A stretch of DNA of 64,000 nt, taken from Metallibacterium scheffleri (GTDB lineage: Bacteria > Pseudomonadota > Gammaproteobacteria > Xanthomonadales > Rhodanobacteraceae). The position numbers were made by a program, and so were the translations under genes. Under the pieces are notes generated by a model. That model searched no databases and was not told the DNA's origin. It worked only from the letters and a program-made list of their open reading frames with translations. Each line of letters opens with the position of its first letter. Position 1 is the first letter of the stretch. The DNA lies in the NCBI RefSeq assembly GCF_002077135.1, contig NZ_LDOS01000001.1, positions 570,219 through 634,218 on the forward strand, read 5' to 3'. Shown piece after piece: positions 1 through 64,000 of the stretch.

Positions 1-1
1 G

Positions 2-190
2 CCCTTGCGGCATGTGTTCACCCACTTCCAGCTCGAGGCCCAGCCGCTATTGTTCGACGGCGCGCGCGCGCGCGCCGCGGTATGCGATCAACCCGCGCTG
101 GGCTGGTATATGCCGCAGGCCGCACTGGCGCTGGCACTGCCGGCGCCGGTGCGACGCCTGCTCAAACAACTTCCGGAGATCAGCCGATGA
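2..190 (+). CDS. mutY: A/G-specific adenine glycosylase MutY, C-terminal end (partial)
   Basis: This is the last 62 codons of a gene that starts before the window. The RHVFTHFQL segment and the closing ALPAPVRRLL match the C-terminal NUDIX-like domain of MutY, which checks for 8-oxoguanine opposite adenine so that the glycosylase removes the mispaired adenine. Neither the catalytic HhH-GPD domain nor the Fe-S cluster is in view. The stop codon overlaps the yggX start (ATGA). The mutY-yggX pairing is common in gammaproteobacteria, which supports both calls. Confidence 0.85.
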   Translation, partial: PLRHVFTHFQLEAQPLLFDGARARAAVCDQPALGWYMPQAALALALPAPVRRLLKQLPEISR

Positions 191-471
191 CGCGCATGGT
201 GTACTGCCAATACCTCAAACGCGAGGCCGAGGGTCTGCCCTACGCCCCCTGGCCAGGCGCGCTCGGTCAGCGCATCTACGCCGAAATCTCGCGCGAGGCG
301 TGGAGCAAGTGGCAGCAGCAGCAAACCATGCTGATCAACGAGAACCGGCTCAGCCCGCTGGACGCGAAAACGCGCGCACTACTGGCCGCGGAAATGGAGA
401 AGTTCCTGTTCGGCGGCGGCGCGGCGCCGCCACCCGGCTTTCAGCCGCCCGAGGATGCCGACGCCGGCTGA
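187..471 (+). CDS. yggX: Fe(2+)-trafficking protein YggX
   Basis: A 94-residue protein opening with MTRMVYCQYLKREAEGL, with the conserved early cysteine (C7) and the EAWSKWQQQQTMLINENRL segment of YggX. The family is about 90 residues long, so this copy is full length with a slightly longer Pro/Ala tail. YggX protects Fe-S clusters from oxidation and helps iron handling in the cytoplasm. The start is the ATG of the ATGA overlap with mutY, so the two genes are probably translationally coupled. The last 31 bases overlap the 3' end of the convergent secreted-protein gene. Confidence 0.92.
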   Translation: MTRMVYCQYLKREAEGLPYAPWPGALGQRIYAEISREAWSKWQQQQTMLINENRLSPLDAKTRALLAAEMEKFLFGGGAAPPPGFQPPEDADAG

Positions 472-920
472 GTATCCTTGGCCGCGGCCGTCATCGGCTT
501 GGGATCGAGCACCTTGCCCTGCGTGCTCTCGGACTTGCGCAGCGCGCGGTAATCAACCTTGCGGATGGTCTCGATCTGGCATGGCATGCCGCGCACGTGG
601 ATCGAATCGAAGCGCGCCTGCAACTGATTCATGTGCGGATTGATGCCGACGCTGTTGGTCCAGCTCAGGTTGATGCAGGGCTTGGCGACCTTGATCAGGT
701 ACACATCGTTGACCCCCGTCCAGATCGCGATGTGGTCATCGCCCAAGGGCTGCCAGCCCTGCAACTGGAACACGGTGACCGCGTCCTGCGGCTTGCCGGC
801 GTAATGCTCGAAGCGGGCGAGGTTTGCCGCCATCACCTTGGCGGTATCGGCCAGCGCCGTGCCCGCGAACAGCACCAGCACCGACGCCATGAGGCCCGAC
901 AACACGATTTTGCTGCGCAT
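441..920 (-). CDS. secreted DUF6491-like protein
   Basis: A 159-residue protein starting MRSKIVLSGLMASVLVLF with a clear Sec signal peptide that would be cleaved after ALA near residue 24. The body contains a W-x-P-L-G-D-D-H motif, two cysteines (KPCINLSW and GMPCQIE) that could form a disulfide, and a low-complexity Ala/Ser tail. It resembles DUF6491-type proteins frequent in Xanthomonadales; the function is unknown. ATG 920 is preferred over the upstream ATG at 935 because it puts the basic n-region directly before the hydrophobic core. It converges on yggX. Confidence 0.7.
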   Translation of the reverse strand: MRSKIVLSGLMASVLVLFAGTALADTAKVMAANLARFEHYAGKPQDAVTVFQLQGWQPLGDDHIAIWTGVNDVYLIKVAKPCINLSWTNSVGINPHMNQLQARFDSIHVRGMPCQIETIRKVDYRALRKSESTQGKVLDPKPMTAAAKDTQPASASSGG

Positions 921-1065
921 GGGAATCTCCTTCACGTACCGCGTGCCCGACCCGTCCGGTTGGCCGCGGTTTCGCGACGATCATAGTCCCGCGCCAAAGC
1001 GCCGCCGCGCGCCCCGCACCCGTGTTCGTGCCGCGTTCATGGCGGCACGCGCGCCAGATTCGGGC

Positions 1066-1095
1066 TTGACGCAAAGTGCCCGCAGCCGCTGTAAT
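1066..1095 (+). promoter_or_regulatory. probable sigma70 promoter of tRNA-Phe
   Basis: TTGACG (1066-1071) and TGTAAT (1090-1095) are separated by 18 bases and lie about 32 bases before the tRNA. The assignment rests only on match to consensus and position. Confidence 0.5.
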
Positions 1096-1127
1096 ACGCG
1101 GCCCGCAACGCAAGGCTGCGGTGTTCC

Positions 1128-1203
<76 letters not shown>

Positions 1204-1251
1204 TCAAATCAATCACCTACACAAGTCGCAACGTTTGCGGTTGCCTTACGT

Positions 1252-1292
1252 GTGACGAAAACGTGCCATCAATCCGGCCCGCCGCGTCACGC
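1252..1292. repeat. direct repeat flanking vapBC, copy 1
   Basis: GTGACGAAAACGTGCC, then 8 bases, then GGCCCGCCGCGTCACGC. The same sequence without the 8-base insert and with one substitution recurs at 2209-2241, so the vapBC module is bracketed by a roughly 33-base direct repeat. The rest of the 1204-1436 interval holds no gene that I can support. Confidence 0.75.
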
Positions 1293-1436
1293 AGGTGATC
1301 GGTGGCGAGATGCGCGTAACGCAACAGCCCTGGCGGACCTACAGCGGCACCACGAAGATCAATGCGGAGTTGCCGGAATTCAAATTGCGTGCTTGATGTC
1401 CGCGACCGATAGGCACATCTTCGCCCCTGCCGAGGT

Positions 1437-1841
1437 TCATGCCCAGTTCCGCACCTGCAGCCCCGGTACGCGCCTGAACTCGCGCTCGTTGTTGGTCACC
1501 ACGATGAGCCCCGCCGCTTTGGCGTGCGCGGCGATCCACAGATCGTTGTTGCCGATCGGCTCGCCTTTCGCTTCGAGTGCGGCACGGATCGCACCATAGG
1601 TCCGCCCCGCCGTTTCCGGTAGCGGCATGACCGGCAGCATCGTCACCAACTCTTCGAGCAGCGCAAGCACCTTGTCGCGCTGGCGGCTCTTCTCCGCGCC
1701 ATAGGACAACTCGCCCCAGGTGATCACCGAGATCACCGCCTCGCCAGGCTTGAGCTTGCGGAAGCGTTCCAGCACCGCAGGCGGCCGTTGCCGCTGGATG
1801 TAGATGCAGATGTTGGTGTCGATCAGATAGCGTGCCGCCAT
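1437..1841 (-). CDS. vapC: VapC-family PIN-domain toxin ribonuclease
   Basis: A 134-residue PIN-domain protein. The N-terminal LIDTNICIY gives the first catalytic Asp, ITWGELSYGAEKS the conserved Glu, and NNDLWIAAHA plus VVTNNEREF the later acidic residues, so the active site looks complete. VapC toxins are Mg2+-dependent RNases that cleave tRNA or rRNA when freed from antitoxin. The ATG shares one base with the stop of vapB (TAATG), the normal antitoxin-first order. The module is flanked by direct repeats, which suggests it arrived as a cassette. Confidence 0.92.
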   Translation of the reverse strand: MAARYLIDTNICIYIQRQRPPAVLERFRKLKPGEAVISVITWGELSYGAEKSRQRDKVLALLEELVTMLPVMPLPETAGRTYGAIRAALEAKGEPIGNNDLWIAAHAKAAGLIVVTNNEREFRRVPGLQVRNWA

Positions 1842-2071
1842 TACAGCCCCTCGCGCCGCTGCGGCGGCGTGTCATCGCGGCCATCGGGCAGAAAGTCATC
1901 CGGCAATTGCGTGAGCAGGTCGAACGCGCGCGCGAGCCCGCCGGAAGGTTCGCGCAACACGAGTTCATCACCGCGCCGGAAAATCTCGAGCTCGGCACTG
2001 CGCACGCGGAACTCTTTCGGCAGTCGCACGGCCTGGCTGTTGCCGGACATGAAGACTCTGGCGGTTGTCAT
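1841..2071 (-). CDS. vapB: VapB/VagC-type antitoxin (AbrB-like fold)
   Basis: A 76-residue protein beginning MTTARVFMSGNSQAVRLPKEFR, the SpoVT/AbrB swapped-hairpin signature of VapB/VagC antitoxins. The C-terminal third (LLTQLPDDFLPDGRDD) is acidic and probably wraps the VapC active site. It would bind its own promoter through the N-terminal domain; a perfect inverted repeat lies 17 bases upstream of its ATG. It is the first gene of the two-gene operon. Confidence 0.9.
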   Translation of the reverse strand: MTTARVFMSGNSQAVRLPKEFRVRSAELEIFRRGDELVLREPSGGLARAFDLLTQLPDDFLPDGRDDTPPQRREGL

Positions 2072-2087
2072 CGGGCCCGCTCCTATG

Positions 2088-2109
2088 TATACACATCAAA
2101 GTGTATACT
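2088..2109 (-). promoter_or_regulatory. predicted vapBC operator (perfect inverted repeat)
   Basis: GTATACAC and GTGTATAC form a perfect 8-base inverted repeat with a 6-base spacer (ATCAAA). It sits 17-38 bases before the vapB ATG, where VapB-VapC complexes usually repress. TATAC-rich arms could also contain the -10 element. Confidence 0.65.
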
Positions 2110-2292
2110 TTGCATCATGCGGCGTCATCGCGCAAGGATGCCAGTGCGACGCCAAAAGGCAGCGCATGTGCCGTACTCAATCGGCAGCCAACGCATCACA
2201 CCATGCGCGTGACGAAAACGTGCCGGCCCGCCGCATCACGCCGATTACCGCCGCCGTGTCCGGCAGCCCGATGCGGCGGGACGGAGGCATGC

Positions 2293-3051
2293 TCAGGCGT
2301 TGTCGTCCTTGAGCAGCGCGCGCAGCGCGGCGGGCTGCTGCAAGTGCACCTCGCGGCCGATGATGTCGACCATGCCCTGTTCGCGAAAGCGCGCCAGTAC
2401 GCGGCTGACGGTTTCGGCGGCGAGGTGCAGGAAGTTGGCGATGTCGCTGCGCGGCATGGGCAGATGGAAATGCTCCGGCGACAAACCACGCAGTGCATAG
2501 CGCGCCGACAAATCGAGCAGGAACGCTGCCACGCGCTGATCGGCACCCATGTCCCAGCTGCGCGCCTCGTGCTGCGCAATGGCGTGGCTGAACATGCGGA
2601 ACAGGTGCTGCTGCACTTCCGGTTCACGTTGCGCCACGTGGCTGACCGCATCGAACGGCAGCTTGCACAGGCGTGTGCTTTCCAGCGCGACGCCATCGCA
2701 GGGATACACGCCGGGGTCGACCGCCTCCAGTCCCACGACCTCGCCGGGCAGATAAAAGCCCAGCACCTGGGCGCGGCCCTCGGCGTCGACTTGCACGGTC
2801 TTGACCATGCCGGACTTCACCGCGAACAGCGTGCGGAACGGCTCGCCGGATTTGAATACGTGGTCATTGCTGCGAAACGGTCCGATGTCCTCGACCAGCT
2901 TGTGCATGTCGGCGAAGGCCACGCTGCCGTTGCCGGACATGCCGCAAGCGTGTACCAATCCGCAGCGATCACAGGAGACCCTTGCATCGCGTGGCTCGGC
3001 GCAGGCCATGCCGGGTACGTCCAGCGCGCAGAGTTTCGGCTTGGCGGTCAT
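2293..3051 (-). CDS. fnr: FNR/ANR-family oxygen-sensing transcriptional regulator
   Basis: A 252-residue Crp-Fnr regulator. C27-x2-C30-x5-C36 and C129 match the four cysteines that hold the oxygen-labile [4Fe-4S] cluster of FNR. A cyclic-nucleotide-like beta-roll follows, then the dimer helix and a C-terminal HTH in which ETVSR supplies the Glu, Ser and Arg that read TTGAT. ATG 3051 is chosen because the reading frame upstream of it is not FNR-like. It is probably the regulator of the four TTGAY-N4-ATCAR boxes nearby (before hemN, the Cyc2-like gene, petA and tyrDC/tyrA), which are inferred targets. Confidence 0.93.
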   Translation of the reverse strand: MTAKPKLCALDVPGMACAEPRDARVSCDRCGLVHACGMSGNGSVAFADMHKLVEDIGPFRSNDHVFKSGEPFRTLFAVKSGMVKTVQVDAEGRAQVLGFYLPGEVVGLEAVDPGVYPCDGVALESTRLCKLPFDAVSHVAQREPEVQQHLFRMFSHAIAQHEARSWDMGADQRVAAFLLDLSARYALRGLSPEHFHLPMPRSDIANFLHLAAETVSRVLARFREQGMVDIIGREVHLQQPAALRALLKDDNA

Positions 3052-3125
3052 CACAGCCTCCGTCGCGACTGCAGCACTCGAGCGCGCGATTCTAGCGCCC
3101 ACTGGCATGCAAACGCGAGACTGCG

Positions 3126-4526
3126 TCAGATGGCGCGCGAGTAGCGCGCGTTCTGCGCGGTGCCGAGGTAGGCATCGAAGCGCATCGCCACCTGGCGCGT
3201 CAGCAGGCGGCCGCGCGCGCTGATGCGCAGGCGCGCGCCCTGCCACTGCACCAGACCATCGGCCTCGAACTCATGCAACGCGTCCAGCGCGTCGGCGAAG
3301 TAGCGCCGGAAGTCGATGCCGTGGCGCGCGCCAAAGGCGTCGATGTCGATCTCGCCCTGGCACATCAGCGCGTTGATCAGCTCGCGCCGCAGGCGGTCGT
3401 CCGCGCTCAGCACCAGCCCGCGCGCCACCGGCAGGCGCCCGGCCTCCAGCGCCGCGTAATAGCCCGGGAGGTCCTTGGCGTTCTGGTAATAGGCATTGCC
3501 CACGCGGCTGATCGAGCTCATGCCCAGACCGATGATGTCGCACTCGGCGTGCGTCGAGTAACCCTGGAAATTGCGCTGCAGCGTGCCCGCGCGCTGCGCC
3601 CGTGCCAGCTCGTCCAGCGGCCGCGCGAAGTGGTCCATGCCGATGTACACATAGCCGGCCGCGGTGAGCCGGTCCACGGTCAGGCCCAGCAGCGCCAGCT
3701 TGCTCGCGGCATCAGGCAACTGGCTGGCGTCGATCCGGCGCTGCGCCTTGAACAGCTGCGGCAGGTGCGCGTAGCTGTAGGCGGCGATGCGGTCCGGCGC
3801 CAGCGCGATGACCTGCTCCAGCGTGTGCGCGAAACGCGCCGGCGTCTGCAGCGGCAGGCCGTAGATCAGGTCCACGCTGGTCGAGCGGAAGCCGGCCGCA
3901 CGCGCGGCCTGCAGCAACGCGGCGGTGTCCTGCACGCTCTGCACGCGGTTGACCGCGGCCTGCACCGCCGGGTCGAAGTCCTGGATGCCCACCGAGAGCC
4001 GGTTGAAACCCAGTGCCGCCAGTGCGCGCACGTAATCCGGGTCGGCGCTGCGCGGGTCCAGCTCGATGCCGAACTCGCGGCTGGCGGCCTGGCTGAGGTT
4101 GAAGTGCCGGCCCAGGACCTGCAGCAGGTCCTGCATCTGCCGCGCATCAAGGAAATTGGGCGTGCCGCCGCCGAAGTGCAGTTGCACCACGCTGCGGTCG
4201 CGGTCGAACAAGGGCGCGGTACGCTCGATCTCGGCATACAGGTGCTGCAGGTACTGCTCGCCCTTGGCGTGATCGCGCGTGATCAGGCGCGTGCAGCCGC
4301 AGTAGAAGCACGGGCTCAGGCAGAACGGCACGTGCACGTATACCGACAGATCGCGCGGGATCGGGTCGTCGTTGCTGGCGTGCGCCTCGGCGCGCAGCGC
4401 GGCCTCACCGAAACCGGCGTGGAACTGCGGCGCGGTCGGGTAGCTGGTGTAGCGCGGTCCGGCCACGTCGTAGCGCCGGATCAGCTCGGCGTCGAAGCGC
4501 GGTGCCTGGGGTGCTTGCGAAGTCAT
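3126..4526 (-). CDS. hemN: oxygen-independent coproporphyrinogen III dehydrogenase HemN
   Basis: A 466-residue radical-SAM enzyme. GPRYTSYPTA near the N terminus and CLSPCFYCGC (C-x3-C-x2-C-x-C) are hallmarks of HemN; the first three cysteines bind the SAM-cleaving cluster. FGGGTPNF and the C-terminal HemN domain are present. It makes protoporphyrinogen IX without O2, allowing haem synthesis under anoxia for the cytochromes encoded nearby. ATG 4526 gives the family-typical start; an FNR box is centred 41 bases upstream of it. It lies between fnr and the hemerythrin gene on the same strand. Confidence 0.95.
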   Translation of the reverse strand: MTSQAPQAPRFDAELIRRYDVAGPRYTSYPTAPQFHAGFGEAALRAEAHASNDDPIPRDLSVYVHVPFCLSPCFYCGCTRLITRDHAKGEQYLQHLYAEIERTAPLFDRDRSVVQLHFGGGTPNFLDARQMQDLLQVLGRHFNLSQAASREFGIELDPRSADPDYVRALAALGFNRLSVGIQDFDPAVQAAVNRVQSVQDTAALLQAARAAGFRSTSVDLIYGLPLQTPARFAHTLEQVIALAPDRIAAYSYAHLPQLFKAQRRIDASQLPDAASKLALLGLTVDRLTAAGYVYIGMDHFARPLDELARAQRAGTLQRNFQGYSTHAECDIIGLGMSSISRVGNAYYQNAKDLPGYYAALEAGRLPVARGLVLSADDRLRRELINALMCQGEIDIDAFGARHGIDFRRYFADALDALHEFEADGLVQWQGARLRISARGRLLTRQVAMRFDAYLGTAQNARYSRAI

Positions 4527-4560
4527 GGCCGCAGTCTGCCGCGACCGCCGCGCGCCGGTC

Positions 4561-4574
4561 TTGATCTGGATCAG
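4561..4574 (-). promoter_or_regulatory. FNR/ANR box upstream of hemN
   Basis: TTGATCTGGATCAG on the plus strand matches the FNR consensus TTGAT-N4-ATCAA with one mismatch. It lies in the 86-base gap between hemerythrin and hemN. Confidence 0.75.
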
Positions 4575-4612
4575 ATTCGCGGGATGCCGCAATGTTTCGG
4601 CACGGCGCGTGT

Positions 4613-5011
4613 TCACGTCGATATTTCCACGAGCAGACCTTTTTCCTCACGCTCGAAATGGTGCTCGATCACATGCTTGAAAGGCATCTGCGCATCCAGC
4701 AAGGTCAGCCGGGTGGTGGCGTTCTCGATGCGGGCGGCGAGCGGCGCGAGCGCCGCGCGCAAATCCGCAAGCATCGAGGTCAGTTTGCGGTGCTCGGCGA
4801 TGTAGATCCGGGCGGGCCAGCGCGCCGTCTGCGGCAGGCGCGGGAGCAGCCGACTTTCCTCGTCCGCGATGTGGGTTTCCTGCAAAGCATGCATTTCCGC
4901 CAATAGATCGCGCGCCAGCGCGATCTCGCCGGCGAGCAAAGCCAGGCGCTCCTGCTGCACAAGCCGCAACAGGTGTGCATGTTGCGCGCCGATATCAGGG
5001 GCTTGATCCAT
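4613..5011 (-). CDS. hemerythrin HHE cation-binding domain protein
   Basis: A 132-residue, almost wholly helical protein. Histidines and acids in AQHAHLLR, ETHIADEESRLL, AEHRKL and HVIEHHFEREEKGL fit the spaced H/E pattern of a non-haem di-iron four-helix bundle. Such proteins bind O2 or NO, or act in iron-cluster repair. Partner and substrate are not evident. Its position just upstream of FNR-linked hemN suggests a role in low-oxygen or nitrosative conditions, which is inference from context. Confidence 0.8.
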   Translation of the reverse strand: MDQAPDIGAQHAHLLRLVQQERLALLAGEIALARDLLAEMHALQETHIADEESRLLPRLPQTARWPARIYIAEHRKLTSMLADLRAALAPLAARIENATTRLTLLDAQMPFKHVIEHHFEREEKGLLVEIST

Positions 5012-5053
5012 CCGATACTCCCGCGGACAGGTGCGGATCCGCGAACGCGAACA

Positions 5054-5081
5054 GCCGCGCCCGCAATGCAGCGGGCGCGGC
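5054..5081 (-). terminator. hairpin downstream of the Cyc2-like gene
   Basis: GCCGCGCCCGC (5054-5064) and GCGGGCGCGGC (5071-5081) form a perfect 11-bp stem with a 6-base loop, 31 bases past the stop at 5113. There is no obvious U-tract, so the terminator call rests on stem strength and position. Confidence 0.55.
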
Positions 5082-5112
5082 GCTCGTTAGTTGCGTCAGT
5101 TCGGCATCCGGA

Positions 5113-6498
5113 TCAGAACGCGGTCCAGACATAGGCGAACAGCGTGTTGTTGGCGTGCGCGTTGGTGCCGGCGCCATCGAAATTGGTGGCCGCGCCGTCG
5201 AACAATGTGTAGTAGGTGTACTGCAGGCCGAAGCGCAGGTTCACCCAAGGCTGGTCGAACGAGTTGAACTTGCCGAACGGGTTGATGTTGAACTCCACCA
5301 TGTAGCCCTGGGTCAGCGGCGAGCCGGTGCGGTTGGCATACAGGATCGGGTCGGCGGTGCCGTTGTTGCGGAAGCCGGCCAGGGTGATGCCGTAGGTATT
5401 GTTGTACCAGTACGAGCCGTTGAGATTGAGCGAGTTGACGGTATTGCGCAGGTTGCTGGATCCGCCCTGGCTGTAGGTACCGGTCAAGGTCTGGCGTTCG
5501 GTCACGTACAGCGCGTCGGCGGTGAAGATGTGCTTGCCGGTGCCGAGATACTGGTAACTGGCATCGATGCCATAGTCCTTGTACTGGTTGTACGGTCCGG
5601 GCACGGCGATGACGGTGCCATTGTTGTTGGTGCCGACCTGGCCCTGGCGCGCGTCGAAGAACATCCCGCCCACTTCGATGTCACCCGCACCGATATTGCG
5701 CGTGTAGGCGATGCGCGCGTAGGGCGCGGCCCCGACGATGCGACCGTTGAAGCCAGCGTTGAATGGCCGCTGTTGCAACAAGCTCGAGGACAGCGTGCGG
5801 TACATGCCGGCTTCGCCGTACCAGTTCGAATCGAACATGGTGTAGGCGGTTGCGCCCACGACTTGCTGCGCGAAGGCGCCCATGATCGCCGGAGACGCCG
5901 GCGGACCAGGCACCAGGTCGGTGGCGAAGTAGGGATACATCCAGGCTGGCGAGGTCTGGAACACGTCCGAGACCGTCGGATTGTTGTTGAAGGAAACGCC
6001 GAACACGCCGCCCTTGCCGCCCAGCATGTAATTGTGCGCATAGCGCACATCGGTGTTGTCCCAGCCCCACTGACCGGTGGCCTGCTGGTAGGTGATCTGA
6101 CCCAGCATGCCCCAGTGAGCGGCCAGCTTGCCGCCGTAGAAGATCGAGGCCTGTTGCAGCTCGGTGTTGTTGTTGAGGCCGTAATTGGGCGCCGGAGGTG
6201 CGGATTGCGCCTGCTGGGTGTGGGTGAAGCTTTCGACGGCCATGGCCGAGATATGCGTGTCCCAACCCTTGTGCACGTCCAGCCGGTAGCCGTCCAGCTT
6301 GAACTGGCGACCGAACGGCGTCAGTTGTGGCCCGAAGCCACCGATATGGCACGCTGAACAGGGTTGCCCGGTCTCGCGCGCGAACATGGGCACGGCCTGC
6401 GCCGGCAGTGCCAGCAGCAGGGCCAGCGCAGCCACGCCCAGCAGGGCGGTGGCACGCAGCCAGCGCAAGGCACGCGGCGCGACAAATGAGGTGCTCAT
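5113..6498 (-). CDS. Cyc2-like outer-membrane monohaem cytochrome-porin
   Basis: A 461-residue protein. Residues 1-36 form a signal peptide (cleavage after AQA), followed at once by one haem motif, CSACH (C47, C50, H51), and a PQLTPFGRQFKLDGYRL segment. The remaining 400 residues alternate in hydrophobicity, are rich in Tyr/Asn/Gly and end in a terminal aromatic (YVWTAF), as in outer-membrane beta-barrels. A single N-terminal haem fused to a barrel is the layout of Cyc2 iron-oxidation proteins. Iron as substrate is inference; a generic cytochrome-like porin is the alternative. ATG 6498 gives the signal peptide. A probable FNR box lies 73 bases upstream. Confidence 0.6.
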   Translation of the reverse strand: MSTSFVAPRALRWLRATALLGVAALALLLALPAQAVPMFARETGQPCSACHIGGFGPQLTPFGRQFKLDGYRLDVHKGWDTHISAMAVESFTHTQQAQSAPPAPNYGLNNNTELQQASIFYGGKLAAHWGMLGQITYQQATGQWGWDNTDVRYAHNYMLGGKGGVFGVSFNNNPTVSDVFQTSPAWMYPYFATDLVPGPPASPAIMGAFAQQVVGATAYTMFDSNWYGEAGMYRTLSSSLLQQRPFNAGFNGRIVGAAPYARIAYTRNIGAGDIEVGGMFFDARQGQVGTNNNGTVIAVPGPYNQYKDYGIDASYQYLGTGKHIFTADALYVTERQTLTGTYSQGGSSNLRNTVNSLNLNGSYWYNNTYGITLAGFRNNGTADPILYANRTGSPLTQGYMVEFNINPFGKFNSFDQPWVNLRFGLQYTYYTLFDGAATNFDGAGTNAHANNTLFAYVWTAF

Positions 6499-6564
6499 TG
6501 CAATCTCCGATAACGCATCCTTAACGATGCACATCCATCGTGCCGCAAGCAATGGCGTGCGCTC

Positions 6565-6578
6565 TTGACCCAGATCAA
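6565..6578 (-). promoter_or_regulatory. FNR/ANR box upstream of the Cyc2-like gene
   Basis: TTGACCCAGATCAA on the plus strand (TTGATCTGGGTCAA on the minus strand) matches TTGAT-N4-ATCAA with one mismatch. It is centred about 73 bases upstream of the Cyc2-like ATG. It could also act on tatA, 190 bases away in the other direction. Confidence 0.65.
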
Positions 6579-6762
6579 GACGGACATTGCTTGCAGCCGC
6601 GCGGGCATGCGGCACGACGCCGCGCACTTTGACGCCTGTGCTCGATCAACGTTGTGCGCGCTGGCGGATGCCAGCTTGTGCGCTCGGCGCGAGGAGTAAA
6701 CTTGCACGCCGCTGGCGTCCGCTGCTGCGACGTCGTTCGGCGCGCGAGCGCGGGAGTGAGAC

Positions 6763-7011
6763 ATGGGTTTAGATGACATTTGGCATTGGCTGATTGTGCT
6801 GGTGATCGTGCTGTTGATCTTCGGCACGAGCAAGCTGCGCAACGCGGGTTCGGACATTGGCGCGGCAGTGCGCAACTTCAAGAAAGCGATGAAGGAGGAC
6901 GCGGACGCGGCCAAGGAGGCCAAGGACGGCGGCGTGGAGCGCCTGCAGGCGGATGCGCCGGTCGCGGAGGCGGCCAAGGACGCGGCCAAGCCGCAGGATC
7001 ACGCCCCGTAA
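6763..7011 (+). CDS. tatA: Sec-independent translocase subunit TatA
   Basis: An 82-residue protein with one N-terminal membrane helix ([13 protein letters not shown]), the TatA FGTSKLRN hinge, then an amphipathic helix ([15 protein letters not shown]) and a charged tail. TatA polymerises to form the conduit for folded twin-arginine proteins. It is the first gene of tatABC, with 9 bases before tatB. The operon lies just upstream of the Rieske gene, whose product needs Tat export. Confidence 0.95.
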
Positions 7012-7020
7012 GCGGCGCCC

Positions 7021-7659
7021 GTGTTCGGCATCGACTTCAACGAGCTGCTGCTGATTGCGGTGGTGGCGCTGGTGGTGCTGGGCCCGGAGAAGCTGCCGGG
7101 CGCGGCGCGGACCGCCGGGGCGCTGGTGCGGCGTGCGCGCACGGCCTGGGCCAGCGTGCAGGCCGAGGTGGCGGGCGAACTGGACAAGGACGCGCTCACC
7201 CGGCAGTGGCGCGAGGGCGCCGCGGCGCTGCGTGGGGTGGCCAGCGAAGCGCGCGCGACGCTGGGCGAAGCGCGTGAAGCGCTGCAGCCGGCCGTGCACG
7301 CGGCGGACGCGGCGCGCGCCGGCATGACGGAGGTGGCCGCCGAACTGGCGCGCAGCATCGGCGAGTTGCGCACGCTGGCGGCACGCCTGGATGGCGCGGC
7401 CGGCGCCGAGCGCGACGCACTGCGCGCGGTTGCCGCCGATCTGCGTGCCGCCGCCGACCAACTGGCCGCCACGCCGGAGATGGCCGCCGACGCGGCCGCG
7501 CTGGCGGACGCCACGGCCCCGGCCACGCAGGCCGTGGCGCAATCGCTGACCGAGATCGCGCAGCGCCTGCAGCAGGTGCCGGCGGCGACGCTCGCCGTGG
7601 CCCCGGATGCGGATGCGCCCGCCGCCCGCCCGGTGCCCGCCCCGCCGCACTCCGCATGA
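7021..7659 (+). CDS. tatB: Sec-independent translocase subunit TatB
   Basis: A 212-residue protein starting at GTG. One membrane helix (NELLLIAVVALVVLG) is followed by the TatB PEKLPGAART turn, a long Ala/Arg/Glu-rich helical region and a Pro/Ala tail. TatB pairs with TatC to recognise twin-arginine signals. The extended alanine-rich C terminus is poorly conserved in the family. Its stop overlaps the tatC start (ATGA). Confidence 0.93.
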   Translation: MFGIDFNELLLIAVVALVVLGPEKLPGAARTAGALVRRARTAWASVQAEVAGELDKDALTRQWREGAAALRGVASEARATLGEAREALQPAVHAADAARAGMTEVAAELARSIGELRTLAARLDGAAGAERDALRAVAADLRAAADQLAATPEMAADAAALADATAPATQAVAQSLTEIAQRLQQVPAATLAVAPDADAPAARPVPAPPHSA

Positions 7660-8429
7660 GCGCCGCTGACGCCCCCGGCAGCCCCGGCGGCCTGATCGCG
7701 CACCTGCTGGAGCTGCGCTCGCGCCTGCTCAAGGCCGCGCTGGCCGTGCTCGTGGCGCTGCTGGCGCTGCTGCCGTTTTCCGAAAAACTCTACGCGCTGC
7801 TGGCGCGGCCACTAATCGAGCGCCTGCCCAAGGGCGCGCACATGATCGCCATCGAGGTCACCGGGCCGTTCCTCACCCCGATCAAGCTGACCTTCGTGGT
7901 GGCGCTGTTCGCGGCCATGCCGGCGGTGCTGTACCAGATCTGGGCCTTCGTCAGCCCCGGCCTGTACCGCCACGAAAAACGCCTGGCGCTGCCGCTGCTG
8001 GTCGCCGCGGTGCTGCTGTTCTACACCGGCTGCGCGTTCGCCTATTTCCTGATCCTGCCGGCGGCGTTCCATTTCCTCACCCTGGTCACCCCGCCCGGCG
8101 TGTCGATGATGACCGACATCGGGCATTACCTGAGCTTTGTGCTGCACGTGTTCTTCGCCTTCGGCCTGTGCTTCGAGGTGCCGGTGATCGTGGTGGTGCT
8201 GGCCGCGCTGGGCGTGGTCAGCGTGGCCAAGCTGCGCAGCGCGCGGCGCTACGTGATCGTCGGCGCGTTCGTGGTGGCCGCGATCATCACCCCGCCGGAC
8301 GTGCTGTCGATGACCCTGCTGGCGGTGCCCATGGTGCTGCTGTACGAGATCGGCGTGCTGGTCGCCGCCATGCTGGTGCGGCAGAAGGCCGCGCGTGCCG
8401 CACAACACCAGGATGGCGATCCGCGCTGA
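7656..8429 (+). CDS. tatC: Sec-independent translocase subunit TatC
   Basis: A 257-residue membrane protein with six predicted helices. The N-terminal HLLELRSRLLKA and the FVSPGLYRHEKR loop are standard TatC sites for binding the RR signal. It overlaps tatB by 4 bases. No gene lies in the following 261 bases, which hold the FNR-regulated promoter of the bc1 operon. Confidence 0.96.
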   Translation: MSAADAPGSPGGLIAHLLELRSRLLKAALAVLVALLALLPFSEKLYALLARPLIERLPKGAHMIAIEVTGPFLTPIKLTFVVALFAAMPAVLYQIWAFVSPGLYRHEKRLALPLLVAAVLLFYTGCAFAYFLILPAAFHFLTLVTPPGVSMMTDIGHYLSFVLHVFFAFGLCFEVPVIVVVLAALGVVSVAKLRSARRYVIVGAFVVAAIITPPDVLSMTLLAVPMVLLYEIGVLVAAMLVRQKAARAAQHQDGDPR

Positions 8430-8606
8430 GGGCGCTCAACGCACGCGCGCCGTCGGGGCCTGCAGCAAACGGGTACGGCAAAGTTGCGCCTGCATGGTCG
8501 CGGCAGGCACCTGCATGCTCATCCTGGTGGTACGGCCACGTGCCGGAGCGATTTGTAATCCCCTTGGTCAAAATTCCGTGACAAGATGACGCAATCCGCG
8601 CCGAAC

Positions 8607-8620
8607 TTGATCTGAATCAA
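8607..8620 (+). promoter_or_regulatory. perfect FNR/ANR box of the bc1 operon
   Basis: TTGATCTGAATCAA is an exact match to TTGAT-N4-ATCAA. Placing its centre at -41.5 puts the transcript start near 8655 with a TATTTT-like -10 at 8644-8649, the class II FNR activation geometry. The first gene starts at 8691. Confidence 0.85.
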
Positions 8621-8690
8621 GTCAACCCGAGGCGCGGGGGATTATTTTTGACCCAATCAAGTCCGGCAATATTACGGCAGGGTTACATTT

Positions 8691-9377
8691 ATGGCGAATA
8701 GCCCGATTCAAAAAGCGCCCGCTGGCGAGCTGATCATGGATTCGATTCGTCCCGAGAGCGAGGTACGACCCGACCGCAGACAGTTTCTCATCGCCGCTGC
8801 CGGTGTCCTGGGCGCGGGTGCAGTCGGTCTGTTTGCGGACATTCTGATCGACAACATGAATCCCGGGAAAGCTGTTGAGGCTCTGGGCGCACCGATCGAC
8901 GTCGACATAAGCCGGATGGAACCCGGGCAGTTGCTTCTCGTGGAATGGAAGAAGAAACCAGTATGGATCTTGAAACGTGAAGGCTGGATGCTGAACACCC
9001 TGGCCGAACCGTCACTGCTGCGGCGACTCAAGGATCCACACAGCAAACAGAACCAGCAGCCCGCGCAAGAATATGTGAATGGCAACTATCGGGCCCTGCG
9101 ACCGGACATGTTCATAGCCGTGGCATTGTGCACGCACATGCAATGCATTCCGGACTATCGGCCCGCGCCGCATACGGTGACGCCGTGGTGGCCGGGTGGA
9201 TTTCATTGTGCCTGCCACGGATCCATGTACGACTTTTCCGCGCGCGTGCTCGAGGGTTCGCCAGCACCATTGAACATTCCGATTCCACCGTATTACTGGA
9301 AAACCGCCACGATGGTCACCATAGGCGAGGCGAACAAATCGGGCATCGACAAGAATTGGACTCCCGATATTTGGTAA
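8691..9377 (+). CDS. petA: ubiquinol-cytochrome c reductase Rieske iron-sulfur subunit
   Basis: A 228-residue protein. A twin-arginine segment (DRRQFL, RR at 29-30) precedes one hydrophobic helix, the uncleaved Tat anchor of bacterial Rieske proteins. The [2Fe-2S] ligands are in CTHMQC and CACHGSMYD. The canonical boxes are CTHLGC and CPCHGS, so the cluster loops differ at three positions, while the Ser and Tyr that raise the redox potential (GS, MYD) are kept. It delivers electrons from quinol at the Qo site to the c-type cytochromes. First gene of an FNR-box operon. Confidence 0.93.
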   Translation: MANSPIQKAPAGELIMDSIRPESEVRPDRRQFLIAAAGVLGAGAVGLFADILIDNMNPGKAVEALGAPIDVDISRMEPGQLLLVEWKKKPVWILKREGWMLNTLAEPSLLRRLKDPHSKQNQQPAQEYVNGNYRALRPDMFIAVALCTHMQCIPDYRPAPHTVTPWWPGGFHCACHGSMYDFSARVLEGSPAPLNIPIPPYYWKTATMVTIGEANKSGIDKNWTPDIW

Positions 9378-9392
9378 GCCGGTATTCTGCAG

Positions 9393-10253
9393 ATGGATGT
9401 CAAGATGAAAATTGCCGAACATATGCCCAAGCCAGCCACCGCGATTGCGTTGTTTTTGGTTGCGTTTTGCAGTGTGGCCGATGTGCATGCGAAAGCTGAT
9501 TATCACGGGATACCATTGGGAGCGGCGGCGGCCAAGCAAGGCAGCGCCTTGATCGCGGTGTGTGCAGCGTGTCATGGAATAACTGGGAACAGTGCCGCAG
9601 CCGAATATCCCAATCTGGCGGCACAGCGCTACAACTATCTGCTGAAGCAACTGGAAGATTTCCGGGACGGCGCGCGCAAATCGACGATCATGAGTGGCAT
9701 GGCGATGACCATACCTGCCTCGGCCAATAATCAAAACCTGAAAGAAATCGCCGCATATTTCTCGCGTCAACCATTACTGCCGGCGGAAGTGGCGGCAGGC
9801 CCCGGCATGCGCGCAGACGCCACCCAGTTGAAGGAAGGACAGAAAATCTATACGCAGGGACTGGCAAACGACAACATTCCTGCCTGTGCCGCATGCCACG
9901 GACTTGGCGCGGACGGCAATGGGCCGATGGCGATTCCCGCGCTGGCATTGCAACACCAGGTTTACCTGTTGACGCAGCTTGACCAATTCGCCAGCGGCGC
10001 GCGGCGCAATAGTCCTGGACAAGTCATGACCAGCATTGCCAGGGCCATGACAAAGCCGCAGATGCAGGCGGTTGCCGCCTATCTACAGCAGTTGAATCCT
10101 GATTCGACTCTCGGCATCGGACCAAAGAATTACGGCGAATACACCAAGACCGTCGAACTGCACCAGCAAGCAGAAAAATCCGCTCTCGTGGCCGCGCCGC
10201 ATGGTGTTGCCAAGCCGAAAGCAGAGACCGTCCAATCCAAGCCAATACGCTGA
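9393..10253 (+). CDS. dihaem cytochrome c4-like protein
   Basis: A 286-residue periplasmic protein with a signal peptide (residues 1-33, cleavage near VHA) and two haem motifs, CAACHGITG (C57-H61) and CAACHGLGADGNG. Each lies in a similar half-domain with a YLLKQLEDF/YLLTQLDQF repeat and a downstream Met, as in cytochrome c4. It probably carries electrons from the bc1 complex to a terminal oxidase or reductase. Lying inside the bc1 operon between the Rieske and cytochrome b genes is unusual. ATG 9405 is a possible alternative start. Confidence 0.88.
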   Translation: MDVKMKIAEHMPKPATAIALFLVAFCSVADVHAKADYHGIPLGAAAAKQGSALIAVCAACHGITGNSAAAEYPNLAAQRYNYLLKQLEDFRDGARKSTIMSGMAMTIPASANNQNLKEIAAYFSRQPLLPAEVAAGPGMRADATQLKEGQKIYTQGLANDNIPACAACHGLGADGNGPMAIPALALQHQVYLLTQLDQFASGARRNSPGQVMTSIARAMTKPQMQAVAAYLQQLNPDSTLGIGPKNYGEYTKTVELHQQAEKSALVAAPHGVAKPKAETVQSKPIR

Positions 10254-10307
10254 ACGAAACAACGCATGACCCACGTGGCGTTCGCGCCGTGAAGGATTTC
10301 GCACTCC

Positions 10308-11741
10308 ATGAATAACATTGACCAATCAAGAGCAAAGCGAGTGTTTGGCTGGTTCGACCAGAGACTGCCCATTTCGTCGCTCTGGCGCACGCAGGTCGCC
10401 GAGTATCCGGCACCGAAAAATTTCAATCTGTGGTACATCTTCGGTTCGCTGGCGCTGCTGGTTCTGGTCATGCAGCTTGCGACTGGCTTATTTCTGGCCA
10501 TTCATTACCAACCCAACCCGCATCTGGCGTTCTGGTCGGTGGCGCGCACGATCCAGAGAGATTCGCATTGGGGCTGGCTGATCCGTGACATGCACATCGT
10601 CGGTGCTTCGGCGTTTTTCGTGCTCGTCTATCTGCACATGTACCGCGGCATCATGTACGGCTCATACAAAAAGCCCCGCGAATTGTTGTGGCTGATCGGT
10701 ATCTTTATCTACCTGGCATTGGCCGCAGAGGCATTTCTTGGCTACCTGTTGCCATGGGGGCAAATGTCGTACTGGGGCTCGGCCGTCGTCACCAATTTCG
10801 TGACTGCGATACCGGGCATTGGCAAGCCGATCGCGCAGTGGTTGCGCGGCTCGTTCGTGATCGGACTGCCGACTTTGAACCGGTTCTTCGTGTTCCACGT
10901 GTTTCTGATGCCGGTCCTGTTGCTGGCGCTGGTGCTGGTCCATCTCATCGCGCTGCACCAGGTCGGCTCGAACAATCCGGATGGAGTCGAGATTCACGAC
11001 AATACCAACGAATCATCATGGCCGCGTGACGGAATCCCGTTTCACCCGTATTACACCGTGAAAGATCTGTTCGGTGTCAGCGTGTTTTTCGTCGTGTTTT
11101 TCTGGTTCGTATTCTATCGACCGGATGGCTGGGGTTTTCTGCTGGACAAGTTGAACTATACACCTGCAAATATCCTGCATACGCCCAGCGACATTCACCC
11201 GCTGTGGTTCTTTCTACCATTTTACGCAATGCTGCGCGGTGTACCCAACAAGCTGTATGGGATCATGGCATTTGCCGGCTCATTTGCATTGCTGGCGTGC
11301 CTGCCGCTGCTCGACCGTAATCCGATTCGCTCGATTCGCTATCGCTCGGTACTGTACAAATTAAACATCCTGATGATGCCGGCATCATTTTTGTGGCTGG
11401 GTTATGTCGCCCACGGCTTCGCCACCGAGCACAACATGGTGTACGGGCTTCATGTCACCGAGGTCTTTTACGCCACGTTCCTGGTGCTGCCATTTTTCAA
11501 CAAGCGGCGCGCGATCGGTGCCACGGTGGCCTGGCTGGTCGCCACGGAGGCCGTGGTTTTTCTGATCGACCTCTGGATGTACTCCATCCATGCGCATGGA
11601 TGGGCCCTGATGCTGCTGACGGACTGGATTCCGGCGGCTTACCTGTTGCTGTTGTTCGGACTGGCGATTCTGTTCCCGGCACTGACCCGTGACACCCAGC
11701 ACCTGCCTGAGCGACTTACTGCGGGTGGGATTTTCCATTGA
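10308..11741 (+). CDS. petB: cytochrome b of the bc1 complex, divergent Qo motif
   Basis: A 477-residue protein with about eight membrane helices. Two His pairs for haems bL and bH are visible (IRDMHIVGASAFFVLVYLH and FHVFLMPVLLLALVLVH). The Qo-site motif, PEWY in nearly all bc1 complexes, reads PLWF (residues 298-301, bases 11199-11210), removing the Glu that takes part in quinol oxidation. The surrounding FLPFYAMLR context is otherwise normal, so this is not a misalignment. It is longer than typical cytochrome b because of an extra C-terminal membrane region. Confidence 0.93.
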   Translation: MNNIDQSRAKRVFGWFDQRLPISSLWRTQVAEYPAPKNFNLWYIFGSLALLVLVMQLATGLFLAIHYQPNPHLAFWSVARTIQRDSHWGWLIRDMHIVGASAFFVLVYLHMYRGIMYGSYKKPRELLWLIGIFIYLALAAEAFLGYLLPWGQMSYWGSAVVTNFVTAIPGIGKPIAQWLRGSFVIGLPTLNRFFVFHVFLMPVLLLALVLVHLIALHQVGSNNPDGVEIHDNTNESSWPRDGIPFHPYYTVKDLFGVSVFFVVFFWFVFYRPDGWGFLLDKLNYTPANILHTPSDIHPLWFFLPFYAMLRGVPNKLYGIMAFAGSFALLACLPLLDRNPIRSIRYRSVLYKLNILMMPASFLWLGYVAHGFATEHNMVYGLHVTEVFYATFLVLPFFNKRRAIGATVAWLVATEAVVFLIDLWMYSIHAHGWALMLLTDWIPAAYLLLLFGLAILFPALTRDTQHLPERLTAGGIFH

Positions 11742-11829
11742 CGACAAGTCTGCGTCCACGTGATATCGGGCGATGTTCGTCCGATCGGTCCGCAGAAGAC
11801 AACCGAACTCTTTTTGGGCAGGACGAGCA

Positions 11830-12642
11830 ATGACAACACGCACTCCAGCATGGAAATCCGGTTTGCTTGTGGTGCTTCTATCCACTCTGCTGCTGGCGGT
11901 GTCCGGCAGCGCGGCGCTGGCATCGGTAACGACCACGCAACCACCGTTGCGGCATATCAAGATCAATCTGCATGACAAAGCGGCATTGCAGACGGGTGCC
12001 CTGTATACATTGCACATGTGCACCGCGTGTCACGGGATCCAGGGCGAGCGCTACAGCGAACTGCCGCCGGTCCTTGGTTTGAGCAAATCGCAGTTCCTGA
12101 AATACATCGGCACCGACGGGCGCCACTACCACGACACCATCACCACGAGCATGTCGCCCGAGTTGATGACGAAATTCCTGAACATGGAGCCGCCGGATCT
12201 GACCGATATCGCGCTGCGCCGCTCGCCCGCCTGGCTATACACGTATCTGACTTCATTTTATGTCGATCCGGCGCGGCCGACCGGCGTCAACAACGTCGTG
12301 TTCTACAATGTTGCCATGCCTGATGTTTTCGCCGGCATGCAGGGACTGCAAAAGCCGGTCTTGGTGACGGGCTTGCGCTTTGGCAGCCCGGCCAGGATCG
12401 CGGTCGGTGTGCAGCCCTTGACGCAAGGTACGATGTCGCAGGCGCAGTTTGATCAGACCGCGCGGGACATTGTCACGTTTCTGTACGCAGTCGCACATCC
12501 GCATCAGGCCGAGCGGGCCCGGCTTGGGCCATGGATCATCGGTCTGTTTCTCGGGCTTTCGTTGCTGACTTATTTCATCTACAAATTGTACTGGCGGCGG
12601 GTGATTACCAGCCATGAGCGCTGGTGGAGGATCGGGCGATGA
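11830..12642 (+). CDS. petC: cytochrome c1 of the bc1 complex
   Basis: A 270-residue protein with a signal peptide (LLVVLLSTLLLAV, cleavage near ALA), one haem motif CTACHG, a candidate Met ligand in NVAMPDVF, and a C-terminal membrane anchor (IIGLFLGLSLLTYFIY) followed by KLYWRRV. This is the cytochrome c1 layout, though the sequence is divergent. ATG 11830 is chosen because it opens the signal peptide; an upstream in-frame ATG at 11773 adds an unrelated basic stretch. Its stop overlaps the next gene (ATGA). Confidence 0.88.
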   Translation: MTTRTPAWKSGLLVVLLSTLLLAVSGSAALASVTTTQPPLRHIKINLHDKAALQTGALYTLHMCTACHGIQGERYSELPPVLGLSKSQFLKYIGTDGRHYHDTITTSMSPELMTKFLNMEPPDLTDIALRRSPAWLYTYLTSFYVDPARPTGVNNVVFYNVAMPDVFAGMQGLQKPVLVTGLRFGSPARIAVGVQPLTQGTMSQAQFDQTARDIVTFLYAVAHPHQAERARLGPWIIGLFLGLSLLTYFIYKLYWRRVITSHERWWRIGR

Positions 12643-12998
12643 GTACCACGATCGCCGCCGCGCCAAGCGTCATGGTGGGATCAGGTGACCGGCAACTGCG
12701 GGGTTCGCGCAATGCCTACATTGCACTTGCCTTGGGTCTGGTTTTTTTCATCTTCACCATCTGGTATCAGGTGTATGCCGATACGCGCAAGCCGGCAGAA
12801 TCCTGTGCGGATCCATTTCTGCAGAGTCATCGCCAATGGCGCCTGCGCACCGCGTTCTTGTTCATGATGTGGTCCATTCTCGCCGGCTTCTGCATGCCGT
12901 TCGGATTTGCCCTGCTGGTATTCGTACCCGTCTATTCGTGGTTTGTCTATCGGTTGCTCAAGGGCCTGATTTTTTTCAGTCTGCGGAAAGTGATATGA
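12639..12998 (+). CDS. small membrane protein of the bc1 operon, function unknown
   Basis: A 119-residue protein with about three membrane helices (YIALALGLVFFIFTIWY, TAFLFMMWSILAGFCM, ALLVFVPVYSWFVY). I do not recognise the family. ATGA overlap with petC and a 31-base gap to the CM-UbiT gene place it firmly inside the operon. It could be a supernumerary bc1 subunit or an assembly factor, a guess from position only. Two cysteines (ESCADPF, AGFCMPF) have no haem context. Confidence 0.75.
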   Translation: MSTTIAAAPSVMVGSGDRQLRGSRNAYIALALGLVFFIFTIWYQVYADTRKPAESCADPFLQSHRQWRLRTAFLFMMWSILAGFCMPFGFALLVFVPVYSWFVYRLLKGLIFFSLRKVI

Positions 12999-13029
12999 GC
13001 TTTCGCGTGCATTGCCGGCCCGGTGTTTG

Positions 13030-13974
13030 ATGCATACCGTCGAGCTGCCGCCAACCCGTATCGAGCCGCCTGCGCAGACTTCCGGCCGCGCTGGCGCTGC
13101 ACGCGCGCGACCCGTGGCAGCCACCGGATCGGCTGAACTGCACGCGATGCGCTGCCTGATCGACCGGGTCGACGAGATGTTCCTGGTTCTGCTGGCGGGT
13201 CGGCGCCAGTTGGTGCGGCGTGCCATGGCGCTCAAGCAGCGTGCCGGCCTGCCCGCACGCAACCCTGAACGCGAGCGTCAGGTGCATGACCGGGCACAGG
13301 CCTTTGGCGCGAAGCTCGCGCTGCCCAATGGCGTGACGCGGCAATTGATGGAGCTGCTCATCGGCGATGCCTGCGCATTGCAGGGTTTGTCGTCATCCGG
13401 GGAACCAACCATGGGTTGTTCTTCATCGCTGCATGAATCGGGGAGTCCGCCGGTGCCGGGATCCCCCCGGGCGGGAAAATTTCTGCGGCTGTTGCCGCCT
13501 CCTGTGCGCTTGAGCACACCGTTGCGCTGGACGTTGCCAGCGCCGCTGCTGCGCGTCTTGCTGCGCAGCATGACCTTGCGTGTCATGGCGGGGCCTCTTG
13601 CCGCGGGCAGGCTGGATGATTTGCAGGGTCGCAGGCTCGGGGTCGAAGTCACCGACCTCAAGTTGCGCTGGGTGGTCGTGATCGGTACGCGCGATTTGCA
13701 TGTGCAGGTTCCCGGCGCGGAGGCGGAGTCGACCGTGCGCGGCAGTGCCACCGATCTTCTGCTTCTGGCCAGCCGTCTCGAGGACGCCGATACGCTGTTT
13801 TTCCAGCGCCGTCTGCAACTAGTCGGCGACACCGAGCTGGGGTTGCTGGTGCGCAATCTGCTTGATCAACTTCCGTGGGAGACGATTCCACTGGATGTCC
13901 GGGTGTTGCTGAATCGAGGCGCCCGGTTCGCGCGCCTGGCGCGCGCGGCCCATCAAGGCGAAATGATCGCCTGA
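13030..13974 (+). CDS. ubiT: AroQ chorismate mutase fused to UbiT (SCP2-like)
   Basis: A 314-residue two-domain protein. Residues 36-118 align without gaps to the E. coli AroQ chorismate mutase domain. R41, R58, K69, R81, E82 and Q118 sit where E. coli R11, R28, K39, R51, E52 and Q88 do; only D48 is changed (to Asn). Residues about 150-290 are an SCP2-type lipid-binding domain like UbiT (YhbT), the accessory factor of O2-independent ubiquinone synthesis. It lies 31 bases after the bc1 operon genes and converges on ubiV with a 22-base overlap. A fused mutase would supply prephenate; see findings. Known UbiT proteins have no such domain as far as I know. Confidence 0.85.
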   Translation: MHTVELPPTRIEPPAQTSGRAGAARARPVAATGSAELHAMRCLIDRVDEMFLVLLAGRRQLVRRAMALKQRAGLPARNPERERQVHDRAQAFGAKLALPNGVTRQLMELLIGDACALQGLSSSGEPTMGCSSSLHESGSPPVPGSPRAGKFLRLLPPPVRLSTPLRWTLPAPLLRVLLRSMTLRVMAGPLAAGRLDDLQGRRLGVEVTDLKLRWVVVIGTRDLHVQVPGAEAESTVRGSATDLLLLASRLEDADTLFFQRRLQLVGDTELGLLVRNLLDQLPWETIPLDVRVLLNRGARFARLARAAHQGEMIA

Positions 13975-14855
13975 GCGAGCTCTGGCGCATCATCGCCGGG
14001 CATGCGTTGCATGCCGGCGCGTCCGTGCCAATAGCCATTTTCCTTGCCGATCCGCTGCGCCGGCAGACCGGAATCGATGGCCTCGCGAAAGCGCGCGACC
14101 ACGGCCGCCATGTCATTCACCTGCGGGTAAAGGCGCAGCAAGCGGATGCCCGCTGCCTGCAGTTCGGCGATGTCGGGCGCCAGATCGCAGTGCTCGTTGC
14201 TCTGGATCTGGATGCCATTGATGGTCAGGAAGGGGCGGCCCTCGCGCGTCTGCAATGGCAGGCCATCCGGATAGTCGATGCAGCGGAAACCGCAGTCGTC
14301 CTTGGCCAGATCCAGCGCCCGCGCCGTATAGCAGCGCGCCGAATAGGCCAGCGGCAGACGCCCCCAGGCGATCGCCTCGAACTCCGGCAGCGGTTCGCCG
14401 CTGTTCTTGAATTCCTGCATCAATTCTCGCCCCAGCTCGATTCCAAGCACCAGCCGCTGCATCCCGTCCGCGCGCAGCAGGCGCAAGGCGACATGGTTGT
14501 AGATATTCAAACCCGGGCCGCCAATGAACGGCAATTTGCGTTCGCGCAAAAGCTGTACCGCGGCGATGTCATTGGCCTCGACGCGCAGGCGTCCGTTGTC
14601 GACCAGACGCGTCAGCGCCGACAAATCCGACTCGGCTTCCAGCAGCGCCAGCGAGGACAGAACGATCTCGCGTCCGCTTTCGGCGAGTTCGTTCGCCAAC
14701 GCGATCCAGTCACGCGTGCCGAGTTCGCGACGCTTGCTGCAGACGGTCTCGCCGAGGTAGATCGTGTCCAGCGGCCATTGCACCGCCGCGCGATAAAATT
14801 TGAACACGTCATCGCGGCGCCAGAAATATTGCAGGGGTCCGAGGGTGAGTTGCAT
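13953..14855 (-). CDS. ubiV: UbiV, U32-family subunit of O2-independent ubiquinone hydroxylase
   Basis: A 300-residue U32-peptidase-like protein. C39 (ETVCSKRREL), C175, C188 and C192 (spacing C-x12-C-x3-C) match the four [4Fe-4S] cysteines of E. coli UbiV. UbiV works as a heterodimer with UbiU to hydroxylate the ubiquinone ring without O2. ATG 14855 lies 11 bases after the ubiU stop, so the genes are co-transcribed. It is the last gene of tyrDC-ubiD-ubiU-ubiV. Confidence 0.93.
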   Translation of the reverse strand: MQLTLGPLQYFWRRDDVFKFYRAAVQWPLDTIYLGETVCSKRRELGTRDWIALANELAESGREIVLSSLALLEAESDLSALTRLVDNGRLRVEANDIAAVQLLRERKLPFIGGPGLNIYNHVALRLLRADGMQRLVLGIELGRELMQEFKNSGEPLPEFEAIAWGRLPLAYSARCYTARALDLAKDDCGFRCIDYPDGLPLQTREGRPFLTINGIQIQSNEHCDLAPDIAELQAAGIRLLRLYPQVNDMAAVVARFREAIDSGLPAQRIGKENGYWHGRAGMQRMPGDDAPELAQAIISP

Positions 14856-14866
14856 GTGCGCGTGCC

Positions 14867-15862
14867 TCAATGCCAGGAACGGTGATAAGGGCCCAGCGTG
14901 GTCTGTTGGCCTTCGGCATGCGCGTCGAGTTCGCGTTGCCATGCCGGATCGCCGGCGGCACCAGGCTGTGCTTCGAGCCGGTCGAGCGCCTGTCGCCAGA
15001 CCCGTGTCACGGCGCCCACGTAGGCCAGTCCGCGCTGCCGCCCTTCGATCTTGAGTGCCGCGACTCCCGCGGCCTTGAGCATCGGCAACAGCGGCAGCGT
15101 ATTCAGGCTGGTGGGTTCTTCCAGGGCATGGAAGATCTCGCCACCGACTGCGTAGCGGCCCTTGCATACCGTCGGGTAGCCGGCGGGTTCGTGCGCCTGG
15201 TAGCGATCGATCAGGACGTTGTTCAAATGCACGCTGCGCACGCCGCCGGGCTCCTCGTCCCAGCGCACGAATTTGGCTGGTGAACAGACGCCATGGCGGT
15301 TGGGCGAAACGCCGGTCACGTAACTGGACAGCTGGCAGCGTCCCTCCACCATGATGCACAGGCTGCCGAAGGCGAATACCTCGATGGCCACGACCTGGCG
15401 TTCGCAGAGCCGCTCGATCTGCTGCAGCGACAGCACCCTGGGCATGACGGCGCGCGCGATGCCGAAGCGTTCGCGGTAATAGCGCAGGGCGGCGTGGGTG
15501 GTCGCGGAAGCCTGCACCGAAAGGTGGCGCGGCAGATCGGGGTGGCGCCGCGTCGCATAGTCGAGTACGCCGAGGTCGGCGCAGATGATGGCGTCGACAT
15601 CGAGATCGGCTGCGCGATCCACGGCGCTTTGCCAGGCACTGATATGCGCCGGACCCGGGTAGGTGTTCAGCGCAACGTAGACCTTGCGCGCGCGCGCATG
15701 GGCATAGTCGATGCCCTGACGCAGGTCGTCGTCGCTGAAGTTGAGGCCCGCGAACGCGCGCGCGTTGGTCTGGTCGCGGAAGCCGACATAGACCGCGCTG
15801 GCGCCGTGATCAACCGCGGTTTTGAGCGCGGGCAGGTTGCCCGCCGGACAGATCAGATCCAT
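14867..15862 (-). CDS. ubiU: UbiU, U32-family subunit of O2-independent ubiquinone hydroxylase
   Basis: A 331-residue protein starting MDLICPAGNLPALKTAV, the typical UbiU opening. C169, C176, C193 and C233 (C-x6-C-x16-C, then TVCKGRY) are the [4Fe-4S] ligands at E. coli-like positions. It forms the O2-independent hydroxylase with UbiV and UbiT. The related enzyme TrhP uses prephenate as hydroxyl source, which makes the adjacent chorismate mutase-UbiT fusion notable. ATG 15862 has the family start; there are 118 bases between it and ubiD. Confidence 0.94.
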   Translation of the reverse strand: MDLICPAGNLPALKTAVDHGASAVYVGFRDQTNARAFAGLNFSDDDLRQGIDYAHARARKVYVALNTYPGPAHISAWQSAVDRAADLDVDAIICADLGVLDYATRRHPDLPRHLSVQASATTHAALRYYRERFGIARAVMPRVLSLQQIERLCERQVVAIEVFAFGSLCIMVEGRCQLSSYVTGVSPNRHGVCSPAKFVRWDEEPGGVRSVHLNNVLIDRYQAHEPAGYPTVCKGRYAVGGEIFHALEEPTSLNTLPLLPMLKAAGVAALKIEGRQRGLAYVGAVTRVWRQALDRLEAQPGAAGDPAWQRELDAHAEGQQTTLGPYHRSWH

Positions 15863-15980
15863 GGTGCCTCCTGGGATTGTGCCGGGTGGTTCGCCACGCG
15901 GCGCGCGGCGCGACGCGACACCGCCGCCCTGGCTGCCGTCGGGCTGCTGAAGTGGAGAGCGCACGGCGAGGGCATCCATT

Positions 15981-17471
15981 TCATGGCTGCTGCGCCGCGG
16001 GGACGCTGGCGAACACGCTTGACCACAAGGCATCGACCCGCCGCTCGATGTCGGGGTCGGCGGTGATCGGGCGTCCCCAGGCGCGGTCGGTTTCGCCGGC
16101 CCATTTGCTGGTGGCATCCAGTCCCAGTTTGGAACCGAGGCCAGCCACCGGGCTGGCGAAATCCAGGTAATCGATGGGGGTGCGCTCGATGAGCACGCTG
16201 TCGCGCGCGGGATCGACCCGTGTCGACAGCGCCCAGATCACTTCGCTCCACTGCCGCGCGTCGATATCCGCGTCGACCACGATCACGAACTTCGTGTAGG
16301 TGAACTGGCGCAGGTATGACCAGATGCCCATCATCACGCGGCGAGCATGGCCCGGATACTGCTTGCGGATGCTGACGATGGCGATCCGGTAGGAACAGGC
16401 TTCCGGGGGCAGGTAAAAATCCACGATCTCGGGAAATACCTTCTGCAGGATCGGCACGAAGACCTCGTTCAATGCCAGCGCCAGGACCGAGGGTTCGTCA
16501 TGCGGCGCACGCCCCATGTAGCTGCCGTGATAGATCGCGCCGCTGCGCAGCAGCATGCGCTGCACGGTAAACACGGGGAACCGGGCCTGGCTGTTGTAGT
16601 AGCCCGTGTGGTCGCCAAACGGCCCTTCCATGGCGGTGTCGCCGGGATGGATGACACCTTCGAGCACGATCTCCGCGCCAGCCGGCGCATCCAGACCGGT
16701 GCGCGCGCTGTGCCAGACGCGGGTGCGGTCGCCACGCAGCAGGCCGGCGAACTCGTATTCGGACAAGGTGTCGGGGACGGGCGCCACGGCCGCCAGCAGC
16801 GTGGCCGGGTCGGCGCCGATGGCGACCAGGACCGGGAACGGCCGGTCCGGACAAGCCGCCTGCCAGTCGGCGAAATCCAGCGCGCCACCGCGATGCGGCA
16901 GCCAGCGCATGATCACCCGGTTGCGGGCGATCACCTGTTGCCGGTAGATCGCCACGTTCTGGCGTTTCTGTCGCGTGCCGCGGGTGACCACCAGGCCGAA
17001 GGTGATCAACGGCCCGACGTCATCGGGCCAGCAGCGCTGGATGGGCAACCGGGCCAGATCGACATCGGCGGCCTCGACGACTTGATCGAGAAACGCAGCC
17101 TCGTGCACGACCTTGGGGGTGACATTCGCCAGCTGGCCGAATTCAGGCCACATCTGCAGTGCTTCACGCACGGATCCCGGCCAGCGCGGCTCCTTGATGG
17201 AGGCCAGCAACTGGCCCAGTTCGCGCAGCGAGGCCAGGGGCCTGCCGGCCAGCGCGGCCTCGATCCGCTCACGATGCCCGAACAGGTTGCCGAGCATGGG
17301 GTGGACTGAACCCCGCGCATGCTCGAACAATAGCGCCGGCCCGCCGGCGCGCAGCGCGCGCAGGCAGAACGCCGTGCTCTCCAGTTGCGGATCGATCGGC
17401 TGCGCGACCCTGCGCAGGGAATGGCGCGCCTGCAGATGGGCGAGAAACGCGCGCAGATCGTGAAAAGCCAT
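15981..17471 (-). CDS. ubiD: UbiD-family prenylated-FMN decarboxylase
   Basis: A 496-residue protein, the same length as E. coli UbiD. ATG 17471 gives the usual [10 protein letters not shown] opening. The prFMN/Mn-binding core is seen in [20 protein letters not shown] and the [13 protein letters not shown] motif with its catalytic acid. UbiD decarboxylates 3-octaprenyl-4-hydroxybenzoate in ubiquinone synthesis and needs prFMN from UbiX, which is not in the window. It follows tyrDC by 16 bases. Confidence 0.92.
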
Positions 17472-17487
17472 ACCCCGGATTCCTCGC

Positions 17488-19425
17488 TCAGGCCGCGCGC
17501 GGCGATGGCGTCGCCGGCAGCAGCAAGGCCATGCGCCGTGACAGATAGTCGAAGTAACGGTCGATATAGCTGATGCCGTTCTCGTCATCGATGATGAAAG
17601 GATTCATCAAGGTGTGGCGCAGGATCAGCAAGCGATCCGCGCGCGGGTCATCCGCGCGCATGGAGTTCGCATCCAGCCCCAGCTCATGCAGAACCCGGTG
17701 CATGTCTTGCGCGCCGAGTATTTCCGCGCGCAGCGTGGTGGTCGAACCGAAGAATTCGCGGTTCTGCACAGCGGCCCCGGTGTCCGTGCTGATCGCGCCG
17801 TGGATGCGGCGGGTGAAGGCATTGGCGACGGCCACGTCGCGGTTGCCCGCCGGGTTGAGGGCCATGCACACCAAATTGCTGTCGGGGGCATAGGGAACGC
17901 ACACGCGCAGACGTGATTCCATTTCGCGGGCGAATTGTTCCGCGCGTGCTGCGAAGGCCTCGGTCGCGCGAATGGTTTGCCGCACCAGTTGCCCGAAGTG
18001 GGCGTGATCCAGCGGCAGCACCCGGTGCGTCACATACACGGCCGCCGCCGCCGCGCCGGACTTGGAACCTTCCGGGATGTACTGGCCCAGCTTGCGATAG
18101 CGCTCGAAATATCCGGATGGCGCCGCGCCCGTGAACACGTAATCGGCGGTTTCGGTGAGCAGCTCCATGGCACGGTGGTCCCGGCATACGAATGCGCCGG
18201 CGCCGTAGGCCAGATAACCGAGCTTGTGCGGGTCCACCGTGATCGAGTCGGCCTGGCCGAGCGCGGCCGTCGCCGCGTGCGTGTCCGCGCTGGGAAACGA
18301 GGTGAACTCCGCGCGCATGCTTTGCAGACTGCGCAGCGCGCCGTCTTCCTGGCGGAACAGGGTGGCCAGGTAGCCGCCCCAGGCGGCATCGACATGGATG
18401 GCGAAACCCTTGCCCTGTGCGGCGCGGCGCTCGCGCAGGGCCACCAGCTCATGGACCGGATCGATGGTGCCGAACTCGGTCGTGCCGAAGACCGCGACCG
18501 CCAGCAACGGAGAAGCGCCGGTGGCATCAAGGTCGCGCAGCGCCTGTGCGCACGCGGTGATATCCAGGCGCATGCCGCGCTCCGGGATCAGCCGCAACTG
18601 CTCGCGCCCCAGGCCGAGCATTTTCATGCCCTTGCTCCAGGAATAATGCGCCGTCACGGGGGCCAGCACGACGGGCGGCAGCAGCGCAGGGTGCATGGCG
18701 AAGAAACGCACGCTGCCGAGCTGCTCGATGCGTGCGGCTTCGAGTGTCCTGCGCCAGCGGGCGCGCTCCGCGGGTTCCAGTGCGGCCAGCCAGCCTTGCC
18801 AGTCGGTGAGCAGGGCAATGCTTTGCGTCGGCGTCAGCCTGAACGCCTGCACATCGTCGTCCGGGATATGCATCCCCGGCGGTGCCGCGGCGCGCAGTGC
18901 CACGGGAAAGCACTTCAATGCCAACGCAAGGCGCAAGGCCTGGAAATTGGCCAGGGTGCCGCCGGACGTCAGATGGCCGAATGCGCAATGGTCCTGTTGC
19001 GGATCGCTGGCATAGCCGAGCAACTTGGCCAGTTGCAAGCCGACCTTGATCTCCAGATCGATGGTGACGGGCGCGGCCTCGTCGCTGACATTGTTGGGGT
19101 TGTAGGGCAGGGCCAGAATCTGCGCGACCAGCCCGGGCAGCAGCAGGTCCGAGACCATGTGCCCGAGGTAGCGCGGGCTGTGAAAGGGCACGGAGCGTTT
19201 CAACGCCGCGGACAGCGTGTGCAATTCACGTCGCAGGCGCGCCTCGAATTCCTGGAATGCGGGTTGCTGCGCGGCGCGCGTGGGGATGGCCGGCGGATCT
19301 TCGGGATAAAGATTGCGCCGCCAGAAAACATGGTCGCGCAGAAACTCCAGCACCAGCCGTTCCAGCAGCGCATCGTTCTCCCCGTAGGGCCCCAGGAAAC
19401 ACGGATACAGGCTGGGCTCGGTCAT
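17488..19425 (-). CDS. PLP-dependent group II decarboxylase, tyrosine-decarboxylase-like
   Basis: A 645-residue fold-type I PLP enzyme. VDPHKLGY gives the Schiff-base lysine (K401), HVDAAWGGY the conserved Asp, and HYSW, EGSKSGA and [11 protein letters not shown] match bacterial TyrDC such as that of Enterococcus faecalis (about 620 residues). Substrate is probably L-tyrosine or another aromatic amino acid but cannot be fixed from sequence. It heads the operon tyrDC-ubiD-ubiU-ubiV, so a link to quinone-precursor supply is tempting but unproven. ATG 19425 was chosen because the upstream extension is not conserved in type; an FNR box lies 159 bases upstream. Confidence 0.8.
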
Positions 19426-19577
19426 GGATGCTCGCAGGATCGGTTCATTGGCGGTTGCATGGCTGCACGTCGCGTGACAAGGCAACCCGCACGGCGCAAC
19501 CCGGCGCCAGGCCCGGATCAGACTCGTCGCGCCGCTGCAGTGACTCAGAAGCATCGCGCCGAAAGCTCAAGCCCGTC

Positions 19578-19591
19578 TTGATCTGGATCAG
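19578..19591. promoter_or_regulatory. FNR/ANR box between tyrDC and tyrA
   Basis: TTGATCTGGATCAG is the same 14-mer as at hemN. Its centre is 159 bases before the tyrDC ATG (minus strand) and 113 bases before the tyrA ATG (plus strand), so it could control either gene or both. Confidence 0.65.
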
Positions 19592-19697
19592 TTTTGGCAC
19601 AACACAGGGAAACAAGCGGTGCAGGCTCTACTATCGATTCCGGCGCGCCAGCGCGGCGCGACCATCGACCCCCACCACAGCCCTGCAGACATCGACC

Positions 19698-20831
19698 ATG
19701 CCATCCAGTCAGCCGCCGCTCGCGGCCCCGCGCGAGCTCATCGACGACATCGACAACCGGATCCTCGACTTGCTGCAGCAGCGCAATCGCGTGGTCGGCG
19801 ATGTCATCGCGACCAAGATCCGGCAGAGCCTGCCCATCTTCGACGCCGCGCGCGAAGCCGACAAAATCGTGCGCTTCCGCGCGCAGGCCGTCGAACGCGG
19901 GCTGGATGCGGAGTGGGCCGAGGATTTCCTGCGCATGATCATGGGCAGTTCGCGCGATCGCCAGTCACACGGGGACTTTCCGCGCGCGGGGTCGCAGCCG
20001 CGCGAAGTGCTGCTGGTCGGCGGCGCGGGCGGCATGGGCTCGCTGTACCGCCGCTTCCTCGAGCGCAGCGGGCACCGCGTGCGCGTGCTTGATCGCGACG
20101 ACTGGCCGCGCGTCGCGCAACTCGCGGCCGGCATTGATCTGGCCATCGTCGCGGTACCGATCGATGTCACCGCCGAGGTCATCTGCCGCCTGGCGCCACA
20201 CCTGCCTGCTGACGCTGTGCTGGCCGATTTCACCTCCAACAAGAACGGCCTGCTGGAACTGATGCGGCAGGTCCACCCGGGTCCGGTCCTCAGTCTGCAC
20301 CCGTTGCATGGCCCGGACGCGCCCAATCTGGCCAAACAACTGATGCTGGCTTGCCCGGGACGCGATCCGCAGCGCAGCCAGTGGCTGCTCGAGCAGTGCC
20401 GGCTATGGGGCATGCGCATCAAGATCGTCGAGGCCGATCAGCATGATCGCGCGATGCACCTGATCCAGGGCCTGCGCCACTTCACGACGTTCCTGCACGG
20501 ATCGTTTCTGCGCCAATGCAACCTGCATCCGGAGGACATCCTCGACTACTCCAGCCCGGTCTACCGGATGGAACTGATGATGACGGCGCGCATGTTCGCG
20601 CAGGATCCGCAGTTATATGCCGACATCGTGCTGGCCAACGCCGAACGGCGCAGCCTGCTGCTCGAATTCCTCGAGCACCACCGCGCGCTGGCGCGCATCA
20701 TCGAGGACAACGACCGCGAGGCCTTCATCACCGAATTCCGCGACATCAGTGCGTTCTTCGCGGACTTCGCGGAACGCGCCCGCCGCGAGAGCGGATACCT
20801 GATCTACAGGCTGTCCGAGCGATTTGCCTGA
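19698..20831 (+). CDS. tyrA: bifunctional chorismate mutase/prephenate dehydrogenase TyrA (T-protein)
   Basis: A 377-residue protein that aligns end to end with E. coli TyrA (373). Residues 12-85 are an AroQ domain (RELIDDIDNRILDLLQQRN, READKIV). Then come the NAD-binding VGGAGGMG, the dehydrogenase active-site LHPLHGPD, and HDRAMHLIQGLRHF. It turns chorismate into prephenate and then into 4-hydroxyphenylpyruvate, the tyrosine precursor. It is divergent from tyrDC across a shared region with an FNR box. It is the second AroQ domain in 7 kb. Confidence 0.93.
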   Translation: MPSSQPPLAAPRELIDDIDNRILDLLQQRNRVVGDVIATKIRQSLPIFDAAREADKIVRFRAQAVERGLDAEWAEDFLRMIMGSSRDRQSHGDFPRAGSQPREVLLVGGAGGMGSLYRRFLERSGHRVRVLDRDDWPRVAQLAAGIDLAIVAVPIDVTAEVICRLAPHLPADAVLADFTSNKNGLLELMRQVHPGPVLSLHPLHGPDAPNLAKQLMLACPGRDPQRSQWLLEQCRLWGMRIKIVEADQHDRAMHLIQGLRHFTTFLHGSFLRQCNLHPEDILDYSSPVYRMELMMTARMFAQDPQLYADIVLANAERRSLLLEFLEHHRALARIIEDNDREAFITEFRDISAFFADFAERARRESGYLIYRLSERFA

Positions 20832-21103
20832 TGGCCGCTGCGGTTCGGCCCGAGAACCGGTAATGGCTTCGTTGCGCGCATGCAGAGGCGGCATCGCCAC
20901 GCCCGTTCGTTCGCAGCCGCGGCCGCGACATGGATGGCGCGAAGCGCCTGCGGATGTGCTGATCCAGGCAGGGCGCTACAGGCAGATGCGTTGTGCCTGA
21001 TTCGGCGTGGTGGTGATCAGCGCAGCGCCACTGTCGGCATTGCAGGGGCGCGCATGGCATTGCAAGGTTTTGTTGCGTTGTGATCTCGCGCACCGTGTTG
21101 CCG

Positions 21104-21616
21104 TCAGCGCTGCGTGGACGCCGACGCCTGCATGCGATCCGGGGCCTCGGTGGTCATGCCAAGAGTGGCCGGCACGGCGCGTTGCCGCAACGGGTGCCAG
21201 ACCGCGCCGCGTCGGTTTGTCGCGCTCACGCTGGCGCACAAGGCCGCGGGCAGCGTCGAGTCCACATCATGGGTCGTGGACCGATCACAGACGACGATCA
21301 CGCCGGTGCGCACGCGACGCTCGCGAAGGTGGTCCACCGCGATATCCACATACAGTGGCACGATGGTGGCATCGACGACGTCCAGCATGATCGTGGTCGT
21401 ATCGGTACCGATGGCACGCTGCGCATCCGCGATCATTTCGCCGAGCGCTGCGCCGAGGGCCTCCACGCCGATTGCCGCAAGATCCTGGATTGCCGGACAC
21501 GCGATACGCAACACCGCACCGGCGTAGCCCGGTGCATCGAACGTCTCCAGACGGAATCCTGCCGCGGTACCGGCACTGTCCGGATCGACCGCGGTCACCT
21601 GTTCAATGGGCAGCAT
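21104..21616 (-). CDS. hypothetical protein
   Basis: A 170-residue frame whose N-terminal two thirds has regular alternating hydrophobic pattern (GAVLRIACPAIQDLAAIGVEALG and TTTIMLDVVDATIVPLYVDIAV), like an alpha/beta fold. The C-terminal 50 residues look like random frame. I do not recognise it. The plus strand has a competing 193-residue frame with poorer composition. No operon partner; it lies between tyrA and an IS21 element. The flanking intervals 20832-21103 and 21617-21873 hold nothing I can identify. Confidence 0.35.
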   Translation of the reverse strand: MLPIEQVTAVDPDSAGTAAGFRLETFDAPGYAGAVLRIACPAIQDLAAIGVEALGAALGEMIADAQRAIGTDTTTIMLDVVDATIVPLYVDIAVDHLRERRVRTGVIVVCDRSTTHDVDSTLPAALCASVSATNRRGAVWHPLRQRAVPATLGMTTEAPDRMQASASTQR

Positions 21617-21992
21617 GCGTCACCCCGTCATGTACGTCATCCGGACATCACACGAGGATAGGTCGCGGCGCATGGCGTTGTTGCAACATTTCTTCAAGTT
21701 GTGCGCTGCTGCGCATATCGGGCTCAGGTGCGTGAATGCCGGTGACGGCGTGTGGACCGGGATCGCGCCTGCAGCTTTGCTCTTGCTGACAAATGCACTG
21801 GCAAGCGATGACGGTCCAAGATCTTCGGCGGTGCGTGGTGCTTTGGCGTTGATCGTTGCGCAGGCGCACGGCTTGTTGACGCCGATCCAAAACTGACCCA
21901 CTTTTCGGGCTGATGCCGACCGAAAATTGACCCGGGTACCCCAACCTTCCTGCTGGTTTTTTGACCAGCAGGAATCTGATGAGGTGTACCCC

Positions 21993-23504
21993 ATGTCGAT
22001 GATAGGAAAAGTGCGGCGGATGCATTTCCGCGAGAAGAAATCGGTGCGCGAGATCGCGCGCGTGACGAGCTTGTCCCGCAACACGGTGCGGGCGTGGTTG
22101 CGTGAGCCAGAGGTCAAGGATCGCCAATATCGGCGACCAGCGGCGTCGATGCAGCTGACGCCCTACGCGGATGCCCTTCGGCAAGCCTTGACGGCGGATG
22201 CGCGCCGTCCCAGGCGCGAGCAACGCACGGCGAAGGCCTTGTTCGAGGACGTGAGGGCCCAGGGCTACGAGGGCTGTTATTCGCGGGTGACCGACTTCGT
22301 GCGCGCCTGGCGTACCGATGGCGGCGAAGCGGCGGCGCGCAAGGCGTTCGTACCGCTGGCCTTCGAGTGGGGCGAAGCCTACCAGTTCGACTGGAGCGAG
22401 GAAGGCGTGGTGGTCGGCGGCGTGTACTACCGCGCCCAGGTGGCACACATGACGCTGTGCGCCAGTCGCGCGTTCTGGCTGGTGGCCTATCCCAGTCAGG
22501 GCCACGAGATGCTGTTCGACGCGCATACGCGCAGCTTCGCCGCCCTGGGCGGCGTGGCCCGCCGCGGCATCTACGACAACATGAAGACGGCGGTGGACAA
22601 GGTGCTGCGCGGCAAGGAGCGGGTGGTCAATGCGCGTTTCGCGGCCCTGTGCGCGCACTACCTGGTCGAGCCGGATTTCTGCAACGTCGCGTCCGGCTGG
22701 GAAAAGGGCGTGGTGGAGAAGAACGTGCAGGATGCGCGGCGGCGCATCTTCCAGCAGGCGGCCGGTGAGCGCTTCGCGACCTTCGCCGACCTCAACGCCT
22801 GGCTGGCGACGAAGGTCCGCGCGCTGTGGGAAGAGCTGCATCACCCGCAACACCGGGCGTGCACGCTGGCCGAGCTACTGGAGCACGAACGGGCCCATCT
22901 GATGCCGATGCCGGCACCGTTCGACGGTTACGTGGAGAAGGCCGCCAAGGTCAGCAGCACCTGCCTGGTCGCGGTGGCGAGGAACCGTTACTCGGTGCCG
23001 TGCGAATATGCCGGCCGCTGGGTGTCGGCGCGCGTGTACCCGACACGGCTGGTCATGGCCTCGGACGAGACGGTGATCGCCGAACACGAACGGCTGAACG
23101 GCAGCGGGCAAGTACGCTACGACTGGCAGCATTACGTGCCGCTGATCCAACGCAAGCCGGGCGCGCTGCGCAACGGCGAGCCCTTCGCCGACCTGCCCGC
23201 AGCCCTGCAGCAGTTGCGCCGAGCGTTGCTGCGCGAGGCGGGCGGCGATCGCGTCATGGCCAAGGTGCTTGCGCTGGTGCCGCAGGCGGGGCTGGAGGCG
23301 GTGACTGTAGCGGCGGAGCTGGCCCTGGAGTCCGGGCCGCCGGGACGGGTCAGTATCGAACATGTCGTCAACGTGCTGGGGCGCTTGAGCGCACCGGCCA
23401 CGCCGGCGGCTATCGCCACGTCCCTGCGTGCCGCCATTACTCCGGAAGCGGACACGGCGCGATACGACCGCCTGCGCGAGACGGAGGTGGCCCATGCGTC
23501 CTGA
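21993..23504 (+). CDS. istA: IS21 transposase IstA
   Basis: A 503-residue DDE transposase. An N-terminal HTH ([22 protein letters not shown]) is followed by the integrase core: Asp in YQFDWSEEG, Asp in IYDNMKTAV, Glu in [12 protein letters not shown]. The C-terminal domain ([14 protein letters not shown]) is typical. ATG 21993 is used because the upstream frame runs through the IS end. It overlaps istB by 11 bases. Confidence 0.94.
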
Positions 23505-24312
23505 CCTGTTGCGCGACCTGAAGGACTTGCGCCTGTACGGCATGGTGGGCGCATGGAGCGAACTGCTGGAGCAGAACCATCCGCTGGATAGTGGCCGCTG
23601 GTTGATCGAACACCTCGTCCAGGCCGAACAGACCGATCGTCACGGACGATCCATCCGCAACCAGCTGACCTCCGCGCGCTTCCCGCTGCATCGGGACTTG
23701 CTCAGCTTCCAGTATGAAGACACGCCCATCGACCGCGTCCTGGTCGAAAAACTGGCGGGCGCCGGCTTCACCGAGGCCGCGCACAACGTGGTCCTGGTGG
23801 GTGGTCCCGGTACGGGCAAGACGCATCTGGCCATCGCCATCGGCCATGCCGCCGTCACTCGCCACGGCAAGCGCGTGCGCTTCTTCTCGACGGTGGACCT
23901 GGTCAATGCCCTGGAGCAGGAGAAAGCCCAGGGCAAAGCCGGCCGCATCGCCGCCAGCTTGATGCGCATGGACTTGGTCATCCTCGACGAGCTGGGCTAT
24001 CTGCCCTTCAGCCCCAGCGGTGGCTCCTTGTTGTTCCACCTGCTGAGCAAGCTCTACGAGCGCACCAGCGTCATCGTCACGACCAACCTGGACTTCGGCG
24101 AGTGGGCCAGCATCTTTGGCGATGCCAAGATGACCACGGCCTTGCTCGACCGGCTCACGCATCACTGCCACATCCTCGCCACCGGCAACGAATCGCATCG
24201 TTACCGGCACAGCAGCCAGGCCGCAGGCCAGCGCATCAAGGCGCGTGAATCGGCCAGGAAACAGGCTCAAACGGACTTGCCGATCGAAGCGGAGGCCATG
24301 TCGCCCAGCTAG
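23494..24312 (+). CDS. istB: IS21 helper ATPase IstB
   Basis: A 272-residue AAA+ ATPase with Walker A GGPGTGKT, Walker [12 protein letters not shown] and sensor TTNLDFGEW. IstB forms rings on target DNA and regulates IstA. The ATG at 23494 lies inside the 3' end of istA, the usual IS21 coupling. Confidence 0.94.
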
Positions 24313-24427
24313 TCACCAAGCCCGCCAAACAGTAGAGTTATCCACAGGCGGCCACCTTGCGTGGCCGTCTTCTTCCCGGGTCAGTTTTAAATCGGCACGG
24401 CGGGTCAGTTTTAAGTCGGCGGCAACA

Positions 24428-24990
24428 CACGATCCAGCGCCGCGGCGGCGTGGCAATGTGGATCTCGCCCAGCCAGCGCGTCTGCTGCGCCTGCAGCGCC
24501 TCGGGCCGGAACAAGTCGTCCGACGGCACCCGTCCTGCGGCTTTGGCTGCTGCACCCATTCCATACCCCTGCGCATGCTGCTGTGCGCGCCTCTTGAACA
24601 GCGGGTGCGAAGTCCGTGTCTATCTTCCGCGGATACGATTGCGTAAGCAGGTCGACTGTTGGTAAATATTCGGTGAGCACGTCGAGCAGTTACCGCCGCA
24701 AGATAGCGGCATAGTCGCGACGCAGCGGATACAGCCAGATGTCCTTGAAGGGCAGTGCCTGCTGGTGCGAGAGGCTTTTTTTTCCCGCGGCCGGTTGTCT
24801 TGCTGCGTGCGCTGCACGTTTTCCGCCATCCAGAATGCCCGAATCCCGCCACCCAGTATGCTCAGATACCACCACCCAAAATGCTGGTCCCCACCACCGG
24901 AAACGCCATCCGGCCGCGGCTGATGGGGCCATCAGCCACCCTTTGCGCTCCGGAATTGGCCACCCGCGCTGTCTGTCGCGAGAGTGGTAG
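24428..24990. other. gene-poor relic stretch between IS21 and mqsRA
   Basis: No gene can be supported here. The minus strand keeps a short protein-like piece (SHQQALPFKDIWLYPLRRDY, 24693-24764), probably the tail of a lost gene. At 24835-24970 there are tandem-like motifs (CACCCAGTATGCTC, CACCCAAAATGCTG, GAATTGGCCACCC) that look like the repeated end of a degraded insertion element. Confidence 0.35.
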
Positions 24991-24995
24991 TGATG

Positions 24996-25008
24996 ACCCT
25001 TATAGGGT
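24996..25008 (+). promoter_or_regulatory. predicted mqsRA operator
   Basis: ACCCT-TAT-AGGGT is a perfect 5-3-5 palindrome directly before mqsR. E. coli MqsA binds palindromes of the form AACCT-N3-AGGTT, so position, spacing and symmetry fit autoregulation by MqsA. Confidence 0.65.
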
Positions 25009-25011
25009 AGT

Positions 25012-25329
25012 ATGCGCGGCGTGGAGAAACGCACCCCGCACCACTTGCTGGAAGGGATCAAGGCCGCCATCGCAGCTCGCGGCATCGACTGCTTCACCCG
25101 TTCTGCGCAGGATGGCGTCGTGAGTATGGGGTTGACGGCGGCTCAGGCCATCGCGGTACTGCTGGCGCTGGAGCGGGTGCATTTCTTCAAGTCCATGACC
25201 ACTTACGCCGACCCTCGCGTGTGGCAGGACGTGTACCACGCGCCGACTCCGTGCGGGACGGCTTATGTGAAGTTCACCTTGCGCAAGGATGGCAGCGTGG
25301 TGATCTCGTTCAAGGAGCATCGACCATGA
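25012..25329 (+). CDS. mqsR: MqsR-family mRNA interferase toxin
   Basis: A 105-residue RelE-fold toxin. VEKRTPHHLLEGIK, FFKSMTTYADPRVWQDVY and VVISFKEHRP match E. coli MqsR (98 residues) throughout, including the K-S-M-T-T-Y segment and the C-terminal SFKE. MqsR cuts mRNA at GCU. As in E. coli the toxin gene comes first, the reverse of most type II systems. It overlaps mqsA by 4 bases. Confidence 0.93.
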   Translation: MRGVEKRTPHHLLEGIKAAIAARGIDCFTRSAQDGVVSMGLTAAQAIAVLLALERVHFFKSMTTYADPRVWQDVYHAPTPCGTAYVKFTLRKDGSVVISFKEHRP

Positions 25330-25739
25330 CGCACTACTGCTTGCAATGCGATGACGGGACCAAGTTGGTCCATACACGGCGCGACTTGACGGTCCAGGTG
25401 CGTGGTCGCGAACGTGTGGTCACGAAGGTCTCGGGCTGGCACTGTCCGGTTTGTGGCGAGGTCGAGTTCGATCCAGGCGAAGGGCAACGCTACAGCGCGG
25501 CCGCGGAAGCCTTGGCGGCCGAAGAAGCCGTCATGCTGCGTAGTATCCGCAAGCGTCTGGGCCTGTCGCAGAAAGCCGCAGCCGAACTGACCGGCGGCGG
25601 TCACAATGCTTTCAGCCGCTACGAGCGCGGCGAGGCTCGCCCGATGCCGGCCGTGATCAACCTGTTCAGCCTGCTCGACCGACACCCCGAATTGCTTGGG
25701 GAATTGGCGGAAGCGCCTTCAAGAACCAACAGCCGGTGA
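25326..25739 (+). CDS. mqsA: MqsA-family antitoxin and transcriptional repressor
   Basis: A 137-residue protein. The N-terminal zinc domain has two Cys pairs (CLQC and CPVC). The C-terminal Xre-type HTH (LGLSQKAAAELTGGGHNAFSRYERG) is the DNA-binding half that should bind the upstream palindrome. The last codons fall at the start of a 600-base repeat shared with 46.3-46.9 kb, so the extreme C terminus may have been altered by recombination. Confidence 0.92.
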   Translation: MTHYCLQCDDGTKLVHTRRDLTVQVRGRERVVTKVSGWHCPVCGEVEFDPGEGQRYSAAAEALAAEEAVMLRSIRKRLGLSQKAAAELTGGGHNAFSRYERGEARPMPAVINLFSLLDRHPELLGELAEAPSRTNSR

Positions 25740-26334
25740 TCATGGGGCAGGGTTCCGGTGCTTGCGCGGTGTGTGACAGGTCTCTCCGCACGTGTCCAGA
25801 GAGACGATCCATGATGATCTCGAGCGTAATACGTTGGGCATGCGATGCGATTTACGCTGCTTCAGCCGGCATCCTCACCGCAACCAGACTGTGTCCCGGG
25901 CGGCGTCTGGTAGAACGGCCTGCGATGCGTCGTGGGTGCGCTTCGCGCGACGCAGGATCAACGCGGTTTCAGCGATGCGCCGCGCATCGGCTTTATCGAG
26001 CCTGCTTGCCGCAACAATCTCAGGAACGATCTTGTACAGCATGACACGCTTGATCTGGATGAGGCCAAGCGCATCGAGCGCAGGCTGGATCGCCTGCTCA
26101 AGCAGCTTGGATTTGTGCTTGCCGCGCTGCACCCTGCGCGCCTGTCGATAGGCAGCAAGCACCTGATTCTGGACGTGCAGGATCTCGGGTTGCGTGCAGC
26201 CTGCATGATCCGCAACGAAAGCCAGCGAGGGCAGATAGCAGACCGCCGCGCGCCGCAGCAGATTACGCAGCGCGACTTGAAGGCGGACGGAGCCGCGAAG
26301 ACGGCTGCGCGGCGTCAGCGGAAGATAGTCGAAG
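25731..26334 (-). pseudogene. tniQ 3' fragment (duplicate of 46341-46945)
   Basis: The minus strand (25875-26334) encodes a TniQ C-terminal part (FDYLPLTPRSRLRG, ALDALGLIQIKRVMLYKIVPEIV, TALILRRAKR) that is nearly identical to the end of the tniQ at 46486-47901. The match also covers about 130 bases past the stop and ends near 25731, at bases shared by the mqsA 3' end and the hsdM start. There is no 5' half. At 26334/26335 it joins directly to a tniB fragment on the other strand. Confidence 0.82.
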
Positions 26335-26822
26335 TGTTGGCGCTGAACTTCGTTTTGACCGGTGTGCCTGCCATGTCGCAGCTCTGGATGTCGCGGCCTG
26401 AGATAAGAAGGCGTGCCCACGTGGTCTGGATGCGTCCATACGGCATCCACGACGAGGATGATCGAAAGCACTTTGTCAGCCTGCTGCGGTCGATCGAATC
26501 CGATTACCCGTTTGAACGGGGCGTTTTGCGCGCGTTGATCGAGGAGATTTTCCTTGAGACTGCGGGCATTGTCGGCGAACTGATACGGCTGGCCGACGAC
26601 AGCCTGATGCGTGCCCAGCAGGGCGGCCGTTCAGAGATCACCGCCTCGGACATTCGTGCATCGTTCCACAACGATGCAGCGGGGCAGCGGATGTGGGAGG
26701 ACGTCCGCATGTTCGAGGAACTGCGTGCTCCGGGATCACCGGCATATCTGCGCAAGCTGATCCAACCTTCGGCGCCCAAGCCGAGAAAAGGCCATGGCGA
26801 GGCAGCCCGCAATGCACCCTGA
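26335..26822 (+). pseudogene. tniB/tnsC C-terminal fragment
   Basis: From about 26340 the plus strand encodes LNFVLTGVPAMSQLWMSRPEIRRR, HDEDDRKHFVSLLRSIE and AGIVGELIRLADDSLMRAQQ. This is collinear with residues about 188-333 of the intact TniB at 52291-53292. The Walker A half is gone, replaced by the inverted tniQ fragment, so the long open frame from 25932 is a chimera. It overlaps the start of the following tniQ by 11 bases, the native gene order. Confidence 0.85.
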
Positions 26823-26927
26823 GCTGTGGTCGGTCTTACCGCCACTGGCATTGCGTCACGTGGCAACGACGAGGGTCGAGTCGCTTGATCACTATGTGCT
26901 GCGTCTGAGTGACGTCGTCGGGCTCAG

Positions 26928-28586
26928 AGGCTGTGAGTTTTTCGGTTGTCGGCGTGGGCGCGACGGCTGCTGATGCTGGACGTGGTCGCCTGCGCGTGCG
27001 GTCGAATGGCGCAGACGGTGCCCGTGATGGGTGTCGGTCTCCCGAACTTCGCGCTGGCTGAGCGCTTTGGGGCCATTTCTTGCCCTCTCATGCGGCCTGC
27101 GCCGCCATGGCGGACGGATCTGTCCCCCAACCGATGAGTTGCGGTGCCAGCGCGGCGGTGCGCAACAGGTTGTGCGCCAGCACGAACAGGCCCACCACCG
27201 AGCGGACCTTGGCCAAGCCACGCACGGGCATGCGCAGCAGGCCTCGGTTACGCGCCTGGGCGTTGACGCATTCGGCGGTTGCCGCGCGCTGCTTGTAGAT
27301 GTCCCTGGCCTCGCTGCCGGCCATGCGCACGCGCCACTGGGCCACCGCCTCGGAGTCATCGGGCTTGGGTTGGTGCTTGTCCTGCGCGACCTCCTTGCCC
27401 TGCGCGTCCTGCTTCGTCCTGGGTTCTGGCACCGGCGCGTAGACCTTGGTCCTGCCGGCCACCGCATCGATCTGCTCGTGCGCGGGGAAGCCGCCATCGA
27501 CCAGCCACTGCTCCGGGCTGCGCCCCAGGCGCTGCGCGACCTGCTCGACCATCGGCGCCAGTTGCGCCATGTCGCTGCCGGCGGTGACCACGTCCATGCC
27601 GACGATGACCTGTTCTTCGCAGGTGGTGGCAAACTGCACGTTGAACGCCGGACGGAAACCGCCGTCGCCCATCTTCATGACCCGCGCGTCGGCGTCGGTG
27701 GTGCTCGCTCTGGCGTCTTCGGCCCTGGAGCCGTTGCGCTTCTTGGCAGCGGCCACTTCAGGCAGTTGCTCCAGCGCCGCCTGGATGCGCGCTTCGCGCT
27801 CCCGGGCCGCGCGCAGCTTGGCCGCCTGCGCTTGCCGCCGGGCTTGACCCGGATCGGCCTGGGCCTGCGTCTTGATCGTCTGCACCAGCTCGCGGGCCTG
27901 GCTCAGGTGGTCGTCCAGGCTGGCTTGGCGGCGGAACGAGGCGGCACCCGCAGCGGCGCGAACGCGCATGCCGTCCTGCGCCACGCGCTGCAAGGTGATC
28001 GCACCCACCGCGGCCAGGGCGGCTACGTTATCCGTGAGCAGCTCGTCCATCAGCGCTTCGTTGCCCGCACGAAAATCATTGAGCGCGTGATAGTTCACCG
28101 ACACGCCGCCGCAAATCCACCGGTACGCATCGTGCTCCAGGCTCAGCCGCGCCACTTCGCGGCCGCTGCCCACACCGTCCAGCGTGGCGTACAGCCACAG
28201 TGCGAACAGAATGCGCGGGTCGATCGCCGCACGACCGGCGTTGCTGCCGCGCGCCTTGACCGCCTCGATCAACCGACTCAGGTCCTGACGCTCGACGTAA
28301 CCCCACACCAGTCGCGCCCGGTGGTCCTCGGGCAACAACGATTCCAGGTCCGAGGCGCGCAGCTCCACCTGCAAACGGTTGGGTTCGAGCAATCGCGGCG
28401 CGCCTTGCTCTCGCTGCATCGCCGCCTTGGCCTGCGCCTCCCGTACCTGGGCTTCGCTGGGCTCGGGCAGGTCCAGAAACAGGCCTGTCTGCGTCGCCGC
28501 CGGGTCATGCTCAGTGGATGTCGTCATGCTCGCTATCATGCCTGCCGCACAACCGTTTGGGTGGCTCAGAGAAAAACTCTCACCCT
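26928..28586 (-). mobile_element. IS1182-family insertion sequence with 5-bp target duplication
   Basis: A 1659-base element. The ends AGGCTGTGAGTTTTTC and, inverted, AGGGTGAGAGTTTTTC are terminal repeats. It is flanked by CTCAG at 26923-26927 and 28587-28591. It carries one transposase gene on the minus strand. An intact duplication and ends indicate a recent insertion. Confidence 0.88.
27088..28539 (-). CDS. IS1182-family transposase
   Basis: A 483-residue transposase. An N-terminal PHRGG-like DUF772 domain (DHRARLVWGYVERQDLSRL, AAIDPRILFALWLYATLDGVGS) is followed by a DDE domain with ADARVMKMGDGGFRPAFNVQ and WLVDGGFPAHEQID, and a Cys-poor tail (ARNRGLLRMPVRGLAKVRSVVGLFVLAHNLLR). It appears complete. 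It is transcribed against the tniQ it interrupts. Confidence 0.92.
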   Translation of the reverse strand: MIASMTTSTEHDPAATQTGLFLDLPEPSEAQVREAQAKAAMQREQGAPRLLEPNRLQVELRASDLESLLPEDHRARLVWGYVERQDLSRLIEAVKARGSNAGRAAIDPRILFALWLYATLDGVGSGREVARLSLEHDAYRWICGGVSVNYHALNDFRAGNEALMDELLTDNVAALAAVGAITLQRVAQDGMRVRAAAGAASFRRQASLDDHLSQARELVQTIKTQAQADPGQARRQAQAAKLRAAREREARIQAALEQLPEVAAAKKRNGSRAEDARASTTDADARVMKMGDGGFRPAFNVQFATTCEEQVIVGMDVVTAGSDMAQLAPMVEQVAQRLGRSPEQWLVDGGFPAHEQIDAVAGRTKVYAPVPEPRTKQDAQGKEVAQDKHQPKPDDSEAVAQWRVRMAGSEARDIYKQRAATAECVNAQARNRGLLRMPVRGLAKVRSVVGLFVLAHNLLRTAALAPQLIGWGTDPSAMAAQAA

Positions 28587-29927
28587 CTCAGTCCGGCGAC
28601 GCTGTTGGATAGCGGCCTACAAACCGGAGATGCCGCCTCTTCGATGAAGGAGACCCAGTGGCCGGGACTGTCGCAGCGACTGGCACGTCGAATTCAGGCG
28701 ATTGAAACCCTCACGGGCCAAACAAATCTGCGTTGCGGCACGTTGTGGGCTGTCTCCCGCGCAACGAACCTCCATGGCGTGTCGCAATTGAATTTGCCGC
28801 GTCGGTGGTGTCCAGTCTGCTATGCGGAGCAGAGCGCCGCGAGTGCCGCAGAACCGCTGGTCTGGTCGATGCGGGTGCTACAAACCTGCACAGTCCATGG
28901 CTGTGCGCTGGTCGATACATGCGGTGCCTGCGGTTCGGCTCAGCCAGACAAGGGTCCGCTGTCAACGCGACGGCATTGTCGCAAGTGTTGCGCGCCTCTA
29001 GGCTGGAATGCACGCCCGGCCCGGGATGAGCAGAGTCCGCTGGAGCGCTGGATCGACACCCAGATCGTGATGATCGTTCAGTACTGCGCCGACCCACAGA
29101 ATCCGCTGTTGCCTGCAAACGGCTTCCACCGATTCTGCACCGCGCTCAGGCGCTTCCCGGAACGCTGGCAGCAATTGCCCACATCGCTGCGCACCGTGAT
29201 GTGCACCCGGCCACGGTGCACACTGAAACCACCCGTGTTGGAAGTCCTCTTGGAAGTCGCGGCCATCCAGCACTGCGGGGTGATGGATCTGCTGACCGAG
29301 CCCGAGTGGGCAGTCCAAGCGCCGCTGTGGGCTGAAGGGCCTTTGGCGCGGGAGTCCACACACGCGATGCTGAGGCCTGAAGTGCCCATGCTGCGAATGA
29401 AGGCATTGCTGTCGCGCCTGCTGATCGGCAACACGGTTTCGTACTTGCCGCCCCTGGCTACGATTCTGGCGCGCGTCGACATCGACTTGGATCAAGCGAA
29501 GGATTCCTATCCGGAGCTCATAGCGCACTACCAGCAGCGTTACGCCGAGCAGGGAACGAGCGCACAGCTGCGCCGGCTGAGCATTGCCCTGGAGCGCGCA
29601 TTGCTATCGCCGAGCCTGACCCGCAGCTTGGTGCCGACCCCTTCGCGTGTGGCGCAGGTGCGCCAGCAGCTCGCGCATACATGGCACCTCAAGGTGGCTG
29701 ATGCGGGGCGCGTTTGTACGTCGGCGCTGGCGCTCAGCCGGCTGCCGGCTCCGCGTGCGTGATGTACTACACAGTCTGGCGTGCTGCGGTGCACGATGGC
29801 CCTTCTGAGACCACCGCAGTTTTCTGAACGCGTCGCTGCATTCTCATTTGCAATCTGTGCGCGGCACGACGGAAAAAGTGCTGTGGGGACAGTGGATTGG
29901 TGCAGTTCAACAGGTTAAGGTGCAGGC

Positions 29928-30002
29928 GACACCAAAGTCGGTACAGGGGGTTTCGACACCAAAGTCGGTGCATTCGGTACAAACTTTGGTGTTTCGACCA
30001 CA
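29928..30002 (+). repeat. Tn7-like transposon right-end repeats, element A
   Basis: Two direct 18-mers, GACACCAAAGTCGGTACA (29928-29945) and GACACCAAAGTCGGTGCA (29955-29972), precede an inverted unit GTACAAACTTTGGTGT (29977 on) and the tip TTTCGACCACA. Units of this kind are expected TnsB binding sites, and ACA is a normal terminal triplet. The same arrangement recurs at 63017-63091, together with about 150 bases of similar inner sequence. Confidence 0.75.
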
Positions 30003-30003
30003 A

Positions 30004-30084
30004 GTGGTCGAGAAACCATAGTCGGTACACGAAAGAAACCAAAGTCGGTGCATTTCCCCCGGTTTCTGCACAAACTATGGTTTT
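30004..30084 (-). repeat. second, inverted set of transposon-end repeats (possible left end of element B)
   Basis: GTGGTCG (30004-30010) mirrors CGACCAC (29995-30001) around AA. It is followed by AAACCATAGTCGGTACA (30013-30029), AAACCAAAGTCGGTGCA (30036-30052) and the inverted TGCACAAACTATGGTTT (30067-30083). The units are related to but distinct from those of element A, consistent with another Tn7-like end that abuts the first. Confidence 0.6.
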
Positions 30085-30151
30085 CCTGCACTGCAGCACG
30101 GCAGTTGCCGCCGCGATTTATCGCTACGCGCCCAGCGACCGGTCTCGGCCC

Positions 30152-32058
30152 CCCGAGTTCGACATATTTTTGTGCAAGGCATTGATCCGCCTATGTTCAG
30201 GCGATCGAAATTGGCACTACGGGGCGATGTCGAAGGGTTCTCTGGTCGGGATGTCGAGTTGAAGTTGGTCGAACAGGGCAAGCTGCTCGGGGCTCAGGTC
30301 GGTCAGGCCGCTGGCGGCACCCTGGCCGGCGATGCGCACCTGGTGGAGCTGGATGCGGCGGGCGATTTCGAGCGCGCGCTCGGGGGAGTAGTAACTGCCA
30401 GTGGACTTGAGCTGCATGCGCAGCACGCGGTACAGCACCAGCGCCATGAAGCAGATCAGGGCGTGGGCGCGGATGCGGTCGGGCAGGCGGTGGAACACCG
30501 GGGCGATCTCGATCTCGGACTTGAGCACCCGGAAGCCACGTTCGATGTCGGCCAGCGACTTGTAGCGCGCGATCACTTCGGCGGGATCGAGGTCCGTGGT
30601 GTTGGTCACCAGCAGCAGCTTGCCGTCGTTGAGTTCGGCGCGCTTGAGCGCGGCCTCGTCCTCGGTGTAGGCGAACCGGTCGGACTGCAGGTCGACCTTG
30701 ATGATCGATCCCAGATGGGCGTCGCTGACGGCGCGGAACAGCCATGCCTTGGCGCCCGAGTCGCTCAGGCGCCGACCCTTGAAAGCGGCGCCGGCGTCCT
30801 GGGCGTCGAGCTTGCCGGCGCGCAGCTCGGCTTGCTGCGTCAGCGTCTCGATGGTCTGGCGCCGTGCGGCGCTCTGCTGTGCAGCCGCCTGCGGTTCGTG
30901 CGCCCAGACCAGGCGCAGACCCTGCCAGGACGTCTCGCCGATGACCTCGTCCTTGGCCTGCACGCAGTGCTCGGCCTGCACGGCGCCGAGGATCTCGTTG
31001 AACTCCCCATAGCGGCGACCCGGCACGGCCAGGATGAACTCCAGGGGTTGCGCCGTCTTGCCGATGCGCACCGTCTGCAGCCATTCCAGGTTGTCCAGGC
31101 TGAGCAGGCCGCGGTCGGCCACCAGCACGACGCGCTTGACCGGGTAGAGGGCCAGGATCTCGTCGATGACGGCATGCAGCGTCGGCGCCTCGGCCGTGTT
31201 GCCCGCCCACACGCGATGCGCAATGGGCAAGCCTTCGGCGGTCTGCACGACGCCGAGCATGACCTGCCGGCGGATGCCGCCGTCCTTGGACAGGCCGAAC
31301 TGGCGAATCTCGCCGGGCACCTCACTCTGGCCCTCCATGCCGATCGTCGTCATGTCGTAGAACACGATCGACAGGTCCTGATCGACCAGCGGCCGCAGCA
31401 CCGCCGCCAGGGTGCGCTGCATCGCCTCACTGCGCTCGGCCAGCGTGTCCATGGTGCGCAACAGCCGCTGGTGCGTGACCGAGGTGCTGTCGACTCCCGG
31501 CACCCGGGTGCCTTCGAGCCAGCGCAAGACGCCGAGCTTGGACGTGGCATCGCACAGCCGGTTGAAGACCATCACCCGGAGCAATCGCTCGGCATCGAAG
31601 GCGCCGTGAGCGTTGCGCAGCACCCGGCGAAACGCCTCGTCCCAGCCCAGCTTGTGCCACAGCGCGTGCAGCATCCACGTGTCGCCCACCGCCAGCGCCG
31701 GGGCAAAGCGCACCGAGGGCGCCTGCGGCTCCTCGCCGTCGATGACGCGGTGCAGACCGCGAATCAGGGCATCGGCCCCGCCGGTGCGGACCTGCTCCAG
31801 GCGACCCAGCGTGGCGACGACGCGCTGGCGGGAGACCCCGCGATCATCGCGGTACGCCTCCACGAGCTTGACGTAGCTGCGCGGACCGGAACGGGTGAGC
31901 TTGACGAACATGTCGCCACTCTACTGCACAAAATAACGCTACTGAGCATACTCTGCTAAATAACGTGTCACTACAGCATGGCCGCTTCGGACGAGCCAAA
32001 ACCCTTGTCGCGACACACCTTCAGAGCAAAATCTCCGCTCGAAGATGTCGAACTTGGG
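30152..32058 (-). mobile_element. IS1634-family insertion sequence, copy 1
   Basis: A 1907-base element with ends CCCGAGTTCGACATATT and, inverted, CCCAAGTTCGACATCTT. The right end lies at the last codons of an IS66 tnpA. The flanks (CGGCCC left, CGCAGC right) do not match, so sequence was probably lost on one side after insertion. Confidence 0.8.
30217..31911 (-). CDS. IS1634-family transposase
   Basis: A 564-residue DDE transposase. VFYDMTTIGMEG, VVLVADRGLLSLDNL and IERGFRVLKSEIEIAPVFHRL hold the catalytic Asp, Asp and Glu. The N-terminal MFVKLTRSGPRSYVKLVEAYR opening is typical of the family. It appears complete. The second copy at 56403-58043 is a related but distinct element. Confidence 0.93.
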   Translation of the reverse strand: MFVKLTRSGPRSYVKLVEAYRDDRGVSRQRVVATLGRLEQVRTGGADALIRGLHRVIDGEEPQAPSVRFAPALAVGDTWMLHALWHKLGWDEAFRRVLRNAHGAFDAERLLRVMVFNRLCDATSKLGVLRWLEGTRVPGVDSTSVTHQRLLRTMDTLAERSEAMQRTLAAVLRPLVDQDLSIVFYDMTTIGMEGQSEVPGEIRQFGLSKDGGIRRQVMLGVVQTAEGLPIAHRVWAGNTAEAPTLHAVIDEILALYPVKRVVLVADRGLLSLDNLEWLQTVRIGKTAQPLEFILAVPGRRYGEFNEILGAVQAEHCVQAKDEVIGETSWQGLRLVWAHEPQAAAQQSAARRQTIETLTQQAELRAGKLDAQDAGAAFKGRRLSDSGAKAWLFRAVSDAHLGSIIKVDLQSDRFAYTEDEAALKRAELNDGKLLLVTNTTDLDPAEVIARYKSLADIERGFRVLKSEIEIAPVFHRLPDRIRAHALICFMALVLYRVLRMQLKSTGSYYSPERALEIARRIQLHQVRIAGQGAASGLTDLSPEQLALFDQLQLDIPTREPFDIAP

Positions 32059-32487
32059 CGCAGCAGATCCACCAGCCATCTGGCGTCCGTCGCCACCGGC
32101 AGTTGCAGGCGCAACTCGCTCGGCCACGTCAGCGCCAAGTCCGGCGGCGCGGCCGCCGGCTCCTTCCTCGGCGCGGTCCCATCACGCACCCGGATCGGGA
32201 TCAGGCCAAGACCAGCACCCGGCGCGTCGTCGGCCTGAACCACGGCAGCGGTCGCCGCTTCCCTCCGCAGCCGCCGCTGCCAGCGCTGCAGCGTCGAGCG
32301 ACCGATGCCACGCGCCGTGCAGTACGCCGTCCGGGTCATCCCGCTCGCTTCCAGATCCGCCAACCGCTGCTGCCACAACACCCGCTTCTGCACCTGACTC
32401 GTCATCACCACGCCCGCATCCGAAAACCAGGCGCGAGCGTGCAACAGCCAGACCGTCAAACAACAGGTGCCGCTGATGGACGCTTAC
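32059..32487 (-). mobile_element. IS66-family fragment with truncated tnpA
   Basis: The outer end GTAAGCGTCCATCAGCGG (minus strand from 32487) is an IS66-type terminus. The gene starting at ATG 32402 encodes an IS66 TnpA-like protein (LWQQRLADLEASGMTRTAYC, RGIGRSTLQRWQRRLRR). It is cut by the IS1634 end at 32058 just after WLVDLLR, near its natural C terminus. tnpB and tnpC are missing. The outer end sits inside an older gene (32488-32884). Confidence 0.8.
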
Positions 32488-32884
32488 TATCGATCTCCTG
32501 AACCGCATGGTCCGGGCCACCCATTTCGCCACTTGATACGATCCATATGCGCTCGGCTGGCGCGGCGTGCATATTGGTGTAGCAGAGCCACAGAAAGTAG
32601 CCACCCGCATCACCCTGTTGCTCGATCTGCCCTACGTGCAGTGCGCTCCTCACTTCATTCAGCGTGGTGTGCTCGAAGCGGGCACTGAAGACTCCCAGCG
32701 CGAAGCCTGCAGCAGGCTCACTGCGGAGCGTGGCACGGTACGGCATGACGCGCCAGGATGGGAGCACGGGTGGAGGCGTCTTTGCCGAGATCGGCGCAGG
32801 GGCACAAGCGAGCGACAGTAAGCATCCTGCGGCGAAGCTTGTTACGCCACGAGTCTTCTGGATCGAAGACTTTTCAGGTGCCAC
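32488..32884 (-). pseudogene. exported hypothetical protein, truncated by IS66
   Basis: About 130 codons from GTG 32884. A signal peptide with a lipobox-like SLACAP (cysteine near residue 27) is followed by MPYRATLRSEPAAGFALGVF and YFLWLCYTNMHAAPAERIWIVSSGEMGG. I do not recognise the family. The 3' end is replaced by the IS66 terminus at 32487. Confidence 0.5.
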
Positions 32885-33016
32885 ACGGTGACATCCGCAG
32901 GTACAACAACTGTTTGAACTCGGTCAAGATCTGCAGTGACATTCTTGTCCCCTTCGGTTACTTCACGCTATTGGCCAGTTTGGGGCTGCCGCATGACCCC
33001 GTGGCTTAACGTGCGG

Positions 33017-33047
33017 CGTGACAGTGTGCTGGATAAGTGCTGTCACG
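33017..33047 (-). terminator. hairpin after the 33.1-34.0 kb gene
   Basis: CGTGACAG (33017-33024) and CTGTCACG (33040-33047) form a perfect 8-bp stem, 10 bases after the stop of the membrane-protein gene. There is no long U-tract. Confidence 0.45.
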
Positions 33048-33056
33048 TGAATAATA

Positions 33057-33980
33057 TTATAGATTCAGATCAGCTAAATAATCACTACGACGAATCAGTG
33101 CGCGACTATGCCTCCAAAGGGCAGGTTGAGCTGAGGCAGACCAGATCAACTTGGAATGACGCAAAACCTCGAATGTGTGGAAAGGAGGAGCGTGTTCCGC
33201 AACTACGATCAAGTGTCCATCCCGCAAGTCTTGAGTAAGCAGTCTCGCAACTCGGAATAAGCGATAAAACTTGTAGATAGCATCGGCGGCAATGACTGTA
33301 GCGATAAGCAAGATTATTTCGCGAATATCTGTTGGCACTGACCTTAACGGTCCGTGCGACATTCCGGATGTGACATTCATTAGCACAAGGATAAACCACG
33401 CGATAAAAAAGAACCTGATCCGGATATTTCTTTTGAGACGCTGCGCGGTCGCCGTTATTTCACTGAGTTCTTCCATGGTAAATGAACGAAGGACTGAGGT
33501 GCGACGAACCGTCGTTGGCTGTTTGCTGGTTTCGATGTTAGAGGTCGGCGGCGCAGTCTCTGTAATCTCGGCGGCAATGCGCTTCGGCGGGACCCTGTTA
33601 TTTGCCTTAAGTATGAATCTTGAGCCTGGAAGCACTTCGATGCTTTCCAGAGCACTCTCGCACAATGAGGCTTTTTTAGGTATTCTAGATGGTGAATCTG
33701 ACAAAGCCTCAAACCGCTCGACCACGCCGATTTCCAGATCAAGCCGCAGCAGTTTGCGCTGCTTTTTGATGTCGCGAAAGCTCAGAAATGCAAATGCTGG
33801 TAAAATATAGATGCCGCAGACTAGCAGTATCACGCTGACCACTTCGGCGATCAGTGTCGTGTGGCTTCCTGCGAACGCAATCAGACCTAAAACAAGGCAC
33901 GTTGGTGATGCGGCAAGGAGAGCCGCCGGCAACCAGTATTGATTCCTGAATCGCTGCGCCTCCGAACGCAAGTAATTCAT
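33057..33980 (-). CDS. membrane protein of unknown function
   Basis: A 307-residue protein with two pairs of membrane helices: YWLPAALLAASPTCLVLGL with VVSVILLVCGIYILPAFAF, and FFFIAWFILVLMNVTSG with IILLIATVIAADAIYKF. Each pair resembles a DUF-type two-helix unit, with a charged cytoplasmic stretch in between. No family recognised. Base composition is more AT-rich than the neighbouring chromosome, which suggests acquisition. ATG 33980 is used; the 13 residues before it in the open frame overlap a GC-rich leader. Confidence 0.65.
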   Translation of the reverse strand: MNYLRSEAQRFRNQYWLPAALLAASPTCLVLGLIAFAGSHTTLIAEVVSVILLVCGIYILPAFAFLSFRDIKKQRKLLRLDLEIGVVERFEALSDSPSRIPKKASLCESALESIEVLPGSRFILKANNRVPPKRIAAEITETAPPTSNIETSKQPTTVRRTSVLRSFTMEELSEITATAQRLKRNIRIRFFFIAWFILVLMNVTSGMSHGPLRSVPTDIREIILLIATVIAADAIYKFYRLFRVARLLTQDLRDGHLIVVAEHAPPFHTFEVLRHSKLIWSASAQPALWRHSRALIRRSDYLADLNL

Positions 33981-34143
33981 CTCGCCGGCGTCAAGCCTGC
34001 GCGTTCCAGCACTTCGCAAGCCCTTACACCAGCGCGCACGTAATGGAGCCGCCGCTTACACTCTCTCTCCTGCGGTTTGATCGATCTGCATTGTATGTTG
34101 TGGGTTCGAGATGGCGTCAGTGCGGTGAGCGGTAAGCTCGCAC

Positions 34144-35136
34144 TCAATGTATCGTTGTTCTCGGCGACTCCAACCGCATCCACGCGGCCGGTGTGTAGCT
34201 GTAGTTCATATATCGCCAAGCTCGGGCAATGCCAATGTCATAGCCGTACGCAAGCTGCACCGAGACGACGTCCCGCGTACTGGCGCCAGGAACGTCCCGG
34301 AGGAGAATGGATGCAAAGGAAGCTGCTGCACTTTTCGGATCGGCTGGCCAGCGTCGCATCACCACCGACGCGCTGAGCATCGTGGTTTTGTGCATCACGC
34401 TGCCATTGAATGACGACCAGCGTGTACCCTCGTTCACCGAGGCCGAAACAACATGGCTCTGTGCGTCCAACGTCCGCCCCACCCGCAGGATAGGCGCCAA
34501 GAATGTGAGTCGCGACGCGATCCAGAGTCCACCCAGAGGGAGGACGAGACTCAGCGCAACGGCAACCGCAATCACGATTTTGTGCACGCGCCGCAGCGGC
34601 GTGGGAAGTGGTGCGGAGGCAGGGGCTTTGACGACGAATGCACCCGTGGCCAGATCGTGCACGGACTGCCGGGTCGGCAGGTTGAACAGCAGCAGGTAGA
34701 GAATGGAGAACCCAAGTCCAAAGACGAGGATCGACAGGACCATGGCGACCCATGGGATCATGCTGTCGGCGCCGAGCATGAGACCGTTCAGAAAATAGGG
34801 AACGAAGAAGATCGTGGACCGGAACAGCGCTTGCGCAAGGCTGAGCGCGTGTCCGCTGTGATCCACCACACGGATCCCAAGAAGACGTTTTCCGAGGGTA
34901 CGGCCACCACCGACGCGGCTCTCTAGGACGCCGAAGTAGGCAACTGCAATGACAAAGCCCAGAAGCCGACCCCAAGGACCCAGTGCAGCCAAGCGCGCAA
35001 ACGCGACGGCACCCAGCGCTATGCCGATGATCCCGAGAACGAGGCCATCGATGCAAAAAGCACCTAGCCGACGCCACGCACCTGAGTAGGCAACGGGCGC
35101 ACCCGAACCACTACCCGACTGCGGTGCATCCGACAT
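34144..35136 (-). CDS. RDD-family membrane protein
   Basis: A 330-residue protein. The RDD domain shows the W-R-R-L-G-A-F-C-I-D opening, a first helix pair, and GGGRTLGKRLLGIRVVDHSG, a strong RDD signature. Two further helices follow, then an additional helix and a soluble C-terminal domain of about 150 residues that I do not recognise. RDD proteins are proposed ion exchangers or transporters; the role here is unknown. It lies 163 bases upstream of the membrane-protein gene on the same strand. The 292 bases upstream (35137-35428) show no gene. Confidence 0.8.
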   Translation of the reverse strand: MSDAPQSGSGSGAPVAYSGAWRRLGAFCIDGLVLGIIGIALGAVAFARLAALGPWGRLLGFVIAVAYFGVLESRVGGGRTLGKRLLGIRVVDHSGHALSLAQALFRSTIFFVPYFLNGLMLGADSMIPWVAMVLSILVFGLGFSILYLLLFNLPTRQSVHDLATGAFVVKAPASAPLPTPLRRVHKIVIAVAVALSLVLPLGGLWIASRLTFLAPILRVGRTLDAQSHVVSASVNEGTRWSSFNGSVMHKTTMLSASVVMRRWPADPKSAAASFASILLRDVPGASTRDVVSVQLAYGYDIGIARAWRYMNYSYTPAAWMRLESPRTTIH

Positions 35137-35428
35137 GACTTCCCCCTTGGAGTCAAATGTGCCGCACGATTATCGTTGGAGCCTATCTTCCCCGGCCATC
35201 ACGCTGGGCACGTTACACAAAAATCAGTGCTGTAGCCAGTTGCGGCTGTGGGTCGACTGTGCACCTCGCTGAGAGACGGTCGCGAGACCCAGGATGAAAC
35301 GGCCGCCCACGCCGGCTCTCGACGCCTACCTTGGCAAAAAACCAAGAGATAAGGATGATCCTCTCGATGGCGACTGCCCAATCGAACATGCTCCCACAGG
35401 TGTTACGGAAGAGAGTTCTGTGGCAGCC

Positions 35429-36154
35429 TTAAAGCATTTCGCAACTCTGTTGCGCCATGGACTTCAGCTCAAGCATCCTTCGGCGCAAGATTTGCGCATC
35501 GCCGCCCCACGACATGCTCTCGGCGTGAAGCGTTATCAAGGCGCCGACAACATTTTCCCGCCGACGAATTTTAGAGAACGCCGTGGCAAGCTCGTGAGCC
35601 AACTCCAATACGATATCCAGTCCTTGGGCAGTTTCATTTGTACGGAAGTCACTTTCCTCATGCACGTCATAGGGATCCGACAAGAGTGACAAGCCACACC
35701 GTAGGCGCTGCCAGTTCAGCAGGGCTGCAAACCAGAGGTCGTGCTCTTGGAACTCCCAATGCGTGATCTCATGCAACAGCAGATCGATCCTGCTGAGATG
35801 GGCTGCCTTGTGAGTATCGCTGCCAGAAATTGCCGCAAGCGGAATCGGATCATCCGACCCCGAACTCAGCAATGGCACCTCGTCCCAGTGCGCGCCAAGA
35901 CCTCCGCCATGGTCGACGCTGTCACAAACTAGAAAATGCCTGTTACCCAGGTCGTCGCTAAGCGCCTGCAGCTCAAGCACATCATCAAGTCGTCCAACGC
36001 ATTTCGAAAACTCCCGTAGCATGGCGGCCAAGAGCGCAGCATCGATACGGTCCTTTACCAAGTGGCCGGCGTTGAGCGCCTGGATGGTCAGTTCAATGAC
36101 GAGGTCCTCAGCACAGTGAGGAAAAACTGGAAAGTCTGCGAGTGGCCGTTTCAA
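35429..36154 (-). CDS. hypothetical protein with HExxH motif, downstream of hsdR
   Basis: About 241 residues from TTG 36154. The start is uncertain: the open frame runs back to 36295, inside hsdR, with no good Met codon. LLLHEITHWEFQEHD contains an HExxH zinc-peptidase-type motif. Conserved-looking acidic and aromatic residues (DLWFAALLNWQRLRCG, YDVHEESDF) flank it. Family not recognised. It follows hsdR on the same strand and may belong to the restriction operon. The motif could be a chance match. Confidence 0.55.
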   Translation of the reverse strand: MKRPLADFPVFPHCAEDLVIELTIQALNAGHLVKDRIDAALLAAMLREFSKCVGRLDDVLELQALSDDLGNRHFLVCDSVDHGGGLGAHWDEVPLLSSGSDDPIPLAAISGSDTHKAAHLSRIDLLLHEITHWEFQEHDLWFAALLNWQRLRCGLSLLSDPYDVHEESDFRTNETAQGLDIVLELAHELATAFSKIRRRENVVGALITLHAESMSWGGDAQILRRRMLELKSMAQQSCEML

Positions 36155-36242
36155 TTTAAGTACCTCTTGGTGGACATTTTGGCTTCGACGCCAACTGAGC
36201 CGCCCCGGCTTTTGTAAAGGCTGGCTGGCGTGAGTCTGACAT

Positions 36243-39200
36243 TCATGCCGCAATGGCCGACAGGCGCACTTGATCAATCGCCGCCAGCAATTCATCGACC
36301 TGCACGGAAGTAAAAAGCTCCTCCGGGCCGCGCGGTGTCAAGTCCGTGAAGGGAGACTCGTACAGCATCGCCGCCTCCATCACGCCGTGCTCGGTGAGGT
36401 GATCCACGATCAGGTTCACGAACTCGATCTGGTTGGCGCTCAGCGTCTTGCCGCTGAGAAATCCGGCCAGCGCTTCCTTCGCCGCCTGACGGTCAAGCCC
36501 GACCAGTGAGCGCACGAAGAGCCCCAGTCCGTGCGATGCCTCGGCCGCGCGTCGGATTTCGTCCGCAGCGCCGATTCCGCTGTCCGCGAGCATGCGCTGA
36601 AGCTCCGCAAGATCGGCGGCGGTCAGCGCCTTATTCATCCGCAACTTGCGAATCGCCACATGATCCTGATGCGCGCGCAGGAACGCCTGAGCCTTGGCAC
36701 GGAACTTCGTGTAGTCGGTACCCTGGCTGAAACCGGGCAGATCGACCGGCATCTCCCCGCCCATCTCATCCTCGAAGTCGGTGTAGATCGGCTTGCGCTT
36801 CTGCTTCTCGATCAGCTTGATCAGATCGCGTAGCCCTCTGCGCATGCCCTCGAGCATGGGGACCGTCACGTCTTGCCACCACGCGTCGGTTTGCACGTCC
36901 TGGATGAGCGCCATCTGCTCGCGCACCATCGGAATCGCGGCCTTCTCTTCCAGCAGTCCTGCCAGTTCTTTGACTTGATCCCGCAACCGGGCGAAGCCGG
37001 GCTCCGAGCGCAGCATCGCGAGCTGCAGGTTCAGGGCCAGCAGGTCGAAGCGCTTGGCCTCCTCGCCCTCCGGGTCGAGTTCCGTCGGCAGGCCCGCTAC
37101 CTCGTGCGACAGCTCTGATAACGCCTCTGGCGACAGGATCGCCCAGGCCTCGGGGTGGGCGTACTTTTCGACGCTGCGTCGCCGCGGCCGCACGACGAAG
37201 TTGCCGAGGTTCATGGCGGCCACTTCTCGATGCAGCAACGCGGCGACTTGCGCTCGCACCTCGTCGGTGGAATCGGGTTGCCCGTGCGGGGGTGCCCGCT
37301 GCTCACGTGTGGCATTGCGCTGGCCTCCTTCCAGCGTTTTGTCCAGCTCGCCGAGCAACTCCAGCCGTGCATTGAACAGGCGCTTGCCCAGCGATTCGCC
37401 CAGCGCGCCCTCGGTGGCCGGGATGTTCTGGCTGAAGTACTCCAGGTTCTGGCAATAGTCGAAGACATAGAAAAACTTCTTGTCTTTTCCGGGCTCGAAC
37501 AGATCCGGGCAGAGGCGCGTACCGCGGCCCAGCATCTGCCAGAACTTGGTTTTCGAGCGCACCAGTTTGAAGAAGACCAAGTTCACGACTTCCGGAATGT
37601 CGATGCCCGTGTCCAGCATGTCCACCGAGAGGGCGATGTGCGGTGCCTTGTCCTTGGCCGAAAAGCTGTCGATCAGGCTCTGCGCATACTCGGTTTTGAA
37701 GGTGATAACGCGCGCGAATTCGCCCTTGTAATGCGGATAGTTGGCGTTGAAGCGCTCGGCGATGAACTCCGCGTGCGCCTGGTTCTTGGCGAACACGATG
37801 GTCTTGCCGAGCCGGTCGCCGCCGGCCACCGTCTGGCCGCGCGTCATCAGGTGCTCCAGCACCTTGTCGACCGTGTCCTTGTTGAACAGCCATTTGTTGA
37901 CCGCCTCGGCTTCGACGCGGTCCGGGACGTCTCCGTCCTCATCCCACTCCAGCGCATCCCACTGGTCCTTGTCGTCTTCCGGCAGATCGTCGTAGCGGAT
38001 GCCCTCGCGCTGGAACTTGAGCGGCACCGAGACGGCCCGGGGCGGGACGAGGAAGCCGTCACGCACCGCTTCGTCGAGCCCGTAGGCGTCGGTCGGCACG
38101 CCGTCCTCGAGGTCGAACAGGCTGTAGGTGTTGCGGTCGATCTCATCCCGGGGCGTGGCTGTCAGGCCGACCAGCAGCGAATCGAAGTAATCGAAGATGG
38201 CGCGGTACTTCTGGAATACCGAGCGGTGCGCCTCGTCGATGACGACCAGGTCGAAATGTCCGACGCCGAAGCGGCGCTGGCCGTCGCCACCGCGCCCAGC
38301 GCGGTCGTTTGACACCTCGTCGATCAGCCCCATCATGGTGGGATAGGTCGAGACGAAGACACGCCCCTCGGCCTCCTTCTCGGTCACCAGGTTGACCGGC
38401 GACGCATCCGGCAAGTGGCGCTTGAAGGCATTCACCGCCTGGTTCACCAACGCCACGCGGTCGGCGAGAAACAGAATGCGCTTGGCCCAGTTGCAGCGCA
38501 TGAGCAGGTCGGCCAGCGCGATCACCGTGCGCGTCTTGCCGGCGCCCGTCGCCATCACGACCAGCGCCTTGCGGTCGTGGTCGCGCTCGAACGCCTCGGC
38601 GATGCGCCGGATGGCGCGCGTCTGGTAATAGCGCTCGACGATGGCGCGATTGATCGCGCCCGTGGCCAGCGGCTTGCGCGTGGTGCGGCGCTGGATCGCA
38701 AGCTCCAGTTCTGACTTCTTGTAGAAACCTTGCACCGCACGCGGGGGGTAGCGGGCGTCGTCCCACAGCCAGTGTTCGTAGCCGTTGGAGTAGAAGATCA
38801 CCGGGCGCTGGCCGAACTGGCGCTCCAGACAATCGGCGTAGAGCTTGGCCTGCTGCTGGCCGACGCGCGGATCGCGGCGCGTGCGCTTGGCCTCGACCAG
38901 TCCGAGCGGCTTGCCGTCGTCGCCCCACAGCACATAGTCGACGAAGCCCTTGTCCTCCATGTTGGGCATGCCGGCGACTTCGAACTCGCGGTCCTGCGGC
39001 TGATCGAGCGGCCAGCCGGCCTCCTTGAGCAGGAGGTCGATGAAGTAGTCGCGGGTTTCGGCCTCGGAGTAGTCGTGCGTATCCGGCTGCGCCGCTGCCG
39101 CCTGCTTCGCCGTCGCCACCTCGGCGCGCAGGCGCTTCAATTCCTCGTCGAGCGTGGTCTTGTCGGCCAGCAAGGCGGCGAGTTTCTCGTCGCGTTCGCG

Positions 39201-39683
39201 CAATCCCGCTTCGAGCTGCTGCAGCTGCTCAGCCGTCTGGCTGGATGCCGATAGGGGCCTGGGCAACGCGGCTGCGTCGAAGACAAGCCCGGGCGCCGGT
39301 CGTGCTGCGCGGCCGTAGGTGCGGGCCAGCCAGTACGTCACATGGAACAGTTCCCGGACCGCAACGAGGGCATCGTCGGACGGGATCGCGCGGTGGCTGT
39401 GGACCGCGCGGTTGCCCAGCGTGATGATGACCTTCGCCTTGTTGAACACCGCCTCGCCGGCGGTGATCTTGAAACTGGGCTCGTGGATCAGCGCCGACAG
39501 GTTGTCCTGATAGGGAAGGTTGAGCGCGGCGTCGTGCTTGTAGGTCCAGGCAACGGCCAGTTCGAGTGCTCTGCGCGCATAGAAGCAGGCCGTGCGTGGG
39601 TCGGCGTGCACGGCGGCCGCGGCCTTGCCGGCGGCCTCATGCACGGTGGGCCATTCGCGTTCAAGGAAATCGAATGGGCTCAC
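36243..39683 (-). CDS. hsdR: type I restriction endonuclease subunit R
   Basis: A 1146-residue protein of the EcoEI type. Domains in order: N-terminal DUF4145-like helical domain (residues 1-150), coiled coil, PD-(D/E)xK nuclease (FVDYVLWGDDG with VEAKRTRRDP, about 235-275), SF2 helicase with ATGAGKT Walker A and IDEAHRS, motif VI region with GRGTRLCP, and a long C-terminal domain. HsdR cuts DNA after ATP-driven translocation when HsdM-HsdS meets an unmethylated site. It starts at GTG 39683, overlapping the fic stop by 4 bases. Confidence 0.95.
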   Translation of the reverse strand: MSPFDFLEREWPTVHEAAGKAAAAVHADPRTACFYARRALELAVAWTYKHDAALNLPYQDNLSALIHEPSFKITAGEAVFNKAKVIITLGNRAVHSHRAIPSDDALVAVRELFHVTYWLARTYGRAARPAPGLVFDAAALPRPLSASSQTAEQLQQLEAGLRERDEKLAALLADKTTLDEELKRLRAEVATAKQAAAAQPDTHDYSEAETRDYFIDLLLKEAGWPLDQPQDREFEVAGMPNMEDKGFVDYVLWGDDGKPLGLVEAKRTRRDPRVGQQQAKLYADCLERQFGQRPVIFYSNGYEHWLWDDARYPPRAVQGFYKKSELELAIQRRTTRKPLATGAINRAIVERYYQTRAIRRIAEAFERDHDRKALVVMATGAGKTRTVIALADLLMRCNWAKRILFLADRVALVNQAVNAFKRHLPDASPVNLVTEKEAEGRVFVSTYPTMMGLIDEVSNDRAGRGGDGQRRFGVGHFDLVVIDEAHRSVFQKYRAIFDYFDSLLVGLTATPRDEIDRNTYSLFDLEDGVPTDAYGLDEAVRDGFLVPPRAVSVPLKFQREGIRYDDLPEDDKDQWDALEWDEDGDVPDRVEAEAVNKWLFNKDTVDKVLEHLMTRGQTVAGGDRLGKTIVFAKNQAHAEFIAERFNANYPHYKGEFARVITFKTEYAQSLIDSFSAKDKAPHIALSVDMLDTGIDIPEVVNLVFFKLVRSKTKFWQMLGRGTRLCPDLFEPGKDKKFFYVFDYCQNLEYFSQNIPATEGALGESLGKRLFNARLELLGELDKTLEGGQRNATREQRAPPHGQPDSTDEVRAQVAALLHREVAAMNLGNFVVRPRRRSVEKYAHPEAWAILSPEALSELSHEVAGLPTELDPEGEEAKRFDLLALNLQLAMLRSEPGFARLRDQVKELAGLLEEKAAIPMVREQMALIQDVQTDAWWQDVTVPMLEGMRRGLRDLIKLIEKQKRKPIYTDFEDEMGGEMPVDLPGFSQGTDYTKFRAKAQAFLRAHQDHVAIRKLRMNKALTAADLAELQRMLADSGIGAADEIRRAAEASHGLGLFVRSLVGLDRQAAKEALAGFLSGKTLSANQIEFVNLIVDHLTEHGVMEAAMLYESPFTDLTPRGPEELFTSVQVDELLAAIDQVRLSAIAA

Positions 39684-40864
39684 GCTTCCGGCTCCACTGG
39701 ATCGTCAGTGAACAGCCGCACGTACGATTCGTAACGAAATCGGCGATGACGCGCGTGGCCGGTCACCTCGACCAGGATCTTCAGCTGCTCCAGGCGAGAG
39801 ACGAGGTTGTTGGCCGCAGGATAGGTCGTGCCGATGAGGGCCGCGACATCGTTGACCGCAACGATCGGTCTGTCGAACAGCGATTCCAGCACCTTGTGTC
39901 CATTGCCGGCCGCACGCCCAAGGCTGTGCGTGATTTCAGCCCGATGCGTCTCGCGCAACGCGAGCACCCGGCGCGCGGTCTCCGTGGCCTCGGCGCTGAC
40001 TTCCGCCACGCCGCGCAGGAAAAAGCGCAGCCAGCCCTCCCAGTCGCCCGTATCGCGAACCGCCTGCAGGCGTTCGTAGTAGTCCTGCCGATAACGCTTG
40101 AAATAGTGCGACAGGTAGAGGACGGGCCGCTGCAGAATGTTGCGCTCCGTCAGCAGGAAGGTGATCAGCAGGCGGCCGACGCGCCCGTTGCCGTCAAGGA
40201 AGGGATGGATGGTCTCAAACTGCGCATGGGCCAGACCAATCCGGATCAGCGCTGGCAGATCGTCCTCGCGATGCAGGAACTGCTCCAATTCACCGAGTGC
40301 CTGCGGCACCAGCTCAGGTGGCGGTGGTATGAAGCTCGCCGTCGCCAACGTGCAGCCACCGGGGCCGATCCAGTTCTGGGTGCGGCGCAGCTCCCCCGGG
40401 GTCAGCCGGCCACCGCGGACGCCGCGCATCAGTCGCTCATGGATTTCGCGGATCAGTCGCACCGATACAGGCAGCTCGGCCAGTCGCTGCAAGCCGTGGT
40501 TCATGGCCGCGACGTAATTGACCACTTCCGCGACATCGCGTGGGCGGGTGTCGGCGCCAAACAGATTGGCTTCGGCGGCCAGCAGATCCTGCAGCGAGCT
40601 TTGCGTCCCTTCGATCTGGCTGGACAGCACCGCCTCCTTGCGCACGTACATCAGCACGAAAAGGTCGGGATTGGGCAGCGTGTGCACCGAGCCGTCGAGG
40701 CGACCCAGGGCGCGATCGGCCTCCGAAAGCAAACGCTGCATATCGCCCTGGATCATCACGGGCGGTATGGGCGGCAGCAGTGCTGGGATGAATGCGCGGT
40801 AGCCGGAGGGCTGGCGCTGATAGCTGCCGGCGCGCAAGGAATGACCCGTCGAGACCTCGACCAT
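39680..40864 (-). CDS. Fic-family protein
   Basis: A 394-residue protein. The Fic motif HPFLDGNGRVGR is complete. The upstream VLSSQIEGTQSSLQDLL resembles the S/TxxxE(G/N) inhibitory helix of self-inhibited class Fic proteins. The C terminus is a winged helix (NDVAALIGTTYPAANNLVSRLEQL). Fic enzymes transfer AMP or related groups to proteins. Being sandwiched between hsdS and hsdR with a 4-base overlap to hsdR suggests a modulator or back-up effector of the restriction system. ATG 40864 is used; the annotated frame also has a TTG two codons upstream. Confidence 0.92.
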   Translation of the reverse strand: MVEVSTGHSLRAGSYQRQPSGYRAFIPALLPPIPPVMIQGDMQRLLSEADRALGRLDGSVHTLPNPDLFVLMYVRKEAVLSSQIEGTQSSLQDLLAAEANLFGADTRPRDVAEVVNYVAAMNHGLQRLAELPVSVRLIREIHERLMRGVRGGRLTPGELRRTQNWIGPGGCTLATASFIPPPPELVPQALGELEQFLHREDDLPALIRIGLAHAQFETIHPFLDGNGRVGRLLITFLLTERNILQRPVLYLSHYFKRYRQDYYERLQAVRDTGDWEGWLRFFLRGVAEVSAEATETARRVLALRETHRAEITHSLGRAAGNGHKVLESLFDRPIVAVNDVAALIGTTYPAANNLVSRLEQLKILVEVTGHARHRRFRYESYVRLFTDDPVEPEA

Positions 40865-40916
40865 ATGCAAGCCTACCCTTCCTATGCTGGCGCGCCCCTG
40901 CTGTATTAAAGGCTCT

Positions 40917-40951
40917 CTTTAGCATGGAGGCAAGCAGCCGCCATGCTAAAG
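40917..40951 (-). promoter_or_regulatory. inverted repeat upstream of fic
   Basis: CTTTAGCATGG (40917-40927) and CCATGCTAAAG (40941-40951) are a perfect 11-base inverted repeat with a 13-base spacer. They lie 53-87 bases upstream of the fic ATG. An operator for fic-hsdR is the likeliest reading. Confidence 0.55.
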
Positions 40952-41030
40952 GTTCGACGCCATCCAGTCTGAATCTACAAGAGCAGGCATATCGGCGCGG
41001 CGCATTCTCATGCATGGCCTAAGCCGTGCG

Positions 41031-41148
41031 CTAAAGATTTTTTAGGCGGCGCATTTTTTTGATGCGTTTTATAAAGCACTGTTTTCGGCACACAAATTTT
41101 GCGCGCGTCTTTTTTAAGCGTCGAACGGCACTACGCAAAAATCTTTAG
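41031..41148. promoter_or_regulatory. distant 12-base inverted repeat in the fic upstream region
   Basis: CTAAAGATTTTT (41031-41042) and AAAAATCTTTAG (41137-41148) are perfect complements 94 bases apart. They bracket an AT-rich stretch that probably includes the fic-hsdR promoter; the outer arm overlaps the AlbA_2-gene stop. CTAAA..TTTAG (41031-41045) is itself palindromic. The 274-base gap holds no gene. Confidence 0.45.
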
Positions 41149-42785
41149 GCATCGCCCGCACCCTGACCCGATGAGGCCAGCTTCCAGCGTGCCCAGCGGC
41201 GCTGATTCGACAAGGCGACCCTGCCTTCCCGGCGCAGCTCCGCAAGCAGCTGTTGAACCGCCGATGCCGGCAAGGCCGGGAGCACTTGTCGCAACTCGCT
41301 CAGCGGCGAGCCCACCTGCCCCACGGTACCCAGATGCTTCAGCAACAGCGCTTTGTTGGTCTCGTGGTCCAAGCCCTTCTTGCGCGTGTGCACCCCGCGT
41401 GCCCCCAAGGCGGCATACATAGCCTGCGACAGCATGTAACCGCGGCCACGCCCCACCCGCTCGATCACACCAGCGTCGATCAGTGCCGGCAGACGTTGCT
41501 TCAGCGCCTCGCTCAGCGGCTGTTCGCGGCGCAGGTGATCCAGCACCAGAAAGTCGGAGGTCGAAAAGCTGCGCAGACGTTCCTCGCCAACGCGCTCAAG
41601 AAAGCGCACGAAGGCAGGGCTTTCGATCGCGCCCTCCAGCGTCAGCCGCACCTCGTGCGCCGAGGTACCGGCGAAGCTCGGCAAGGGCTTGCCCTGTCGA
41701 ATCGCGCTCTCGAACATCAAATTCATGCCCTGTCCCGAGCGCTCGATCAGGCCGCACTTCGCCAGCGCCTCGGCCAAGCGGCGGTTGCGCGGATTCTGCT
41801 GGTCGAGAATGTTCTCGGGTGTGATGCCGGCCGGCAGCCCGCCCGGGCTGACGACCTCGAGCCGCCGCGCCCACTGCCGCACGAACACCGAGCGGCCATC
41901 GCGATAGTCGCGGTGCGCCACAGCGTTGAGCAGGGCCTCGCGCACGGTGACTTCATCAAAGCTGGGCACATCCATGCGGAACAGGCCGTCCTGATAGCTC
42001 TGGCGTTCGTTGCGCAGGTTGATCTTGGCCCAGATCGCGTCTTGCCAGAGGAAGAAGCCTTCGCGATATTCCTCGCGGTCCGCCGCCGGACCCGATGCTT
42101 CCGAGGATCGGTATTCGAACACCAGTTCGGCCTGGGCCAGCCGGCGCCCCAACGCCGCGCGGGTGCCGAACAGGATCAGCGCTGCGTAGGTGACACCGCC
42201 ATTGATCAGCAACTCGGCATCGAAGAGCGTTTGTTCGTCGGTCCATTGCAGCTTGCGCTCGTCTCGCGTTTTCTTGCCCCATCGCTCGCGAAACAAGGCG
42301 ATGGCTTGCGCTGCAAGATCGTCGAGCGTAGCGCCGGGACAGCATTCGGCGGAGAAGTCAGGCCCGGTCTCGGCGAACATGGCCCGCAATTCCGTATCAC
42401 TTAGCGCCGCCAGTTTGTCACCCGCCCGCTTGAGGTAACGCCCGTCGATCTGCCAGGCCGTGCCGGGAAGTCGCGGCGGCACATGGACGACCAGCACTCG
42501 ACCGTCGGCGGTTCGCACCTCCTCCACGGGAATGCGATGCGACAGCCGGTCGTGCAGACCGGCTTCAGCGCGCCCAGGCTCCGCGAACGCTGCCGTGCCG
42601 ACGATGTGGCGCGGGCGCCGGTCGGTCACGCCGAGAATGATCTTGCCGCCACCTTCGTTGGCCAAGGCCACGCAGTACTCCACCAGCTTGTCGAAGTGAT
42701 AGCTCTGCTTCGCTTCCTTGAACTCGAGGCGAACCCCTTCGGGCTCGGCCAACCAGTGCTGGAGTTGTTCGGCGGTGGTCTGCAT
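41145..42785 (-). CDS. AlbA_2/Schlafen-type ATP-dependent helicase-like regulator
   Basis: A 546-residue protein. The N-terminal AlbA_2 domain shows the ExxxEFKEA opening (VRLEFKEAKQSY), NEGGGKIILGVTD and GRYLKRAGDK. A GHKL-like region (NAVAHRDYRDGRSVFVRQW, NPRNRRLAEALAKCGLIERSGQGM) and a C-terminal winged helix follow, as in putative transcriptional regulators often tied to restriction loci. It is 9 bases downstream of the Abi-C gene and belongs to the operon. Whether it is a regulator or an effector is unclear. Confidence 0.82.
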   Translation of the reverse strand: MQTTAEQLQHWLAEPEGVRLEFKEAKQSYHFDKLVEYCVALANEGGGKIILGVTDRRPRHIVGTAAFAEPGRAEAGLHDRLSHRIPVEEVRTADGRVLVVHVPPRLPGTAWQIDGRYLKRAGDKLAALSDTELRAMFAETGPDFSAECCPGATLDDLAAQAIALFRERWGKKTRDERKLQWTDEQTLFDAELLINGGVTYAALILFGTRAALGRRLAQAELVFEYRSSEASGPAADREEYREGFFLWQDAIWAKINLRNERQSYQDGLFRMDVPSFDEVTVREALLNAVAHRDYRDGRSVFVRQWARRLEVVSPGGLPAGITPENILDQQNPRNRRLAEALAKCGLIERSGQGMNLMFESAIRQGKPLPSFAGTSAHEVRLTLEGAIESPAFVRFLERVGEERLRSFSTSDFLVLDHLRREQPLSEALKQRLPALIDAGVIERVGRGRGYMLSQAMYAALGARGVHTRKKGLDHETNKALLLKHLGTVGQVGSPLSELRQVLPALPASAVQQLLAELRREGRVALSNQRRWARWKLASSGQGAGDA

Positions 42786-42794
42786 GACGCCCCC

Positions 42795-43625
42795 TCAGCC
42801 GCCGCGGTACACGACGTCAGCGTCGAGCGCGTTGCTCAGGTACGGCGTGAACCCGGCAAGCAGGATCGACATGGCTACCATGTCGCGCATGTCGACAGCG
42901 CGCAGCGCACCTGCGGGATTTCCGCCGTGCCGAATCCCCGGATAGTCGCTGGCGAACCCGTAGAGGTTCTTCAATGACGCCTTGATCGCACCATGCGGCC
43001 AAGTCGTAACCTGGTTGCATATACCGCTCAACTCGGCCTCGGTGACGCCGGGCGTCGTTCGTCCGATAGCCTCCAGCAGGTTCACCTGCTTCTGGATGCA
43101 GGTCTTGATCTGCCCGTCGGAGCAATCGTGGCGCAGGTTGCGCATGGCCTCCTCGAACTCCTTCATCAGCGTGTCGAGGTGCGCGTCCAGACACGTCATC
43201 CCTCGCAGATCCCGCACGAGGCTGGCGAACATACCGGGCAGCGTCGGGCACAAGGTACAGGGGCGACGCAGGTCATAGCGGAGGCTGAATTTTTCGATGA
43301 ACGCGGTGAGCAGGTTGAAGTAGCGATTCGACAGCTCATCGCCACGAAATTCTTCTAAGGCGTCGTACGCCGACTCGAAGAAGTCGACGAGCACGCGCTC
43401 ACCGGCGAAGTCGTTCGCGGTAATCGCTTCGAACGCCATGCGACTCTGTACGGGGTTTTCGATGAGATCGGCGAGGTTTCCAACCGAGGGCGGCGCCTTT
43501 AGCGCCTTTGCGAGTTCGCGGTACAAGTCGCAGAAGATGTCCTCCCGCACATCCTCGTGGTCTGTCAGTGGCAGCCAGATCTCGCGCCATGTTTCGGACC
43601 ATGCGCCGATGAACTCGCCATGCAT
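42795..43625 (-). CDS. abortive-infection Abi-C domain protein
   Basis: A 276-residue protein. The C-terminal region SLKNLYGFASDYPGIRHGG followed by an Ala-rich helix is the Abi_C signature of AbiC-type abortive infection proteins. The N-terminal 150 residues are helical with a CTLC pair. It starts 2 bases after the hsdS stop, so it is part of the hsdM-hsdS transcript. Phage defence as a secondary function is inferred from the family. Confidence 0.7.
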   Translation of the reverse strand: MHGEFIGAWSETWREIWLPLTDHEDVREDIFCDLYRELAKALKAPPSVGNLADLIENPVQSRMAFEAITANDFAGERVLVDFFESAYDALEEFRGDELSNRYFNLLTAFIEKFSLRYDLRRPCTLCPTLPGMFASLVRDLRGMTCLDAHLDTLMKEFEEAMRNLRHDCSDGQIKTCIQKQVNLLEAIGRTTPGVTEAELSGICNQVTTWPHGAIKASLKNLYGFASDYPGIRHGGNPAGALRAVDMRDMVAMSILLAGFTPYLSNALDADVVYRGG

Positions 43626-43627
43626 GG

Positions 43628-44818
43628 TTACAGCTCTCCCCGGAAGGCGCGGTGCTGGAGGGAGGCGAAAAGCGAGTCCATTTCGCCGAGCCAAGTACGC
43701 ATATGGCGGTGGATGCTTTCGCTCGCGGCCACTCGGGCAGCGAACAGGTTCTGCATTTCGCGCGGCGGACGGATGACCCTGAACTGTTCAATCGCTGACT
43801 TGGTGATGGCCTCGCGGGTTGCCCCGGCGCGAGCGATTTTGAGAAGTCGTTCCTTCACCGCCGGGGACAGGAGGCACTGCTCAAGGAAACACGGATTGAA
43901 AGCCGACGTCGGGCGGATGATCGCCACATGTTGATTCACCCTCGCAGGAAGCACGTCTGCCGGCGCACGGCATACCCGTGCAACGCTCGCGCCCGTGATG
44001 TTCAGCAGTACATCGTCAGCTTTAACGACGACACCCTCAAGCTGTGCGGCTTGTTCGTTATCGATGAATGCAAGGCCGTCTCTCAGGAACGCACCGTCTC
44101 GGACATTCATGCTCCTGATGAGCTTGATACCAGCAGCCTTGTAGGCCTCTTCCCCACCCCGAGGCGTCGCTCCGCTCCCGATTTTGATCGCATGGTCGCC
44201 GATAGGAACCTGCGGCCACCGCTTCGCATTCGTGGCGGGGTCGCCGAACATGTCGAGGAAGATGGATTGGGTGAGGGTGTCGAGTTGGGTGAGAGCGGCG
44301 CGGCGCTTGGCCCGCAGCGCGTCCGCTTTGTCCAGGATCTCCGCAATCCGCCGCTGCTCGGGGAGGGGCGGTAGGGGCAGTTTCGAGTCAAAGACGATTC
44401 GATCACTGACAGCGGGATAGCTCGCCCCGGTCGCCAACCTGGCCATATCGCTAACAAAGCGTGGCGAGCGAACCCAGTGGAATAGGTATCCACCATCCAA
44501 CCTCTCGGGACGCGGCCGTACCACGCAGAATCCAGTGGACGCGGTCGCGCCATCGAGCTTCTGAGGCACACGCGCAACCGCATTTAAGTTGGGTCGAACC
44601 GTCGACACGAGAACATCGTCAGTGCGAATGAGCTGCCGCGCCCTGCTTGGGGCGTCTACACAGGCGAGCTGTCGCGCACCTGTAATCGCCTTGGCATCCT
44701 GGTCGACTGCGCTTAGGTCGATGTATGTAAAGGCACTATCAGGGTCATCGCGCTCAGGCACCCAGGATGTCACCGGCTCCACAAGTTCCCCGATCGTGGC
44801 ATGCGGCACAGCGCTCAT
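43628..44818 (-). CDS. hsdS: type I restriction specificity subunit S
   Basis: A 396-residue protein with two target-recognition domains. Each is followed by a conserved helix: PLPPLPEQRRIAEILDKADALRAKRR after TRD1 and RPPREMQNLFAARVAASESI after TRD2. TRD1 opens with IGELVEPVTSW and TRD2 with PIGDHAIKIGSG. HsdS sets the bipartite DNA site for HsdM and HsdR. ATGA overlap with hsdM. Confidence 0.94.
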   Translation of the reverse strand: MSAVPHATIGELVEPVTSWVPERDDPDSAFTYIDLSAVDQDAKAITGARQLACVDAPSRARQLIRTDDVLVSTVRPNLNAVARVPQKLDGATASTGFCVVRPRPERLDGGYLFHWVRSPRFVSDMARLATGASYPAVSDRIVFDSKLPLPPLPEQRRIAEILDKADALRAKRRAALTQLDTLTQSIFLDMFGDPATNAKRWPQVPIGDHAIKIGSGATPRGGEEAYKAAGIKLIRSMNVRDGAFLRDGLAFIDNEQAAQLEGVVVKADDVLLNITGASVARVCRAPADVLPARVNQHVAIIRPTSAFNPCFLEQCLLSPAVKERLLKIARAGATREAITKSAIEQFRVIRPPREMQNLFAARVAASESIHRHMRTWLGEMDSLFASLQHRAFRGEL

Positions 44819-46353
44819 CCGAGCATCCCCTCCAGCTCCTTCATCCCCTGCTGGATCTCCTCCTCCAGCGTCGCCAGCTCGGCGAGGATCTCTTTCGGCG
44901 CGCGGTGTTCGATCGCCTCGTGCACCACTTCCTTGTAGCGGTTGAGCGAGAGGTCGTAGCCCTGAGCGGCGATGTCGGCCTTGGCCACGCAGAAGCTCTG
45001 CGCGGTGCGCGGGCGTTCGCGCTCGGCGCCGTCGCGTTCGGCCCAGCGTGCCAGCACGTCGGGCAGGTTGTTCTTGGCGTGCTCCTCCGCGCTGAGCGCC
45101 AAGCGCGGTGTTGGGCCGAGCTTGTCCTCGGCCAGCAACGGCGCGCGCTTGTCGTCGAGGCTCCAGCCGTCGGCCTCGACCTCGTAGAACCAGACGTGAT
45201 CGGTGCCACCGGAGTTGGTCTTGGTGAACAGCAGGATCGCGGTGGAGACGCCCGCGTAGGGCCGGAAGACACCGCCGGGCAGCTTGACCACGGCATCGAG
45301 CTTCTGGTCCTCGACCAGCATCCGGCGCAGCGCCCTGTGCGCGGTGCTGGAGCCGAACAGCACGCCATCGGGCACGATCACAGCGGCACGGCCACCGGGC
45401 TTGAGCAGGCGCAGGAAGAGCGCGAGGAACAGCAGCTCGGTCTTCTTGGTCTTGACGATCTGCAGCAGATCCTTGGCCGTGTTCTCGTAGTCCAGGCTGC
45501 CGGCGAAGGGTGGATTGGCCAGCACCAGCGTGTACTTCTCTTCCTCGCCGGCGTGGTCCTGGGCGAGGGAGTCGCGGTAGCGGATGTCGGGGTTCTCCAC
45601 GCCGTGCAGCAGCATGTTCATGCTGCCGATGCGCAACATGGTGTTGTCGAAGTCGAAGCCGTGGAACATGCGGTGATGGAAGTGCTCGCGCAGCCTGGCG
45701 TCGTGCAGGATGTCCGGGTAGCGCTCGCGCAGGACTTCGCCCGCCTCGACCAGGAATCCCGCCGTGCCGCAGGCCGGATCGCAGATGACATCGGTGGGCT
45801 GCGGCGCGGTCAGCTCCACCATCAGCCGGATGATGTGGCGCGGGGTACGGAACTGGCCGTTCTGCCCGGCGCTGGCGATCTTGCCGAGCATGTATTCGTA
45901 GAGGTCGCCCTTGGTGTCGCGATCCTCCATCGGCACGGCGTCGAGCAGGTCCACCACCTTGGACAGCAGCGCCGGCGTGGGGATGGTGAAGCGCGCGTCC
46001 TTCATGTGGTGCGCGTAGGTGGACTCGTCACCGCCCAGCGTGCGCAAAAACGGGAAGACATGGTCGCCAACGACGACGTACATGTCGCCCGGGGCAAAGT
46101 GCTTGAAGCGCGACCAGCGCAGATCCTCGTAGGGGCGGCCCCTGGGATCGATGCCTTCGGGGAACACCCGCTGTGCCATCGGCTGTTTGAGCCGCGCGGA
46201 CTTGTTCTCCTCCAGCGTCTGCAGGTCGTCCAGCCGTCGCAGGAAGAGCAGGTAGGTGATCTGCTCGATGACTTCCAGCGGATTGGAGATGCCGCCGGAC
46301 CAGAAGGCGTTCCAGACTTGGTCGATTTGGTTCTTGATGGTGCCGGTGATCAT
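44815..46353 (-). CDS. hsdM: type I restriction adenine methyltransferase subunit M
   Basis: A 512-residue N6-adenine methyltransferase. The SAM-binding motif I is DPACGTAGFLVEAG and the catalytic motif IV NPPF (LANPPFAGSLDYE). The N-terminal HsdM domain (MITGTIKNQIDQVWNAFW) is complete. It heads the operon hsdM-hsdS-abiC-AlbA_2-(fic-hsdR). Its first 13 bases belong to the repeat shared with the mqsA end, so a recombination point lies at its start. Confidence 0.96.
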   Translation of the reverse strand: MITGTIKNQIDQVWNAFWSGGISNPLEVIEQITYLLFLRRLDDLQTLEENKSARLKQPMAQRVFPEGIDPRGRPYEDLRWSRFKHFAPGDMYVVVGDHVFPFLRTLGGDESTYAHHMKDARFTIPTPALLSKVVDLLDAVPMEDRDTKGDLYEYMLGKIASAGQNGQFRTPRHIIRLMVELTAPQPTDVICDPACGTAGFLVEAGEVLRERYPDILHDARLREHFHHRMFHGFDFDNTMLRIGSMNMLLHGVENPDIRYRDSLAQDHAGEEEKYTLVLANPPFAGSLDYENTAKDLLQIVKTKKTELLFLALFLRLLKPGGRAAVIVPDGVLFGSSTAHRALRRMLVEDQKLDAVVKLPGGVFRPYAGVSTAILLFTKTNSGGTDHVWFYEVEADGWSLDDKRAPLLAEDKLGPTPRLALSAEEHAKNNLPDVLARWAERDGAERERPRTAQSFCVAKADIAAQGYDLSLNRYKEVVHEAIEHRAPKEILAELATLEEEIQQGMKELEGMLG

Positions 46354-46945
46354 GCGGGCAGGGTTCCGGTTATCAGCGTGGTGCGCGACCGTCTCTCAGC
46401 ACGCGTCCGGAGAGGCGATCAATGATGATCTAAAGCGTAATACGTTGGGCGCGCGATGCGATTTACGCTGCTTCAGCCGGAATCCTCACTGCAACCAGAC
46501 CGTGTCCCGGGCGGTGTCTGGCAGAACGGCCAGCGATGCGTCGTGGGCGCGCTTCGCGCGGCGCAGGATCAATGCAGTTTCGGCGATGCGCCGCGCATCG
46601 GTCTTGTCGAGCCTGCTTGCCGTAACAATCTCCGGAACGATCTTGTACAGCATGACACGCTTGATCTGGATGAGGCCAAGCGCATCGAGCGCAGGCTGGA
46701 TCGCCTGCTCAAACAGCTTGGACTTGTGCTTGCCGTGCTGCACCCTGCGCGCCTGTCGATAGGCAGCAAGCACCTGATTCTGGACGTGCAGGATCTCGGG
46801 TTGCTTGCAGCCTGCATGATCCGCAACGAGAGCCAGCGAGGGCAGATAGCAGACCGCCGCGCGCCGCAGCAGATTACGCAGCGCAACTTGAAGGCGGACG
46901 GAGCCGCGAAGACGGCTGCGCGGTGTCAGCGGGAGATAGTCGAAG
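46341..46945. repeat. 600-base repeat, copy 2 (partner of 25731-26334)
   Basis: Roughly 600 bases with about nine tenths identity by eye to 25731-26334 in the same orientation. It covers the hsdM start, its upstream region and the 3' third of tniQ. This copy is continuous with a full-length tniQ, so it is probably the parent arrangement. Confidence 0.8.
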
Positions 46946-47901
46946 CCTTGCCAGAATCCGAAGAACGGCTCGCGCTGCGCGGTCCTGACCGGATCGAGCA
47001 GGATGTCCAGCACGGAGCAGCCATGCATCCCGGCCAGGTTCACGAGCATCTTGAGCGAAATTTTCGTGGCGGGTGCATAGGACCACAGCGATACGACCGA
47101 GCGCAGCGCGGACGGCAAATCCGCTCGATCACCGTGCATAACGCTGAAGGCTTCCAGAAATTGGTGGAAGCGATCTGCGGGCAATTTTTCTTGCGCGGGA
47201 TCCGAGCAGAGCTCGATCACCTGGTCGACTTGCGATTCGACCCAGCGATCCAATGGGGTCAGGTGTGCGCTAACCGGCTCTGCGTCCCATCCGAGAGGTG
47301 TTCGGCAAAATCGACAGGCTCGCCGCGCCCGGTAATGTGTACGGACCGGCTGCGCTTTGCCGCAGGATCGGCAGCGGTCCACGAGTTCACTGCCATGCAG
47401 CGAGCAGAGCTTCTTGATCTCGATCGACCAGGTGAGCGGCTCTGCAGATCTGTCCACATCCCACTGCAAGTAACACACAGGGCACCAGCGTCTGGCGCGC
47501 GCCGCACTGGAGAAGGCGTGCACGCCCATCACCGCGGAGCAGGCCCATGGCGTGCCATGGCGAAGGAGATCGTTCTGGCCGGTCAGCCGCTCGATGGCCG
47601 CGATACGCGCTTCAAGCTCCGTTTCATTGCACAGGAACGGAGACGACGTGCCATGCGGCGGAAAGAGGATCTGTCCTGCCGCAGCGTTGCAGATCTCGAG
47701 CATCCTGTCATGCGTGATGCCCACGAGATCCACGAGACGTATCAGGTAGTGATCGAGGCTCTCGACCTGTGCAGTCCCGGTGCCGCGCAGCTGCAGCGGC
47801 GGCAGCGCCGTCCACATCCTGGCCTGGGGTGGCGACAATGGCTTGAAGGATTGTTCGGGCGCCATCGTGCTTGACATCGACATTGCAGTTATTTCGTGCA
47901 T
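46486..47901 (-). CDS. tniQ: TniQ-family target-selection protein
   Basis: A 471-residue protein. The N-terminal TniQ part (MWTALPPLQLRG, AQVESLDHYLIRLVDLVG) is followed by a zinc region with CPVC, CSLHG, CRSC and CRFC, then a helical C-terminal domain. It appears intact but stands alone, in inverse orientation to the transposition module at 49.8 kb and just upstream of hsdM. It may provide an alternative target specificity or be a leftover of another element. Several Met codons (47901, 47880, 47874, 47862) could serve as start. Confidence 0.88.
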   Translation of the reverse strand: MHEITAMSMSSTMAPEQSFKPLSPPQARMWTALPPLQLRGTGTAQVESLDHYLIRLVDLVGITHDRMLEICNAAAGQILFPPHGTSSPFLCNETELEARIAAIERLTGQNDLLRHGTPWACSAVMGVHAFSSAARARRWCPVCYLQWDVDRSAEPLTWSIEIKKLCSLHGSELVDRCRSCGKAQPVRTHYRARRACRFCRTPLGWDAEPVSAHLTPLDRWVESQVDQVIELCSDPAQEKLPADRFHQFLEAFSVMHGDRADLPSALRSVVSLWSYAPATKISLKMLVNLAGMHGCSVLDILLDPVRTAQREPFFGFWQGFDYLPLTPRSRLRGSVRLQVALRNLLRRAAVCYLPSLALVADHAGCKQPEILHVQNQVLAAYRQARRVQHGKHKSKLFEQAIQPALDALGLIQIKRVMLYKIVPEIVTASRLDKTDARRIAETALILRRAKRAHDASLAVLPDTARDTVWLQ

Positions 47902-47904
47902 CAA

Positions 47905-48280
47905 TGAGAAGTCGCCATGCTGGTCAAGCGTGAACGCCGCCGGTCATGGCGGGCCGGGCAGTAGAAGCCGCCTGGCCAGTGTGCCGTGGTGAGGCATGGT
48001 AGGTCTTGGCTTCGGTGCAGTACCGCTGCATATGCTCGACCAGCGCAGGCCCTGTCGATGCGCTTTTCAACTGCCGCAGGCTGGCCAACAGCACGACATT
48101 GATCCGACATGTCTCGGTGCCCATGGAGGAGAGGCCGTTATCGTGACCCGCAGGCGTCGCAATTCATGAGACGGAGGGCTGTAGTTCCGGGCGAGCAACG
48201 ATTTGCCCGTCTTGACGCATGGTCAACCATAACCCTGCAAGCCGATCCATTGTCGATGCGCGCCAACAGGCACGTCTATC
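47905..48280. other. interval without a supported gene
   Basis: Two overlapping minus-strand frames of 66-69 codons span 47901-48124. One of them (LLASLRQLKSASTGPALVEHMQRYC) has gene-like amphipathic pattern but no recognisable family, and may be a relic of the tniB that should precede tniQ. Nothing else is seen. Confidence 0.3.
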
Positions 48281-49148
48281 TTAGGTCGTCGGGGGTGACG
48301 GTCGATGTGACTTCTTAAGAGTCGCCCTGCGCTGCTCGCGGCGCCGTTGCTGGTCGCGCCAGACTGTGCCGGGGATCCAGTGCGCAGGCAGCACGGGATC
48401 CTCGATCTCGACGAATCGATGTGTCAACGGATCGCGCGGCCGATATTCGCGGATCGGCTCGTGGTTCGGATCAGACGCCTGGCGCTTGATGATGTCGAGA
48501 TCGACATCGAACATGATGAACGTCGAGATCTCCCGATACCTCACCGTTTCGAGCAACTTGAAGAGTTGATCGACGTGTGGAGCCAGCCATGACTCCTTGA
48601 GCGCCGCCGGCGCGGCCCGGTAAACATCCATACACGCCGTAAAGTGGTAGTCCAGCTCACCTTGAGCTTCACACATGCGTGCGACCCAGACCGCGGCGAT
48701 GAATCCCCAGATGTCGCCACGCCTCACGAGACTCGACGTGTCCTTCTCGTGCAGGGTTGGCACCCAGTGACGACGCTCGCGGAGTTCCTCGTCGTTCGGG
48801 AATCTCCAAACGATCAGCGGAACACGCGTTTCGCGGTAGGGCGCGAAGAGCTTCCGTAACTCTTGAACGGTGAACGGGCGATCTTCAAGTAAGCGGGAAC
48901 AGTGGAGAATCGAAAACGGCCAGTGTGCCTGACAATAGGCGCTCGATTCGTTGTGCGGACAGGCGCGTCGGCAGGGCTTTTCCCGTTCGCCACTTGTCAG
49001 CAAGGCTCGATCTGGCTCGGCCGCGGTACACGCACTCCCTGACGAAATCCCGCCACGCAAGCCCTGATCGTCGTACTGCATACTCAAGCCAGATCTTGGT
49101 GTGGAATTCACGAACTGGCTGGGCACCCTTACTTTTGCTGCCGTCCAT
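48281..49148 (-). pseudogene. hypothetical protein, probably frameshifted
   Basis: ATG 49148 opens a frame (FHTKIWLEYAVRRSGLAWRDF, SLADKWRTGKALPTRLSAQRIERLL) that stops at 48885. An overlapping frame continues with RLLEDRPFTVQELRKLF, DIWGFIAAVWVARMCEAQGE and VRYREISTFIMFDVDLDIIKRQ down to 48281. Together they give about 285 coherent residues if one base is lost or gained near 48890-48930. The family is not recognised; the N-terminal part resembles a phage-like HTH regulator. An error in the sequence is an alternative. Confidence 0.55.
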
Positions 49149-49287
49149 GTGACGAAGGGTGTCAACGAAACTGGTACGCACGTGAGTCAAATTCTCGCTG
49201 GTGCACTCGATCGCAATTGACGCATCGAGCGCTGTTGAATACTGAGCAATACTCCGCGAGCGACAGACCCGCCGGAGTGGCCACCGC

Positions 49288-49572
49288 ATGGCAACCAAAA
49301 GACTAGCGCAGACCAGCGGCGACCGTGTGCAGCGAGTTGAGGACGGCTTGGTTCTCAGGTACGGCCCCTTGCTGACCATGGCCGATGTTTCAGAGGTTCT
49401 GCGCTACCCAAGCGTCCAAGCGGTGCAGAAGGCTCGGCTGCGGGGCAGTCTGCCGATCAAGATGGTTCGAATCCCGCCTCGGCGAGGCTGGTTCGTCAGC
49501 AGTCGCAGCCTCGCAGAGTTTCTTGCAACCGTGGAATTGCAGTCGGCAGGCGAGGGCTGCTCGAAAGAGTAA
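49288..49572 (+). CDS. small HTH/excisionase-like protein
   Basis: A 94-residue basic protein. MADVSEVLRYPSVQAVQKARLRGSLPIKMVRIPPRRGWFV fits a winged-helix MerR/excisionase-type fold, with SRSLAEFLATVE after it. It is divergent from the frameshifted gene across a 139-base intergenic region. Possibly a regulator of the mobile element; family not assigned with certainty. Confidence 0.6.
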   Translation: MATKRLAQTSGDRVQRVEDGLVLRYGPLLTMADVSEVLRYPSVQAVQKARLRGSLPIKMVRIPPRRGWFVSSRSLAEFLATVELQSAGEGCSKE

Positions 49573-49673
49573 GGCCTCACCGCCATGAGCTGATGGTTGG
49601 GAGTGGGTTAGGCACCAGCACAAGTCTCAGGAGCATCCGGTGGACACGAGCTAACTGCAAATCGCTTCAACGA

Positions 49674-49705
49674 AAGAGCCCACGGGTGGCAACCCATGGG
49701 CTCTT
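49674..49705. terminator. strong hairpin before the tnsAB module
   Basis: AAGAGCCCA-c-GGGT, loop GGCA, ACCC-a-TGGGCTCTT forms a stem of about 13 bp with one mismatch. It lies after the 49288 gene and 114 bases before tnsAB. A bidirectional terminator is likely, though there is no long U-tract. Confidence 0.5.
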
Positions 49706-49852
49706 GGAGGTGCAGACATTAGACCGTCAGCACCTCCAGTGTACGCGGCACGAGCCGCGAGTCAAGTGCGCCCTGCGGTTCGGGTAGGGGCGCTTTTCCT
49801 CAACACTTGGAGGCAGGTATGAATGATCAAGTATTGACGCCAGCAGGCGGGA

Positions 49853-52291
49853 TTGGCACAGCGCACGAGCGCAGTTTGGCGTGGGGAGCGGGAGGCGGTT
49901 TACCAGACGCTTGCCCTGACTGCCGCCCAGCAGCGCTCCATAGAGGAATTGGTTCGCTTGAGCCCTGCCCGCGCGGTGGGCAAGGGCGCTTTACGCAACA
50001 TTCGCGGGAGTCTGCCATCGAAAAAGTGTGAGGCGCTGCGGCTCTTCGAGTCGCACACGGTGGAGCGGATGTTCCTGTATGAACTCGAGTTGGACCCGCA
50101 GGTCGTCGGGTATGTCACGCAGGTCCCGCTGACCCGTGTTGAGCGGCGTTTGCCCAACGGGCGCCGGCACATCGCGGCAGCGACCCTGGATGTCCTGGTC
50201 TTCTCGCGCAACGCCATCACCCTCGTGGAGTGCAAAGACCTGAGCTGGTTGCGCGCGCATGAGGATCGCAAGGGCTGGTCCTGCAACGACGGAACCTGGA
50301 GCTGTGAACCCTATGCACGCTGGGCGGTGGCGCATGGGCTTGCCTTCCGCGTCTGGCATCCGCCTTTTCCCTTTGCCATCTATCTCCGAAACCTGGAGCT
50401 TCTCTTCACGCGCTTGGGCGAACCGCTCGACAAGGCAGCCGAGCCTGCAGCAGCCAAGATCCCGAGGCTGCTGAGAAACCACACCTTCACTTGGGCCGAT
50501 TTACGTGCGCAACTGCCTGGCATCGATGGACGCTCGTTGACAATTCTGTTGGCCCAGCGGCAGCTCTTTGGCACGATCCAGAGTGATCCGATCGGCGCAG
50601 ATGCATTCCGCATCTTCGGGGACGAAGCACAGGCGCTGGAAGTCGATCAGGCCCTGCTTCACGCGCGCGCGCGGATGCTGGGGACCCCAGGTGAGGAAGT
50701 ACCGGCCGCCACGCCATCGACGGCAGTAGCGCATTGCGCCATGCGCCGACTGCAGCGTTTGCAGGCCATCGAGAAGGGCGAGGCCAGGCCGACGCGGCGC
50801 ATGCGCAAACTCGCCAAGCAGGTTGCCGAGGCCGTGCAGAAGGGCGTCACGCCCTATGACGCTTGTCTGCCCTCCTATGCCGTGAGCGGGAATCGCCTGG
50901 CGCGCCTGGATGAGACCCAACAATCTTTGTTGCGCAGGGCAGTCAAGGATTTCCAAGGTCGAACGCCACCAATAGCGATCACCAGTGCGTGGACTCTGCT
51001 GGAAACGGAATGCAGTGCGGCCGAAGCCGATGCGCCGTCGATCACGACCTTCCGGCGTGCCCTGCGTGCTGAGGATCCAGCACTTAGGGCTTTGAAAACG
51101 GGCGGCATGCGTGCCTACCAGGCCACAGCGGCGCGGAGTGATCCGCGCCTGCGTTCCGGCGCGGCGAGCGGTTTCCTGCACACGGTCCACATCGACAGTT
51201 CGAAGCGCGATGTGCGCGCCTCGTCCGAGCTGAAACGACTGATCGACCAGCGCCGCGCACTCAAGGACGACGCCGGGCGCGGCTACGACAGCTTCTACAT
51301 CGCTGTGGACGAATCCTCCGACTCTGTCGTCGGCCACGCATTTGTTGTTGGACCCTCACGCATCGAGGGTGTGGCCTTGCTCATGCGCGAGATCGTGCAT
51401 CGGCATGGCGCGCTGCCGCGTGCCATCGTGGACGATCGCGGTCCGGACAACCAAAGCCGCTGGCTGAAGCAATTCGCTCTCAGCCGGGGCATTACCTTGC
51501 TTGATACGATGTCTGGAGGAAGTCGATCCAACAGCCAGGCTGAGAATCGCATCGGCCAGGTCAACGCGCGTGTCTCCCAGCGGTTGCCGGGGAGCACGCT
51601 ACCGGATAAGGCCGGACGCTCGGTCGATGGCAAATTCAAAAGCCTGATGACGGCCAAGCTCGAGTTCTTGCAGCTCTGCGGGCTGATCGAAGCATTCCTT
51701 TATGAGGACGTTCCGCACATCCCGAATGCACAGGGAGAAACTCCGCAGCAGAGGAAGGAAGCCGCGGTCGAGCGCCTCGGCACGCTGGGTATCCCTTGCC
51801 TCTTCGATGATGAGCTGCTGTTTGCAACGTCACCGCGCTGGACGGGTGGCTTCGTTGCAAACGAGAGACGCGGCATCCGGCTGGGCAATCACGATTTCAC
51901 TTCGCTCGAGGTGCGCAACGCACTGCGGACAGGCACGCCCCAGGAACTGCGATTGGACGCCGCCGATCCCAGCGTGCTGCATGTCATCATCAATGGGCAG
52001 CGGCTCAGGGCGTTTCACGGCAAGGTGCAACAACGCGCCGCACTGAGTGCTGCGGAGCGCCTCTGGCTGCGCCTGGTCGAGCCCGCCATCCAGGCCGCCA
52101 ACCGCGACCAGAAGACTCAAGTCGAGCGCAAGCTGAGCCAGCGCATGGAGCGTGCGCGCGCGGCGGCCGACGCGCATACCCATCTGCATCCGTCGGCGAC
52201 TGTGGATGCCAGTGAAGTTTCGTCCATGGAAGATCCGGCAACGGCACGCTGGACAGAGCTGTGGGATGACGCCGCTGCGGAGATTCGCTGA
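49853..52291 (+). CDS. tnsAB: TnsA-TnsB fusion transposase of a Tn7-like element
   Basis: An 812-residue protein if read from TTG 49853. Residues about 60-140 look like TnsA: E71, ELELDP, D113 in TLDVLV, and E126-x-K128 in VECKD, an endonuclease set for cutting the 5' ends. A helical linker and HTH follow. Then comes the TnsB/Mu-type integrase core with D447 (HIDSSKR), D527 (VDDRGPDN) and E564 (QAENRIGQ). The likely native start is ATG 49819, which has GGAGG six bases upstream but is out of frame by one G (GGGG at 49883-49886). It shares one base with tniB. Confidence 0.87.
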   Translation: MAQRTSAVWRGEREAVYQTLALTAAQQRSIEELVRLSPARAVGKGALRNIRGSLPSKKCEALRLFESHTVERMFLYELELDPQVVGYVTQVPLTRVERRLPNGRRHIAAATLDVLVFSRNAITLVECKDLSWLRAHEDRKGWSCNDGTWSCEPYARWAVAHGLAFRVWHPPFPFAIYLRNLELLFTRLGEPLDKAAEPAAAKIPRLLRNHTFTWADLRAQLPGIDGRSLTILLAQRQLFGTIQSDPIGADAFRIFGDEAQALEVDQALLHARARMLGTPGEEVPAATPSTAVAHCAMRRLQRLQAIEKGEARPTRRMRKLAKQVAEAVQKGVTPYDACLPSYAVSGNRLARLDETQQSLLRRAVKDFQGRTPPIAITSAWTLLETECSAAEADAPSITTFRRALRAEDPALRALKTGGMRAYQATAARSDPRLRSGAASGFLHTVHIDSSKRDVRASSELKRLIDQRRALKDDAGRGYDSFYIAVDESSDSVVGHAFVVGPSRIEGVALLMREIVHRHGALPRAIVDDRGPDNQSRWLKQFALSRGITLLDTMSGGSRSNSQAENRIGQVNARVSQRLPGSTLPDKAGRSVDGKFKSLMTAKLEFLQLCGLIEAFLYEDVPHIPNAQGETPQQRKEAAVERLGTLGIPCLFDDELLFATSPRWTGGFVANERRGIRLGNHDFTSLEVRNALRTGTPQELRLDAADPSVLHVIINGQRLRAFHGKVQQRAALSAAERLWLRLVEPAIQAANRDQKTQVERKLSQRMERARAAADAHTHLHPSATVDASEVSSMEDPATARWTELWDDAAAEIR

Positions 52292-53292
52292 TGGATCTGC
52301 TTGAGCATCCGCATTTTGTCGAGGCGCGCGCACGGCTGCGCGCCGTGCTTGGTAATCCAACAGCGGGGCGCATGATCTTTCTGGTCGGTCCCACCGGGGT
52401 CGGCAAGACGACGTTGCGCCACGCCGTGTTCCGCGATCTGGTCGGTAGCCCACAGCAGTGGGGCCAGGGCCGTATTCCCCTCATCGAGGTCTACGCCGAG
52501 CTGCCGGCCAACGCGTATTTCACCTCCAAAGCGTTTGCCCAGACGCTGGTGGAGATGGTCACGTTCCCACGGCTCGGCTGGATGAAAGGCGGTGCCCATC
52601 GCGAAGCGTGCGAAGTCTTCGAACGCGAGGTGGATCAAGCGCGCGCCCAGCTCGATGGGGTGGATTATTCGCGCGTGCCCGAGACACGGCTCTGGGGCAT
52701 CTTTGCGCAACTGGCGCGCACACGCGCAGTCAAAACGGTCTCGGTGGAACAGGCGGCGTCCCTGTGCGTGGTCCGCCGCAACAAGCAGCCCGCCGATCAC
52801 ATCCTGCACTTGATGGGGATTGCCGAACAGCTCGAGCTCAACTTCGTGCTGACGGGTGTGACAGCGATGTCCGAGCTGTGGATGACGCGCCCGGAGATCC
52901 GCCGACGCGCGCACATCGTCTTGATGCGACCGTATTCCCCCTATCGCGAGGAAGATCGCAAGCATTTCGTGGCACTGCTGCGTGCGATCGAGAACGAGTA
53001 TGCCGTCGAGCAGGGCGTGCTGCGCGGCATGATCGAGGATCTGTTTGTCGAAACCGCAGGGATCGTCGGCGAGCTTATCCGGCTGGCAGACGACAGCAGG
53101 ATGCGCGCCCAGCAGTCCGGACGGGAAGCGATCAGCGAGGTGGACCTGCGCGCCTCCTTTCACAATGACGCCGCCGCGAAACAGATGTGGGAAGACGTCC
53201 GTCTGTTCGAGGAACTGTGTGCACCCGGTGATCCGCGCGCGCTGAAGAAGCAGGTCCTGCATGAATTGCCACCGAAGGAGCGGCGCGCATGA
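52291..53292 (+). CDS. tniB: TniB/TnsC-type AAA+ transposition regulator
   Basis: A 333-residue AAA+ protein. Walker A GPTGVGKT is at residues 33-40. Walker B is probably the hydrophobic segment ending in NFVLTGV with an RPEIRRR arginine region. The C-terminal half AGIVGELIRLADDS matches the fragment at 26.3-26.8 kb. TniB/TnsC proteins link target selection by TniQ to the transposase. It overlaps tniQ by 4 bases (ATGA). Confidence 0.92.
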   Translation: MDLLEHPHFVEARARLRAVLGNPTAGRMIFLVGPTGVGKTTLRHAVFRDLVGSPQQWGQGRIPLIEVYAELPANAYFTSKAFAQTLVEMVTFPRLGWMKGGAHREACEVFEREVDQARAQLDGVDYSRVPETRLWGIFAQLARTRAVKTVSVEQAASLCVVRRNKQPADHILHLMGIAEQLELNFVLTGVTAMSELWMTRPEIRRRAHIVLMRPYSPYREEDRKHFVALLRAIENEYAVEQGVLRGMIEDLFVETAGIVGELIRLADDSRMRAQQSGREAISEVDLRASFHNDAAAKQMWEDVRLFEELCAPGDPRALKKQVLHELPPKERRA

Positions 53293-54548
53293 AGGAATTC
53301 CTCTGGACGGCCTTGCCTCCGCAGCCGCTGCGGCACACGGCCACATCGCAAGTGGAGTCGCTTGCACACTACGTGCTGCGGATGAGTGAGATCTTGGGGC
53401 TGCCGCTCGCATCGCTGATCAAGCAAGCTGGCATGCAGAAGGCGGCTTGCGCGATTCCATGCTGCGGACTGCTGCCCTGCACCGAGCAGACCCTTCGGGC
53501 CATGGAGCATCTCACCGGTCAAAATGACCTTCGATGCGGCACCCTGTGGGCGGTCTCCCGAGCGCTCAGTCTGCATGGCGCCGGCACAAAAAGTCGGCCG
53601 CGGCGCTGGTGTCCAAACTGCTATGCGGAGCAAACCCGGGAAGAGTGGAGTGAGCCGCTGGCCTGGTTGATCCGATTGATGCAGACCTGCCCCACGCACG
53701 GTTGCGCACTGGTGGATCGATGCCGAATCTGCGGCGACACGCAGCCGCATGGCGACTCGGTGGTTCAACGCCGCCAATGTCGCCAATGCGCAGCATCGCT
53801 GGGATGGTGCACCGGTTCGGCGCACCTGGTGCAAAGCGCACTCGAGCGCTGGATCGACGCCCAAGTCCTAGCAATCGTCAACTATGCCGCAAATCCGCAA
53901 AGTCCACAGCTTCCGGCCGACGCATTCCACAAGGCATGCCTGCATTTGCAGCGCATCCCGGAACGCTGGGCCCTTGTTCCCGCCGTAGTCCGGTCTCGCT
54001 TGCGCCGAGGGACCCGACGTCTCTTGCCGCCGCCGACGCTTGAATTGTTGCTGGAAGTCGCGGCGACCCAGCATTGTGACGTGGTGCCGCTGCTGACGGC
54101 GCCTGATGCCACCTTCCAGAGCGCGCTCTGGTCCCCGCTATCGGACAGGCAGGACGCTGGCTTGCGCAGACCGGCAATGCCCCGGCTACGGCTACGGGTC
54201 GTGTTGGATCACCTCATGGGTGAAGGGCCAGCCGCCCACCTCCCCCCGGTGGTGTGCATCCTGTCGCGCCTGGGTCTGGAGCTAGACGAGGCGCGACAAG
54301 CGGAGCCCGTCCGCGTCGCGCGGTACCAGCAGCGCTACCTCCGTCAGGGTCCGAGTGCCAGGCTGCGCCGGCTCGACATCGCGGTTGCGCGGACCCTGCG
54401 GTCCGTCGCATTGACGCAGCATCTGGTGCCGGCGCCGGCGCATTTGATCCGCTGGCGACAACGCCTGACGACTCAGCTGGGGGCCGTCGATGCGAGTCGC
54501 GTCTGCGTGACCGCGGTCGAACTCAGCAGCTTGACGGTGGAAGCGTGA
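53289..54548 (+). CDS. tniQ: TniQ/TnsD-like target-selection protein
   Basis: A 419-residue protein. It opens with LWTALPPQPLRH and VESLAHYVLRMSEILGL. The zinc region has CPNC, CPTHGC, CRIC and CRQC, followed by an all-helical C-terminal part (LPPVVCILSRLGLELDEARQ, RYQQRYLRQG, DASRVCVTAVELSSL). TniQ proteins recruit the machinery to the target. This is the copy that belongs to the intact tnsAB-tniB-tniQ operon. The next 252 bases hold no gene. Confidence 0.92.
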   Translation: MKEFLWTALPPQPLRHTATSQVESLAHYVLRMSEILGLPLASLIKQAGMQKAACAIPCCGLLPCTEQTLRAMEHLTGQNDLRCGTLWAVSRALSLHGAGTKSRPRRWCPNCYAEQTREEWSEPLAWLIRLMQTCPTHGCALVDRCRICGDTQPHGDSVVQRRQCRQCAASLGWCTGSAHLVQSALERWIDAQVLAIVNYAANPQSPQLPADAFHKACLHLQRIPERWALVPAVVRSRLRRGTRRLLPPPTLELLLEVAATQHCDVVPLLTAPDATFQSALWSPLSDRQDAGLRRPAMPRLRLRVVLDHLMGEGPAAHLPPVVCILSRLGLELDEARQAEPVRVARYQQRYLRQGPSARLRRLDIAVARTLRSVALTQHLVPAPAHLIRWRQRLTTQLGAVDASRVCVTAVELSSLTVEA

Positions 54549-54800
54549 TGCTGCGATATCGTCATGCCCGCTTTGCAGAGCATTGTGTCAGCGCCATACA
54601 CACCGTCTGCGCAGAGAGGGCCCGCTTGCGCGACCGCATGGGTCCGTCAGACCGATCGACCAGTCGTCAGCGCGGGCCACCGATTCCATATTGCGCAGGT
54701 TTCGGCATTACCTCACGAGGGGAAGCAAAGGGTCCCGACAGCGTCGGTCATGGGGTGACTGCACAGCAAGCGCCGCACCATGGCCTGCCTGTCGCATTGA

Positions 54801-55595
54801 ATGGTCAAATTCACGCGTGAGCGCGTGGAATCAGAAGCGAGGTCCATTGCACGTATGGCATCTGCATCCAAACTAGAAGCATTGCTCGAGGTCGCTCGCG
54901 CTGCCAAGACGTTCGAGGCCATGGCCCAGGCGGAGCATGCATTTTTCGTTGCGCTCCTGGACGCCACGGTCTACGCCCATCGGCCGAGCGGCCCGATGCC
55001 GCCCGGACGAATACGGTTCATTCAGATCAGGCGACCCGACAATGGCCAGTTGGTTCTTCCGTTTTTTACGGATCAAGCGCAGGCCGAAGTGCCGCTATCG
55101 CCCGAGCGAGCCTTGATCGAGGCGACTGGCCGTCAGTTGTTCGAATGGACGCGGGGCGCGACATTGATCATGAACCCGAATCGGGAACAGGCCGTGCTTT
55201 ACCCGCCGGAGATTGACGCCTTGCTGGCCGGGCGACCGATCGGCACCTTGTCGAGGGAAACCATCCCGCGCGATACGCTCACCGATGGATGTCCCCCATC
55301 GGTCCCCGAGGACGACCTGGTCGAAGTCCTTCGAGCGTGCTTTGCCGCCGAGGGCACGGTCCGGGCGGGCTATCTGATTGAGGTCCGGCGCTCGTGTGGC
55401 GAGTCGGAGGAGGTCTCTCTCTTGTTGGTCGTGGTGTCGCATGGACGCCATGCAGAGCGGTTGGCCCACGTGATCTCGCTCGCGCTCGCAACGAGCAAAC
55501 CGACGACTGCACTCCCCCTGTCGGTGGCATTTCACGATGTCGACCAAGATCTGCCTGCGATCTGCGACCGGGGCATTCAGTTCTATGGAAGCTAG
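54801..55595 (+). CDS. SseB-like protein
   Basis: A 264-residue protein with two halves like SseB (enhanced serine sensitivity): an N-terminal segment FFVALLDATVYAHRP, GRIRFIQIRRPDNGQLVLPFFTD, and a C-terminal segment VRAGYLIEVRRS, VSLLLVVVSHGRHAERLAHVISLA. Function is obscure in all cases. It lies just after tniQ on the same strand and is followed by a second tniQ 3' relic, so it was probably inserted as cargo. Confidence 0.7.
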   Translation: MVKFTRERVESEARSIARMASASKLEALLEVARAAKTFEAMAQAEHAFFVALLDATVYAHRPSGPMPPGRIRFIQIRRPDNGQLVLPFFTDQAQAEVPLSPERALIEATGRQLFEWTRGATLIMNPNREQAVLYPPEIDALLAGRPIGTLSRETIPRDTLTDGCPPSVPEDDLVEVLRACFAAEGTVRAGYLIEVRRSCGESEEVSLLLVVVSHGRHAERLAHVISLALATSKPTTALPLSVAFHDVDQDLPAICDRGIQFYGS

Positions 55596-55784
55596 CCCTT
55601 CGGGCCGGTCGGCATGCAGCCACGCCCACCCTTCCGATCTTCTGAACAAAGGCACAGGCACGAGAACTCACCCCCAATTGCCGACACGTTTCGCCTGGAT
55701 CGCATCGGCTTCGAGATCGGATGCGCACGCAGCCGTTCGGCTCAATCGCGGATCCGCATGTGGGCTGACGGTGCATGGTGCAGA

Positions 55785-55885
55785 CACGCTGGCAACAAAG
55801 CCTGCCGAATCAGCTGGGGGCAGTCGATGCGAGTCGCGTCTGTGTGACTGCGATCGAACTCAGCCATCTGCCCGCACCAGGGCGT
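55785..55885 (+). pseudogene. tniQ 3'-end relic
   Basis: CAGCTGGGGGCAGTCGATGC and the following bases encode QLGAVDASRVCVTAIELSHL. This closely matches the end of the tniQ at 54477-54545. No 5' part is present. The remaining stretch from 55596 to 55948 has no gene. Confidence 0.75.
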
Positions 55886-56243
55886 CGCCGCTGTTGCACT
55901 GGATCCTGCAGGTAGCGCCGAGCTTCGGTGCTTGCGGAAAGCCCGCGCCTACCCGGGCTGAAGCGCTAGCACCGCGCGCTGCAGATCCGCCAGCGCGCCC
56001 CTGATCGCGCTGGAGACCGGCGGCGAGTCCACCATGCCGCTTTCCGTCAGGTTCGAACCGAGCAGCGGGATGCTGATCGAAGCCGCCTCGACGATGACGG
56101 CCGACATGGTGCGCAGTGTTTCGCGCAATGCAGCGTCAGCGTGCCGTGCGCGCGGCGAAGCGTTGAGCACGGCCTCCGGCTTGTTGATTGCAGATTCTTG
56201 TAGGCGCAGTTGATGAAGGTTTCGCTGCCGACCAGCCAGTCCA

Positions 56244-58122
56244 CCCAAGTTCCGCAGTTCGCGGCCTGATTTTCGTGTTTTGGCGAGCTGGGATCGTTGT
56301 GGCTCAAGGGGTTGCGTGGGCGAAACGCGGCAATGCTGTTGTGTCACGCATTGTATGTAATGTGTAATTGGAATGGTGTTTTGCACGTGATACCGTTGTC
56401 CCATGTACACGCGCATCAGCCGCTCCGGCGGACGCAGCTACTTGCAGCTCGTGGAGGGCTATCGCACCGACACCGGTACGGTGCGCCAGCGCATCGTCGC
56501 CACCCTGGGGCGGCTTGATCAGCTGGAGCCCAAACACCTCGATCCGTTGATCCAGGGACTCCACCGCGCGCTGGGACGCGCCGAGCCCACGGCGGCCCCG
56601 GTGACGTATGAGAGCGCGCGGACGTATGGCGATGTCTACGCCCTGCACGCCTTGTGGACCGAGCTGGGCTTTGCCGATGCTGTGCGCGCGGCCTTGCGCT
56701 CATCCCGGCGCAGCTTCGATGCCGAGGCGCTGGTGCGGGCGATGGTGTTCAACCGCCTGTGCGCGCCGGACTCCAAGCTGGGTTGTCTGGACTGGCTGCA
56801 GACGGTGGCGATCCCGGGCATGCCGGAGGAGGTGACCCACGACCAACTGCTGCGCACCATGGACGCCCTGATGGATCGCGCCGAGGCGGTGGAGGCGCGC
56901 ATCGCGCGCCAGCTGCACCCGCTGTTGGACCAGCAGCTGTCGGTGGTGTTCTACGACCTGACCACGGTGCGCATCCACGGCGCCGCCGAGCTGCCCGGGG
57001 ATGTGCGCGCGTTCGGGCTGAACAAGGAGACCGGCGGGATCGCCCGCCAGTTCGTCCTGGGGGTGGTGCAGTCGGCGGAGGGCTTGCCGCTGATGCACAC
57101 GGTGCATGCGGGCAACGTCGCCGAGACCAAGACGCTCAAGGCGATGCTGGAAGCGGTGCTGCAGCGGTTTGCGGTGGAGCGGGTGATCGTCGTCGCCGAT
57201 CGCGGGCTGCTGAGCCTGGACAACGTGGCCGAGCTAACGCAGGTGGCAGAAAGCACGCAGCGGCAGCTGCAGTTCATCCTGGCGGTGCCGGCGCGCCGCT
57301 ATGGCGAGCTGGGCGGCACGCTGGCGGCACTGGACTTTCAGGACGGCCTCGCCGAAGGCACCTTCGCCGGCCATCGATTGGTGGTGGCGCACGACCCGGT
57401 GCGCGCGGCCGAGCAGGCGGCCAAGCGGCGCGCCCGGATCCAGGAACTCGAGGCCTTCGCGCAGACCCTGGTGCGCAAGCTCGATGCCCAGGACGAAGGA
57501 CAGAGCGCGCGCGGCCGCAAGGCCAGCGATCGCGGCGCCTACAGCCGCTTTGCGCGCGCCGTCGCCGAGGCCGAGCTGACGCGCTTTGTCCAGGCCGACT
57601 ATCAGGCGGAGCGCTTCAGTTATCACCTCGATGAAGAGGCCATCGCCTGGGCCGAGCGCTTCGACGGCAAGCTGGTCCTGCTGAGCAACGTCAGCGACTT
57701 CAGCGCCGCCGAGATCCTCGCGCGCTACAAATCCCTGGCCGACATCGAGCGCGGCTTCCGGGTGCTCAAGAGCGATCTGGAGATCGCCCCGGTGTACCAC
57801 CGCCTGCCGGAACGCATCCGCGCACATGCGCTGATCTGCTTCCTGGCGCTGGTGCTGTATCGGGTGATGCGCATGCGACTGAAGGCCAGCGGCAGCACGA
57901 CCAGCCCGAAGACCGCCCTGGAGATCCTGCGCCGCATCCAGCAGCACCACGTCGCCATTGGTGATCACGCCTACCGCGGCGTCAGCAAGACCACCCCGGA
58001 GCAACTCGCCCTGTTCGATGCGTTGACCCTACCGAAACTCTGATCCCCCGTCTGTTGTGTCATTTTTGCCTGCTCGCCCACAGGCCAATCAATCACTTGT
58101 GCGTTTAGCTGCGGAACTTGGG
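56244..58122 (+). mobile_element. IS1634-family insertion sequence, copy 2, with 6-bp target duplication
   Basis: A 1879-base element with ends CCCAAGTTCCGCAG, perfect inverted repeats of 14 bases. AGTCCA flanks it at 56238-56243 and 58123-58128. It carries one transposase gene and appears recent. Confidence 0.93.
56403..58043 (+). CDS. IS1634-family transposase
   Basis: A 546-residue DDE transposase. VVFYDLTTVRIHG, VIVVADRGLLSLDN and IERGFRVLKSDLEIAPVYHRL give the Asp, Asp, Glu triad; N-terminal MYTRISRSGGRSYLQLVEGYR is the family opening. About half identical by eye to the copy at 30.2-31.9 kb, so the two belong to different IS species. Confidence 0.94.
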   Translation: MYTRISRSGGRSYLQLVEGYRTDTGTVRQRIVATLGRLDQLEPKHLDPLIQGLHRALGRAEPTAAPVTYESARTYGDVYALHALWTELGFADAVRAALRSSRRSFDAEALVRAMVFNRLCAPDSKLGCLDWLQTVAIPGMPEEVTHDQLLRTMDALMDRAEAVEARIARQLHPLLDQQLSVVFYDLTTVRIHGAAELPGDVRAFGLNKETGGIARQFVLGVVQSAEGLPLMHTVHAGNVAETKTLKAMLEAVLQRFAVERVIVVADRGLLSLDNVAELTQVAESTQRQLQFILAVPARRYGELGGTLAALDFQDGLAEGTFAGHRLVVAHDPVRAAEQAAKRRARIQELEAFAQTLVRKLDAQDEGQSARGRKASDRGAYSRFARAVAEAELTRFVQADYQAERFSYHLDEEAIAWAERFDGKLVLLSNVSDFSAAEILARYKSLADIERGFRVLKSDLEIAPVYHRLPERIRAHALICFLALVLYRVMRMRLKASGSTTSPKTALEILRRIQQHHVAIGDHAYRGVSKTTPEQLALFDALTLPKL

Positions 58123-58531
58123 AGTCCAGCGCGTTCTTGATGCTGCCGCTCACGCCGTGTGCGTATTCCGGGCTGGCGATCAGCAGCGCGTCGGCAGCTG
58201 CAACCTCGGCATACAGTGCGGCGACCGGTGGCGGCGTGTGCGGCTCGAAATCGGGATTAAAGAGCGGCAGGTCGCCAATGCGGGCAAACAGTGTGATCGC
58301 CATGTCGGGCGGAGCCAGGCGTGCGGCTGCGCGGAGCAGCGCCGAGTTAATGGATGCGGCCCGCAGGCTGCCGGAAATCGCAAGAACTTTCATGAGCTAG
58401 CCAAACAGGACTTCGAGCAAGTGATTGTCCAGCGAGCCCCCACTACGGGCTAATCGCTCTGCCCTGCCTTGCCCCGACGTCGGGTTTCGGCCCGTTGCAG
58501 CCGGTTACGAACGGCCGCTTTCGGGAGGGCT

Positions 58532-58580
58532 GGCAACGCCTGAATCAAGCCGTGGCGCGAAGCGGCGCCGGCTTGATTGA
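58532..58580 (-). repeat. degenerate attC-like hairpin after the YiiX-like gene
   Basis: On the minus strand AATCAAGCCG, a GCGCCGCTTCGCG core and CGGCTTGATT fold into a 10-bp stem, then AGGCGTTGCC. The core and arms resemble attC sites of integron cassettes such as aadA. The RYYYAAC box is not preserved, so a plain terminator for the gene ending at 58598 remains possible. Confidence 0.45.
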
Positions 58581-58597
58581 ATCGTCATATTTCTTAG

Positions 58598-59236
58598 CTA
58601 GATATTCGATCTGAACCAATCATCGCTTGGGATGACATAATTCGATCTCTTGGGAATGTAGCCAAAGAAGAAGCCAAAGACTTTGTCTTGAGCAATGTCG
58701 ATTGGCATCAGGGTCTCCGGCTTGAACAGAAGTGCTGCGGATTCTGAAATTATCCCGGCGTCAATGAACGCGGATGTGACAAGTTCCGAGCAGAAATATG
58801 TTTCTCTGTCTGCCTCAACCGGTGTCGCGCGTCCAGCAAAGTAGTCAATGATTTCTTGATGAGGGTTCTCAACGCTTAGTTGCCTCAAGAGTTCAATTCT
58901 TGGCAGTGCTCGTATGTTGAACTTCTTTCCGATATGACGCGATGCAAAGTCCCGAAGAGCTTCAATTCTTGCGCTTGACCAAATGTCTTCGGAGCGCATG
59001 ACCGCAATGTGATCGTAGGCAAGAAGAATATCTTCAACAGAGCTCTTTTTGACTCCTTGTGCGTCGGATTCGAGAATTTCTCCGGAGCCAAGATAGATTG
59101 CTGCATGGCAGTATCCCGTCTCGCAGCCAGGCTCATCCATCATTTGCGCTGCATAGCTGAGCAAAACGTCTCCAGGTTGAAGCGAGAATTTATCGATGAC
59201 GATTAGTTCGTTCACAAGTCTGTCCATAGAAAACAT
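58598..59236 (-). CDS. YiiX-like permuted papain-fold (NlpC/P60-type) protein
   Basis: A 212-residue protein. LQPGDVLLSYA, YCHAAIYLGSGEILESDAQG and the later YFCSELVTSAFIDAG match the permuted papain fold of YiiX/YebB proteins, with His in CHAAIYLG and Cys in YFCSEL as the likely catalytic pair. They are predicted amidases or lipid hydrolases. No signal peptide is seen. AT-rich composition differs from the GC-rich host. The start ATG lies inside an attC-like site; a second ATG lies at 59227. It looks like an integron cassette. Confidence 0.8.
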   Translation of the reverse strand: MFSMDRLVNELIVIDKFSLQPGDVLLSYAAQMMDEPGCETGYCHAAIYLGSGEILESDAQGVKKSSVEDILLAYDHIAVMRSEDIWSSARIEALRDFASRHIGKKFNIRALPRIELLRQLSVENPHQEIIDYFAGRATPVEADRETYFCSELVTSAFIDAGIISESAALLFKPETLMPIDIAQDKVFGFFFGYIPKRSNYVIPSDDWFRSNI

Positions 59237-59293
59237 AACGCCAGAACTCAGCGGCGGCCCGCCAGGGGCGTCCGCTGTAGTAAAATGTTAGAC
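59233..59293 (-). repeat. integron attC-like recombination site
   Basis: On the minus strand GTCTAAC (59293-59287) fits R'' (RYYYAAC) and GCGTTATG (59241-59234) resembles R'. Between them CAGCGG and CCGCTG, and GCCC and GGGC, pair as L arms. The 61-base site contains the stop of the upstream gene and the start of the next, the normal cassette layout. No integron integrase gene is in the window. Confidence 0.65.
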
Positions 59294-59917
59294 ACTAGTA
59301 AGACGCCTCAGTAAGGTGTCATACGTCCATAAGGAAGTGTTTTTCAATTGTTTTGAAATCATGTTTCTAAGAGCATCATCGGTCATAGTGTCAGTATCTC
59401 GGCCAATAATGATAACCGATTCAAATTTCTCGCTGGGCTTTTTCAAGGGAATGGAAAAATTCGAGGTTACTTCAGGAGTAAAGATGCAATGATAATGCGA
59501 TTTTTCAATCATCGCGTCACTTGTTTCTCGAGCGAGACGATCATCTAAGCTTGCGTGGTTTTTTTCCGACCAAAATGCTCGGTTCAAGCTTGCAGTAATA
59601 GCATCGTTCATCCATCTCGACATGAGTCCCTTCTTAGTTAGAAGCTTTGCTTTAGGAGATTTAAACTCAATATTAAGTAGGTGTGGATAGGAATTTCCAT
59701 GAAGTAGAAAGAAGTCGGGCTTTTCACCAGAGCACAAATGATACTCGCGGAAACAAAATCCTTCGCCCCTGTTTCCAAAAATGTGAAGAACAAGATCTTG
59801 ATGTTTTTTTAAGTAACTAAGAATGGTCTTCTCGTCCGTCTTTTTAGATCCAAGCAGCTTCTTCAGGGCGCCTAGATGGCTCTTGATTTGCTTGTCATTT
59901 AGCTTACTAACTTGCAT
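59288..59917 (-). CDS. Shedu-like (DUF4263) PD-(D/E)xK nuclease
   Basis: A 209-residue protein. KPDFFLLHGNSYPHLLNIEFKSPKAKL shows the Asp and ExK of a PD-(D/E)xK nuclease in the arrangement seen in Shedu proteins. A helical region with RWMNDAITASLNRAFW follows. The first 60 residues form a basic helical domain. Shedu is a single-gene phage defence. It lies 32 bases after the HNH gene and is AT-rich. Assignment rests on the motif and context. Confidence 0.65.
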   Translation of the reverse strand: MQVSKLNDKQIKSHLGALKKLLGSKKTDEKTILSYLKKHQDLVLHIFGNRGEGFCFREYHLCSGEKPDFFLLHGNSYPHLLNIEFKSPKAKLLTKKGLMSRWMNDAITASLNRAFWSEKNHASLDDRLARETSDAMIEKSHYHCIFTPEVTSNFSIPLKKPSEKFESVIIIGRDTDTMTDDALRNMISKQLKNTSLWTYDTLLRRLTSV

Positions 59918-59949
59918 GGATGTGCCCTCCGGTGTCCGCGTTGAACGAG

Positions 59950-60864
59950 TCAGCCATAATGCCGCTTGCGATGGCAGTTTGGGCATAACGCAACCACGTT
60001 ATCAGTTGTGTCACTGCCACCATCTTTGAGCATCTTGATATGATGAACTTCAAGATACGGAAGCCCCGTTTTACTTGATTTGAACGGAGCATGGTTCCCA
60101 CAGTCTCCGCAAGTGCCATTTGAATGCTTTAGCGCATACGCAGCAACCTTCGAGTCTCTCTGATACTGGTAAGTACGGACCTCTACTTGATCTGGGACTC
60201 TCTTTCCAACAACGTGCGAAAGATCGCTTTTCAAGGCGTCTGCAACATTCAACTCAAAGTCCGAGTTTTCGGAAACTTTGGGGAAAGTCTTTATTGCAAC
60301 ACCACCTAAGATTTTAGAAATTTGCGCGAATTTTCTACGCTCGTCTTTAGCTGTAAGAGATTTGCCAATAGAACCGATCAGCCTCTTGAGTGCTGGCTTT
60401 CCAATTTCGTAAGTTGGCCCTCGAACCCACGTGCCGCTTTTGCCAAGAACTAGCTTGCGTGCATTTGGAACCTGGCGATTAAGAACTAGTGACATTGACT
60501 CGCCGCAGGAATAATGCCAGTTGAACTTTAAAGCTCTTGATGCTTGTGTTCCGCCGGACCTTGAATTGTCGCCGTCGTATCGGCAACCTGCCTGAATCCC
60601 GACGATCATATCTCCGCCGATCTTTGCAGTTTTTGCAGTGATTGTGATGAGCACAAAAGGCTTACCAGAGCGGATTGATAGCAAATGCTTCGGCGGAAGA
60701 TAGCCGCGGATGATTCCGCTTTCAGAGAGAAAATTGACCGCTTCATGAAAACCATCCATTGGAGACGATTCGTGGATTTCACGATATTCTTTTTGAGTTG
60801 GATACTTCGTGTACGGCATCCCCCCTCTCGGGTCAGGATTCAGCCTTAAGACAAAAGCTTGCAC
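59950..60864 (-). CDS. HNH endonuclease
   Basis: A 304-residue protein from GTG 60864. The C-terminal HNH domain (CGDCGNHAPF, YLEVHHIKMLKDGG, DTTDNVVALCPNCHRKRH) has two zinc Cys pairs and the catalytic His-Asn-His, as in McrA-like nucleases. The N-terminal 200 residues, with IVGIQAGCRYDGDNSRSGGTQASRALKFNW, could be a recognition domain for modified DNA; I do not recognise it. Together with the Shedu-like gene it forms a two-gene nuclease unit. Confidence 0.82.
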   Translation of the reverse strand: MQAFVLRLNPDPRGGMPYTKYPTQKEYREIHESSPMDGFHEAVNFLSESGIIRGYLPPKHLLSIRSGKPFVLITITAKTAKIGGDMIVGIQAGCRYDGDNSRSGGTQASRALKFNWHYSCGESMSLVLNRQVPNARKLVLGKSGTWVRGPTYEIGKPALKRLIGSIGKSLTAKDERRKFAQISKILGGVAIKTFPKVSENSDFELNVADALKSDLSHVVGKRVPDQVEVRTYQYQRDSKVAAYALKHSNGTCGDCGNHAPFKSSKTGLPYLEVHHIKMLKDGGSDTTDNVVALCPNCHRKRHYG

Positions 60865-61159
60865 GACGGCATCCTCACTATAGCTAACTACTCAATATAC
60901 GAAACCGGGGGTACGGCGATATCTCGGACCGGCCTCAGACGACCGTAGCACAGCTTCACGAAGTTGAAGGAGCTTCGACGTGCTCGGTCCGGCGAATTCT
61001 GAGCGGCATAGACGGGCCCACCTGAGGGGAAAATCGGGATTCCGAGTTCTGCCGCGAGCATCAACACGGCGGGCCTCCAACGACCGCTATTCGGCAATCT
61101 TGCCGAGGCTGCGACCGGCAGCTCCGGGCCGGAAGCGGGCATTGATCCAACCAAAGTCG

Positions 61160-62149
61160 TTATCTGCCGACCACGCGGGGAAGTTCGACTTTGTAGGGAA
61201 GACGGGCCGTTGCTTCGATGGCCAACGCCTCGAACTGCTTATAGAGCCCGACAAGCTCGACGAATGGATCAGGTCCCTTGGTAGCGGCGTTCATTGGTAC
61301 GAGACGAATGGTGCGGACGGGCCCTGCGCAAGTCATCGACTCTGCGACACTGAGGCCGCCGGCCGCTGGATTTGCGCCCATAGGCTGACGGTGCATGACG
61401 GTGTTGCGGAACTCGCCGAGAATGCGCAACCAGCCAGGTGCATTCTTCGTCCCCATGTTCGCAAACAGGAGGGCCACTAGCGGATTGTTGGCCGCGGCGG
61501 CGTTGTCGGACGTTGCGAGCCATTCCTCGAGCCGGCCCATTCCATCGACCTTCTCGGGCGCGGAGCACTCGACAGCCGCGACGTGCGCTAGGTGGTCGCG
61601 TGCCGAATAGAGTTCGCCAGCAAGCGAGTGAAAGGCGAGGTGGAGATCAGTCATGGCCGTGTTCGAAAAGCGCACTCCGGGCTTCTTTCCCTCGATCAGC
61701 GCCCAACGCAACTGCTCGTGATGTGCGTCGGCCACGTCTCTTAGACGCACTCCTGCTGCGTGGACCGACACCGAGACGTAGCGAGCCAGATCCGAGAACT
61801 GCTGGTCGCCGCTTACACGTGCCACGTGCGAAAGCGCCCGCCAACTGTCACCAGCATGGAGCTGCTGGCCAGAGGTTGGGACGTCGGGACGCCAGACTTC
61901 CGATCGGGTCGGTCTCCCAGTGTTATGTCTTTGGTTGACACCCGCCATCACACAGCCGGCCGCCGTGGTTGCTTCTAGCACCTCAGGCCAGGTCAACCTA
62001 TAGCCGATCAGTCCCTTGTCGTTTACACCCACCGGCGCCAGCGCCAGATGGCCGTCGTTCAGTGGATGCGCGCAGAGCCCGCCCGTGAAGTAAAAGGTCT
62101 CGGTCTGAACAGACGTGCTCATCTTGATGTCGGTCGCTTCGATTTCCAT
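61160..62149 (-). CDS. hypothetical protein with HEPN-type Rx4H motif
   Basis: A 329-residue, mostly helical protein. The segment LGEFRNTVMHRQPMG matches the Rx4-6H signature of HEPN RNases, as in RnlA and Cthe_2314-type proteins. HLAFHSLAGELYSARDHLAHV could be another helix of the domain. No nucleotidyltransferase partner is adjacent. Its place among defence genes suggests an RNase effector or toxin, with modest certainty. The 295 bases before the HNH gene hold only an unconvincing 88-codon frame. Confidence 0.5.
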   Translation of the reverse strand: MEIEATDIKMSTSVQTETFYFTGGLCAHPLNDGHLALAPVGVNDKGLIGYRLTWPEVLEATTAAGCVMAGVNQRHNTGRPTRSEVWRPDVPTSGQQLHAGDSWRALSHVARVSGDQQFSDLARYVSVSVHAAGVRLRDVADAHHEQLRWALIEGKKPGVRFSNTAMTDLHLAFHSLAGELYSARDHLAHVAAVECSAPEKVDGMGRLEEWLATSDNAAAANNPLVALLFANMGTKNAPGWLRILGEFRNTVMHRQPMGANPAAGGLSVAESMTCAGPVRTIRLVPMNAATKGPDPFVELVGLYKQFEALAIEATARLPYKVELPRVVGR

Positions 62150-62478
62150 GCGCGCCCCCTCAACTCCCTACCTTCGTACCATTCGACATGGCAAAAGTCT
62201 CGAAGAATGCGAGCTCACAGGCAAGGAGCCATCTCGATGATCCTAGTTTCATCTCATCGAGCAGTGTCTGCTTTGGGTCGCACTGTGCCACTCGGGCCAG
62301 CGTGATGCCAGCACTGCACTGCGCGGTATCCGCGGTCATCGCGCCTGCGGCGCGCCACCGGTCGCCGCCGTTCATCTGAAATGAGCGGCGGCCTTTGCGC
62401 CCTCAACATGGCCCTCGACGCGAACTTCGCGCACAACCTCCGGCGGTGACGATGCAGCCGAACTTTCGGCCCTGACGG
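62150..62478. other. interval without a supported gene
   Basis: No frame with gene-like composition is seen. It probably contains the promoter of the HEPN-motif gene (minus strand) and the break point to the tniQ relic. Confidence 0.4.
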
Positions 62479-62850
62479 GTTGGATTGGACTATCTGTTGG
62501 ACGAAGCGCCGGCCGCCTATCTACCGCCGCTGGCGTCTATCGCCGCTGGCGTCCATCCTGCCGCGCCTGGGCATGGAACCGGCACAGGCTCGACAAAGCC
62601 GAACCTGGACGGGTCGCGCGCTACCCCAGCAGCGCTACGTCCGGCAGGACACGAGCGCACGGCTGCGCCGGCTGGTGGACATTGCGGTGGCGCAGACCCT
62701 ACATTCATCCGCTCTGAACAGCACACTGGTGCCGACACCGGCGCAGCGGGTGCAATTGCGCTAGCGCCTTGCGCGGCATCTGGCGGTAGAGGATGTTGGC
62801 AGGGTGTGCGCGACAGCGATGGACCCGGGCAGCCTGCCGGTGGTTGGGTG
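62479..62850 (+). pseudogene. tniQ 3' relic next to the transposon right end
   Basis: In shifting frames it encodes LDYLLDEAPAAYLPPL, ASILPRLGMEPAQARQ, QQRYVRQDTSARLRRL and VDIAVAQTLHSSALNSTLVPTPAQ. These match the end of the intact TniQ proteins. A 16-base tandem duplication (62525-62540 and 62541-62556) causes one frameshift, and further indels follow. It stands in the native position, just inside the right end. Confidence 0.8.
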
Positions 62851-63016
62851 ATGCAGACCACAGTTCAGCGTGCTGCGTTGCAATATAAGCACATTGAGAT
62901 ACAAGAAACTTCCTGAACGCGTCGCGCCATTCTCATTTGACAACAGTTCTCATTGAAAATCATGAAGTGTAGTGAAAACAATGGATTGACGCTTCAGCAC
63001 CGCTCCAAAAGTCAGT

Positions 63017-63091
63017 GACACCAAAGTTGGTACAGGGCGTTTTGACACCAAAGTCGGTGCATTTGGTACAAACTTTGGTGTTTCGACCACA
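63017..63091 (+). repeat. Tn7-like transposon right-end repeats, element B
   Basis: GACACCAAAGTTGGTACA (63017-63034), GACACCAAAGTCGGTGCA (63044-63061) and the inverted GTACAAACTTTGGTGT with tip TTTCGACCACA (63066-63091). This is the same order and spacing as at 29928-30002. Similar inner sequence (CTGAACGCGTCG, CATTCTCATTTG) is found at 62910-62940. The chromosomal LysM gene starts 87 bases beyond. Confidence 0.8.
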
Positions 63092-63177
63092 AGGGAACAT
63101 GCCAACCATGCTGGCCGAGCCGGTTTGAGTGCGTGTTACACTGCTAAAACCCTAAGGGGAACGGGGAATTGCCAGCC

Positions 63178-64000
63178 ATGCTTAAGAAATCGCTTGCGCT
63201 TCTTTCCGGCGTGATGATCGCCTTCGCGGCCTATGCCGGTGGCAGCAACATGCTGCGTCACGGTCACCCGGACACCTACGTGGTGCGCAAGGGCGACACG
63301 TTGTGGAGCATCGCCGCCCGCTTTCTCAACAAACCCTGGTTGTGGCCGGAGTTGTGGCAGGCCAATCCGCAGATCCACAATCCGCACCATATCTACCCGG
63401 GCGACGTGCTCAGTCTGGCCTACCTCGGCAACGGCGAGCCGAGCCTGGTGCTGAAGCCGCGCGTGATCGCCACCCCATTGAACCAGGCGGTTGCGCCGAT
63501 TCCGTTGTCTGAATTGCAAACCTATCTGGTCGACCTGCGCGTGTTCGATCATCGCGACACGCTGAGCAAGGCGCCGTATGTGGTCGGCTTCGAGCAAAAC
63601 GAGTTGCGCGGCATACCCGGCCAGTTCGTCTACGTGATGGGTCTGCACGATGCCAAGCCCGGCGAGCGTTTCGCCGTGGTGCGACCCTCGCATGTGTTCA
63701 CCACCTTCAACGCCGACGCCGGTAGCCGCGACCAGATCGCGCAGGATCTCGACGACGATGTCAGCCAGTACAACGGTCCCTGGCACCGCAACACCATCGG
63801 CGACGGGCACTTCGGCAAGGGCCACACCCTGGGCTACGAGGCGCAGGTGATCGGTACCATCGCGGTGTTGCGCGTCAACAAGCCGGGCGAGCCCGTGACC
63901 ACGCTGCTGCAGTCCTCGACCATGGAGATCCGCAAGGGCGATCGCATCCTGCCGCTGGACCCCCATCCCTACGACAGCAACTACTACCCGCACGCGCCCA
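63178..64000 (+). CDS. LysM-domain periplasmic protein (partial, 3' end outside)
   Basis: At least 274 residues. A signal peptide (MLKKSLALLSGVMIAFAAYA) is followed by a LysM domain (TYVVRKGDTLWSIAARFLNKPWLWPELWQANPQIHNPHHIYPGDVLSL) that binds peptidoglycan, then an extended domain seen in LysM proteins encoded near dprA in Xanthomonadales. It looks like host chromosome. The transposon end lies 87 bases upstream of the ATG, within its promoter region, so expression may be affected. Confidence 0.9.
   Translation, partial: MLKKSLALLSGVMIAFAAYAGGSNMLRHGHPDTYVVRKGDTLWSIAARFLNKPWLWPELWQANPQIHNPHHIYPGDVLSLAYLGNGEPSLVLKPRVIATPLNQAVAPIPLSELQTYLVDLRVFDHRDTLSKAPYVVGFEQNELRGIPGQFVYVMGLHDAKPGERFAVVRPSHVFTTFNADAGSRDQIAQDLDDDVSQYNGPWHRNTIGDGHFGKGHTLGYEAQVIGTIAVLRVNKPGEPVTTLLQSSTMEIRKGDRILPLDPHPYDSNYYPHAP

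Follow-up and report, generated by a model that had tools for sequence, protein, structure and literature searches.

Metallibacterium scheffleri encodes a two-domain protein in which a chorismate mutase (CM) of the AroQ type is fused to UbiT, and the best explanation for this arrangement, which we consider probable, is that the fused CM supplies prephenate to the hydroxylations carried out by UbiU and UbiV (UbiUV). The evidence that we bring to this explanation is the architecture of the protein, its conservation and predicted fold, its gene context, the FNR boxes around it and the presence of UbiU in genomes with the full fusion. The gene lies within a 64,000-nucleotide stretch of the genome (the window) and forms one open reading frame (13030-13974, +) of 314 residues without an internal stop. 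The Pfam families CM_2 (residues 41-118, E 7e-13) and SCP2 (residues 190-279, E 2e-15) both match above their curated cut-offs, and the NCBIfam UbiT equivalog NF047962 matches residues 169-284 with 119 bits (cut-off 46.9). No ACT-type regulatory domain was found in CM-UbiT by Pfam search. The protein is divided as follows:

13135..13386 (+), AroQ CM domain, residues 36-119, assigned from Pfam CM_2, invariant residues and the match to 1ECM
13387..13494 (+), linker between the CM and UbiT domains, residues 120-155
13495..13971 (+), UbiT (SCP2) domain, residues 156-314, assigned from NF047962; the model resembles UbiJ-SCP2 (6H6P)

An earlier sequence-only reading had proposed these two domains and picked out six CM residues as catalytic. 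Both proposals are borne out by the domain matches, by the alignment of R41, R58, K69, R81, E82 and Q118 with E. coli CM R11, R28, K39, R51, E52 and Q88, and by conservation across the order. Residue D48 of E. coli CM is replaced by N78 in the window's fusion, and asparagine is also present in a few relatives. Chance or a sequencing artefact is excluded because 67 dereplicated relatives encode both domains in a single uninterrupted frame, and no stop or frameshift separates the CM and UbiT domains in any fusion.

An AlphaFold2 model of CM-UbiT, built from 41 homologues (mean pLDDT 80), predicts two domains with a disordered linker between them. In this model the CM part superposes on E. coli CM (1ECM) with an rmsd of 0.9 Å over 84 columns (target TM 0.88) and is predicted to adopt the three-helix 1ECM fold that defines AroQ CMs, while the UbiT part is predicted to resemble UbiJ-SCP2 (6H6P; target TM about 0.72). 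A non-AroQ helical domain had been named beforehand as an outcome that would overturn the assignment; the model instead matches the AroQ structure.

Inspection of the surrounding genes places the fusion between a bc1-type run and the genes for the anaerobic hydroxylase:

8607..8620, perfect FNR box TTGATCTGAATCAA, before the Rieske gene at the head of a co-directional run that ends in CM-ubiT
8691..12998 (+), bc1-type run: Rieske protein, diheme cytochrome c, cytochrome b, cytochrome c1-like protein, small membrane protein
13953..14855 (-), ubiV (NCBIfam quinone_UbiV, 346 bits, cut-off 275), tail to tail with the fusion, 22 bp overlap
14867..15862 (-), ubiU (NCBIfam quinone_UbiU, 522 bits, cut-off 440)
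15981..17471 (-), ubiD decarboxylase (PRK10922, 714 bits; TIGR00148, 466 bits), in one run with ubiU and ubiV
17488..19554 (-), pyridoxal-dependent decarboxylase, tyrosine decarboxylase-like (Pfam PF00282, PF21391), heading the ubiD-ubiU-ubiV run
19578..19591, FNR-like box (1 mismatch) between the decarboxylase-ubiDUV run and the divergent tyrA
19695..20831 (+), tyrA T-protein (chorismate mutase and prephenate dehydrogenase)

The bc1-type run sits upstream of CM-ubiT on the same strand, with gaps of at most 55 bp. Both the perfect FNR box ahead of this run and an FNR-like box between the decarboxylase-ubiDUV run and tyrA recur in a relative (L035), and the genome encodes two FNR-type regulators with CX2CX5C and central cysteines. 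A sigma-70 promoter scan near the fusion returned no match. One of the two FNR-type regulators is encoded at window 2293-3246 (-), some 5.4 kb away from the perfect box.

The sequence-only reading had tied the fusion to prephenate by way of the related enzyme TrhP, and this premise proves better founded than it supposed. According to PMC11574389, which cites Ferizhendi et al. 2024 (PNAS), prephenate is the hydroxyl donor in anaerobic ubiquinone synthesis itself; the possibility had been raised earlier (PMC10470549), and direct evidence that U32 enzymes use prephenate as a donor is still missing (PMC11574389). From the literature we take prephenate as donor and the roles of UbiT and UbiUV. Under the preferred explanation, the N-terminal AroQ domain would make prephenate from chorismate as an active, dimeric mutase, and the C-terminal SCP2 domain would act as the accessory factor UbiT, holding prenylated quinone precursors for UbiU-UbiV. 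At low oxygen, an FNR-type regulator would turn on CM-ubiT and ubiD-ubiU-ubiV together, and the fused CM would provide a prephenate source close to the hydroxylase that is free of the regulatory parts of PheA and TyrA. Since CM-UbiT has no ACT-type domain, it could run while phenylalanine shuts PheA. The mutase activity, the use of its product by UbiUV and any local delivery are the parts of this scheme that we infer.

We next consider how the fusion is distributed. The search for the two-domain architecture across genomes that the earlier reading had suggested recovered full-length fusions in 22 of 100 relatives, which span 12 genera and four families by a hand count from the tables. All 22 encode UbiU; nine further relatives have UbiU without the fusion. 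The proposed UbiU/UbiV link holds in the window, where ubiV and ubiU adjoin the fusion, and is conserved across the order. Hosts include Dyella, Rhodanobacter, Frateuria, Lysobacter, Thermomonas, Arenimonas, Stenotrophomonas and Xanthomonas species. In 399 genomes from the phylum and 369 from the class, no fusion was found outside this order, where matches cover UbiT alone. The fusion is old and widespread in the order (Lysobacteraceae/Rhodanobacteraceae), and in most relatives a convergent ubiV-ubiU(-ubiD) lies downstream of CM-ubiT.

Phylogenetic analyses are in keeping with a single origin. In the CM tree, the fused CMs form one group (87/87 support) apart from the PheA and TyrA CMs, and the fused CM has therefore been kept as its own lineage; this tree rules out the neighbouring tyrA as its origin. 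Unfused forms are nested among fused ones in the UbiT tree, which taken alone requires up to nine changes between the two states. The true number is lower because two of the 'unfused' cases (L118 and L121) are loci cut inside the gene, and the pattern is most simply read as a single gain with several later losses. No separate CM gene was found beside the unfused UbiT of the sister MAGs L061, L077, L086, L108 and L109.

The loci of relatives hold further genes of note. At L039:11355-12440 and L042:11462-12526 (-), a tyrA with a C-terminal CM lies directly upstream of ubiU, which places another prephenate enzyme at a ubiUV locus. Many relatives have, just upstream of CM-ubiT, a membrane protein of 411-416 aa without a Pfam match (for example L043:4331-5569, L060:4309-5541 and L173:1432-2682), and an identification of this protein as NnrS is unsupported by Pfam and NCBIfam. 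An apparent remnant that combines a Rieske N-terminus with a cytochrome b C-terminus is present ahead of ubiD at L034:10468-11169 (-), with an FNR box at 11160.

To assess selection on the CM part, we used the 67 fusions that remain after dereplication at 80% and share a median identity of 50%. None of the 67 deviates at seven CM positions: R41, R58, K69, R81 and E82, which are catalytic, and D45 and D48, which are structural. Q118 (E. coli Q88) is 98% conserved, and Q118 and R88 each vary once in the set. In comparisons of the window with its nearest relatives, the CM part has a dN/dS of 0.05-0.16 and UbiT one of 0.12-0.14, while the linker is near neutral in the window's clade (about 0.7-1.7). 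One genus, in which the CM has split off from UbiT, provides a contrast. A member that keeps ubiU and ubiV (G047) has a free CM (L173:2679-3011) with all catalytic residues, whereas in a congener that has lost ubiT, ubiU and ubiV (G026, L172) the leftover CM carries K39 replaced by R. Lys39 is essential for E. coli CM (PMC10520331), and the contrast, a single case, fits a link between the CM sequence and UbiUV.

These observations bear on the strongest alternative, in which the CM is an active general isozyme whose prephenate goes into phenylalanine and tyrosine when oxygen is low, and which came to be fused to UbiT by chance through the order of the genes, with no particular tie to hydroxylation. 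CM activity does belong to amino-acid synthesis, tyrA is present in the same neighbourhood, and Arenimonas and a relative have a tyrA with a C-terminal CM adjoining ubiU. We nonetheless regard this alternative as unlikely: PheA and TyrA CMs are already encoded by the genome, UbiU is kept in every full-fusion genome sampled, and, in a single case, the CM of a genome without ubiTUV has lost its catalytic lysine.

A second alternative gives the CM fold a role other than mutase: it would help UbiT to dimerise or to bind chorismate, or would catalyse a different conversion of chorismate, for instance a pyruvate lyase reaction leading to 4-hydroxybenzoate. Lyases do occur among AroQ relatives (PchB is one), and ubiC (PF04345) is absent from the genome. 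The genome does, however, encode a chorismatase of the FkbO/Hyg5 family, which we take to be XanB2-like and which could be the source of 4-hydroxybenzoate. The catalytic residues are moreover invariant, including E82 at the E52 position, where PchB has valine in place of glutamate (PMC12329711), and the PchB-type model PRK07075 gives an E-value of 0.075, whereas the top-scoring CM models reach 1e-8 to 1e-9. Given the chorismatase and the mutase-type residues, a chorismate lyase role was rejected despite the absence of ubiC, and a non-mutase role as a whole appears improbable.

Analysis of the linker revealed an additional layer of DNA-level conservation. FNR-like boxes with at most 1 mismatch number 111 in the relatives' loci, against about 2 in simple shuffles. 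A box with at most 2 mismatches lies within the linker in 36 of the 67 dereplicated fusions (for example L055, L053 and L084 near 6257), always in one codon register, and stretches of equal length from the CM and UbiT parts contain no FNR box with at most 1 mismatch. When these linkers are aligned on the box without gaps, the A and T of a -10 hexamer (NANNNT) are present in 36/36, compared to 0 to 18 matches when the test is moved by whole codons. The distance from the box centre to the first -10 base is 30.5 nt in all 36, and 35 have an ATG at column 50 or 53. In geometry alone, this is the arrangement expected of a class II FNR-dependent promoter, in which the box would lie about 41.5 bp before the transcription start with the -10 in register. 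At the -10, the encoded residue may be M, T, I, K or S, with only the base A in common, which argues for DNA-level selection there. One codon of the box likewise has T as its third base in 36/36, where GAT and GGT account for 42% and 23% elsewhere in the same genes.

Comparisons among loci suggest how this element arose. The same box and spacing occur just ahead of ubiT in two unfused relatives (L061 and L086), and three that have lost the CM keep the box (L028, L023 and L030). An FNR box just upstream of the CM start is seen in 6 of 29 fusions whose linker lacks a box and in none of the 36 whose linker has one (Fisher p 0.006, uncorrected for relatedness). The linker box is thus apparently an old ubiT FNR promoter that was trapped when the CM was joined and is still in use, and it would apparently give a nearly leaderless UbiT transcript besides the fusion, such that CM-UbiT and a free-standing UbiT may both be produced in many species. 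This constitutes a clear case of gene fusion across a promoter that is apparently still active.

The linker box is missing in 31 of the 67 fusions, the window's included, and several such linkers have no ATG; UbiT must therefore be made within the fusion in these cases. In the window's linker the best FNR match has 3 mismatches and is out of register, and we rejected it as a promoter. The window's clade has no linker box, and its UbiT must be made as the fusion, putatively controlled by the FNR box at 8607. A third alternative, read-through, has the functional UbiT arise from an internal FNR promoter and start, with the CM as a separate function that happens to be in the same frame. This would account for the 36 boxed linkers with their -10 bases and ATG codons and for the box kept after CM loss, but is highly improbable given the 31 box-less fusions, the linkers without ATG and the fact that no stop or frameshift ever separates the domains.

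Returning to prephenate supply by the fused CM, several observations limit how strong a dependence can be proposed. E. coli and most Pseudomonadota have no fusion, and within the same family UbiT is unfused in at least two genomes that carry ubiU/ubiV, G019 and G047; a strict need for the CM domain is therefore unlikely. In about half of the fusions a putative FNR promoter lies 3' of the CM part, in the linker, and part of the anaerobic UbiT would therefore be without CM. Other CM fusions have shown no kinetic channelling benefit (PMC10520331). The built-in donor supply put forward by the sequence-only reading is thus retained as far as the domains, the residues and the UbiUV link are concerned, and set aside as an obligate role in view of relatives with unfused UbiT and UbiUV and of the internal FNR promoters; it is likely an enhancement rather than an obligate step. 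A fuller version, in which CM-UbiT makes prephenate at UbiUV and hands it over while about half of the lineages also yield plain UbiT under anoxia, is possible and is offered tentatively.

A comparison with known systems highlights what is distinct about the fusion. UbiT (YhbT) of E. coli and other Pseudomonadota (PMC6747719) resembles it in belonging to the SCP2 family NF047962, adjoining ubiU/ubiV and being FNR-linked, but known UbiT proteins are about 180-200 aa (PMC11707229) and have no CM domain. The Zymomonas mobilis UbiT-UbiU fusion (PMC6747719) likewise ties UbiT to the hydroxylase, though its partner is a hydroxylase subunit rather than a donor-making enzyme. The E. coli P- and T-proteins PheA and TyrA share the AroQ CM joined to a partner domain, the catalytic residues and the 1ECM fold; their partners use prephenate for amino acids, whereas the partner in CM-UbiT is a lipid-binding quinone factor. 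Exported fusions of CM to cyclohexadienyl dehydratase similarly join CM to a protein of the prephenate route, but are AroQ-gamma proteins that serve phenylalanine synthesis and are very rare (PMC10520331). The pathway that the fusion would feed is UbiUVT with prephenate as donor, as cited to Ferizhendi et al. 2024 in PMC11574389. In E. coli, UbiUVT depends on separate enzymes for prephenate, unlike CM-UbiT.

To our knowledge, no CM-UbiT fusion features in the 2024 work of Ferizhendi et al. No paper in the literature searched names both UbiT and chorismate mutase; Ferizhendi et al. 2024 lay outside that search, and a prior mention is possible. Term searches of the ubiTUV surveys PMC11707229 and PMC13386864 found no mention of a fusion. 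The use of an organic molecule, prephenate, as an oxygen donor in anaerobic ubiquinone synthesis is a recent idea, and the conserved fusion of an enzyme predicted to make prephenate to the pathway's lipid carrier provides strong, independent, evolution-based support for this unusual chemistry. CM-UbiT also represents a single protein in which a point mutation can separate donor supply from hydroxylation.

Elsewhere in the window, mobile elements occupy about 21900-31000 and 49800-58000 (Mu/rve transposase, two TniQ genes, AAA ATPase, DDE transposase) and a type I restriction R gene lies at 36243-39683. The same two 14-base matches, 95 bases apart, occur at 26050-26158 and 46661-46769, with about 20.6 kb between the copies, and probably represent a repeated element.
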